NCBI GenBank assembly: GCA_028281025.1
Contig: JANQKR010000007.1
Coordinates: forward strand, 1-38,958
Source: Croceivirga sp.
GTDB lineage: Bacteria > Bacteroidota > Bacteroidia > Flavobacteriales > Flavobacteriaceae
DNA length: 38,958 nt
Direction of reading: 5' to 3'
Part shown: in pieces, positions 1 to 38,958 of the stretch
Position numbering within the stretch: the stretch's first letter is position 1
Layout of the letters: the number at the start of each line of letters is the position of its first letter
Position numbers and translations under genes: made by a program
The notes under the pieces: model-generated
Databases searched by the model: none
Seen by the model: only the letters and a program-made list of their open reading frames with translations
Told to the model about the DNA's origin: nothing

Positions 1-2625
1 AACTGGACGCCTTGGGCAGCGCAACGATTGCTACCTCGGACATCGACAACGGCTCCTCCGACAACAGTGGTACCGCCGTATCGCTATCCCTGGACACCAC
101 CAGCTTTGGCTGTTCCGATATGGGGGACAACACGGTGACCCTAACGGTAACGGACGCCAGCAGCAACTCGGACAGCTGTACCGCTGTGGTGACCGTGGGG
201 GACAAGGCCGCGCCTTCTCCAAGTTGCCAGGACATCAGCGTGGAACTGGGCGCCACGGGCAGCGCAACGATTGCCACCTCGGACATCGACAACGGTTCCT
301 CGGACAATTGCGGGAGCATTACCCTGGCGTTGTCCACGACCAGCTTTTATGCCACCGACCTTGGGGACAACACGGTGACCCTTACGGTAACGGACGGCAG
401 CAACAACTCGGACAGCTGTACCGCTGTGGTGACCGTGGAGGACAAAACGGTCCCCACGCCCAGTTGCAGCGACATCAGCGTGGAACTGGGCGCCTCGGGC
501 AGCGCAACGATCACCACCTCGGACATCGACAATGGCTCTTCCGACAACAGCGGTACTGCCGTTACCCTTTCCCTGGACACCACCAGCTTTGGCTGTTCCG
601 ACCTTGGGGACAACACGGTGACCCTTACGGTGACCGACGCCAGCAATAACTTGGACAGCTGTACCGCCACGGTGACTGTACAGGACGTAACCCAACCGAC
701 CGCCGTATGCCAACAACAGGCCATCACGCTCCAATTGGGCACTAATGGGACGGCCACTCTATCGACCAACCTTGTGGACAACAATTCCAGTGACGCTTGC
801 GGGATTGCCTCTTTGAATCTCTCCTTAAGCAGCTTTGATACCACTCACCTTGGGGATAATATCGTGACCCTTGTGGTAAGGGACAACAATGGCAACACAA
901 ATACCTGCGAGGCGACGGTGATTGTTGAGGATATCACGGTTCCCAAGGCGGAATGCCAGGACGTTATCGTGGAACTGGACGGGTCGGGCATTGCAACCAT
1001 CGCTATAACGGATATCGATAATGGCTCCTCCGACAACAGCGGTACCGCCGTTACCCTTTCCCTGGACAGGACAGGCTTTGATTGTTCCGATGCGGGGGAC
1101 AACATAGTGACCCTTACGGTTACGGATGGCAGCAACAATACGAACAGTTGTACGGCTACGGTAACGGTACAGGACAATATTCAGCCAACGGCCACATGCA
1201 GGGCGGTGACACTCCAGTTGGATGCCAATGGCCTGGCCAACCTGACGGCCGACCTTGTGGACAGCGGTTCCAGTGCTGCTTGTGGTAGCGTTACCCTGGA
1301 CCTTTCCCAGGATAGTTTTGATGTTACCCACCTTGGCGATAATACAGTGACCCTAACGGTTAGGGACAACAACGGCAACACGGACAGCTGCACGGCCACG
1401 GTGACCGTGGAGGACAAGATGGCCCCTACGTCCAGTTGCCAGGACATTGCCGTGGAACTGGATGCAACCGGCAACGCAACGATTGCCACATCGGATATCG
1501 ACAACGGTTCTTTGGACAACAGCGGCACGGTGTCGCTATCCCTGGACAGGACCGACTTCGGTTGTTCCGATGTAGGGCAGCACACGGTGACCCTTACGGT
1601 AACGGATGGCAGTGAGAACGTGGCTACCTGTACCACTACGGTAACGGTTCAGGATGTAACCCTGCCGACGGCCTTGTGCCAACAACAGGTCGTAACCCTC
1701 CAATTGGGTACCAATGGCACGGCCGTTTTGGATGCGTTCCTTGTGGATAACAATTCGAGCGATGCCTGTGGAAATGTTACCCTGAGGGTGTTCCCGAGCA
1801 GTTTTACGACTGCCCATATCGGTACGAACACGGTGACCCTGACGGTGACCGACCCCAATGGGAACGAAAAAACCTGTACGACCACGGTGGACGTGGAGGA
1901 CAATACGGCTCCCACGGCCATTTGCCGGGACATTGCTGTGGAACTGGACGAGACGGGCAAGGCAACGATTGCTTCGGCCGATGTAGACAATGGCTCGTTT
2001 GATGGCAGTGGTGGCACAGTAACCCTTTCCTTGGACAGGACAAGTTTCAACTGTTCCGACGTGGGGGATAACACGGTGACCCTTACAGTGGGCGATGGCC
2101 ACAACACCGACAACTGCACCGCCACGGTAACGGTCCAGGATGTGACTCCGCCGATGGCCGTATGCCAACAACAGGCGGTGATGCTCCAACTGGGTGCCAA
2201 TGGTACGGTGGAGCTTGATGCTTACCTTGTGGATAATGGTTCCGGTGATACCTGTGGGAACGTTACCCTGGGTGTGTCCCCGAACAGTTTTACGGCTTCG
2301 CATTTGGGCACGAACAAGGTGACCTTGGAGGTGACCGACAGCAATGGCAACATTGCGACCTGTCAGACCGAGGTGACTGTTGAGGACGATATGGCTCCGA
2401 CAGCCATTTGCCAGGACGTCACTGTGGAACTTATAACGGGCAGTGCAACGATTGGCCCGACGGAGGTGGACAACGGTTCAGTTGATAATAGCGGTGAAAC
2501 GGTGTCACTTTCCCTGGATAGGACCAACTTTGGCTGTTCTGATGTAGGACAACATACGGTGACCCTTACCGTAACCGACACCAGTGGGAACACGGACAGC
2601 TGTACCGCCACAGTCACAGTGACCT
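1..2625 (+). repeat. Tandem 240-bp coding repeats in the surface protein gene
   Basis: Eleven tandem units of about 240 bp are visible in the reading frame (unit 2 starts near 204, unit 3 near 444, unit 4 near 687). Two types alternate from unit 3 onward. Type A carries CQDIxVEL and usually GCSDxGDNTVTL; type B carries CQQQxxxLQL and DACG. Some stretches are nearly identical at DNA level, for example the GGGGACAACACGGTGACCCT block. Confidence 0.9.
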
Positions 2626-3410
2626 CCTCCTTACTGGCCATCGTTACCAATAATGGACCGATCTGTCAGGGCTCTCCCCTGCAATTGAATGAGATAAGCG
2701 GACTGGGAACTTCATGGTCATGGAGCAGTACCGGGGATGCCATATTCACTGATCCTACCTTACAAAACCCGGAAGTGACCAATGTCTCGGACGGGGAAGC
2801 ATTCACCGTTAGGGTCACCCTGGCCAATGGCTGTACCGGCATGGGAACCACTACAGCCTTTGTTTTGGAAGCCCCTGTTCTGGAAGTGGAGGGTGAACAG
2901 GAATTCTGTCCTTTGGACAACCCTACGGTATCCGATTTGGTGGCCTCTGGTAACGGTACCGTGCGCTGGTATCCGGACGTAGACAGCATTGTGGAACTGG
3001 AAGGCGATGTTCCCCTTGAGGACGGTACCGTCTATTACGGAGCGTTGGAGGACGAAAATGGATGTATTTCCAATCGGGTCGAAGTTGTGGTAAGGACTGC
3101 CATGCAGGGGTGTGACGAATTACCGGGCCTGAACAAACGCGGGTTCTCACCGAATGGCGATGGAATCAACGATACCTTCTCCATTTCCTGGCTGAAGCTC
3201 GATTATCCCAATTACACCATGTCCGTCTATGATCGTAATGGCTCCCTGGTGTACAGGGGGAACATAAGCACACCGGACTGGGATGGCAGTGCGGACCGTG
3301 GCATTGTCCTTGGGGATGGCGTACTGCCCAATGGGGTGTACTACTATACGATAGATTTTGGGGACGGCACCACTCCACCGGTTCAGGGAATCGTCTATCT
3401 GCACCGCTAA
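1..3410 (+). CDS. Giant secreted repeat protein with T9SS gliding-type C-terminal domain (5' end outside window)
   Basis: The frame is open from the first base, so this is the C-terminal part (about 1136 codons) of a larger protein. Seen: eleven Ig/HYR-like repeats of about 80 residues (240 bp), the first one cut by the window edge, ending near base 2625. Each begins with a Pro-rich linker and a Cys and ends with a TCTATVTVxD-like strand. Then comes a Cys-containing Ig-like region (about residues 870-1035), and finally a domain with FSPNGDGINDTF and YDRNGSLVYRG, typical of the CHU_C / gliding motility-associated C-terminal family. Known: that domain marks type B cargo of the type IX secretion system, exported across the outer membrane and often surface-attached or adhesive. 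Inferred: a large surface adhesin or matrix protein. It ends in TAA at 3408-3410. Nothing in the sequence identifies the ligand. Confidence is high for the domain type, low for the role. Confidence 0.9.
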   Translation, partial: LDALGSATIATSDIDNGSSDNSGTAVSLSLDTTSFGCSDMGDNTVTLTVTDASSNSDSCTAVVTVGDKAAPSPSCQDISVELGATGSATIATSDIDNGSSDNCGSITLALSTTSFYATDLGDNTVTLTVTDGSNNSDSCTAVVTVEDKTVPTPSCSDISVELGASGSATITTSDIDNGSSDNSGTAVTLSLDTTSFGCSDLGDNTVTLTVTDASNNLDSCTATVTVQDVTQPTAVCQQQAITLQLGTNGTATLSTNLVDNNSSDACGIASLNLSLSSFDTTHLGDNIVTLVVRDNNGNTNTCEATVIVEDITVPKAECQDVIVELDGSGIATIAITDIDNGSSDNSGTAVTLSLDRTGFDCSDAGDNIVTLTVTDGSNNTNSCTATVTVQDNIQPTATCRAVTLQLDANGLANLTADLVDSGSSAACGSVTLDLSQDSFDVTHLGDNTVTLTVRDNNGNTDSCTATVTVEDKMAPTSSCQDIAVELDATGNATIATSDIDNGSLDNSGTVSLSLDRTDFGCSDVGQHTVTLTVTDGSENVATCTTTVTVQDVTLPTALCQQQVVTLQLGTNGTAVLDAFLVDNNSSDACGNVTLRVFPSSFTTAHIGTNTVTLTVTDPNGNEKTCTTTVDVEDNTAPTAICRDIAVELDETGKATIASADVDNGSFDGSGGTVTLSLDRTSFNCSDVGDNTVTLTVGDGHNTDNCTATVTVQDVTPPMAVCQQQAVMLQLGANGTVELDAYLVDNGSGDTCGNVTLGVSPNSFTASHLGTNKVTLEVTDSNGNIATCQTEVTVEDDMAPTAICQDVTVELITGSATIGPTEVDNGSVDNSGETVSLSLDRTNFGCSDVGQHTVTLTVTDTSGNTDSCTATVTVTSSLLAIVTNNGPICQGSPLQLNEISGLGTSWSWSSTGDAIFTDPTLQNPEVTNVSDGEAFTVRVTLANGCTGMGTTTAFVLEAPVLEVEGEQEFCPLDNPTVSDLVASGNGTVRWYPDVDSIVELEGDVPLEDGTVYYGALEDENGCISNRVEVVVRTAMQGCDELPGLNKRGFSPNGDGINDTFSISWLKLDYPNYTMSVYDRNGSLVYRGNISTPDWDGSADRGIVLGDGVLPNGVYYYTIDFGDGTTPPVQGIVYLHR

Positions 3411-3513
3411 AAAACGAATGGGGACGGAACATCCAAAAAGTTAACCATAAAAGCAAAAACATATGAATCGCTCTTGGCACGGACACCCCCATGCTTTCGC
3501 CACTACTTCCTAA

Positions 3514-4014
3514 TTAAACGGAACCATTTTTACTTTTTCCCTTTTGCGTTCCATAATTCGGGTTGAACCAAGCCATATGCAATGGGGTTTCAAATTGTGA
3601 TTCCGTAATAAGCATTTTGTCTTTTTGACGGCCTTCGTTTATGCAACCAAGATTTGAATAAAACCTTAGATTGCAGTCATTATGCTCGCGTGTGTACAAT
3701 TCAATTCTTTTAATGAAGGGCATTTCATACTGTACCTTGTCCAGGAAATTCCCAAAAAGTTTTCTTCCAATTCCTTTGCCGTGGCTGTCCGGGTCAACGA
3801 GGGTTTTTACGTCCGTTGGCATATGTTGAAAAGCATGGATTTTTTGGGGATATCCATGAATTTTCCCCATAATTTCCCGGCTGATTGTTGCAATGAGGAT
3901 GCGCCCATTTTCAATGGACAAGGTCAATAACTGAGTGATATACCCCCGATCAATCTCATTTTCAGAAATTTGCACTCCTTCCCGGGCAAGTAATAAATTG
4001 AGGTTGTTGATCAA
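3514..4014 (-). CDS. GNAT-family N-acetyltransferase
   Basis: A 166-residue protein of normal length for a single-domain GNAT enzyme, which transfers an acetyl group from acetyl-CoA to an amine. The acetyl-CoA pyrophosphate-binding motif is visible as DSHGKGIGRKLF (about residues 75-86), followed by a strand with IELYTREHN and the late NLRFYSNLGCINEG segment typical of motif B. The substrate cannot be told. The only start codon in the open frame is TTG at 4014, because a TAA closes the frame just upstream; the start is therefore uncertain. The gene begins about 10 bp after the stop of the ClbS/DfsB-like gene, so the two are probably co-transcribed. Confidence 0.8.
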   Translation of the reverse strand: MINNLNLLLAREGVQISENEIDRGYITQLLTLSIENGRILIATISREIMGKIHGYPQKIHAFQHMPTDVKTLVDPDSHGKGIGRKLFGNFLDKVQYEMPFIKRIELYTREHNDCNLRFYSNLGCINEGRQKDKMLITESQFETPLHMAWFNPNYGTQKGKSKNGSV

Positions 4015-4024
4015 TACCCAAGCA

Positions 4025-4534
4025 TCATTTCCCCAATTGTTTTATAGCCTTCCTCATCAATTTAAGGCCCCAGTCGTAATGACTGGAGGTGCAACTTACA
4101 AAGTATGCTCCCATGGCATTATTGCCCGTCCACCCATACCTGCGGCGTTCGAAGAGCTCATCGTTGGCGTGCCGATCCACAAGTGCCATAATGTCCTTAT
4201 GGGATTTTTCAAGAAGTATTTTGGCTTCATTTAAGGGTGTTCCATTGTAGCGCTCCCATATTTCACGGTTCAATTGCGGGATTTCCCGCCAATTGTACGT
4301 TTTGGAAGGGATATCGGGCTTTTCCCCGCGCATCCCCACCGTGTACCATTCCAGTACCATTAAATGCCAATGGTGCAAGTGGGCCAGAATGTCCCGGATA
4401 TTGCGGTTCATGGTGCCATTGGGAAACTCGCCGTGTTGTACTTTAAGAGGGAGACCATTGATGTAGTCCATAAGTTTGTTGTAATTTTTCTCCCCTAAGT
4501 CTTGAAGGTCCTTTTTGGTTTGGGGTCTGGCCAT
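4025..4534 (-). CDS. ClbS/DfsB-like DinB-superfamily four-helix-bundle protein
   Basis: 169 residues, usual length for the ClbS/DfsB family. The opening MARPQTKKDLQDLGEKNY, the middle RDILAHLHHWHLMVLEWY with MRGEKPDIPSKTYNW, and the end ASCTSSHYDWGLK-like region (seen as SCTSSHYDWG) match that family. Known: family members are helical DinB-like proteins; ClbS of E. coli protects against the genotoxin colibactin, but most relatives are uncharacterised. Inferred: a resistance or detoxification protein, with no substrate visible here. It lies first in a probable two-gene operon with the GNAT gene, divergent from the AraC-GyrI regulator gene across a 189-bp gap. Confidence 0.8.
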   Translation of the reverse strand: MARPQTKKDLQDLGEKNYNKLMDYINGLPLKVQHGEFPNGTMNRNIRDILAHLHHWHLMVLEWYTVGMRGEKPDIPSKTYNWREIPQLNREIWERYNGTPLNEAKILLEKSHKDIMALVDRHANDELFERRRYGWTGNNAMGAYFVSCTSSHYDWGLKLMRKAIKQLGK

Positions 4535-4723
4535 GGGATATTCGTATTTTTATGGTTGAACTTGTCGTTAGGTTGCCATGGTGTCCTATTCAAAAATAGC
4601 CATTGGCCCTATCATCTTAAACCTGTGTGTATGGGAAAAATGGAATGGGAACCGGATTTAGCAAGATTGGACAAGTGAGGGTCATAGCGCAAAGCCCATT
4701 TTTGTCGATACAACGCTATTGGA

Positions 4724-5581
4724 ATGCATCCTATCACCAAGAAATCCCACCAAAAATCCATGAACAAGGCCATTGATTATATCAATGACCACCTGAAAGA
4801 ATCCATCGACTTGAATACCCTTGCTGAGGTATCCAATATTTCAAAGTACCATTTCCATCGGATTTTTAAGACCCATATTGGGGAGTCGGTAGCGGCCTAT
4901 GTTACCAGGATACGTTTGGAAAGGGCGGCCCAACACTTGCAAACATCCAAAATGTCCCTGATCGAGATTGCCGCAAGGGTAGGGTATAGGTCTCAGCAAT
5001 CCTTATCCAAGGCCTTCAAGAAGCATTTTGGGATGGCGCCCTCCAAATTCCGGAAAATGGAGATTTACGCCCCTACGCCCAATGACCATGTAAAGGCTAA
5101 AGTGGGTGAACTGGATCCCGTAATCCGGACTGTTGGGAGCTTTTATCTTGTCTACATCCGCATCATAGCAAAGTATGGATCCTCCAAGGAGTATGATCGG
5201 GCATGGTACAGGCTGTTGGAATATGCCCAGGAAAAAGAGGTGCTGAACGACCGTACGGAGTACCTGGGCCTTAGTTTTGACGACCCGGCCATTACCAAGA
5301 ATGAGCAGTGTCGATTCTATGCCTGCATTACCGTGGAGGAACCCTTAAAACCGGAAGGCGAGTTCGGTTCATTGTTCGTGGAAGGCGGGAAATATGCCAT
5401 TTTTACCCATAAAGGTCCCTACTCGGGGCTCTATGGTCTGTACCAAAGCATTTGTTTCGATTGGATTCCCAAAACCACCATTACGCTTGGAAAGGGAATT
5501 TCGTTTGAAAAATATTTGAACAGCCCTGATAAGGTATCCCAAGAGGAATTGATCACTGAAGTCTTTATTCCAATCCAATAG
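4724..5581 (+). CDS. AraC-family regulator with C-terminal GyrI-like ligand domain
   Basis: 285 residues. The N-terminal two-helix-turn-helix AraC DNA-binding domain spans about residues 12-110 (DLNTLAEVSNISKYHFHRIF; then IEIAARVGYRSQQSLSKAFK). The C-terminal domain (about 125-285) is GyrI-like: VGSFYLVYIR, a central LSFDDPAIT strand, YACITVEEP, and GGKYAIFTHKGPYSGL. This is the reverse of the classical AraC order and matches Rob/SoxS-GyrI-type regulators, whose GyrI domain binds small hydrophobic drugs. Inferred: a drug-responsive activator. ATG 4724 is used; ATG 4760 is an alternative start. It is divergent from the ClbS/DfsB-like gene and convergent with azoR. Confidence 0.9.
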   Translation: MHPITKKSHQKSMNKAIDYINDHLKESIDLNTLAEVSNISKYHFHRIFKTHIGESVAAYVTRIRLERAAQHLQTSKMSLIEIAARVGYRSQQSLSKAFKKHFGMAPSKFRKMEIYAPTPNDHVKAKVGELDPVIRTVGSFYLVYIRIIAKYGSSKEYDRAWYRLLEYAQEKEVLNDRTEYLGLSFDDPAITKNEQCRFYACITVEEPLKPEGEFGSLFVEGGKYAIFTHKGPYSGLYGLYQSICFDWIPKTTITLGKGISFEKYLNSPDKVSQEELITEVFIPIQ

Positions 5582-5596
5582 AGACCTATTCACCAA

Positions 5597-5618
5597 AACC
5601 CTTGCGACTCCTAGGGTT
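5597..5618. terminator. Weak inverted repeat between convergent genes
   Basis: AACCCT at 5597-5602 pairs with AGGGTT at 5613-5618 across a 10-base loop, between the stops of the AraC-GyrI gene and azoR. The stem is only 6 bp and there is no clear T-run, so a bidirectional terminator is only a possibility. Confidence 0.25.
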
Positions 5619-5621
5619 GTA

Positions 5622-6236
5622 CTAAAGCTTGTCCATAAAAGCGTCGATTTTAGCATTTACCTCTTGAATCGCCATTTTTCTTGCTTCCGGACCATAAAAA
5701 TCCGTAGGTTCAATGTTCATAAAGGTGATATCCGTTATTCCAAGAAAACCAAAAATCAAGCTTATATAGGGTTCAACAAAGTCCATAACCTTAGTGGCTT
5801 TGTCCTTGTATGAGCCGCCCCTACTGTTGAGAACCACAACTTTAAGATTTGTTACCTGACCGTGAAATCCGGTGTCATCGGCCACAAAAGTTCGGCCCGA
5901 GCGAGAGATATGATCGATATAGGACTTAAAAACGGAAGGTATTCCGAAATTGTACATTGGAAGGCCCAGAACCATCAGGTCCGCTTCAAAAAGACGGTCG
6001 ACCAATTCGTTGGACAGCGCCAACACTTCTTTGCTTTCAGCAGTATGTTGCTCCATGGGAACATACATGGCCTGCGCATAGTCCTGGCTAATATGGGGTA
6101 GCGTGTCCACCGCCAGGTCCAATCGGTCTATTTCAATGGAGCGCTTTTTTCTGAGCTTATCAACAAATGCCTGTGATAGTTGTCTTGAAACCGAACCCTT
6201 ATGTCTTAGGCTACAATCAATGTGAAGTACTTTCAT
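5622..6236 (-). CDS. azoR: FMN-dependent NADH-azoreductase
   Basis: 204 residues, the usual AzoR length. The N-terminal flavodoxin-like phosphate loop is MKVLHIDCSLRHKGSVSRQLS, written here in parts as HIDCSLR then GSVSRQL. The FMN-binding GLPMYNFGIPSVFKSYIDHI stretch lies near residues 94-113 and the NSRGGSY loop near 137-143. Known: AzoR enzymes are cytosolic homodimers that reduce azo bonds, quinones and nitroaromatics with NADH. Inferred: quinone or xenobiotic detoxification, in keeping with nearby drug-response genes. Its start overlaps the end of the upstream DUF6194-like gene by 20 bp, so the two are translationally coupled. Confidence 0.93.
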   Translation of the reverse strand: MKVLHIDCSLRHKGSVSRQLSQAFVDKLRKKRSIEIDRLDLAVDTLPHISQDYAQAMYVPMEQHTAESKEVLALSNELVDRLFEADLMVLGLPMYNFGIPSVFKSYIDHISRSGRTFVADDTGFHGQVTNLKVVVLNSRGGSYKDKATKVMDFVEPYISLIFGFLGITDITFMNIEPTDFYGPEARKMAIQEVNAKIDAFMDKL

Positions 6237-6711
6237 TTTTGAATATTTTGGGATGTTGTGATGTTCTTTTTCGCTTTTCGAATTTTTTTAGGACGTTCCC
6301 ATAAGCAATGTCCAGTAGTTTTTCCAAGGTTTTCAATTGGTTTTTGGAAGGATTGTTCATGGCCACCCATCCCATCCAGGCGTAGACAGGATGCGGCATC
6401 AAGGTTTGTAGGGAGGTGAAATCAAAGTCAATGTCCACGACACCCCCTTTGGGCGCTCGCTTTGGGGTAGGGCCAAACAATTTTTGGTATCTTCTTTTTC
6501 CAATGCCAATACTTATCCGGTAGGTTTCGTTCCTATCCAGTTGGGACGCCTTATCATTGGGGCCGTCACTTTCCTTGATCGTGGTGAAATAAATCCCCTT
6601 GGGCAATAGGCCGGTGGGATTGTAGAAGAAACTTCGTTCTCCATAGGTATTGGTCACAACAATATCGCTATAGTTGTTCAATATCCAATCTTCAAGTTCA
6701 GGGACGGTCAT
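6217..6711 (-). CDS. DUF6194-like protein of unknown function
   Basis: 164 residues. The features I associate with the DUF6194 family are visible: an N-terminal helix, a GERSFFYNP strand, RISIGIGKRRYQKLFG, DFDFTSLQTLMPHPVYAWMGWVAMNNPS, and a C-terminal helix leading to a Lys-rich tail. No catalytic motif is evident and no signal peptide or membrane segment is present, so it is probably cytosolic. It overlaps azoR by 20 bp and is likely its operon partner. The family assignment rests on remembered pattern, not on a search. Confidence 0.7.
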   Translation of the reverse strand: MTVPELEDWILNNYSDIVVTNTYGERSFFYNPTGLLPKGIYFTTIKESDGPNDKASQLDRNETYRISIGIGKRRYQKLFGPTPKRAPKGGVVDIDFDFTSLQTLMPHPVYAWMGWVAMNNPSKNQLKTLEKLLDIAYGNVLKKFEKRKRTSQHPKIFKNESTSH

Positions 6712-6843
6712 GGGCTTCGCATTACGATTGGTGCGAAGTTATCTGTGTTGGGTGACAACCCTATGTCAGCCGTGTTGTCATTTTTTCCAACTTTTTTGGT
6801 TAGGTGTTTTTTATCGTATGCTACACCTTAACTATTTTGAATA

Positions 6844-7515
6844 TCAATACTGCAACGTGTTGTTGGCGATCAGTTGTAAAAGCTCTTCTTCCACTCCTTT
6901 ACAAATGACAACACTATTATGCGTACAGTTTTTTAATCGTATGGGGTTAAAATTGTGTATGCTGATGGAAGTTGGTTTAAGTTCTTTTGACAGCAACAGG
7001 GTCAGCATCTCCAGAGCGGCCTTTGCCGTGGAGTACCCCGTCATTTGATAGTCCGCATAACAAAACTCCTCGTCCTTCATCTTTTCAATTTCCCCCAGTG
7101 AACTGGATACATTGACAATGATTGCATTTTCGCTCTTTGACAAAAGGCCATGTAGCCCTTGGATGGTGCGTATCACCGAAAAGAAGTTTTCTTCGAAGAG
7201 TTCTTTGATCTCTTCTATCTTTAGCTCATTGATTTTTTGACCAAATCCATTGGCTATTTCAGCATTGTTTATGAGCACATCCAGCTTTCCATGGGCGTTT
7301 TCGATGTACTGGCTGAGCCTGTCCACACTTTGCTGATCGGTGAGGTCCATTTTGAGGAGTTTGATGCCATGGAGGTCCGTTTTTTCCAGTTCTTGATGAC
7401 TTTTTCCCTTGGCCCCCAATATGACCTCATACCCTTGATTTTGCAAAATGGTTGCAAAGGTCTTTCCCATTCCATTTCCGGCCTCGGTAACCAAAGCAAT
7501 TTGACGCTTTTCCAT
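6844..7515 (-). CDS. Short-chain dehydrogenase/reductase with altered cofactor motif
   Basis: 223 residues from the ATG at 7515; the frame is open further upstream, but the probable -7 box at 7536-7543 lies there, so the ATG at 7515 is preferred. The Rossmann glycine motif reads TEAGNGMG (residues 10-17), with Glu in place of the usual first Gly. The NNAG motif reads NNAE (83-86). The catalytic residues are intact: Ser138/139 in NVSSS, Tyr161 and Lys165 in YSTAK. Known: SDR enzymes use NAD(P)H to reduce or oxidise carbonyls and alcohols. The two substitutions near the cofactor loop are odd and may change cofactor use. It lies 85 bp downstream of the AraC gene on the same strand. Confidence 0.85.
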   Translation of the reverse strand: MEKRQIALVTEAGNGMGKTFATILQNQGYEVILGAKGKSHQELEKTDLHGIKLLKMDLTDQQSVDRLSQYIENAHGKLDVLINNAEIANGFGQKINELKIEEIKELFEENFFSVIRTIQGLHGLLSKSENAIIVNVSSSLGEIEKMKDEEFCYADYQMTGYSTAKAALEMLTLLLSKELKPTSISIHNFNPIRLKNCTHNSVVICKGVEEELLQLIANNTLQY

Positions 7516-7535
7516 AATCCTATTTTTAAACACCA

Positions 7536-7597
7536 CAAAGTTCCGAATAGAATTCAAGAAAAAATAACCACTTTCCACTACAAAATGGCACAAATGT
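7536..7597 (-). promoter_or_regulatory. Degenerate copy of the shared AraC-type promoter, upstream of the SDR gene
   Basis: A GAACTTTG -7 box (7536-7543, read on the minus strand) identical to those at 8651 and 16843 is followed by AACC starting at 7566 and a weak second half-site GGCACAAATG at 7587. The spacing is 22 instead of 23 bp, and the second half-site is poor. It may be a weak member of the regulon. Confidence 0.35.
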
Positions 7598-7600
7598 TAA

Positions 7601-8491
7601 CTATAGGGACTGCCTGAACTTATTGGGCGTTGTGCCGCTGTACTTCTTGAAGAAACGTGTGAAGTGTGTCGGTTCCTGAAAGTTGAGTCGATAGGCGATT
7701 TCCGCAACGTCCAAAGTTGTAAAGGAAAGCATGGTCTTGCTTTCCAGAAAAACGCGTTGTTGTATGATATCCTTGGCGGTCTTACCGGTAATCTGTTTTA
7801 TGGTGGTGGTTAGGTAATTAGGGGTCACATTCAGCTGTTGCGCATAATCTCCAACATTTTTTGAATCGACATAGAGTTTGTCCACCAACTGCTGAAACTT
7901 TTGGGTAAGCACCTGTCCTCTGGATAAATGACTTTCGGTGGTCTTGTAACGCTCATAAATGGATTTGCAGTTATAGAGTACCGATGTCAACATGCCCTGT
8001 AACATCCTTTCCTGGTACGGATGGGGGTTTTGAAATACGGAATGCATCCGTTGCATGTCCACCTCCAACGATTGCTGTTCTTCGGGGGTCATTAGGAATA
8101 CACTGTTTTCAGAGAGCTTTAAAAAAGGGAATTCCCCCGTTAGATTGGGAATGGATTTTGAAATGAACTCCTTTCGGAACTGAATATGATATCCAGTGGA
8201 TTCAGCATCCCGAAACCAGGAGAACACCTGACCGGGAACCACGAACCACAACGGCAATTTTTCCAGTTTTACGGCATTGGTATTCAGATTTATTTGACTA
8301 TTGCCCGTATTGCTCAGAATTCCAATTTGGTAAAATCCCTGACGATAAGGGGGCATACACTTTCTTGTGCTTGGCTCCAAGGATTCCAGGGTAAAAATAT
8401 CGAACCCGGGAATATGGCTGCGATGATCGTATCCCGTTGCCTGGTGAAGATCATTACTGGTTTCGAATACCGGAATTTCCTTTTTGGCCAT
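7601..8491 (-). CDS. AraC-family transcriptional regulator (cupin-AraC type)
   Basis: 296 residues from the ATG at 8491 (MAKKEIPVFE); a longer frame starts at 8512. The N-terminal half resembles an AraC-type sensor or arm domain, including GFYQIGILSN and LWFVVPGQVFSWFRD. The C-terminal DNA-binding domain covers about residues 195-296, with VGDYAQQLNVTPNYLTTTIK as the first HTH and VAEIAYRLNFQEPTHFTRFF as the second. The second HTH contains YRLNFQEPTHFTRFFKK, identical to the other AraC protein at 13387-14277. It follows the 30-residue peptide gene by 46 bp and lies downstream of one of the five shared operator/promoters, suggesting autoregulation and making it a candidate master activator of the efflux regulon. 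Confidence 0.9.
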   Translation of the reverse strand: MAKKEIPVFETSNDLHQATGYDHRSHIPGFDIFTLESLEPSTRKCMPPYRQGFYQIGILSNTGNSQINLNTNAVKLEKLPLWFVVPGQVFSWFRDAESTGYHIQFRKEFISKSIPNLTGEFPFLKLSENSVFLMTPEEQQSLEVDMQRMHSVFQNPHPYQERMLQGMLTSVLYNCKSIYERYKTTESHLSRGQVLTQKFQQLVDKLYVDSKNVGDYAQQLNVTPNYLTTTIKQITGKTAKDIIQQRVFLESKTMLSFTTLDVAEIAYRLNFQEPTHFTRFFKKYSGTTPNKFRQSL

Positions 8492-8537
8492 ACTTAAAAA
8501 TAGCAATTTCAAGTTAAGTTGAAGCTACTTTTTCCTT

Positions 8538-8630
8538 CTAAATAATATCACTCACCAGCGCAAAGCCTGTGACCATAATGACAACTGATACTGTTAAATA
8601 AAGCAATGTGATTAAAACGAACTTTTTCAT
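8538..8630 (-). CDS. 30-residue hydrophobic membrane peptide
   Basis: An ATG at 8630 opens a 30-codon frame ending in TAG at 8538. It has a basic start (MKK) followed by one hydrophobic stretch of about 23 residues (LITLLYLTVSVVIMVTGFAL) and a short polar end with one Asp. It therefore looks like a single-pass membrane peptide. Support for it being real is positional: a conserved regulated promoter (8651-8712) sits 20 bp upstream of its ATG, and the AraC gene follows. I know no named family for it. Possible roles are a small modulator of the pump or a leader peptide for the AraC gene. Confidence 0.6.
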   Translation of the reverse strand: MKKFVLITLLYLTVSVVIMVTGFALVSDII

Positions 8631-8650
8631 GATTTCTAAATTTTATACCA

Positions 8651-8712
8651 CAAAGTTCAGTCTAAAGCCCCCTTTTTTGTTAACCTAAAACGTATCGAAA
8701 ATGACCAAAATC
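8651..8712 (-). promoter_or_regulatory. Shared AraC-type operator/promoter, site A (small peptide and AraC gene)
   Basis: Read on the minus strand: -7 box GAACTTTG (8651-8658). On the plus strand the proximal half-site AACCTAAAA starts at 8682, 23 bp beyond the box, and the distal half-site GACCAAAATC starts at 8703, 21 bp further. The box ends 20 bp before the ATG at 8630. No TTG -33 element is seen at the usual spacing, as expected of an activator-dependent promoter. Confidence 0.75.
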
Positions 8713-8758
8713 TAATCTACATTAGGCGAGTGGTGCATTGGTCTTCAAAGCACCCCAA

Positions 8759-10090
8759 TTAACTGGGGAGTAATACCTTGATCTTTTTGTTCCTGAACTG
8801 CTTTGAAGCTATCAATAGGGCAATGAGAAGAAAGATAAAACCACCAATCATAAAGACCAGGGTCGTTATTTTTTCAAATAGGATACCTCCCATCACCAGA
8901 CCAAACATGCTGGCAATACTTCCCATGGAAGTACCATACCCCTGAATGGCGCCCTGTGTACTATTAGTACCGGTGCGGGACAATAGTGCCATGAAGCTGG
9001 GCCACATAAGACCATTGCCTAGGGAAAGAAAGGTTATGGCAACGTATAAAAGCACTAATTGCCGTTGGGACAATAAAAAGAAACTTGTGGCCAATAACAA
9101 GGATCCCATAAGTACCAATGCATGACTTGAGAATATTTTGGAAAGTCGATTCAATACCGGTCCCTGGACAAAGAACATAATTAGGCTTGAATAGGCCAGG
9201 AACAGCCCCAAATCCACAGCGGACCAATTAAGCGTACCACTGGCATAAATGGGCAGTCCGGCATAGAAAAGGCTAAAAGCGAAAAAGGTCAGGAAATAGA
9301 CCAGATACAAGATGGGTACCCCACTAATTTTCAAAACCTGTTTTAAGCCATTTCTGTTTTCTGGCAGCAGGGCATCGCTACCTTCCGTAAAGCAGTCTTT
9401 ATGCTCCACTTGAAAAAACCGTCGGACGTTTTTTAGTGAAATGTTTCCAGTGTCAACTATACAGGGGACACTTTCCTCCAGTCTAAAACCGATAACGATT
9501 ATTGCTATTAGGGATATGCCTGCAGCAATCAATAGGGGCAAGACCTCCCCGATTATGGTACTGGCCAGAAGACCTGCAAACGCAGGACCGATCACGAAGC
9601 CCAAACTGGTTGAAGCCCCCATTTTCCCAAAATTTTGGTTGCGGTCCTCATCGGTTGAAATGTCGGACATATATGCATTGGCCACCGATATGTTCCCTCC
9701 GGTAAACCCATCAAGGATACGCGCCAAAAAGATGGTCAAGAGTGGGAGGGTCATGAGGTAAGAACCCGTAAGTTCCGTGTTTTGTCCCCATACTTCCGTG
9801 TTGGGCAGAATAAAGGCCAGAAGGAACAATAGCCATGCCAGAAAAGTACCTGACTGTGATAGCATCAATACCTTTTTTCGTCCAATTTTGTCCGACAACC
9901 TTCCCAAAATTGGGGCACCTATAAATTGAAAGAACGGATAGGTGGCCCCAAGAATTCCATAAATAAAACCATTACCCCCAAAATCGGTGACGATAAAAAT
10001 CAAAATGGGCATCACCACACTGTAGCCCAATATACCGATGAAATTTACCAACAGGATCGGGAAAATTCTGGATTTAAAAAAAGCGAACAA
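8759..10090 (-). CDS. MFS drug:H+ antiporter, TetA-like (DHA1 type)
   Basis: 443 residues with about 12 hydrophobic segments. Motif A between helices 2 and 3 is GRLSDKIGRKK (residues 63-73). The antiporter motif C is recognisable as SLGFVIGPAFAGLLA around residues 163-177. A central hydrophilic loop (about 205-245) separates the two six-helix halves. Known: DHA1 TetA-like carriers export drugs across the inner membrane in exchange for protons. Inferred: efflux of a xenobiotic. It is a monocistronic minus-strand gene; I saw no copy of the shared regulon site in front of it. The substrate cannot be read from the sequence, and tetracycline resistance should not be assumed. Confidence 0.9.
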   Translation of the reverse strand: MFAFFKSRIFPILLVNFIGILGYSVVMPILIFIVTDFGGNGFIYGILGATYPFFQFIGAPILGRLSDKIGRKKVLMLSQSGTFLAWLLFLLAFILPNTEVWGQNTELTGSYLMTLPLLTIFLARILDGFTGGNISVANAYMSDISTDEDRNQNFGKMGASTSLGFVIGPAFAGLLASTIIGEVLPLLIAAGISLIAIIVIGFRLEESVPCIVDTGNISLKNVRRFFQVEHKDCFTEGSDALLPENRNGLKQVLKISGVPILYLVYFLTFFAFSLFYAGLPIYASGTLNWSAVDLGLFLAYSSLIMFFVQGPVLNRLSKIFSSHALVLMGSLLLATSFFLLSQRQLVLLYVAITFLSLGNGLMWPSFMALLSRTGTNSTQGAIQGYGTSMGSIASMFGLVMGGILFEKITTLVFMIGGFIFLLIALLIASKQFRNKKIKVLLPS

Positions 10091-10356
10091 CTTGGATTTG
10101 TTTAGTCAGGACCTGAAGATACTCAATTAATGGGTTGAAGCCGAAGTAAGCCGGAATTAAAAAGATTTTTCAGTTTCACCATTTTAGTGCTCGCCCCAGC
10201 TTTTAAAGAATAGGTCATTTTCCCTTAAACACTGTCCTGGGGTTAATTTAAAATAGCTTTAAGAGCATCAGGCTTGGGCATTTTTATCGGAAAGGGTGTT
10301 TGAACGTACGTTGCCCTGCCGTTGTGCGACGCTTGGATCTGGATATCAATGGATTC

Positions 10357-11178
10357 TTATGCTCCGTTTATGAATTGAATGGCTTGGTCAAGGGCTTCGG
10401 GGGTACGCAAAATCCTGAAATGTCCAGTCCCCGTTAGCTCCATAAAACGTGAATTTTTCCACTGTTCCTTTACTTTTTTTGAACGTTCAATAGGAATCAC
10501 GGTATCATTTTTATCGTGAAGGATCAGTGCTTTTTCCACTTGGATCTGACTCACAAAATCACAAACATTCAACTCGGCCACACTGGATTGCAGTTCTGTT
10601 TCCAATCTGGCGATAAGCCTGTTTTTTACGTTTTCCGTGATGCCTACCTGCTGTGCCACATCATTGATTCGTTCCAAAAACCGGTTGGGCACTGTAAACA
10701 GTACATAGGTCTCAATACTAATATCAGGATTTTTAAAAAGTGCATAGGTTGTGGCGACACCGCCAAAGGAATGGCTGACCAGTTTGGTGACCTCGAACTT
10801 TTTGATCAATACCCCCACGAGTTCCGCGAACTCAAAAAGACTAGTCTTTCCTTTGCTGCTAAATCCGTGGGAAGGGGCATCAAAAGCATAAATGGTATAC
10901 TCATATTGCCGTAAGGCTTGGATTAGATCGGTAAAATTTCCGGCCTGACCTTCCCAACCGTGGATCAACAAAATACGGTTGTCCCCTCCGGGCCAGGTGT
11001 ATAATTGAATGTCAAAGTCCTGAAATCTAAATTTTTCCTGTTCGGCTTGATCCAGAACTACGAGCTCATGGGGTCGCAATTTACGAATTTGCGGGCTGGT
11101 CAATTGATGGTACGCAAAAGCGACCACCCTATTAGGGAAAAGGATGGAGGCTATACGAACAAACCATTTTTTTAGCAC
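10357..11178 (-). CDS. Alpha/beta hydrolase
   Basis: 273 residues from a GTG at 11178. The fold is shown by the oxyanion HG motif ILLIHGWEGQAGNF (69-82), the strand TIYAFDAPSHGFSS, and the nucleophile elbow SHSFGG with Ser137. The acid and base are probably Asp225 (LHDKNDTVIP) and His253 (GTGHFRI). It is cytosolic with a short hydrophobic N-terminus (possibly membrane-associated). The GTG overlaps the stop codon of the decayed membrane-protein gene by 7 bp, so it probably began as the coupled downstream gene of that ORF. Substrate unknown; an esterase or lactonase is plausible. Confidence 0.85.
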   Translation of the reverse strand: MLKKWFVRIASILFPNRVVAFAYHQLTSPQIRKLRPHELVVLDQAEQEKFRFQDFDIQLYTWPGGDNRILLIHGWEGQAGNFTDLIQALRQYEYTIYAFDAPSHGFSSKGKTSLFEFAELVGVLIKKFEVTKLVSHSFGGVATTYALFKNPDISIETYVLFTVPNRFLERINDVAQQVGITENVKNRLIARLETELQSSVAELNVCDFVSQIQVEKALILHDKNDTVIPIERSKKVKEQWKNSRFMELTGTGHFRILRTPEALDQAIQFINGA

Positions 11179-11398
11179 TCGTTTCTAAATCTTACGATTC
11201 GTTCGGTAAAAACCCCGATCCAAAAAGGAATCAAGATAGAAACCAGGGTCGGGACCAGGATTACCGTGGGTGTAAAAGTACGGAATGGGATGGGGAATGT
11301 CCCCAATTCATTCCCAAAATCAGTGCAGGATTCCCATAATTATTGGGTAAATGGCCATTCAGATGATAACGCTGGATTTAAGCCCTTTCTTAAATCCC
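11172..11398 (-). pseudogene. Decayed paralog of the 75-residue two-helix membrane protein
   Basis: Reading the minus strand after the aldo/keto reductase stop, three frames in turn match the intact protein at 14843-15070. First, KKGLKSSVII, then a TGA (11359-11361) where the intact copy has Trp, then MAIYPIIMGI, aligning with KLKTTFIVWIAIYPAITVIL. After a shift LILGMN is readable. After another shift ELGTFPIPFRTF is followed by TVILVPTLVSILIPFWIGVF, aligning with TLVLVPLMVYFLIPFWTRVF. One in-frame stop and two frameshifts mean it cannot be made as one chain. It ends in TAA at 11172-11174, overlapping the GTG of the next hydrolase gene. Confidence 0.75.
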
Positions 11399-12196
11399 GG
11401 ATGTCAATTGATAGGATTGGAGATTTTCCATTACATGTTCCTTGGATGAGGTTCCTGGAATGGAAATTATATGGGGCGCATAGTTCAGAAGCCAGCGTAA
11501 TGACAATTGACTTGTGGTGATATTGTTCTTCCTGGCAATGGTCAAGGTGCTATCCTCCCAATTATTTCTCGACACCGGAGTATGGGCGATGAATGCCATA
11601 TCCAACTCCCCACTCTTTTTAACCACATCCCCAAAACGCCTGTCATTGTAATTGAATGCATTCTGTACCGCATCAATTTGTGCTGTGGATTGTGCCCGCT
11701 CCAATTGTTCTACAGTGACATTGGAGACCCCAATATGCTTTATTTTGCCTTCTTGTTGAAATTGTGCCAAGGCACCTATGGAATTTTCAATGGGAATGTT
11801 CGGGTCCACTTTGTGCAGAAAATAAAGGTCTATGGTTTCTGTTTTCAGCCGTTTTAAACTTCCTTCAAGCGCGGTACGCAAATAATAAGGATGGCCATTG
11901 GGAATTACGGCCCCAGGTTGGTATTTCATAAAACCACCTTTGGTGGCTACCATCACTTCATTTTTGAACGGGGCTACCGCTTCTTGAACCAATAACTCTG
12001 AGGTATATGGGCCATAGGCATCAGCCGTGTCAACGAAGTTTACCCCATTTTCGATGGCCTTTCGGATGACCGCAATGGCATTTTTCCTGTCTGGGGTATC
12101 GCCCCAGATTCCTGCACCTGTGGTGGCCCGCATGGTACCAAAACCAATTCGGTTGATTTCGGAATCCCCTAATTTGAATGTATGTTTTGTTGTCAT
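11390..12196 (-). CDS. Aldo/keto reductase
   Basis: 268 residues, slightly short of the usual 280-320. The catalytic tetrad is intact: Asp56 and Tyr61 in FVDTADAYGPY, Lys86 in VMVATKGGF, and His128 in DLYFLHKVD. The C-terminal NADPH-binding part includes LRWLLNYAPHIISIPGTSS. Known: these cytosolic TIM-barrel enzymes reduce aldehydes and ketones with NADPH. Inferred: carbonyl detoxification. It follows the exported hydrolase gene by 53 bp, and both are likely transcribed from regulated promoter E at 13313-13374. Its stop abuts the pseudogene. Confidence 0.92.
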   Translation of the reverse strand: MTTKHTFKLGDSEINRIGFGTMRATTGAGIWGDTPDRKNAIAVIRKAIENGVNFVDTADAYGPYTSELLVQEAVAPFKNEVMVATKGGFMKYQPGAVIPNGHPYYLRTALEGSLKRLKTETIDLYFLHKVDPNIPIENSIGALAQFQQEGKIKHIGVSNVTVEQLERAQSTAQIDAVQNAFNYNDRRFGDVVKKSGELDMAFIAHTPVSRNNWEDSTLTIARKNNITTSQLSLRWLLNYAPHIISIPGTSSKEHVMENLQSYQLTSGI

Positions 12197-12249
12197 TTTT
12201 ATGCTATTTTATAGCGACGCCCATGAACAGGCGCCGCCATGGATTTGAT

Positions 12250-13275
12250 TTATTCTAATTTTAAATGCTTTTTCATGAATGGGACAACCGCGTCCACTGC
12301 CTGTTGCATTTCGGGATATACATCATAGAAATTGAAGTGGTAACCGGTGCCCCAAACCAGTTCTTTTTCAGTCTGTAACAGGCTGTAAAATTTCTTGGCC
12401 TGATCAGGGATCAAGGCATCATCCGTTGAAAAGACGAGGGTTGGGATTTCGATTTTCCCTGCTTGGCTTATGGGGTCAAACTTTTCGACCCAATTGATCC
12501 AAGCACTCCATGAGACTTCGTTTTTCCAGTTTTTGATGGCCCCTCCACGGTTTTTATCAAAGTAATATTCCCCAGGGGTAAAATTGAAACCTTCTACTTC
12601 TGGGGTGTTGGTAAAGATTTGTGTTTTTTGGTTTTCACCGGTAGCTTCAAAAAGCCGTTGGTTCTCCAATGCACGCTGATGGTTTTTTTCCAATGTTTCC
12701 TTTCCCCAAAAAGGTGCTGCGAGGGCGGGTTCGTACATCCATGGCACTACGGCCGCAATAGCGGCAACTCGGTCGTCGTTGGCTGCAAGGTAAGCGGCAT
12801 TGCCTCCTGAGGTACATACCCCGACCATGCCTATTTTGTCAATATAGGGAAGGTTCTCCAAATAGGTCACCGCTGCTTGTAAATCCTTAAGTTTCCCGTC
12901 CACACTCTCATTTTGTCTTGGCAGGCCATCGCTTTCTCCCCAGCTCGCATAATCAAAGTCAATGACCACAAAGCCCTCTTTGGCCAATAGGCTGGCGTAA
13001 TTGTCGGGCATCATCTCCTTGACGGACGAAACGGACCCTTGGACTATAAGGGCCGGATATTGCCGGGCAGGATCAAATTCTGCCGGCCTGAACAAGTGTC
13101 CTGCCAGACGCAGGTTATCCCTGTGAAAACTAATGTCTTCCTTAGTTACGTTTTCTGTACTGGTTGTTTCCATTTTTTCCATAATTGAAGTATTAACTGA
13201 TGTTTGGGCGTTGACCATTGCCGAAGTGGCAAAGAGTAGGGGCAATAGTTTTTTACTGTTGGGTTTTGTTTTCAT
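12250..13275 (-). CDS. Exported alpha/beta hydrolase with Cys-type nucleophile elbow
   Basis: 341 residues from the ATG at 13275. The longer frame to 13350 runs through the promoter and is rejected. The N-terminus has a basic region and hydrophobic stretch ending in AMVNAQ, a signal peptide suggesting periplasmic location. The hydrolase core includes YPALIVQGSVSSVKE, VVIDFDYASWGESDG and the elbow GMVGVCTSGGNA, which places Cys154 in the nucleophile position (GxCxS). Asp285 or Asp286 (STDDALIP) and His313 (GYHFNF) complete the triad. Cys nucleophiles are known in dienelactone-hydrolase and YcjY-like groups. First gene of an operon with the aldo/keto reductase, under promoter E. Confidence 0.85.
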   Translation of the reverse strand: MKTKPNSKKLLPLLFATSAMVNAQTSVNTSIMEKMETTSTENVTKEDISFHRDNLRLAGHLFRPAEFDPARQYPALIVQGSVSSVKEMMPDNYASLLAKEGFVVIDFDYASWGESDGLPRQNESVDGKLKDLQAAVTYLENLPYIDKIGMVGVCTSGGNAAYLAANDDRVAAIAAVVPWMYEPALAAPFWGKETLEKNHQRALENQRLFEATGENQKTQIFTNTPEVEGFNFTPGEYYFDKNRGGAIKNWKNEVSWSAWINWVEKFDPISQAGKIEIPTLVFSTDDALIPDQAKKFYSLLQTEKELVWGTGYHFNFYDVYPEMQQAVDAVVPFMKKHLKLE

Positions 13276-13312
13276 TGTATTGTTTTTAAAGGGTTTGCTA
13301 CTGATTTCAATA

Positions 13313-13374
13313 CAAAAGTAGATGGGCTGGGACCCGGGAGCGGGACCCAAAACATCAATGGAATGACCAATTTC
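13313..13374 (-). promoter_or_regulatory. Shared AraC-type operator/promoter, site E (hydrolase-aldo/keto reductase operon)
   Basis: The -7 box TACTTTTG (13313-13320, minus strand) fits the Bacteroidetes consensus TAnnTTTG. On the plus strand the proximal half-site GACCCAAAA starts at 13344 (23 bp away) and the distal half-site GACCAATTT at 13365 (21 bp further). The box lies 37 bp before the ATG at 13275. The distal half-site is within 13 bp of the end of the neighbouring AraC gene. Confidence 0.75.
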
Positions 13375-13386
13375 TTGGTTGTAGGA

Positions 13387-14277
13387 TTATTTACGGAAAT
13401 TACCGGGGGTCATTCCCCGATGTTTCTTGAAAAAACGGGTAAAATGTGTGGGTTCCTGGAAGTTTAGTCGGTAACAGATTTCCTTGATGCTAAGATCGGA
13501 ATAGGTCAATAAGTAATCCGCTTCCAACATAATGCGCTCATCAATGATGCTTTTGGCGTTTTTTCCCAAGGTTTCACGAATAAGCTGGCTCAAATAGTTG
13601 GGTGTAATATGCAACATATCCGCATATTCGTTGACCGTTGTAGCCTCTAAAAAGTTTTCATTGACCAGATGCCGATAGCTTGCCACAAGGCCATCGGCTT
13701 CCTTTTGTGCCCTATTCCCTTTGTTCAAATCTTCATAAATCTGGTTGCAAAGCCATAGGATGGCTTGTAGATTGGCCTTTACCAATGCCTGGGCACTGAA
13801 GTCCCCACCATGAAAATTTTCATGGATCTGTTGGTAGTAAAAGTGGCATTGCTCCGCCCTTTTGGGGGATAGGTCAAAAAGGTTGGCTTCATAGATATTG
13901 AAGAATGGAAAATCACTGAGTGCTTTTTCCTGAAATACCTTTCCGACGAATTCGGGTCTAAAGAACATGACAAAACCAGATAGATTGGGTTGTATGCCTT
14001 GCCATTGATGCACTTGCCCTGGGGCATTGAACACCAGATATTTTTCAGGGGTGCGAAAGGTTTTGTCGTTTATTCGGTATTCCAGGGGGGAACCACCCAG
14101 GACTAGGGAAATTTCGAAAAAGGCGTTGCGAAATGGGGTTATCGCCTCGGGGAGTGCTCCCCGTATGCCTTCGTGGGTTCCGATATAGAAAGCCTCTGCA
14201 TTTTTGGAAAGTTCCAGACCCAGAAATCCATAAAGTTCTGAAATGGTCTGGTTTATTGGAATCGCCGAAGTTTTCAT
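13387..14277 (-). CDS. AraC-family transcriptional regulator (cupin-AraC type)
   Basis: 296 residues, the same length and layout as the AraC protein at 7601-8491. The N-terminal sensor half includes FFEISLVLGGSPLEYRINDK and LVFNAPGQVHQWQG. The C-terminal DNA-binding domain has VNEYADMLHITPNYLSQLIR and IKEICYRLNFQEPTHFTRFF. Much of the second recognition helix is identical to the other AraC protein, so they may read the same or overlapping operators. It lies between the cupin gene and promoter E, in the same orientation as the regulon. No shared operator is seen in front of it. Confidence 0.9.
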   Translation of the reverse strand: MKTSAIPINQTISELYGFLGLELSKNAEAFYIGTHEGIRGALPEAITPFRNAFFEISLVLGGSPLEYRINDKTFRTPEKYLVFNAPGQVHQWQGIQPNLSGFVMFFRPEFVGKVFQEKALSDFPFFNIYEANLFDLSPKRAEQCHFYYQQIHENFHGGDFSAQALVKANLQAILWLCNQIYEDLNKGNRAQKEADGLVASYRHLVNENFLEATTVNEYADMLHITPNYLSQLIRETLGKNAKSIIDERIMLEADYLLTYSDLSIKEICYRLNFQEPTHFTRFFKKHRGMTPGNFRK

Positions 14278-14386
14278 ACCCTAAAGATACACTAGTATAT
14301 ATCAAGGATTTGCCATGCCTTGTTCGAAGTGAAAAAGATTGTTTCCCAAAACGGTATTCAAATCGAGCAGTGGAAATCGGATATCC

Positions 14387-14788
14387 TCAAGACAACTCCT
14401 TAGCGCTTAGATTTTCGCCCTCGCGCGGTAAATCGTATTGAATCCATTCGTTGTTTAAATGAATATCTACGGAATCCAATCGTCCAGGACCCACATTTTT
14501 ATAGGCGTGGGGGATGTTTGCAGGCCCAACGACCAAATCCCCTTCCTTAGCAATGAATTTCTTTTCACCTACGGTGAATTCTGCCGTTCCCTCCAGGATA
14601 TGAAAGACCTCATCATAGGGATGCATGTGTAAGTTGGGACCTTCCCCAATTTCGTCAACACTGTAGCGAATGACCACAAAGTTAGCATCATAGGGATGAC
14701 CTTCCAGCACTCCTTTAGGGGGATCTTGTTGCTTCATCCAGTTATTTTTTGGAATATGAACGGGGGCTATTCTTGATTTTTTAGGCAT
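14387..14788 (-). CDS. Single-domain cupin protein
   Basis: 133 residues forming one cupin barrel. Motif 1 is HMHPYDEVFHILEG with His54, His56 and Glu60. Motif 2 includes GDLVVGPANIPHAYKN with His94. These four residues are the usual metal ligands. Small cupins of this kind may be oxygenases, isomerases or binding proteins, so no reaction is assigned. It starts 54 bp after the stop of the 75-residue membrane protein gene and probably shares promoter D, linking it to the efflux regulon. Confidence 0.85.
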   Translation of the reverse strand: MPKKSRIAPVHIPKNNWMKQQDPPKGVLEGHPYDANFVVIRYSVDEIGEGPNLHMHPYDEVFHILEGTAEFTVGEKKFIAKEGDLVVGPANIPHAYKNVGPGRLDSVDIHLNNEWIQYDLPREGENLSAKELS

Positions 14789-14842
14789 GATTGTAATTTT
14801 TGATGTGTTTAAAATTGATGGTTTCGAACATTTTAGTGGGAT

Positions 14843-15070
14843 TTAATCCTTATGGTGAAATCCTTTCTTGGATAGTTTAACTTTCGAAAAAACCCTTGTC
14901 CAAAACGGAATTAGGAAGTACACCATTAATGGCACCAGAACAAGGGTTAAAACCAAGGTTCTTACCAAAATGGGCAAATGGTTCAAGTATGCTCCAAATA
15001 CTGATAATATGACGGTTATTGCCGGATAAATGGCTATCCAAACAATAAATGTGGTTTTTAGTTTTTTCAT
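14843..15070 (-). CDS. Small two-helix membrane protein
   Basis: 75 residues from the ATG at 15070 (GTG at 15073 is possible). A basic N-terminus (MKKLKTT) leads into a first helix, IVWIAIYPAITVILSVFGAY, and a second helix, LVLTLVLVPLMVYFLIPFW, followed by a basic tail. The layout resembles small DUF2798-like membrane proteins, but I could not confirm the family. It is the first gene of the operon with the cupin and lies under regulated promoter D. A decayed paralog lies at 11172-11398 beside the aldo/keto reductase, so such proteins appear repeatedly with this enzyme set. Confidence 0.75.
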   Translation of the reverse strand: MKKLKTTFIVWIAIYPAITVILSVFGAYLNHLPILVRTLVLTLVLVPLMVYFLIPFWTRVFSKVKLSKKGFHHKD

Positions 15071-15106
15071 CACCTCACGATTTTGAATTCCTGTTGATTT
15101 ATGATA

Positions 15107-15168
15107 TAAAGGTACCTTTGGAAACCAGGTTGGACGTAACCAAATTGAAGGGAAAAATGACCAAAATC
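15107..15168 (-). promoter_or_regulatory. Shared AraC-type operator/promoter, site D (membrane protein-cupin operon)
   Basis: The -7 box is TACCTTTA (15107-15114, minus strand). On the plus strand the proximal half-site AACCAAATT starts at 15138 and the distal half-site GACCAAAATC at 15159, again 23 and 21 bp apart. The box lies 36 bp before the ATG at 15070. Confidence 0.75.
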
Positions 15169-15279
15169 CATGGCTTCAAGGCAATGATGAAATAACTAGG
15201 AAAGCACTATTTTATGGGAACGGATTGCAAAGTAGGTATGCCATCAATTTTCACTATGGAAAGGGATTACACTTAATAC

Positions 15280-15320
15280 AAAAAAAAACAGCGACCCCAG
15301 ATGTTGGGAAATCGCCGTTT
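15280..15320 (-). terminator. Rho-independent terminator of the TolC-like gene
   Basis: On the minus strand ACGGCGA pairs with TCGCTGT (one G-U pair), with an inner CCCA/TGGG, and is followed by about nine T residues (plus-strand A-run 15280-15288). It lies 30 bp after the stop of the TolC-like gene. Confidence 0.7.
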
Positions 15321-15349
15321 TGTCCAACACTAAAACGGTTGTTGTGTGG

Positions 15350-16819
15350 TTATTTGGATGCTGACAATTTTATGGTTTCAAACTGCTCCTCCAACTCTTC
15401 CTCGGAAATGATTTCCCATCCTCCGCCCAAGGCTTTGTAAATGGCGATTAAGGATGTGGCCGAAGCAATTTCGCTAATGGCCAATTGGTTTTCGGCCAGC
15501 AATAGGGTATTGTCCGTATTGAGGTAATCTATAAAACTGTCCAAACCCGCATTAAATCGTTTTTGTGCAATTTCCGCTGCTTCTGCACTGGCGATAGCGG
15601 ATTTTTGCAAGGTCTCCCGGCGTTCCAACTCATTGGTATAATTGGTCATTGCCGTGCTGATTTCCTCCAAAGCCTCCAAAACGGTTTTTTCGTAGCGTTG
15701 CAAAGCGGCCAACGTTAAGGCATCATTTTGGTTTATTTGCTGTTTTACCCTACCTAAGTTAAAGGCAGCCCAGCTTATGTTGGGAATAATGCTCCAGGTA
15801 AAGGACTCGTTGTTCCCAAAGTTGGAAAAATCCACTGCGGAAAAGCCGATGGATCCCCCAAACCTAATATTTGGATAGAGTTCGGTAACGGAAAGATTGT
15901 ATTGTGCTATTTGTTGTTGCAATTGGGCTTCTGCCAATCTTACATCGGGACGTCTTCGCAATAGGTCGGTAACGTTTCCAAGGGTTGCCGAAACCGGTAA
16001 ATTGGGAAGTGGCTTTTTGTCCACCAGGCTTTCATCCAGATTTCCGGGGACCTCGCCAATCAAAACGCTCAAGCTGTTCTTTAACGCCGCTATTCTGGCC
16101 TTTAACGGAGGGATGGTCGCACGGGTATTTTCCAACTGGGCCAAGGCACGGGAAACATCCAAACTGTTGCTGGTACCGGCCTCCTTTAATCTTACTGTTA
16201 AATCATAGGTGGCTTGTTGTCCTTTCAGGTTACGTTGGGCAATATCCAATTGGTATTGTGCCCCTCGGAATTCCATGTAATTTCTGGCTACCTCTGCAAA
16301 GATGCTCACGTACACTCCTTGTACATCGGCAAGGGCGGCTTGCTGGTTGGCGTAAGCGCCTTTAATCCGATTGGAAACCCTACCAAAAACATCGGTTTCC
16401 CAAAAGGCATCAAAGCTCCCGCTGTAGGTAGTGAATGTAGGATTGGCCCCGGGAACAAAAATGTTTTCTCCCAAACGGGTTCGGGTAACATCACCATTGG
16501 CGGTAACAGTGGGCAATCGGTCCAGCTTTGTCCCTTTTAGTGCCGCCCGTGAGGCATGGAAGTTGGCAATGCCTGCATTGATTTCCAGATTATGCCTTCT
16601 GGCCTTTTGAATCAAGGTGTCCAAAATGGAATCGTCAAATTCCGACCACCATTCGGTTACCGTTTCACTTTGTGCCTCGTTAAAGGCAACGTGGTCAATT
16701 ACATTTTTTACGTAATCCTGTTCGATTTCAACGTTTGAGTTGACTTCGAAGTCCCTTTTGGTAATTCCACAGGAAACCAGTATGAGGGACAGTAGTATTA
16801 GTAGTGTTGGATTTTTCAT
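15350..16819 (-). CDS. TolC/NodT-family outer-membrane efflux lipoprotein
   Basis: 489 residues, the usual OprM/NodT length. The N-terminus is a lipoprotein signal with lipobox LVSC (Cys about residue 17), so the mature chain is lipid-anchored. Two repeated helical/beta halves are visible: WWSEFDDSILDTLIQKA near 58-74 and long amphipathic helices with NVTDLLRRRPDVRLAEAQL in the second half. Known: such proteins form the trimeric outer-membrane channel of RND pumps. It is the outlet for the AcrA/AcrB-like pair encoded just upstream, but has its own regulated promoter (site B) in the 92-bp gap and its own terminator. Confidence 0.93.
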   Translation of the reverse strand: MKNPTLLILLSLILVSCGITKRDFEVNSNVEIEQDYVKNVIDHVAFNEAQSETVTEWWSEFDDSILDTLIQKARRHNLEINAGIANFHASRAALKGTKLDRLPTVTANGDVTRTRLGENIFVPGANPTFTTYSGSFDAFWETDVFGRVSNRIKGAYANQQAALADVQGVYVSIFAEVARNYMEFRGAQYQLDIAQRNLKGQQATYDLTVRLKEAGTSNSLDVSRALAQLENTRATIPPLKARIAALKNSLSVLIGEVPGNLDESLVDKKPLPNLPVSATLGNVTDLLRRRPDVRLAEAQLQQQIAQYNLSVTELYPNIRFGGSIGFSAVDFSNFGNNESFTWSIIPNISWAAFNLGRVKQQINQNDALTLAALQRYEKTVLEALEEISTAMTNYTNELERRETLQKSAIASAEAAEIAQKRFNAGLDSFIDYLNTDNTLLLAENQLAISEIASATSLIAIYKALGGGWEIISEEELEEQFETIKLSASK

Positions 16820-16842
16820 GTTTTCTATTTTTTAATTATTGT

Positions 16843-16904
16843 CAAAGTTCGGTCCGGATGGGTGCTTCCGGTTAACCAAAAACACCCGTCCTATGACCAA
16901 AATC
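16843..16904 (-). promoter_or_regulatory. Shared AraC-type operator/promoter, site B (TolC-like gene)
   Basis: The -7 box GAACTTTG (16843-16850, minus strand) is identical to site A. On the plus strand the proximal half-site AACCAAAAA starts at 16874 and the distal half-site GACCAAAATC at 16895, with the same 23- and 21-bp spacing. The box lies 23 bp before the ATG at 16819. Confidence 0.78.
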
Positions 16905-16911
16905 TAATATG

Positions 16912-19900
16912 CTATTGTGCCGATTGGATTTGATATTGTGTTGTGTCGATCGTACCCATCTTTTTGGTTTTGGTGGTCCATTTTCTACCCAGGTAATAGA
17001 ACACTGGGGTAAGGAAAATTCCGAATAGGGTAACACCAAGCATTCCGCTGAACACGGCGATACCCAATGCATTCCTCAGTTCAGCACCGGCTCCGGTGGC
17101 GATGGCCAAGGGTACCACCCCTAAAATAAAGGCCATTGCGGTCATTAAAATTGGACGTAAGCGTAGCTTGGAAGCTTCAATAACCGCAGTTTTTAGGTCC
17201 GTTCCCTGATCTTCCAACTGTTTGGCGAACTCCACAATCAATATGGCATTTTTACTGGCAAGACCTACCAGGACCACTAGCCCGATTTGTACCATAGTAT
17301 TATTGTCCAATCCTGCAAGATCGATCCCTATCATGGCGGATAAGAGCACCATGGGCACGATAAAGATAACGGCCAATGGAAGTACCAAACTTTCAAATTG
17401 CGCGGCCAACAGCAAGAATACGAAGACCACGGCGAGTAGGAAGGCGATTCCGGCCGTATTTCCGGTCTGTTTTTGTTGATAGGCCATTTCGGTCCACTCA
17501 AAGGAAATTCCCTGTGGCAATATTTCAGCTGCAAGTTCCTCCATTCGATCTAAAGCCTGTCCTGTGCTAAAGCCAGGAGCGATATCCCCAACCAATGATG
17601 CCGATGGATACAGGTTAAATCTTGGAATCCTGTTAGGTCCGGCAATATCCTTTTGAGTGCTAATGGTACCCAATGGCACCATATCCCCGTACTGGTTTCT
17701 TACCTTGATTCTGGAAATGTCGTCCGGGGTCAATCTATTGGGGGCATCTGCCTGTGCCGTGACCTGATAGGTCCTGCCCAAGTAATTGAATTCGTTGACA
17801 AATGCGGAACCCAGATACACTTCCAGGGATTGGAATACGTCGGCTACATCAATACCCAGTTGTTCGGCTTTTACGCGGTCAATGTCCAAATACAATTGTG
17901 GGGTCTGGTTATTGAAGAACGTAAACACACTATTCAGGATAGGGTCTTGATTCGCAGCAGCGGCCAATTGATATGTCGCGTTCAACAGTGCTTCCGTACC
18001 TAGGTTGGCCCGATCCTGAACCATCATTCGGAATCCCCCTGCATTACCAATACCACGTACGGATGGGGGAGGAATGACCACAACAAAAGCGTCATCCACT
18101 GCCGCCATTTTTGCTCGAAGTGTTCCCAATAGGTCTTCGTAACCAATTCCTTTTTCGGTTCTTACGTCAAAATCCTCAAGGGTGACGAAAATCGCTGCGG
18201 CATTGGAAGCGTTGGTAAAGGAAGCTCCATCAAAACCGGTAAAGGATACGGCGGTTTCTACCCCATCAACTTCCAACAATATGTCAAGGGCATCATTGAC
18301 CACTTTGTCGGTTCGGGTTAGGGAGGCCCCAGGTGGCAATTGAATGGCGGTGATAAAATATTGCTGGTCCATGGCGGGCACAAATCCCGTAGGTACCCTG
18401 TTGAACTGAAATCCCGTAAGGGCAATCAGTCCCCCATATACGATCATGACCATGGTGCTGGTCCTCACCAATTTTCCAACACTATTACCGTACCGTGCGG
18501 AAAGTCCATCCATAAAACGGTTAAAACCGTCACCAATAAATTTAAAAGGGCGTAATAGCCATGGTGATTTTTTCTTATTGTCGTGTGCTTCATGGCGCAT
18601 CAACAATGCCGCCATGGCAGGGCTTAAGGTGAGTGATACGAAAACCGAAATGGCGGTGGCCACGGCAATCGTCAACCCAAATTGTTTGTAGAACTGTCCT
18701 GAGATGCCCTCGAGGAATGTCGTCGGGATAAAAACGGCAATCAATACCAATCCAATGGCCACTAAGGCACCACCAACCTCATCCATGGTTTTTCGTGCCG
18801 CCTCTTTGGGCGACAGTCCCTTGGCCAGATACCGTTCCATATTCTCAACCACAACAATGGCATCATCCACTACGATCCCAATGGCCAGGACCAATCCAAA
18901 CAGGGTGAGGTTGTTCAAGGAGAATCCCAATCCCTGCATCACGGCAAAGGTTCCGATCAAGGAAACGGGGATGGCCAAAATAGGAATGATGGCGGCCCGC
19001 CAGGACTGTAGGAAAAGTAGAATGACCAATATGACGAGTATGATGGCTTCAAAAATGGTGTGGTAAACCTCATCCACTGATTTTTGTACAAATTCGGTAG
19101 GGTTATAGGCAATTTTATATTCCAGGTCTTCAGGGAAATTCTTTGAAAGCTCTGCCACTTTTTCCTGAATGGCAGCAGCGGTTTCAAGGGCATTTCCACC
19201 GGGTTGCTGATAAATGGGCATTGCAATGGCAGGGTCCTTTCCCAAATATCCCTTGGTAGCGTAATTCTGTGCTCCCAATTCGACTCGACCTACATCCTTT
19301 AATTGAACAATACGACCATTTTCACCAGCTTTGATGATGATGTTTTCAAACTGTTCCTGGGTCACCAATTTTCCCTGGGTCTGAACGTTGACTTCAAAGG
19401 CCGATTGGTTACCGGATGGCAAGGTGTTCAAAGTACCGCTGGCAATCTGCACGTTCTGTGCCCTAAGCGCGGAGACCACCTCACCTGCGGTCATATCCAA
19501 ATTGGCGATTCTATCGGGGTCCAACCAAATGCGCATGGCATATTCTGCGGCGCCAAAGATTTGGATATCACCCACCCCTTTAATTCGGGCAATCTGATCG
19601 ATCATCTGTAGGGTGGCATAGTTGCCAATGTAGGTCTGATCATAGGTCTTATTGGGGGAGTACATATTGACCACCAATAGAATATCCGGGGACACCTTGT
19701 TGGTGGTGATTCCCAACCTACGAACGGATTCCGGTAGTCGGGGTTCCGCAATGGCCACCCGGTTTTGGACCTGAACCTGGGCACGATCCAGGTCTGTTCC
19801 CAATTCAAACGCTACTTGGATGGAGACCACTCCATCCGCGGAAGACTGGGAGGTCATATAGATCATTCCCTCCACTCCGTTGATTTCCTGCTCCAAAGGG

Positions 19901-20094
19901 GTGGCAACGGTTTCTGAGAGGGTCTGTGCATTTGCCCCGGGATAGGTGGCCACCACCTGAACGGTTGGAGGGGCTACATCCGGGAACTGTGAAACTGGCA
20001 AGGAGACGTATGCCAATCCGCCCACGATCACGATCAGGATGCTGAGCACCGCTGCGAAAATGGGTCTTTTGATAAAAATGTGACTGAATTTCAT
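16912..20094 (-). CDS. RND multidrug efflux permease (HAE1/AcrB family)
   Basis: 1060 residues from the ATG at 20094 (MKFSHIFIKRPIFA); a 16-residue upstream extension is open but lacks support. The chain shows the AcrB plan: N-terminal helix, periplasmic loop with PPTVQVVATYPGANAQ, helices with GIVVDDAIVVVENMERYL near residues 400-420 (the Asp pair of the proton relay), a second periplasmic loop, and the helix 10-12 block with GLASKNAILIVEFAK carrying the relay Lys. Known: inner-membrane trimer that exports hydrophobic drugs using proton flux. It follows the adaptor gene by 132 bp; the two probably share promoter C. Confidence 0.96.
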   Translation of the reverse strand: MKFSHIFIKRPIFAAVLSILIVIVGGLAYVSLPVSQFPDVAPPTVQVVATYPGANAQTLSETVATPLEQEINGVEGMIYMTSQSSADGVVSIQVAFELGTDLDRAQVQVQNRVAIAEPRLPESVRRLGITTNKVSPDILLVVNMYSPNKTYDQTYIGNYATLQMIDQIARIKGVGDIQIFGAAEYAMRIWLDPDRIANLDMTAGEVVSALRAQNVQIASGTLNTLPSGNQSAFEVNVQTQGKLVTQEQFENIIIKAGENGRIVQLKDVGRVELGAQNYATKGYLGKDPAIAMPIYQQPGGNALETAAAIQEKVAELSKNFPEDLEYKIAYNPTEFVQKSVDEVYHTIFEAIILVILVILLFLQSWRAAIIPILAIPVSLIGTFAVMQGLGFSLNNLTLFGLVLAIGIVVDDAIVVVENMERYLAKGLSPKEAARKTMDEVGGALVAIGLVLIAVFIPTTFLEGISGQFYKQFGLTIAVATAISVFVSLTLSPAMAALLMRHEAHDNKKKSPWLLRPFKFIGDGFNRFMDGLSARYGNSVGKLVRTSTMVMIVYGGLIALTGFQFNRVPTGFVPAMDQQYFITAIQLPPGASLTRTDKVVNDALDILLEVDGVETAVSFTGFDGASFTNASNAAAIFVTLEDFDVRTEKGIGYEDLLGTLRAKMAAVDDAFVVVIPPPSVRGIGNAGGFRMMVQDRANLGTEALLNATYQLAAAANQDPILNSVFTFFNNQTPQLYLDIDRVKAEQLGIDVADVFQSLEVYLGSAFVNEFNYLGRTYQVTAQADAPNRLTPDDISRIKVRNQYGDMVPLGTISTQKDIAGPNRIPRFNLYPSASLVGDIAPGFSTGQALDRMEELAAEILPQGISFEWTEMAYQQKQTGNTAGIAFLLAVVFVFLLLAAQFESLVLPLAVIFIVPMVLLSAMIGIDLAGLDNNTMVQIGLVVLVGLASKNAILIVEFAKQLEDQGTDLKTAVIEASKLRLRPILMTAMAFILGVVPLAIATGAGAELRNALGIAVFSGMLGVTLFGIFLTPVFYYLGRKWTTKTKKMGTIDTTQYQIQSAQ

Positions 20095-20226
20095 GATTTC
20101 TATTTTTTTAGTGTTGGATTGCTTTAGCTTCGTTAAGGACAAGCGTATCCCTGTCGCCCTCTTTTTTCCATTCTTCTTGAATGGAGAGGGCGCTAACGGA
20201 ATACAATAAGATTCTTGGGTTTCTGG

Positions 20227-21453
20227 TTATTCTGTGGATGCCATGGCAAAGGCTTCCTTTGTAGCTACTGGGGATTTTTCGATGGGACGGACCGCAACTC
20301 CCGGTCTAATCTTTTGGATGTTATTGGTAATGAGTTTGTCTTCAGAGGTCAACCCATTTCTAATGATTCGCAATCCATTGGTGTGCAATGGGCCTAATTC
20401 TATATTTTTGGCGGCGACCGTATTGTCCTCACCCAAAACATAAACGAAACGAACGGATTGGTTGGTCCCTATAATTTCATCGGGTATCATTATGGCTTCG
20501 TGTTCCGCACTGCCCAACAATCTTGCCTTTCCGAACATTCCAGGTTCAATAAGGCCATCTTCGTTGTCCAATGTGGCACGTCCCTCTATGGTCCCGGTAC
20601 TTCTATCAATTTCATTGTCCACAAAATCCATAACGGCTTCGTGGGTATAGTCGGCTTCATCCTGGAGTTTCAATAGCACTGGATTTGCAGTGGAACGTGA
20701 GGAACCCCTTTCCCCATTTTGGGCCAGGCGGGAATACTTCAAATAGTCCGATTCACTTCCCCTAAAGTAAAAGTGGATGGGGCTGGTGGCCACAATTGTG
20801 GTAAGGAGCGTTGAATTTGATGAACCACCATCTATCAAGTTGCCCTCATTCACCATATCCCGACTTACCCGACCGGAAATTGGTGCCTTTACCCTGGTAA
20901 ATTCTAGGTTCAACTTGGCATTGTCCACAGCGGCCTGGGCCAATTGCAGTGTAGCTTTTGCCCCTGCCAATGCCTGTTGCCTATGATCATACTCCTCCAA
21001 GGAAACCGCTCCCGATTCACGTAGGGACCGAACACGGTTAAAGTTATCCTGGGCCGTTGTTAAATTGGCCAGTGCCTGACCGTAACCAGCCCTGGCCTGG
21101 TTCAATGCAATTCTAAAGGGGCGTTGGTCTATGGTAAAGAGAACATCACCTTTTGTAACGTCCTGGCCATCCTTAAAACTTACGTTTTCAATATAACCGC
21201 TCACCCTTGCCCGGACTTCCACCCGGTTGCTGGCTTCGAAACGACCGGTATACTCGTCCCATTCGGTGATTTTTTCAAATATGGGATGGGAAACCTCTAC
21301 CTGGAGTCCTTGTGGCTCGTTTTGTGCCAATTCCTTTTTTTCTGTTTTGTCAAAGGCCGAAAAGACCACTAATGCCATTACGGCCAGCATCATGGTAAAA
21401 ATCACGAAGACCCTTACACCTAAATTGCCGTTTTTTAAATTGATTGTTTTCAT
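20227..21453 (-). CDS. RND efflux periplasmic adaptor (AcrA-type membrane-fusion protein)
   Basis: 408 residues. An uncleaved membrane anchor or signal (residues 14-32) is followed by the barrel/lipoyl segment VEVRARVSGYIENVSFKDGQ, a helical hairpin rich in Ala/Gln/Leu (about 115-190), and the returning lipoyl half FTRVKAPISGRVSRDMVNEG. The C-terminal beta-barrel and membrane-proximal domains contain GTIEGRATLDNEDGLIEPGM. Known: AcrA-type hexamers link the RND permease and TolC. First gene of the adaptor-permease operon under promoter C. Confidence 0.95.
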   Translation of the reverse strand: MKTINLKNGNLGVRVFVIFTMMLAVMALVVFSAFDKTEKKELAQNEPQGLQVEVSHPIFEKITEWDEYTGRFEASNRVEVRARVSGYIENVSFKDGQDVTKGDVLFTIDQRPFRIALNQARAGYGQALANLTTAQDNFNRVRSLRESGAVSLEEYDHRQQALAGAKATLQLAQAAVDNAKLNLEFTRVKAPISGRVSRDMVNEGNLIDGGSSNSTLLTTIVATSPIHFYFRGSESDYLKYSRLAQNGERGSSRSTANPVLLKLQDEADYTHEAVMDFVDNEIDRSTGTIEGRATLDNEDGLIEPGMFGKARLLGSAEHEAIMIPDEIIGTNQSVRFVYVLGEDNTVAAKNIELGPLHTNGLRIIRNGLTSEDKLITNNIQKIRPGVAVRPIEKSPVATKEAFAMASTE

Positions 21454-21495
21454 TGTACTGTATTTTATTTTTTGTGTTGCTTAAATTTTACAGTA

Positions 21496-21557
21496 CAAAT
21501 GTATTTGGGGAAGACACCCGGGCGTTAACCAAAATCATAGTGGAAATGACCAAAATG
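21496..21557 (-). promoter_or_regulatory. Shared AraC-type operator/promoter, site C (adaptor-permease operon)
   Basis: The -7 box TACATTTG (21496-21503, minus strand) is a perfect TAnnTTTG. On the plus strand the proximal half-site AACCAAAAT starts at 21527 and the distal half-site GACCAAAATG at 21548, with 23- and 21-bp spacing. The box lies 42 bp before the ATG at 21453. Confidence 0.8.
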
Positions 21558-21830
21558 TAAGATTGGGGGCTTTCCATACTCCAATTTGAAGTTTAGCTCC
21601 AAAAAAAGCGAATTGGATTTTAAATGAAAGTAAACAACTAAAGAATCAATGATTTCTTGTATTATAGGTTGGGAGCACTATCTACAAAGCGGAGCGGGAG
21701 AAGACCGAGCATCAGAAAACGTCCAATAGGCGTTTTTAAAGTCGTGTGGGCCGCAGCCTTGGATTTCGAAGTATAAACACCAGACCTTAAACTTTAAATG
21801 CCTATGATAATTGGAGTTTCCCAGCCTTAT

Positions 21831-21860
21831 TGTTTTTGTGCTTACCGAATAAGTGAGTTT
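21831..21860. repeat. Dispersed repeat copy R1
   Basis: TTTTTGTGCTTACCGAATAA followed by GTGAGTTT; a divergent copy of the repeat also found at 25266, 31052 and 32778. It lies upstream of korA. Confidence 0.5.
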
Positions 21861-22262
21861 CCGTACTCCAGGACATATGGGTTTTAGAAAGCCCAACGAT
21901 TTGAACAGAAACTGAGAGGTGATACCATCTCCTTTCCTATAAAACCGGTAAAACCAAATAGTAGTGGTAGGCAGGTAGCTCTCCAGAAACCTGAAGATAA
22001 AGAACCTCCTTTTCTTAACACTGTTGATCACCTTTATCTATTGGTCGGTCACTGATAATGGGGTATGGCTGACCGGGAGTTTATATCCCATAACCTTAAA
22101 AGGATCGTGGGCCTGTTTGCGTGCGGCTATTTCCTTTTAAAGGAATTTCCCCATAGGGACATTGGTATATGAGGCTGTACCTTTTGGATCATTCGAATGG
22201 TTTCTGTGTACAAATCCTTCGTTGGCAAGGAGACAAATTGTAAATTAGTATGCTTGAAAAAG

Positions 22263-24110
22263 ATGAAGACCACCCTGGAACATATCATCATTTTATTTTC
22301 GGGAGATTCCGGTGATGGGATGCAACTGACAGGCACACAGTTTTCGGATACTTCGGCCCGTATGGGTAATGATATTGCCACATTTCCGGATTATCCCTCG
22401 GAAATTAGGGCTCCCTCAGGTTCCGTATTTGGTGTTTCCGGGTTTCAGGTGCATATTGGGGCCAAGGAGATTTATACGCCTGGGGATCAACCGGATGTAT
22501 TGGTGGCCATGAATCCGGCTGCACTGAAAGTCAAATTACCTCTATTGAAAAAAGGGGCGACCATTATCATTAATGATGATGCTTTTGACCGTTCGGGATT
22601 TAAAAAGGCAGGTTATGAGGTAACGTCCTTGGAGGCCATTGAGGAATTAAGAAACTTTAAGCTGATCCATGCACCCATTACCTCACAAACCGAAAGGGCT
22701 TTGGAGACGATTGATTTGGACAACAAGTCCAAAAGGCGCTGCAAAAACTTTTATGCGCTGGGGCTCTGTTATTTTATATTCTCAAGAGATCCAAACCTTA
22801 CCAAAGCGTGGATACGGGAAAAATTCGAGGGCAAGGATGCTTTGGTCAGTGCAAACATTGCAGCGCTTGAGGCCGGATACCATTTTGGGGAGACCATAGA
22901 AGCCTCCATCGCCATTTACCAAATTCCGGAGGCACCCCTGGAAAAGGGAACCTATCGCCAGATCAATGGCAATACTGGAATTGCCTGGGGGTTGATGCAA
23001 GCTGCAGAGGCTTCGGGTTTGGACTTGTTCATTGGATCGTATCCCATTACTCCGGCAACGGATATTTTACAGGAGCTTTCAAAACATGGCGGATTTGGGG
23101 TTCGGACCTTTCAGGCGGAGGATGAGATTGCGGCCATTTGTGCAGCAATTGGTGCTTCGTTTTCGGGGGCATTGGCCGCTACCACAACCTCGGGACCCGG
23201 GCTGGCATTGAAATCAGAAGCATTGAACCTGGCCGTAATGCTGGAATTGCCGCTGGTAGTGATCAATGTACAACGGGGAGGCCCTTCCACGGGATTGCCT
23301 ACAAAAACGGAACAAGCGGACTTATTGCAGGTATTTTATGGAAGGAATGGGGAATCTCCCCTTATTGTTCTCGCTGCTTCAAGACCCGGTGATACCTTTG
23401 CCATGGCCTATGAAGCCGCTCGATTGAGCCTACAACATATGACCCCGGTAGTTTTGTTGAGTGATGGATTCATTGCCAATGGTTCGGAACCCTGGCGTAT
23501 TCCGGACCTTACGGAAGAATACCGTCATATTCCGATCCATTTGGCCCAAACATCCGAGGAAGGCTTTAAAGCGTACAGCAGAAACCTGCAATTGGTACGT
23601 CCGTGGGCCATTCCGGGAACGGAAGGGATGCAGCACCGCATTGGTGGACTTGAAAAGGACTTTGAAACCGGAGATGTGAGCTACGACCCGGAAAACCATG
23701 AAAAAATGGTGGAAGTCAGGGCTAAAAAAGTGTCCCTGGTGGCATCCAATATACCAGAGCAACGGGTGGAAGGCAAAACGCATGGGCAACTGTTGGTCAT
23801 TTCCTGGGGAGGTACGTATGGTGCAGTACGAACGGCAGTGAAACGGCTTCAGGCCCAAGGGCATGAAATCAGTTTGGCACACCTTACCTATCTCAATCCA
23901 TTTCCAACAAATTTGGGACCATTGATTACCAATTTCGAACAAGTCCTCGTACCCGAATTGAACAAAGGCCAATTATTACGCATTATAAACGCTCAATTTC
24001 ATTGTAAGGCCAAAGGATATCACAAAGTTCAGGGCCAACCTTTTACCATTTCGGAACTTATTTCTGCTTTTGGGAAGGAATTAAAGCTTATGGAACATGC
24101 AAAGCGCTAG
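22263..24110 (+). CDS. korA: 2-oxoacid:ferredoxin oxidoreductase, fused gamma-alpha subunit
   Basis: 615 residues from the ATG at 22263; the frame is open to 22197, but family members start like MKTTLEHIIILFSGDSGDGM. The N-terminal gamma domain (about 8-190) has GDSGDGMQLTG and EIRAPSGSVFGVSG. The alpha domain starts near 235 (NGNTGIAWGLMQA) with IGSYPITPATDIL, TTSGPGLALKSE (about 309) and NVQRGGPSTGLPTKTEQADL (about 335-354). Known: with the TPP-binding beta subunit it interconverts a 2-oxoacid, CoA and ferredoxin with acyl-CoA and CO2, classically 2-oxoglutarate. The exact oxoacid cannot be read. It overlaps korB by 14 bp. Confidence 0.93.
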   Translation: MKTTLEHIIILFSGDSGDGMQLTGTQFSDTSARMGNDIATFPDYPSEIRAPSGSVFGVSGFQVHIGAKEIYTPGDQPDVLVAMNPAALKVKLPLLKKGATIIINDDAFDRSGFKKAGYEVTSLEAIEELRNFKLIHAPITSQTERALETIDLDNKSKRRCKNFYALGLCYFIFSRDPNLTKAWIREKFEGKDALVSANIAALEAGYHFGETIEASIAIYQIPEAPLEKGTYRQINGNTGIAWGLMQAAEASGLDLFIGSYPITPATDILQELSKHGGFGVRTFQAEDEIAAICAAIGASFSGALAATTTSGPGLALKSEALNLAVMLELPLVVINVQRGGPSTGLPTKTEQADLLQVFYGRNGESPLIVLAASRPGDTFAMAYEAARLSLQHMTPVVLLSDGFIANGSEPWRIPDLTEEYRHIPIHLAQTSEEGFKAYSRNLQLVRPWAIPGTEGMQHRIGGLEKDFETGDVSYDPENHEKMVEVRAKKVSLVASNIPEQRVEGKTHGQLLVISWGGTYGAVRTAVKRLQAQGHEISLAHLTYLNPFPTNLGPLITNFEQVLVPELNKGQLLRIINAQFHCKAKGYHKVQGQPFTISELISAFGKELKLMEHAKR

Positions 24111-25071
24111 TGAAAAACTGAGTGCAAAGGATTTTGCCACGGACCAAGCCATTCGTTGGTGTCCTGGCTGTGGTGACTATGCCATATTGAACAGCGTAAA
24201 AAAGGTGTTGGCCACTTTGGGAAGAAGAAAGGAAGACGTGGTTTTTATTTCCGGCATAGGTTGTTCCTCGCGTTTTCCATACTATGTGGATACCTATGGC
24301 ATGCATTCCATTCATGGCAGGGCCGTGGCCATTGCAACGGGTACAAAAGTGCACAATCCTTCGTTAAGTGTTTGGGCGATAACCGGTGATGGGGATGGAC
24401 TGGCCATTGGGGGAAATCACTTCATCCATGCCATACGACGAAACATCAACATCAATATATTGATATTCAATAATGAAATCTATGGGTTGACCAAGGGACA
24501 GTATTCCCCAACGTCACAATTGGGGCAACGTACAAAGACCAGTCCTTTGGGGACCATTGAAAAGCCCTTTGACCCAGCAACGCTGGCCCTAGGGGCTGGG
24601 GCCACCTTTTTTGCCCGGACAACGGCCTCCGATCCCAAACATTTACAGGAGATCTTGCTCAGGGCCGAGGCCCACTGTGGAACTTCCGTAGTGGAAATCT
24701 ACCAAAACTGTGTCATCTTCAATGATGAAGCTTTTGAGCAGTTTTTAGGAAAGGAAAACAGTGATGACCATACCGTATTGTTGCAGCATGGTAAGCCATT
24801 GGTTTTTGGTAGAGGGTTGAACAAAGCGGTCCAATGGGGAAATCATGAACTATTGGTAAGCACGGAGGCAGATAGTGCTGCAATCCATGATGAACAAAAT
24901 CTAAGCCTTTCTTTTTTATTGGCGCGATTGGAGACCGTAAAACCTCTTGGGGTCTATCGATGTGTACAGGAACCTGAGTACGCTTCCAACATGGACGACA
25001 CTGTTAAAAGGAAGTCCAGGAAACAGGTTTCCGAACTTCTTCATTCCGGGTCGACCTGGGAAATCGAATAA
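24097..25071 (+). CDS. korB: 2-oxoacid:ferredoxin oxidoreductase, beta subunit (TPP-binding)
   Basis: 324 residues, usual for KorB. WCPGCGDYAI (21-30) is the conserved start. GIGCSSRFPYY follows near 53-63, and the TPP-binding motif GDGDGLAIGGNHF (97-109) leads to NNEIYGLTKGQYSPTS (125-140). Only the CxxC of the first motif and a few other Cys are present, compatible with a single iron-sulfur cluster. The ATG lies inside the 3' end of korA (14-bp overlap), so translation is coupled. No ferredoxin gene is adjacent. The pair is flanked by dispersed repeat copies R1 and R2. Confidence 0.94.
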   Translation: MQSASEKLSAKDFATDQAIRWCPGCGDYAILNSVKKVLATLGRRKEDVVFISGIGCSSRFPYYVDTYGMHSIHGRAVAIATGTKVHNPSLSVWAITGDGDGLAIGGNHFIHAIRRNININILIFNNEIYGLTKGQYSPTSQLGQRTKTSPLGTIEKPFDPATLALGAGATFFARTTASDPKHLQEILLRAEAHCGTSVVEIYQNCVIFNDEAFEQFLGKENSDDHTVLLQHGKPLVFGRGLNKAVQWGNHELLVSTEADSAAIHDEQNLSLSFLLARLETVKPLGVYRCVQEPEYASNMDDTVKRKSRKQVSELLHSGSTWEIE

Positions 25072-25265
25072 ATTGTTTTACCAAACTCTTACAGTTCCAA
25101 AAAGCCCATATGATTAGGGTTACCGATCTTATCGTTTCCAGTAAATCGGTTGTGGGGCCTGGGTAGCGAGGGAATTATGGAAATACCGGAAGTATGGGAA
25201 ACGTCCCCGGAGGCACTAGAACCTACCCCTCAAAAGCCCAATAAATAAGGGCTTATCAGCTTATT

Positions 25266-25296
25266 AAAAATTTATGCTCACCGAATAGGTAACTTT
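25266..25296. repeat. Dispersed repeat copy R2
   Basis: TTTATGCTCACCGAATAGGT followed by AACTTT; differs from copy R3 at only a few positions in the core. It lies between korB and the AT-rich module. Confidence 0.6.
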
Positions 25297-25426
25297 ACAA
25301 AAACTTAACCCGTTTTTGCGGAAAAACCCCAGTTTTTCTAAGGTTTTTGTGTAGTCTGTTCTTTTGGAATGTATGTATATTTCAGTTCCTCAAATTAGTG
25401 ATTCTCCTACATCATCCCCCAGTTTT

Positions 25427-25448
25427 AAATACCCGTTAATGGGTATTT
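25427..25448. promoter_or_regulatory. Perfect inverted repeat, probable operator of the envelope module
   Basis: AAATACCC (25427-25434), spacer GTTAAT, and GGGTATTT (25441-25448) form perfect 8-bp arms, 44 bp before the ATG at 25493. There is no T-run, so it looks like a dimeric repressor site rather than a terminator. No cognate repressor gene is evident next to it. Confidence 0.5.
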
Positions 25449-25492
25449 ATTACTAATTCAATAAGTTATTTTTTTGTTTAAATCAATCGAGC

Positions 25493-25894
25493 ATGATTCT
25501 AGTTACTTGTCAAAATCCGGATTGTTCTACCCCTCATTTTTACGTAGATATCCAAAGTGGGAAGTTCCCTTTACTTCTAGCTCCTGAAACTCCAGAGCTT
25601 GCCGTTGGAGAAAACGTAGCCACAATAAATTCGGATTTAAATAAAATTTTAAAATCGAGCGACTTTGATGAGGGGATGGAAAAGCTAAATGAACTAGAAA
25701 GAGAACGAATTCATCAAATTATTTCAAGGAGCAATATCTCAAGGCTGTTCTCAAAGTTGTGCAAAAAGCAATTTGAGGAAAAAGTCGAGGTAAAAGATTA
25801 CTTGGTAGTGTTTTGTGAGAGCGGACATAGAAACTACATACCCCTCACTGAAGATAAGAAGATTTATCTTGAAAATATAAAGAGAAATGAGTGA
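25493..25894 (+). CDS. Unrecognised 133-residue protein with possible zinc site
   Basis: I do not recognise a family. The N-terminus has TCQNPDCSTPHFYVD (Cys6 and Cys11) and the C-terminus has VVFCESGHRNYIPL (Cys108, His112). Together these could form one split zinc site. Between them lies a helical region rich in Glu, Lys and Leu (about 43-97). There is no signal peptide or membrane segment, so it is probably cytosolic. It is first in a tight run with the next gene (8-bp overlap), in a region more AT-rich than korAB, suggesting acquisition by transfer. Confidence 0.75.
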   Translation: MILVTCQNPDCSTPHFYVDIQSGKFPLLLAPETPELAVGENVATINSDLNKILKSSDFDEGMEKLNELERERIHQIISRSNISRLFSKLCKKQFEEKVEVKDYLVVFCESGHRNYIPLTEDKKIYLENIKRNE

Positions 25895-26642
25895 TAGTTC
25901 CGAGGAAAAAGATATCGCGGTAAGCTTTGACAGATATGATGATTATTGGCTGAAAAAAGCCAGAACCTTAATTGATGAAAGTCTTAATGTATTTTCAGAA
26001 AGGCTAAAGTCCTTAAACAGTTTTTTGAACTATTTAGCTGGAGGTACTTTTATTGGAGCAGCAGGTTATACCACATTTTTACAATCAAAAGAGATACTAG
26101 TTTTTGTTTCTTTTATCATTCCCATTTTTTTTATTGGGATGGCAAAGTTTGCCATTACCTATGGTGCTGGTAAGATTGAGATGAGACAAACAGATATGCG
26201 AAGCCCTACCCAAATAAATGATAGTTATAATACCATAATATCAAGAATTGCATTAAACATAAAAAGGTCTTCAGGTTGGGTTGGTGCTGCAACCTTTTTT
26301 TCATTAATATGTTTTCCAATGGCCAACTATTTTCACAATCAAGAACCAGAATTAAATATCTCAAATAACTTCATTAGTGTAAGTGCTGATATAAAAAAGA
26401 ATGAATTGTTAATAATTGGAAACCTAAAAAAAGCAGAAAATACTCATATCGTATTATTTGGAAAGGACACCAAAAAGAACAAAAAAGATCCTGTTTTGAT
26501 GAACTTAGTTCAGGAGGAGTCTAATGAATTTAAAGGTTTAATTGCCTTGAGGCGATACGGTATAAATTCAATTGACAGCCTTGATTTATCTTATAAAATC
26601 GAGGGTAAAATGATTCATAATACTTACAGGTTTAACAATTAA
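25887..26642 (+). CDS. Unrecognised membrane protein with three predicted helices
   Basis: 251 residues. An N-terminal charged helical region (1-44) precedes hydrophobic segments at about 46-65, 70-92 and 130-148. A C-terminal domain (150-251) appears beta-rich and lies on the opposite side of the membrane from the N-terminus if all three helices span. I know no named family; the helix pair followed by a third after about 40 residues recalls SLATT-type effector membrane modules only loosely. It overlaps the zinc-site protein gene by 8 bp, and the next gene starts 20 bp later, so it is in an operon. Confidence 0.75.
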   Translation: MSDSSEEKDIAVSFDRYDDYWLKKARTLIDESLNVFSERLKSLNSFLNYLAGGTFIGAAGYTTFLQSKEILVFVSFIIPIFFIGMAKFAITYGAGKIEMRQTDMRSPTQINDSYNTIISRIALNIKRSSGWVGAATFFSLICFPMANYFHNQEPELNISNNFISVSADIKKNELLIIGNLKKAENTHIVLFGKDTKKNKKDPVLMNLVQEESNEFKGLIALRRYGINSIDSLDLSYKIEGKMIHNTYRFNN

Positions 26643-26662
26643 CTAAATATCAAAACAATAAA

Positions 26663-27160
26663 ATGAAGAAATCTGATTTTCAAATATCTACAAGACTGAA
26701 AAATCTCGAAATGGAAATGGTGGCATTCCTAACTGGAAAAACATCAAAAGTTGACTTACAAACTTTAAAGGAAAACTTTGATAGAAGAGCAAGTATTGAG
26801 ACCACCAAAAGCATTGTTCAAATATCAGAATACATTGATCACAAAGATTTGACCGATATTAAATTGAATGATGAAGTTGTTGCAACAGGTTCGTATTCAG
26901 CCGACATTCACTGTACTGTTTCAGGTACTAATCTTCTGTCTGTGAGAGTTGGTGGCAAGTCGGTTGGTGTAACCGGAGGAATAGCTAGGAACGTGAACAT
27001 CGTAAATGACACTTTCGTAGTTGATGTCACTAGAACAGGGAGTAATAATACCCAGTGGACTTTTACAACCGATAAAATTGAAACAGACAATGGAGATAAA
27101 AAAGGAGACCCTAGTCCAGTCACAAGAACTTCAAAATCAGTAACCATTAAAGTTGTTTAG
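26663..27160 (+). CDS. Unrecognised protein: helical N-terminus, beta-rich C-terminus
   Basis: 165 residues without signal peptide or membrane segment. Residues 1-60 look helical (SDFQISTRLKNLEMEMVAFL). From about 68 onward alternating Val/Thr/Ser strands dominate (VATGSYSADIHCTVSG; SVRVGGKSVGVTGG; TFVVDVTRTGSNNTQWTF). The C-terminal part could be a beta-sandwich or tube-like fold, but no family can be named. Its stop (27158-27160) is followed by a single base and then the ATG at 27162 of the next gene, so the genes are co-translated. Confidence 0.7.
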   Translation: MKKSDFQISTRLKNLEMEMVAFLTGKTSKVDLQTLKENFDRRASIETTKSIVQISEYIDHKDLTDIKLNDEVVATGSYSADIHCTVSGTNLLSVRVGGKSVGVTGGIARNVNIVNDTFVVDVTRTGSNNTQWTFTTDKIETDNGDKKGDPSPVTRTSKSVTIKVV

Positions 27161-27161
27161 T

Positions 27162-28973
27162 ATGAGGTATATGGTAGTGCTTGGTTGTTTACTAATAACT
27201 ATTCAAGTCCAAGGTCAAGCGTTAGGTCAAGATAGAGAGGGGTTCAGTACCATTGTTGTTCCTACTGCCACCTTAAATCTAGATGTAGAGAACAAAATAG
27301 CCAATCTTGCTTTTTACAAAGAAATATGGAATAAAAATAGGTATACCGCACCTTCACTCAAGACAGAGAATGATGTGTATACGATTGTTAAAGAGATTAA
27401 GGATTGGGAAAAATTAACTGACGAACAAAAGCTAAAAAAATATGGAGAAGAATTAAAAACATCTTGGGAAGAGAACTCCAAAAGTTTTGCTAAAGCAAAA
27501 GCTCATAATCATATAATTCTCGGCATTGAATTGAAAGGAAGTGCTTCAGATGGAATAAGCACATTATTCTCAAGCAATCGTGTTTCGTCATCTGCCTCAA
27601 TAGGTGGATTATTCGGACTTAGAAAAATTAGAAGAAAATATAGAGAAGAGACTGTGTCGGAATTGGCAAAAGCTTACCTCAAAACCGTAGAGTCCAATGA
27701 ACTTCAAAAAAATATTGACAAAGAATTAGCTAAGCTTGTTAAAGAAGGGGCATTAAATGAGAATCAGAAAAAACGTTTTGTCAATTTTAGGGAAGAGAAA
27801 TCTGCTATTGGTATAATCAATGCCATCGAAGCTTATCGTGAAAGGCTCACGCCGGCATTTTTGGGGGATAACAAAAAAAAGAATAAGGGTATTGCCGAAA
27901 AAAAAATTGAGCAAATAAATAATCTTGGCGTTCTTGCGGAACAAATTGCTACAATGGTAGAGAACTACAATAACTCAGGCAACGCATTTCCAGATTTAGA
28001 CCGTAATATTCAACTGAAAACTATAAATACCAAGTATTCTGAATTTATTGAAAGTTTTGAAAAGCACAAAGAAGCCAAAATAATTCTTGGGTCTGAAGTT
28101 CTCGTTGCAAACACTTATAGCCAACAACAGTGGCTTGATGTTTTAAGTGAATTGGACAGAAAGAAAGTAAGTGTTCAAAAAGAGCTTAGTAACATTGAAT
28201 CATCAACATCCAGTTATTCAGACCTTCTTAAACTTTATGGTGAATTGGATAAGGAAAATAGGGATGGTGAACGAGTCTTAAACAATCTTGATGATATACG
28301 AAATGAAAGCTATTTCGAGAAAGAGACACTCATTTATGCTCGAGCAGCGTTCTTAGGGTCAGAATTTTTATTCGATTCTGTAAATAGTGCCCCAACCATT
28401 GATGAGCGTTTCAAGAAAATCAACTTTCAAGGTTATAGAGCAGAATTAGGATACACCCGAAGGTTTTTGGATAATCATTTTTTCGGTTTTAGTTCGGCTG
28501 TTTCTTATACCAGCAATCAACTCGAATTAAAGAAAGCTACTTTTACTTTGCAAAATGTTGATAATACGATAAATCCTGGAACATTGTCATCATCACAAAC
28601 GATAGAGAGTTTACAGGGAGATTTCGATAGGTTTTTAAGGTTCGAGATTAATACAGATTACATTCATTTTATCCCTTTGGTAGCTAATCCTAACGCCAAT
28701 AGTGAAGATAAAGTAAATGCCTTTTTTTTAGGTATAAATCCGTATTTGAGGCATCGATTTTACAAAGATGCAAAAAATATAAAACCACATACCGTCGCAG
28801 GCTTAGGTGTCCATTCTTTTAGTACAAAAGATAATAAATTGATGGGTGGATTATTTGTGCAAACAGAAGATTTATTTGGCACAAATGCAGATAGTGATAG
28901 CACCTTCCTACAGCGAATAAATTTTGGTCTTATCGTAAAGTTTGCAATCGAGGGGTTTAAGCCGAAAAGTTGA
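27162..28973 (+). CDS. Unrecognised exported coiled-coil protein with beta-barrel-like C-terminus
   Basis: 603 residues from the ATG at 27162. An N-terminal hydrophobic segment ending in VQGQALG is a probable Sec signal. Residues about 50-400 are helical and Lys/Glu-rich with coiled-coil character. From about 425 alternating strands appear (YRAELGYTRRFLDNHFFGFS, FLGINPYLRHRFYKD, HTVAGLGVHSFS, RINFGLIVKFAIEG), like an outer-membrane barrel or beta domain. Inferred: a periplasm-to-outer-membrane component acting with the inner-membrane protein at 25887. No family was recognised. Confidence 0.7.
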   Translation: MRYMVVLGCLLITIQVQGQALGQDREGFSTIVVPTATLNLDVENKIANLAFYKEIWNKNRYTAPSLKTENDVYTIVKEIKDWEKLTDEQKLKKYGEELKTSWEENSKSFAKAKAHNHIILGIELKGSASDGISTLFSSNRVSSSASIGGLFGLRKIRRKYREETVSELAKAYLKTVESNELQKNIDKELAKLVKEGALNENQKKRFVNFREEKSAIGIINAIEAYRERLTPAFLGDNKKKNKGIAEKKIEQINNLGVLAEQIATMVENYNNSGNAFPDLDRNIQLKTINTKYSEFIESFEKHKEAKIILGSEVLVANTYSQQQWLDVLSELDRKKVSVQKELSNIESSTSSYSDLLKLYGELDKENRDGERVLNNLDDIRNESYFEKETLIYARAAFLGSEFLFDSVNSAPTIDERFKKINFQGYRAELGYTRRFLDNHFFGFSSAVSYTSNQLELKKATFTLQNVDNTINPGTLSSSQTIESLQGDFDRFLRFEINTDYIHFIPLVANPNANSEDKVNAFFLGINPYLRHRFYKDAKNIKPHTVAGLGVHSFSTKDNKLMGGLFVQTEDLFGTNADSDSTFLQRINFGLIVKFAIEGFKPKS

Positions 28974-29156
28974 CATTTAAACCTTGGATATCTCCCTAAT
29001 AAATGATGGAAGGCATTGCTTAAGAATAGAGTTATTATGTCATTAAGTGCCAGATTCAGTTTTTCAGAAATAAATTAAAGAAGTAGATTCAGTATGCCAA
29101 GTTGTGTTAGCATATAACTGGAAAGGAGATTGATAAAGAAGTTTGAATAAACATAA

Positions 29157-30908
29157 ATGAAAAAACAAATGCAGTTTAAGTTAGGCGTAACATTTGAAGC
29201 CTGTTTTCCCGGGGAAGACCGAAAATCTCTCGACGATTATCTGAGTGCAATAAGTCGGGATACCTTATTGAAAACAGGTTCTCATTTTCTTGGCTTTGAT
29301 ACAGAGAAATCCAAGTACAGTGATGTCATCTCTTTTATGAATATGTTCTTCTCGAAAGGGAACCAAAATTTTGCTAATGAGGCATACCAGAATCTATTGA
29401 ATTATGTAGCACAGGCAGAATACGCAATTACCGACTATGAAATTCCATATGTCGGGAGCAGCCTTTTGTTTTTTGAATACGTTTTTGATAATGTTTCTGA
29501 AGATATTGAAACAGAAAAGACGAATGAAGTGATGGAACGAGACATATTTAAAGCCTACTTACACCTCAATCAAATTGCATTTACGGATAGGGGAGTTGCA
29601 CAAAAAGAGGCCGATGAAAAATCAGGTATTCAATTTACGCCTGCTCAGGTATTGCTAATGTTGCAATTTCATAATTATGATTTAATAAATTATAGAACTG
29701 ACAAAGTCTTTACCTGCCAGTTTCTAAGAGCTGTATCCTACTTTGAGTTTCTTTCTGGTGTTGAAGAGTGTACGCCTTTATTGAATGCCTTTTACGAGTA
29801 CTATGGTGTTAAGAATTACAGTGAATACTTGCGACGTCTATTGGGTGTTACCTATTCAGTTTTAATGAAAGATAAGGAAACCCATACGGAAATCCACCTG
29901 GAAGACCCTTCCCACCAAGATTTTATAGACAAGCATATATTATCACCTGGTGAGATAGCTTCAGAGCTCGATTTTGTGACTTTAAGAAGTAAACCTCTGT
30001 ACAAAATTGAAGACTTAAAATACCGTATTATCTCTCCTCTTTTCGTAATCGAGATGATTTATAATGGACTATATTTTAGGCTAAAACTAATTAACGATAT
30101 GTTACCAGACGACCAAAAAGTAAAAGGGTTGTATGGACTTAAAACTTATGAATATAGTGAGCAATATGCTCTCGATACATTACTGAAGGAAATATTCGGG
30201 AACCGCTACGTTCAAAAATCGGGAAAAGAACTTGATCAAGTAATGAATAGTGCTCCGGATTACTATGTTCGAAATGGTAAAAAATCAATGCTATTTGAAT
30301 CTAAGGATATACTAATATCCAAAGAGTCAAAAACAAGTCCTGATTATAAGGTTCTTCACAATGAACTCAGATTAAAGTTGTTTGAAAACGAAAAGAACAA
30401 ACCAAAGGCTGTTAAACAACTTGTGGCAAATATTGAGATTTTGTTAAAGGGTGAAGCTGCCTACGACTCAATGTTCCCAATCAAAAATGGTATAATAAGA
30501 CCGGTTTTGGTGGTGCATTACCGAATGTTCAATACAGCTGGCACAAACAGTATCGTAAATAGTTGGTTTAAGGATGAACTCACCAAGTTGGGAGAAAGTG
30601 GTCTGGATATTTCCAGAGTTCAAGATATGGTCATTATAGACATAGATACTCTCATGTTTAACAAGGAAGCCCTTCAATCAAAAAAAATACAATTATGGGA
30701 CGTTCTAATGGAATATCAAGAAGATTATCTAAGGTTTGAATTATCAAAGGCAAAGCCAAAACCTCGGTCTGAAGAAGAGGGTATCGCAATGCTGAAATCG
30801 TCGTATAAACCATTTTCATTCTTTCTTGATAACAAGGTCGAAAAATTGAAACTCACCAGAACTCCTAGAGAGCTATTGGAGAAAGCAGCTCCACTTTTTC
30901 CAAAGTAG
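29157..30908 (+). CDS. Unrecognised 583-residue protein with PD-(D/E)XK nuclease signature
   Basis: The first 340 residues appear mainly helical and match no family I know. Residues 367-383 read PDYYVRNGKKSMLFESK: Pro367-Asp368, a gap, and Glu381-x-Lys383 at the end of a strand. That is the PD-(D/E)XK pattern. Helix KAVKQLVANIEILLKG (417-432) and strand RPVLVVHYRMF (448-458) follow, as expected of the restriction-endonuclease fold. No signal peptide is present, so it is cytosolic. It lies 183 bp after the envelope module, in the same AT-rich block. Inferred: a nuclease, possibly an anti-phage or anti-plasmid effector. This is motif reading and is not proven. Confidence 0.7.
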   Translation: MKKQMQFKLGVTFEACFPGEDRKSLDDYLSAISRDTLLKTGSHFLGFDTEKSKYSDVISFMNMFFSKGNQNFANEAYQNLLNYVAQAEYAITDYEIPYVGSSLLFFEYVFDNVSEDIETEKTNEVMERDIFKAYLHLNQIAFTDRGVAQKEADEKSGIQFTPAQVLLMLQFHNYDLINYRTDKVFTCQFLRAVSYFEFLSGVEECTPLLNAFYEYYGVKNYSEYLRRLLGVTYSVLMKDKETHTEIHLEDPSHQDFIDKHILSPGEIASELDFVTLRSKPLYKIEDLKYRIISPLFVIEMIYNGLYFRLKLINDMLPDDQKVKGLYGLKTYEYSEQYALDTLLKEIFGNRYVQKSGKELDQVMNSAPDYYVRNGKKSMLFESKDILISKESKTSPDYKVLHNELRLKLFENEKNKPKAVKQLVANIEILLKGEAAYDSMFPIKNGIIRPVLVVHYRMFNTAGTNSIVNSWFKDELTKLGESGLDISRVQDMVIIDIDTLMFNKEALQSKKIQLWDVLMEYQEDYLRFELSKAKPKPRSEEEGIAMLKSSYKPFSFFLDNKVEKLKLTRTPRELLEKAAPLFPK

Positions 30909-31051
30909 AAATTTTATTCGTTCAATTCAGTTCTCTCATTCAAGGGAAAGATTTATACCAAGCGTAACTTGGACATATAACTCAATTCTGACATGTAAAA
31001 ACCAGAACCTAAATTATAATTAGCTTATTTTACTGGGATTTCAGTGTCTTC

Positions 31052-31083
31052 ACATTTTTGTGCTCACCAAATAGGTAACTTTT
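31052..31083. repeat. Dispersed repeat copy R3
   Basis: ACATTTTTGTGCTCACCAAA followed by TAGGTAACTTT. It lies 144 bp after the nuclease-like gene and before the hip operators. Confidence 0.6.
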
Positions 31084-31170
31084 CATGGGCAGGACCGGAT
31101 TAACCTCATTAAGTTTTCAAAAACGATATTTTTGGTATTCAAACTGAGATAAGGATGTAATGTAGATATC

Positions 31171-31194
31171 TAATTACCGTTATAGCGGTAATTA
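31171..31194. promoter_or_regulatory. hip operator O1
   Basis: TAATTACCG (31171-31179), spacer TTATAG, CGGTAATTA (31186-31194): perfect 9-bp arms. The inner half-sites TTACCG/CGGTAA match those of O2 and O3. It is the farthest operator from hipB. Confidence 0.7.
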
Positions 31195-31242
31195 ATCAAT
31201 GTTACCTAAAGTTATTAAGAATTTTAAGTGTAAACACGTTAT

Positions 31243-31264
31243 TTTTACTGCTATAACAGTAAAA
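31243..31264. promoter_or_regulatory. hip operator O2
   Basis: TTTTACTG (31243-31250), spacer CTATAA, CAGTAAAA (31257-31264): perfect 8-bp arms. Its centre is exactly 71 bp from the centres of both O1 and O3. Confidence 0.72.
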
Positions 31265-31312
31265 TATACCAAATTCTTAGTAATTGAAGGTCTTATGTTA
31301 TAAAATTGCTTA

Positions 31313-31336
31313 TTTTTACCGTTTAAACAGTAAAAA
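31313..31336. promoter_or_regulatory. hip operator O3, overlapping the hipB start
   Basis: TTTTTACCG (31313-31321), spacer TTTAAA, CAGTAAAAA (31328-31336), with one mismatch between the arms. Its last base is the A of the hipB ATG, so bound HipB would block transcription or translation initiation. Confidence 0.7.
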
Positions 31337-31545
31337 TGGATGATTTCGATTTGGGCCTTATGGTGAAAGACCATCGTAAAAAAGCGGGGCTCACCCAGCT
31401 GGAATTGGCCAATTTAGCCGGAATTGGGAAGACCACCGTTTTTGATATAGAAAAAAACAAGGAGACAGTCCGTTGGGACAGTCTCCTGGCGGTGCTCCGG
31501 GTATTGAACATAAAGGTAGAATTTAAGAGTCCCTTGACCTATTAG
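31336..31545 (+). CDS. hipB: HipB-type antitoxin, XRE-family repressor
   Basis: 69 residues made almost wholly of one XRE/Cro helix-turn-helix: MVKDHRKKAGLTQLELANLA then GIGKTTVFDIEKNKETVRWD, and LLAVLRVLNIKVEFK. Known: HipB dimers repress their own operon and, in HipBST systems, help bind the toxin complex. The ATG sits on operator O3. hipS begins 2 bp after its stop, so the three genes form one operon. Confidence 0.93.
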   Translation: MDDFDLGLMVKDHRKKAGLTQLELANLAGIGKTTVFDIEKNKETVRWDSLLAVLRVLNIKVEFKSPLTY

Positions 31546-31547
31546 CT

Positions 31548-31862
31548 ATGAGAAAAGCAGTGGTACATGTCCATGGAAAAAAAGCAGGAGTCCTTACGGA
31601 GGTCTCCACTAACGAATATCATTTTGACTATGATTGGGATTACGATGGCGAGGCCATCTCGTTGACCATGCCCATTGACCAGAAAAGGTACAGTTTTAAA
31701 TCCTTCCCCGCTTTTTTTGAAGGTCTATTGCCCGAAGGTATCATGTTGGAGGGGCTACTAAGGATTGCTAAAATCGATGCAAAGGATTATTTCTCACAGT
31801 TAATGGCAACGGGGGCTGATTTAGTAGGGGCTGTAACCGTAAAACCATTGGATGGTGAATAG
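31548..31862 (+). CDS. hipS: HipS-like small protein (separate HipA N-subdomain 1)
   Basis: 104 residues. It matches only the N-terminal subdomain of long HipA kinases, with LTMPIDQKRYSFKSFPAFFE and GLLPEG being the hallmark. In E. coli HipBA this part is fused to the kinase; in HipBST it is a separate protein and acts as the antitoxin for HipT. The gene order hipB-hipS-hipT here is that of HipBST. The stop overlaps the hipT start by 11 bp. The antitoxin role is inferred from that family. Confidence 0.88.
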   Translation: MRKAVVHVHGKKAGVLTEVSTNEYHFDYDWDYDGEAISLTMPIDQKRYSFKSFPAFFEGLLPEGIMLEGLLRIAKIDAKDYFSQLMATGADLVGAVTVKPLDGE

Positions 31863-32778
31863 GTGTCCAATCACATATGAAATTTGCGGTACGGCCAAAT
31901 ATAGTCCGCGTGGACTCAAAATGATCGCCCCCAAGTTACTTGATTTGAAGGATTTGCCCCATACGGCCGCCGAATTGAGACGGGAAGCGGCAAACAGGGC
32001 TAAAAAACTGTCCATCCAAGGAGTACAGCCCAAATTAAGCGCAACGGTTTCCGTGGTTGACCAGGAATTCAAAATTGTAGATCAATTTGGAACATATATC
32101 ATCAAGCCGCAAAATGATTTGTTTCCCCAATTGCCCGAAAATGAAGACCTGACCATGCGTATGGCCAAAGCCTTTGGTCTAAATGTACCCTTTCATGGGA
32201 TGGTCTACGCCAAAGATGATAGTTTATCGTACTTTATCAAACGTTTCGATCGCCATGGCAAAGGGAAAAAATACGCTGTCGAGGATTTTGCGCAACTGAC
32301 TGGAAATACGAGGGACACCAAATACAGCTTCACCATGGAAAAATTGGTTCCGGTCATTGACGAATTTTGCTCATTTCCTTTGGTCGAAAAGGCCGATTTT
32401 TTTAAAAGGATTATCTTTTGTTATGTTACCGGAAACGAGGATATGCACCTAAAGAACTTTTCCTTGATTACAAAAAATGGAAAAACAACCTTGGCACCGG
32501 CCTACGATTTGTTGAATTCCTCAATTGCCATCAAGAATCCCGACGAAGAAATTGCATTGACCCTTAAAGGAAAAAGAAGCAATTTAAAGGCTTCGGACTT
32601 TGTAGAGTATTATGCGAAAGAACGATTGCAACTCAATGAAAAAACCATAATGGTAATCCTTGAAGAAATGCAGGCAAGAATACCGGAATGGAAGAAGTTG
32701 ATAGAAATCTCGTTTCTTTCAGATGATATGAAAGAGCAATATTTCAATATGTTGGAATCGAGGTCGGGTATGTTCTGA
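31852..32778 (+). CDS. hipT: HipT-like serine/threonine kinase toxin
   Basis: 308 residues, close to HipT and shorter than full-length HipA (about 440). The N-terminal CPITYE with YSPRGLKMIAPKLL is the usual HipA_C opening. The glycine-rich loop reads SIQGVQPKLS (54-63). Lys85 in YIIKP binds ATP, FIKRFDRHG follows (128-136), the catalytic loop is GNEDMHLKNFS (194-204) with Asp197 and Asn202, and the metal-binding Asp is Asp219 in PAYDLL. All catalytic residues look intact. Known: HipT/HipA kinases phosphorylate aminoacyl-tRNA synthetases and cause dormancy. The target here is unknown. Confidence 0.92.
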   Translation: MVNRCPITYEICGTAKYSPRGLKMIAPKLLDLKDLPHTAAELRREAANRAKKLSIQGVQPKLSATVSVVDQEFKIVDQFGTYIIKPQNDLFPQLPENEDLTMRMAKAFGLNVPFHGMVYAKDDSLSYFIKRFDRHGKGKKYAVEDFAQLTGNTRDTKYSFTMEKLVPVIDEFCSFPLVEKADFFKRIIFCYVTGNEDMHLKNFSLITKNGKTTLAPAYDLLNSSIAIKNPDEEIALTLKGKRSNLKASDFVEYYAKERLQLNEKTIMVILEEMQARIPEWKKLIEISFLSDDMKEQYFNMLESRSGMF

Positions 32779-32808
32779 CATTTTTATACTCGCTGAATAA
32801 ATGACTTT
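32778..32808. repeat. Dispersed repeat copy R4
   Basis: ACATTTTTATACTCGCTGAA followed by TAAATGACTTT. It begins at the last base of the hipT stop codon. Its eight differences from R3 over 31 positions are all transitions. Confidence 0.5.
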
Positions 32809-33095
32809 GAAGTTTGAAGGGATATTCCATATTCGAATATGGAATACCATAAGGCTTATATTTAAAGCACTAAGGTGCAGTAGATAGTTTGCAGTATCGA
32901 TTAGTAATGTTTCGAATGGATGTTTGGGTATTCATACCAATATTCATCACTAAGGTAAACTCGAAAAATTTAGTCGGAAAAGGGACGGCATAAAGCCGTT
33001 CGTTCCTCCCTATTTATTCCGTTTCCTTTCCAATCCAAAATTTTGTCTTCCGTTTGTGTCTTGCTCAAATATTGTTTAATCTAAATTTCATTACA
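32779..33095. other. Intergenic junction between hipBST and the conjugative element
   Basis: Just over 300 bp. It holds R4, a perfect 24-bp palindrome (32823-32846), and a small hairpin ACGGC/GCCGT (32985-32999). No gene was accepted. It is a candidate left boundary of the mobile element, but no attachment-site duplicate can be seen within the window. Confidence 0.45.
32823..32846. repeat. Perfect 24-bp palindrome
   Basis: TATTCCATATTC followed directly by its exact reverse complement GAATATGGAATA. There is no loop and no T-run, so a terminator is unlikely; a dimer-binding or recombination site is more plausible. Confidence 0.65.
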
Positions 33096-33527
33096 ATGGA
33101 AACAAAAACAAAGCCTTTGGGCAAAAGCAGAAACGCATCCACGACTTCAAAAAAAGAAGTAAAGGACAAATTGACGGCTCAGGCCAAATCCACACCTGTT
33201 AGCGGAGAAACGGTCAAGACTGAGACAAAAGAGCAAAAAACGGAACCGGCCAAGGAAGTGGTGAATCTGGACGACCGTATCCAGAAGTTTGAGAAACTAA
33301 GGGGATTGGCCAACAACAGGGAACTGTTGGTAGGGAAATTGAACGAGCTTACCAAGTTCAATTACAACCACGACGGCTCAAGCCAGTTCACGTTGAGGGA
33401 CTCCAATGGGCTGGAGTTCAGGACTACCAACACCAATTTTATCCATTTGGTAACCTCAAAGCTCCAAGAGACCTTGGAGAGCAGAAAGCAGGAAATCGAG
33501 GCACGAATTCTGGAATTTGAACTTTAA
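33096..33527 (+). CDS. Conserved-type small protein of the mobile element
   Basis: 143 residues from the ATG at 33096 (the open frame extends to 33054 without support). The N-terminal 60 residues are Lys/Thr/Glu-rich and probably disordered. The C-terminal part (about 68-143) has a helix, NLDDRIQKFEKLRGLANNRE, then a strand region FTLRDSNGLEFRTTN and a final helix ending LEFEL. I recognise no function, but its place before ssb and mobilisation genes fits a mobile-element accessory gene. It is followed by a strong terminator. Confidence 0.75.
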   Translation: METKTKPLGKSRNASTTSKKEVKDKLTAQAKSTPVSGETVKTETKEQKTEPAKEVVNLDDRIQKFEKLRGLANNRELLVGKLNELTKFNYNHDGSSQFTLRDSNGLEFRTTNTNFIHLVTSKLQETLESRKQEIEARILEFEL

Positions 33528-34150
33528 GTGGTCCGTATTTCAATTGGGAAGCCTACCCGTCGGGGTAGGCTTCTTTTTTTTGTATTCATCCCAAAAGAAA
33601 GGATTTTCCAAAGCGGAAGTCCAGTACTTTGATTTTATGGACAGAATTTGCGGCAAGCCCTTCTTTCGTTCTTGCTCGAAAATTCTTAAAAATCAAACCA
33701 CTGGCCCAAAAATTTTAAGGGGTTTATAATAAAACAGACCTTGGTTGTTTTTCGGGGCATCGAAAAACAGGCAGGACATAACCCATTCTAGCTCAAAGCC
33801 CACATGCGGCGGTCGCTTAATTTCCCATACGCTCCCTTGCAAGCGGTTTTGAAAGAATGGCTAATGCCCTTATGGAACTTGTCAAGACCAGGCCATGGTT
33901 TTGAAAAGAAATAAGGCTTTCACTGCCTTGTTTTTAGCCCGTTGGTAAAAACTACGTTGCAAAACTTCCTGATTTCTTACCAAAAGTCTTGACAAAACCC
34001 ACCGCTTTTATTGTGCTACGCACGCAAGAAATCAAACAAACACCCCTTAAAATTCAATTGAAGTTGAAAATCAAAACAGGGGAATTATTAATCCTGTCTG
34101 CCGATGTATCTGCCACAGGTGGACAAGGCAGGCTTTAAAATCATTTAGTT
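33528..34150. other. Long non-coding stretch upstream of ssb
   Basis: About 620 bp. After the terminator at 33548-33581 I found no convincing coding frame; a 70-codon frame at 33517-33729 starts inside the previous gene and runs across the terminator. A leader with alternative pairings (34093-34131) precedes ssb. Possible contents are regulatory RNA, a replication or transfer site, or decayed genes. Confidence 0.45.
33548..33581 (+). terminator. Strong rho-independent terminator
   Basis: GAAGCCTACCC (33548-33558), loop GTCG, GGGTAGGCTTC (33563-33573), then a run of eight T residues. It closes the transcript of the 143-residue protein gene. Confidence 0.92.
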
Positions 34151-34507
34151 ATGGGTACAATTAAAAATCATGTACAGTTGATCGGTCATTTGGGAGAGGA
34201 TCCCACGGTAACGAATTTGGAAAGCGGTAGGAAGGTTGCACGGTTCCGCTTGGCAACAAACGAGTATTACAAGAATGCCAACGGTGTGAAACAAATGGAC
34301 ACCAATTGGCATATCGTTGTTGCCTGGGGCAAGACGGCGGAAATCGTCGAGAAGTACACTGCCAAAGGCAAGGAAATTGGGGTAACGGGAAAGCTTAAGA
34401 CCCGCACCTATACCACCGATGATGGCAACCAACGCTATGTAACCGAGGTAGAGGCCAGCGAAATCCTTTTGCTCGGGGGCAAGAACGGTAATTCCATAGA
34501 GGGATAA
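34151..34507 (+). CDS. ssb: Single-stranded DNA-binding protein
   Basis: 118 residues: an OB fold opening MGTIKNHVQLIGHLGEDPTV, then VARFRLATNEYY, NWHIVVAWGKTAEIVEKYT and TEVEASEILLLG. It ends shortly after the OB fold and lacks the acidic tail (DDDxPF type) by which chromosomal SSB recruits partner proteins. Known: short SSBs of this kind are common on conjugative elements and protect single-stranded transfer intermediates. The gene has its own terminator. Confidence 0.94.
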   Translation: MGTIKNHVQLIGHLGEDPTVTNLESGRKVARFRLATNEYYKNANGVKQMDTNWHIVVAWGKTAEIVEKYTAKGKEIGVTGKLKTRTYTTDDGNQRYVTEVEASEILLLGGKNGNSIEG

Positions 34508-34515
34508 CAAAAAAG

Positions 34516-34556
34516 AAAGAGGGTGATTCCGTCGAAAGCTTCACCCTCTTTTTCAT
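34516..34556 (+). terminator. Rho-independent terminator after ssb
   Basis: AAAGAGGGTGA (34516-34526) pairs with TCACCCTCTTT (34541-34551) across a 14-base loop, ending in a T-run. Confidence 0.88.
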
Positions 34557-34584
34557 CATTTCAGAACGATTAAATAAAGAAACA

Positions 34585-35034
34585 ATGAGGAATGAAGTCA
34601 ACGAAATAAAAGTGAGCTACTGTGAAAAATTGGGGGTCATCGATTCAATGCCCTTGACGGATTCCGAACAGGTGGCGAAATTGCTCTATGACAATTGGGA
34701 TGGAAATACCATAGGATTGCAGGAAACCTTTAAGGTGTTATTGCTGAACAATGCCAATAAGGTCAAGGGCACCTATCAGGTATCCACGGGAGGCATCAAT
34801 GCGGCTCTGGTAGATGTGCGTATCCTTTTTGCGGTCATCCTAAAGACGCTTACGACCCATATCATTTTGGCACATAACCATCCTTCGGGAACATCAAGAC
34901 CCAGTGAAAATGACAAGGAAATCACCAGAAAGATTCAAAAAGCCGCCGAACTTTTTGATGTCAGGGTGCTTGACCACCTGATTATCCTGCCCCATGGCGA
35001 CTATTTCAGCTTTTCCGATGAGGGACTGCTTTAA
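34585..35034 (+). CDS. RadC-like JAB-domain protein
   Basis: 149 residues covering only the JAB/MPN-like domain of RadC; the N-terminal helix-hairpin-helix part of chromosomal RadC is missing. The metal motif is HNHPSGTSRPSEND, with His97, His99 and Asp110, and Glu46 lies in GLQETF. Known: short RadC-like proteins occur often on Bacteroidetes mobile elements; their biochemical role is unsettled, and DNA repair should not be assumed. It lies between ssb and two small genes. Confidence 0.9.
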   Translation: MRNEVNEIKVSYCEKLGVIDSMPLTDSEQVAKLLYDNWDGNTIGLQETFKVLLLNNANKVKGTYQVSTGGINAALVDVRILFAVILKTLTTHIILAHNHPSGTSRPSENDKEITRKIQKAAELFDVRVLDHLIILPHGDYFSFSDEGLL

Positions 35035-35045
35035 ATCCGCACGTC

Positions 35046-35243
35046 ATGATAAAACTCAATTATAGCAATCTTGACGAGCAGACCCAAAACTATCTGCATT
35101 CTCTATCCAAAAAGGATGTGGAAAGGCGTTATGGAGAACAGTTATGGGCGTATGCCATAAAGCACGGACTGGACTATGACGAGCTGTTGGAAACGGAAAC
35201 CATCAAGAACCTGTATTCCTACAGGTATGTTTTTAAGATTTAG
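35046..35243 (+). CDS. Small unrecognised protein of the mobile element
   Basis: 65 residues, helical and charged (LDEQTQNYLHSLSKKDVERR; YAIKHGLDYDELLETE). No family can be named and there is no signal or membrane segment. It starts 11 bp after the RadC-like gene stop, and the next small gene follows 23 bp later, so the three are probably co-transcribed. Confidence 0.7.
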   Translation: MIKLNYSNLDEQTQNYLHSLSKKDVERRYGEQLWAYAIKHGLDYDELLETETIKNLYSYRYVFKI

Positions 35244-35266
35244 AAAAACACGTTAAATTTAAGACT

Positions 35267-35455
35267 ATGGAACATACAAAAGCCGATATGGAACCCAAAG
35301 GGCTAAAGGTTGGCACGGTTGGGCATTACCAACATCTTGTCTCGGAATACGAACGTATCAAGACGTTGGCGGAAAATACCATAGGAGAAACGGCGGACGA
35401 ACTGTACCACGAACTGGACGGCATCCGCATGGTGCTGGAAGAATACGAAATATAG
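35267..35455 (+). CDS. Small acidic unrecognised protein of the mobile element
   Basis: 62 residues, acidic, mostly helical in the second half (LVSEYERIKTLAENTIGETA; ELYHELDGIRMVLEEYE). No family is recognised. It is the last gene before a strong terminator at 35475-35502, ending the RadC-like operon. Confidence 0.7.
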   Translation: MEHTKADMEPKGLKVGTVGHYQHLVSEYERIKTLAENTIGETADELYHELDGIRMVLEEYEI

Positions 35456-35474
35456 CCTAAAACCCATCAAGGGC

Positions 35475-35502
35475 GACCCCCAAAATTTGGGGGTCTTTTT
35501 TT
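35475..35502 (+). terminator. Strong rho-independent terminator
   Basis: GACCCCCAAA (35475-35484) pairs with its complement TTTGGGGGTC (35486-35495), followed by seven T residues. It ends the RadC-like operon. Confidence 0.92.
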
Positions 35503-35720
35503 GCCCTGGCCAACCGCTACGATTCCAATCGGGTAGACCATATCTGAACATCAAAACGGAACAAAAAGGGCTATCCATTATGAAGGGTTTTTAGCGTGCC
35601 CAAAGCCCTGAAATACCTATCTTTACCATACAGAAACACACGGCCAATACCCGATAAAAATCGGAATTGATCCGCCACGGCGGACAGGTTTGACTTTCCC
35701 ATTGGCCGTAACAGCATTGG

Positions 35721-35759
35721 TTTTAAAAAAAGCAAGCCGTCTTGGGACGGGCTTGTTCG
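35721..35759 (-). terminator. Terminator-like hairpin for minus-strand transcription
   Basis: On the minus strand AACAAGCCCGTCC folds with GGACGGCTTG-like bases (one bulge) and is followed by about seven T residues (plus-strand A-run ending near 35728). No minus-strand gene lies nearby, so it may stop antisense transcription out of the mobilisation region. Confidence 0.4.
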
Positions 35760-35763
35760 AACA

Positions 35764-35788
35764 TTTTGGTCCCGCACGCGGGACAAAA
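35764..35788. repeat. GC-rich stem-loop in the candidate oriT
   Basis: GTCCCGC (35769-35775) and GCGGGAC (35778-35784) are separated by two bases and flanked by TTTT and AAAA, giving a nearly symmetric hairpin. Confidence 0.55.
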
Positions 35789-35907
35789 CGGAGAAGCAAG
35801 AGGGTAACAGGCTTCGCCATGTTACGTTTATTGATTTCATTTTCAACGTATTGAAAATGAACGTTTTGCAATAGATAAGGTTCCCAAATGGTTGAAAAAT
35901 CGGTTGG

Positions 35908-35964
35908 TTTTTTACTAAAAACGGCGGTCAGCCCCCGGAAAATGGCAACTTTTTTACTAAAAAA
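35908..35964 (+). repeat. Direct repeat pair in front of the mobilisation operon
   Basis: TTTTTTACTAAAAA occurs at 35908-35921 and again at 35950-35963, 42 bp apart, separated by GC-rich sequence containing GGCGGTCAGCCCCCGG. It could be a mobilisation-protein binding site or part of oriT. Confidence 0.6.
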
Positions 35965-35985
35965 TGGAAAAGAAACCCAAAAAGA

Positions 35986-36402
35986 ATGGATGAGGAACTG
36001 AAAAAAGAACGATTTGAGACCTTCAAGATCAAGACTTCGGTAGCCCGAAAATTCAGAAGGTTCAGTAGGTCAATCGGCCAATCCCAGTCGATGACCCTGC
36101 TCTTGATGCTGGAATTTTTTGAGCTGAACCAGCTTTCCCCCAAAGAGCACATGGGACCAAAAATGCAGACCCTGGCCAACCTGATTAAAAAACGGAACAA
36201 TGCCATTATTGCGATTATGAGGGATATCGAAAAGAACCAGACCAAGCCGACCGTGGCCATGATGCACGCCCTTTTTGAAGGGGAAGGAGAGACCGAAAAG
36301 AAGCCGATACTGACCGAACGAAAAAGCACCGACAAGACCCTGGAAGCCGAACTGGAAAACTGGAAAAACAAAACGGGACAGCCCCGTACCGATAAAATTT
36401 AA
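35986..36402 (+). CDS. BfmA/BtgA-family mobilisation protein
   Basis: 138 residues. The start ERFETFKIKTSVARKFRRFS resembles a ribbon-helix-helix-like DNA-binding region, followed by MTLLLMLEFFELNQLSPKE and a charged C-terminal half with KKRNNAIIAIMRDIEK. Length and sequence fit BfmA/BtgA accessory mobilisation proteins, which bind oriT and help the relaxase. It is the first ATG in its frame after a stop. The relaxase gene begins 10 bp after its stop. Assignment rests on resemblance and context. Confidence 0.82.
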   Translation: MDEELKKERFETFKIKTSVARKFRRFSRSIGQSQSMTLLLMLEFFELNQLSPKEHMGPKMQTLANLIKKRNNAIIAIMRDIEKNQTKPTVAMMHALFEGEGETEKKPILTERKSTDKTLEAELENWKNKTGQPRTDKI

Positions 36403-36412
36403 AAAGGACAGC

Positions 36413-37480
36413 ATGTACATTACCATCACAGCCCAGAGCAAGGGCGGCAATTTCCGGCAAAGTGTGGCCGATTTTGTTCAATACCTCGAAAAGGAAAATG
36501 AAGGCCTGGATCCTTCTGGTCTGGACCAAACTGAATTACCATCCGAGGAGCGGAAAATAGAAAACTTCTTTGACCAGTATGAGGACCATATTCCGATTAA
36601 AAGGGTGGTCCATGACATCGACAGCAACACGGCCAAGCTCATGAAAAAAGAGCCTAAGTTCTATTCCATCACCATAAACCCCTCCCAACACGAGTTGAAA
36701 CACCTGGAAAACAACAGCGAGGATCTGAAGCGGTACACTCGGGAACTGATGAAGGAATATGCAAAATCCTTCAACCGAACCATCGATGGGAGACCTGTCA
36801 CCGTGGATGATATTTTGTATTATGCCAAAATCGAGCATGAACGGACCTATAAAGGGACCGACGTACAGGTACGGGAAAACCAACCTTATGCCAACAAGGT
36901 CTTGGAGCTGAAGCACCAGATGCGAAAAATCCAACGAGGCGAAACCAAGGGGAACCTGGAGCGTTTACGGCTCAAAATCGGTAAACTGGAGCAAAAGGCC
37001 CCGCACCGACAGAACGGTATCCGTATTGTCCAAGGTATGAAAAAAGAAGGCAACCAGAGCCATATCCATATCATTGTCAGTCGTAAGGATGCCTCCAATA
37101 GGTACAGCCTTTCCCCGGGGAGCAAGTACAAGAAATCCGAGGTAGAACTGCACGGCAAACAGGTGGACCGGGGTTTTGACCGGGAACGGTTCTTTGAACA
37201 GGCTGAAAAGGTGTTCGACAGGGAGTTTGGCTACCAGCGCAACTTTGCTGAACGTTACCGCTCCCGAAAACTCCTGCTGACCGATCCCAAACTGTATTAC
37301 AGTACCATCTTGGGACTACCCGCCAACGAAAAGGCCCTTGCCCTAAAAGTGTTGGGAAAATCGGGGATTCCCATGATGCCCCATATCCCCACCAACAAGG
37401 CACAATTGGCCCTAAAGACCATCAAAGCCCTAAAGAGAGGTGCTGAAGTGGCCATTAAATCCAGCTCTATCGGGATTTAA
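36413..37480 (+). CDS. Bacteroidetes-type relaxase (BfmB/DUF5712-like)
   Basis: 355 residues. The start MYITITAQSKGGNFRQSVAD, the region EPKFYSITINPSQHELKHLE, the stretch YYAKIEHERTYKG, and the two-His metal motif SHIHIIVSRKDAS (about 216-228) are those of small Bacteroidetes mobilisation relaxases. Known: relaxases nick oriT and carry the strand into the recipient. The catalytic Tyr cannot be assigned by eye. It follows the BfmA/BtgA-like gene and precedes the coupling protein gene by 11 bp, giving a complete processing set. Confidence 0.82.
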   Translation: MYITITAQSKGGNFRQSVADFVQYLEKENEGLDPSGLDQTELPSEERKIENFFDQYEDHIPIKRVVHDIDSNTAKLMKKEPKFYSITINPSQHELKHLENNSEDLKRYTRELMKEYAKSFNRTIDGRPVTVDDILYYAKIEHERTYKGTDVQVRENQPYANKVLELKHQMRKIQRGETKGNLERLRLKIGKLEQKAPHRQNGIRIVQGMKKEGNQSHIHIIVSRKDASNRYSLSPGSKYKKSEVELHGKQVDRGFDRERFFEQAEKVFDREFGYQRNFAERYRSRKLLLTDPKLYYSTILGLPANEKALALKVLGKSGIPMMPHIPTNKAQLALKTIKALKRGAEVAIKSSSIGI

Positions 37481-37491
37481 AAGTAACGAGT

Positions 37492-38958
37492 ATGGCCATG
37501 TGGGAATATTGGAAATTATGGATGGGTCTTTTAGTAGCCGGAAGTGCGGTATTCCTTATCCTCTACAAAAAGACCCGTTTTGCCTTTGGGTACAGTGTTC
37601 TATGGCTGTTGGTTCTGGGTTTTGGGACACATGGGTTGGGAGGGTTTACCTGGCCATCCGTGCTTTTGGGCCTGGTCTGCCCGTTGTTATTGGTCAATAC
37701 GGTCCTTTATGTCTATTTGGACAAGGATGGCACCGAAGGTAAACCGACCCCGTTTACGGTGGTCCTCCAACACCGCAAGGGTAAGCTGGTCCTGCAAAAC
37801 ATCCGAAGAGGGATTTCCCTAATCGCCTCGGCGGGCAGCGGCAAGACCGAGAGTGTGGTAGCCCCCGTGCTCGAACATTTTGCGGGCCATGGCTTTTCAG
37901 GGGTCATCCACGACTATAAGGATTTTGAGCTCACTGAAATAGCCTATCCCTTAATTGACGACAAGCTCACGGATTTCTACTGTATCGGCTTTGATCCCAT
38001 ATATCATAGGGTGAATCCTATTGCGCCGCGCTATATGGATTCCGAGGAAAGCGTCAACGAGCTTTCCCGGGTATTGGTGGAAAACCTGCTCGAACAAAAG
38101 GAATCCGGGGCCATAGGAAGCAACAAATTCTTTACCGATGCGGTAGAGGGACTGCTGGGCGGGATGATATGGAAACTTCGCTCGGACTATCCCCAATACT
38201 GTACCCTTCCCCATTTGATGGCCCTCTACCAATACCTGGACATGGAGAGCCTGGAAGCCTTTTTAAAGGGCAACCACACCGCCAAGGCCATGGCCGATGC
38301 CTTTATCAATGGGATTAAATCCGAACGCCAGACGGCAGGGGTGCGGAGTACGCTCTCCAATGCGCTGAAGAAAATCAGTACAAAGCGGAATTTTTACGTG
38401 CTCTCAGCGGATGAAGTGCCGCTCAACATCAATGGGCGGGAACGGCCCACCATCGTCTCGGTGGTGAACAATCCCAAATACGAAACGGCTTACAGTCCTT
38501 TAATTGCTACTATCATCCATACGGTGACCAAACAGATGGCGGTGCGAAAGGCCCGGCCTTCCTTTCTGCTCATGGAAGAGGCCGCGACCTTGCGCCTCTT
38601 GAACATGCACCGCATTCCGGCCACCTTGCGCAGCTATGATATTGCCACGGTCTATGTGATGCAGGATAAGGTACAGAACGATATGCTCTATGGGGAAAAG
38701 GCTAGCCGTGCCATTTTAAGCAACCTCTCCTACCAGTTCTTTGGCAAGGTGAACGACCCCGATACGGCCCGATACTACGAACGCTTCTTTGAACTGGTGA
38801 AAAGACCGACCACCAGTGTCAACCGCAGCCGGACCATCAATTTTGATACAAGGGTGACCACCGGCGAAAAGGAGGTGAGCAAAATACGGGCGGATGTCTT
38901 TTTTAGGTTGAAGCAGGGGGAGTTTATCGCCTTTGCCGATGGCAGGGAGCAGAAAATC
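37492..38958 (+). CDS. Type IV coupling protein, TraG/VirD4-like (3' end outside window)
   Basis: 489 codons are open to the window end. The N-terminus has two hydrophobic segments (about 9-25 and 35-75), then the Walker A motif ASAGSGKTES (near 122-131), SGVIHDYKDFE, and the Walker B-like FLLMEEAATLRLL near residue 363. The end includes GEFIAFADGREQK. Known: these inner-membrane ATPases connect the relaxase-DNA complex to the type IV secretion channel. ATG 37492 is used; ATG 37498 is equally possible. Its presence suggests a self-transmissible element rather than a simple mobilisable one, but the mating-pore genes lie outside the window. Confidence 0.93.
   Translation, partial: MAMWEYWKLWMGLLVAGSAVFLILYKKTRFAFGYSVLWLLVLGFGTHGLGGFTWPSVLLGLVCPLLLVNTVLYVYLDKDGTEGKPTPFTVVLQHRKGKLVLQNIRRGISLIASAGSGKTESVVAPVLEHFAGHGFSGVIHDYKDFELTEIAYPLIDDKLTDFYCIGFDPIYHRVNPIAPRYMDSEESVNELSRVLVENLLEQKESGAIGSNKFFTDAVEGLLGGMIWKLRSDYPQYCTLPHLMALYQYLDMESLEAFLKGNHTAKAMADAFINGIKSERQTAGVRSTLSNALKKISTKRNFYVLSADEVPLNINGRERPTIVSVVNNPKYETAYSPLIATIIHTVTKQMAVRKARPSFLLMEEAATLRLLNMHRIPATLRSYDIATVYVMQDKVQNDMLYGEKASRAILSNLSYQFFGKVNDPDTARYYERFFELVKRPTTSVNRSRTINFDTRVTTGEKEVSKIRADVFFRLKQGEFIAFADGREQKI

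Follow-up and report, generated by a model that had tools for sequence, protein, structure and literature searches.

The window, meaning the whole 38,958-nt stretch of DNA analyzed here (positions 1 to 38,958 of contig JANQKR010000007.1, forward strand, Croceivirga sp. assembly GCA_028281025.1), holds an island of efflux pump and detoxification genes with five near-identical promoter sites and a weaker sixth, all on the minus strand (Table 1). An adaptor, a permease, and an outer membrane channel occur together, as in RND efflux systems, and all three of the models TIGR01730, NF000282, and TIGR01845 score over their cut-offs. The island also encodes two AraC-family regulators, referred to as AraC1 and AraC2. 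AraC1 combines the C-terminal double helix-turn-helix (HTH) of AraC/XylS regulators with an N-terminal AraC-type sensor/dimerization domain, and its fold is predicted to be a RhaR/AraC-like sensor domain joined to a MarA-like double HTH. The HTH2 stretch is common to AraC2 and AraC1, and HTH1 differs between the paralogues. Identity with HpaA was rejected, as the TIGR02297 scores of AraC1 (108.2 bits) and AraC2 (93 bits) both fall below the cut-off of 274.65.

Table 1. Genes, promoter sites, and other features of the island (window coordinates)
Feature	Position	Strand	Remarks
SDR oxidoreductase	6844..7515	-	adh_short
Site 6, degenerate	7536..7595	-	precedes SDR gene; -7 box GAACTTTG; 20 nt to ATG
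AraC1, probable activator	7601..8512	-	AraC-family domains, co-occurrence, predicted fold
30-codon hydrophobic ORF	8538..8630	-	between site 5 and araC1; 70-96% similar in L008, L009, L010, L016
Site 5	8651..8712	-	upstream of small ORF and araC1; -7 box GAACTTTG; 20 nt to small-ORF ATG
Aldo/keto reductase	11390..12196	-	Aldo_ket_red
Alpha/beta hydrolase	12250..13275	-	Abhydrolase_1
Site 4, AAATTGGTCA subtype	13313..13374	-	araC2 end directly before, hydrolase gene after; -7 box TACTTTTG; 37 nt to ATG
AraC2, second AraC-family regulator	13387..14277	-	HTH_18; 31% identity to AraC1
Cupin protein	14387..14788	-	Cupin_2
Small hydrophobic protein, 75 aa	14843..15070	-	kept in relatives
Site 3	15107..15168	-	upstream of genes for small membrane protein and cupin; -7 box TACCTTTA; 36 nt to ATG
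tolC-like outer membrane channel	15350..16819	-	OEP; TIGR01845 265.1 (cut-off 210.05)
Long hairpin containing site 2	16842..16907	-	z -6.0; kept in relatives
Site 2	16843..16904	-	upstream of tolC-like gene; -7 box GAACTTTG; 23 nt to ATG
acrB-like RND permease	16912..20142	-	ACR_tran; NF000282 1356.1 (cut-off 1250)
acrA-like RND periplasmic adaptor	20227..21453	-	HlyD_D23; TIGR01730 over cut-off
Site 1	21496..21557	-	upstream of acrA-like gene; -7 box TACATTTG; 42 nt to ATG

Architecture of the promoter sites

A sequence-only reading of this DNA had proposed five 62-bp sites of one rigid architecture in front of named target genes. A direct check recovered the five sites at those coordinates with exactly the letters and spacings given, and the domain and start assignments agree with the genes named. 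On the minus strand the sites read ATTTTGGTCA-N13-TTTtGGTT-N23-TAnnTTTG, each aimed at the gene it precedes, which amounts to two half-sites 21 bp apart (distal ATTAG-ATTTTGGTCATTT, proximal TTTTGGTTAnC) followed at constant spacing by the -7 box TAnnTTTG. This -7 box is that of Bacteroidota sigma-A promoters and is matched in full in two of the five window sites; in two others (GAACTTTG) the first T is replaced by G, and in one (TACCTTTA) the last letter is A. A TTG element at -33 also belongs to Bacteroidota sigma-A promoters. Among 75 aligned sites, TTG lies 17 to 23 bp before the -7 box in one and is absent in 74.

To enter the alignment, a site needed GGTCA (or GATCA), letters like GGT[TC] at +21, and those of a -7 box; one of 76 rows (L022:1839) was removed as a chance match. 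Conservation at the selected positions therefore holds by construction; the free positions are -7 to -1, 0 to 4, 10 to 12, 22 to 25, 30, 32, 53, and 61. Within the proximal half-site, box A is weakly conserved among the aligned sites. A partner half-site stands at +21 in 61 forward cases, with at most three cases at any other offset, and the -7 box stands at +27 in 58 of 62 half-site pairs. The half-site gap of 14 was counted in 36 cases from loci L008 to L047 and in 24 more from L048 to L071, loci that had been fetched by that pattern.

Alike sites within one island and on a single strand might be expected if one promoter segment had been duplicated together with the genes, without common regulation. 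We consider this very improbable, as the half-sites and distances are kept while the spacers differ between sites, also across genera, and unused copies would drift. The sixth site was absent from the earlier list. Its -7 box lies one base nearer to the half-sites than in sites 1 to 5, and its score of 13.0 bits with the half-site matrix described below is not significant alone; 20 of 41 sources nevertheless show such a site in that register.

Rarity of the motif and co-occurrence with AraC1

The claim that the spaced motif exceeds chance held up across the genome: TTGGTCAT-N12-TTTGGTT-N23-TAVNTTTG with up to three mismatches has five matches in 5.1 Mb, which are the five sites, and the reversed control of this three-block motif has none at the same threshold. 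Both half-sites alone (TTGGTCA-N14-TNGGT) match 24 times, and an in-register -7 box accompanies only five of these matches, all of them window sites, which rules out a regulon dispersed through this organism's own genome. Trained on 22 sites upstream of acrA in other genomes, a half-site matrix gives four window sites 25.0 to 30.5 bits, where 30 first-order Markov windows reach 16.1 at most; site 4 (13313 to 13374) gets only 6.7 bits, a score that this matrix does not separate from chance. A second matrix, built with the -7 box and with cluster-type relatives, scores the five sites at 34.6 to 51.6 against a null maximum of 7.8 (20 second-order Markov windows, scored only where one or the other half-site has GGT); this matrix left out the window and L008 but is not fully independent because orthologous promoters are inside it. 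A chance origin of the five sites is ruled out by the genome scan, both matrices, the rigid spacing, and the in-register -7 boxes.

The proposed tie between the sites and an AraC gene is likewise upheld by the direct repeats, the fixed -7 box distance, retention across genera, and linkage in a sample of 299 genomes of the family. There, the motif with at most one mismatch occurs in five of six genomes with an AraC1 orthologue versus 0 of 293 others (Fisher test, with kinship between genomes uncorrected). In operon-type relatives, the site precedes acrA-acrB-tolC-araC1 in 24 of the 24 examined, 84 to 148 bp before the acrA match; L026, whose contig begins in acrB, was left out of this count. 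Of the other five family genomes with AraC1, four carry loci of this earlier relative set, so the two tests overlap. One genome found first by the motif (G030) has araC1 within a full operon. A TAA at the third residue of the match had flagged a break in its AraC1, a reading rejected since the first ATG comes only at residue 7. In a sample of the phylum, AraC1 is present in 1 of 395 genomes, this organism's own, and the sample thus added no test. No match to AraC1 at E values up to 1e-30 was found in a plasmid collection. One relative carries ten sites within about 21 kb.

The joint occurrence with araC1 across the family sample and the AraC/XylS geometry both speak against an unlinked, non-AraC regulator at these sites, to which we give a very slim chance. 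Whole-genome confinement, the AraC1 link, the geometry, and the predicted fold together lead to an AraC/XylS regulon confined to one cluster, where "regulon" for the six units is a term we infer from sequence. The island is a well-supported new example of an already known kind of control, ordinary in kind and, as an instance, apparently undescribed.

Proposed control of the island

The sites are very probably operators of an island-encoded AraC/XylS-type class II activator, most likely AraC1. Taking the -7 box as -12 to -5, after passages in PMC9723704, GGTCA spans -60 to -56 and GGTTA spans -39 to -35. The RhaR/AraC-like domain of AraC1 would sense a small molecule, and the MarA-like double-HTH domains would sit on both half-sites; the one at the proximal half-site (about -39 to -35) would replace the missing -33 contact and recruit RNA polymerase. 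It would turn on the pump, the channel, the membrane protein-cupin pair, the hydrolase-reductase pair, and the SDR gene, as well as araC1 itself in a positive feedback. AraC1 is the constant partner of the sites and AraC2 an accessory, which could bind the same sites given the HTH2 stretch common to both. The poor fit of site 4 to the AraC1-operon matrix and the weakly conserved box A of the proximal half-site also go against AraC1 as the operator protein.

At the tolC promoter, the long hairpin pairs the distal half-site with GACCGAA adjoining the -7 box. This inverted half-site-like stretch would suit a repressor at the sites, a role that we judge unlikely: the repeats stop upstream of the -7 box and the -33 TTG is missing, which suits an activator-dependent promoter. 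No U run follows the hairpin, and an intrinsic terminator was rejected. In 15 operon-type loci, the gap between acrB and tolC forms nothing comparable (z from -2.6 to +2.1 against mononucleotide shuffles). Nor is a palindrome shared by the sites in general: sites 1, 3, and 5 fold like shuffles, and site 4 has a z of -2.8.

AraC2 and AraC3 genes directly precede AAATTGGTCA-type sites. A division of control, with AraC1 reading ATTTTGGTCA-type sites and AraC2 (AraC3 in relatives) reading the AAATTGGTCA-type site directly behind its own gene, is conceivable but less likely than not. Sites beginning at most 14 bp past the end of araC2 or araC3 have AAATT or AAAAT in eight of eight cases, and 52 of the other 67 have ATTTT (a count made without L047, which is 27% identical); the dissimilar HTH1 and the poor score of the site behind araC2 with the AraC1-operon matrix point the same way. 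Against it, the likeness of the AAATTGGTCA-type sites may stem from shared descent, the last A of the araC3 stop codon is the first A of the site, and five AAATT/AAAAT sites carry no araC2/araC3 flag, one of which (L009:5794) does follow araC2.

A broader scheme, in which a rigid promoter moves with genes, paralogues read variant sites, and the tolC operator doubles as a hairpin, seems rather unlikely to hold jointly. An acrAB-tolC-araC1-SDR core would gain detoxification genes, each bringing its own AraC1-type promoter; AraC paralogues inserted in the island would have diverged to read the variant site directly behind themselves; and the tolC operator would act as an activator-dependent promoter in DNA and as a structured element in acrAB read-through RNA. 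If the hairpin reading is true, channel and pump could be set separately. The channel gene of the pump does have a structured promoter of its own. The local regulon, for its part, seems to expand through added genes carrying the same promoter. For an AraC-type regulator of Bacteroidota, the island offers a concrete candidate operator with a partner protein and targets, and it suggests class II AraC/XylS activation on -7-type Bacteroidota promoters without a -33 element.

Comparison with known systems

The pump resembles MexEF-OprN and OqxAB: the best adaptor model is MexE (368 bits) and the OqxB model scores 1150 bits, neither reaching its cut-off (714 and 2200, respectively). The known regulators of those pumps belong to families other than AraC, whereas the operon-type relatives here have an AraC gene behind tolC. 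In the alignments of AraC1 with Escherichia coli RhaR and AraC, the sensor domains are 9-10% identical, and the DNA-binding domain of E. coli AraC is 23% identical.

The closest parallels in promoter geometry are two AraC/XylS class II activators, XylS at Pm of the Pseudomonas putida TOL plasmid, with direct repeats between about -69 and -35 according to passages of PMC5481539, and CphR at cphA2A1 of Rhodococcus, with repeats over the same span according to PMC6205950. As far as these passages go, both systems share with the island a pair of direct repeats spaced by 21 bp and a box B containing GG. Direct repeats at about -69 to -35 beside the core promoter, the class II geometry, are what the sites display as read from sequence with an inferred start site. 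The island departs from XylS and CphR in box A, which is TGCA in those systems and ATTAG here, clear only in the distal half-site, and in its core promoter of the Bacteroidota -7 type. Its site, moreover, is carried by several units of one island, with efflux and redox genes as targets.

Architecture and gene context of the sites

The sequence-only reading had proposed five 62-bp sites in the window, and each was found with the coordinates, letters and spacings it described. All five are minus-strand sites that, in the direction of the gene, follow the order ATTTTGGTCA-N13-TTTtGGTT-N23-TAnnTTTG, site 4 carrying the variant letters AAATTGGTCA and TTTGGGTC; the start codon lies 20 to 42 nt 3' of the -7 box. 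The proposed targets were likewise recovered: an RND adaptor, an outer membrane channel, a small membrane protein with a cupin, an alpha/beta hydrolase with an aldo/keto reductase, and a 30-codon open reading frame (ORF) with an AraC gene (sites 1 to 5, respectively). On observation that reading was right, and to the extent that sequence can tell, its interpretation was too. The 30-codon ORF is hydrophobic, has similar counterparts in four relatives (70 to 96%), and may be a leader peptide or a small membrane protein.

A degenerate sixth site keeps the 21-bp period with the -7 box one base closer; at 13.0 bits, it is not significant by itself. Of 41 sources (the window and 40 loci from relatives), 20 have this same element behind araC1, with the -7 box in register. 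We recognized no site of its own for the MFS gene, whose closest NCBIfam models are tetracycline efflux transporters with scores far under the cut-offs, and none of this motif type at the island edge, where the opposite strand encodes a Rob-like AraC protein that has a GyrI-like domain.

Features of the window (WIN) and of loci from relatives (L handles)
Feature	Source	Coordinates	Strand	Remark
Site 1	WIN	21496-21557	-	acrA
Site 2	WIN	16843-16904	-	tolC
Site 3	WIN	15107-15168	-	membrane protein, cupin
Site 4	WIN	13313-13374	-	hydrolase, reductase
Site 5	WIN	8651-8712	-	small ORF, araC1
Site 6, degenerate	WIN	7595-7536	-	between araC1 and SDR gene; ATTTGTGCCATTT and AAAGTGGTTATT
AraC1	WIN	7601-8512	-	
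AraC2	WIN	13387-14277	-	
30-codon ORF	WIN	8538-8630	-	between site 5 and araC1
MFS transporter	WIN	8759-10090	-	
Rob-like AraC	WIN	4724-5581	+	
tolC inverted repeat	WIN	16842-16907	-	
tolC hairpin	L009	262-336		z -7.6
tolC hairpin	L011	2893-2967		z -6.0
tolC hairpin	L102	1494-1565		z -4.8
AraC3	L009	2124-2894		
AraC3	L010	41-811		
AraC3	L011	5260-6180		
AraC3	L014	6984-7754		
AraC3	L016	6095-7045		
147-164-codon ORF	L021	3347-3855		
147-164-codon ORF	L023	3345-3853		
147-164-codon ORF	L027	3326-3853		
147-164-codon ORF	L030	3231-3746		
147-164-codon ORF	L033	3259-3773		
147-164-codon ORF	L040	3307-3839		

Specificity and spacing of the motif

Whether the motif occurs at chance frequency was settled in favor of the proposal: with up to 3 mismatches, the three-block pattern matched the own genome five times, at exactly the five sites, and the reversed control gave 0 matches. 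The half-sites without the -7 box have 24 exact matches in this genome, and the box is in register at 5 of them, again the window sites. A half-site matrix was trained on 22 of the 24 sites 5' of acrA in other genomes, without L022 and L028 (near-identical to L020). It scored four window sites at 25.0 to 30.5 bits, against a maximum of 16.1 in 30 first-order Markov windows, and site 4 at 6.7 bits, under that maximum. When the matrix was extended by the -7 box and by cluster-type relatives, with the window and L008 excluded, all five sites scored 34.6 to 51.6, and the highest value in 20 second-order Markov windows was 7.8.

The spacing is rigid across the 41 sources (the window and L008 to L047), each oriented along araC1. 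[AG]..TTGGTCA has 142 forward and 53 reverse matches. GGTT or GGTC is found at +21 in 61 of the forward matches and in none of the reverse ones, and no other offset between 8 and 44 has more than 3 such cases. A -7-like box stands at +27 from the proximal GGT in 58 of 62 pairs. A looser definition yielded 76 sites in 40 sources, every one on the araC1 strand; one was discarded, leaving 75, or 51 after dereplication. At selection-free positions, the distal half-site shows ATTAG-ATTTT 5' of GGTCA and TTT 3', and the proximal half-site TTTT 5' of GGT and A and C 3'. Between the proximal half-site and the -7 box, the 75 sites average 50% G+C, with A+T-rich flanks (35% upstream, 25% downstream).

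Linkage to AraC1 and a possible division among paralogues

AraC1 relatives were found at 40 loci on genome contigs, L047 being only 27% identical. In operon-type loci, the gene order is acrA-acrB-tolC-araC1-SDR, and a site lies 84 to 148 bp 5' of the acrA match in all 24 examined. The -7 box of L041 is displaced one base, and GATC stands in the proximal half of L030, L031 and L033 and in the distal half of L044. Ten of the 24 loci have a second site about 660 to 730 bp 5' of acrA, and a conserved ORF of 147 to 164 codons separates the two in all 6 inspected; by eye, its N-terminal start resembles a signal peptide.

The proposed scan of related genomes also bore out the linkage. AraC1 (E up to 1e-70) is present in 6 of 299 family genomes. 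With up to 1 mismatch, the motif occurs in 5 of these 6 versus 0 of the 293 others (Fisher P = 3e-10); a tolerance of 2 mismatches raises the counts to 6 of 6 and 14 of 293 (P = 4e-8; the reversed control gives 11 matches in the same table); both P values ignore the relatedness of the genomes. Of the five other genomes with AraC1, four repeat loci of the AraC1-relative search (site letters as in L012, L027, L033 and L044). The fifth, G030, is new; it was detected by the motif first and has the full operon and a site of 36.6 bits. The same scans found neither motif nor AraC1 in G164, a genome of the own genus. Of 397 family genomes, two carry AraC2 (G000 and G217), and both have AraC1 as well. 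The G217 island (site letters as L012) has ten sites under a looser definition, on one strand over about 21 kb, preceding acrA, tolC, a SnoaL-like gene, the membrane protein-cupin pair, an SDR, the hydrolase, a TauD-type dioxygenase, an F420-type oxidoreductase, araC1 and an SDR.

AraC1 and AraC2 are 31% identical and have the HTH2 stretch NFQEPTHFTRFFKK in common, where AraC3, a third paralogue found in relatives, carries HFDNPTHFVRFVKK. In 4 of 5 araC3 loci (L014 is the exception), an AAATT/AAAAT site begins on the final base of the araC3 stop codon, its first A being the last A of the stop. A script flagged 8 of the 75 sites as beginning no more than 14 bp from where araC2 or araC3 ends, and all 8 have AAATT or AAAAT; among the remaining 67, 52 have ATTTT and 5 have AAATT or AAAAT, one of which (L009:5794) does follow araC2. 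This pattern in the site letters hints at a possible division of specificity among the AraC proteins.

The tolC hairpin and comparison with known AraC/XylS systems

The tolC promoter, which starts right behind acrB, doubles as a long inverted repeat in which GACCGAA, adjoining the -7 box, is the pairing partner of the distal half-site. Its predicted RNA fold has -33.0 kcal/mol versus -15.1 (s.d. 3.0) for shuffles (z -6.0). A six-sequence alignment, which includes the near-identical pairs WIN/L008 and L009/L018, has 24 predicted pairs: 2 are changed on both sides, 3 have one broken cell each and several are G-U. Of the other sites, 1, 3 and 5 fold as shuffles do; site 4 has z -2.8. The hairpin would be part of read-through RNA from the acrA promoter, and it may act either at the RNA level or as an additional operator in inverted orientation.

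A -33-type TTG lies 17 to 23 bp 5' of the -7 box in just 1 of 75 sites. The sites, their spacing, their linkage to AraC1 and its predicted fold are what was observed. In the inferred class II activation, AraC1, once bound and presumably in response to an inducer, would substitute for the absent -33 contact; the position of site 5 in front of araC1 implies positive autoregulation. Among the matches listed in a literature search, with subscription papers mostly outside it, none described such an operator for an AraC protein that controls RND efflux in Bacteroidota; this instance looks undescribed, and the kind of control is well known. An excerpt of PMC9723704 places the sigma-A -7 box of Flavobacterium psychrophilum at -12 to -5; with the box so set here, GGTTA occupies -39 to -35 and GGTCA -60 to -56. 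The XylS target, as excerpted from PMC5481539, consists of 15-bp direct repeats with boxes TGCA and GGTA, 6 bp apart. That of CphR consists of TGCA-N6-GGNTA repeats at -35 to -69, the -35 to -39 sub-motif sharing two bases with the -35 hexamer (PMC6205950, in excerpt). Set against the repeats in these excerpts, the window sites match XylS and CphR closely in position and in box B.
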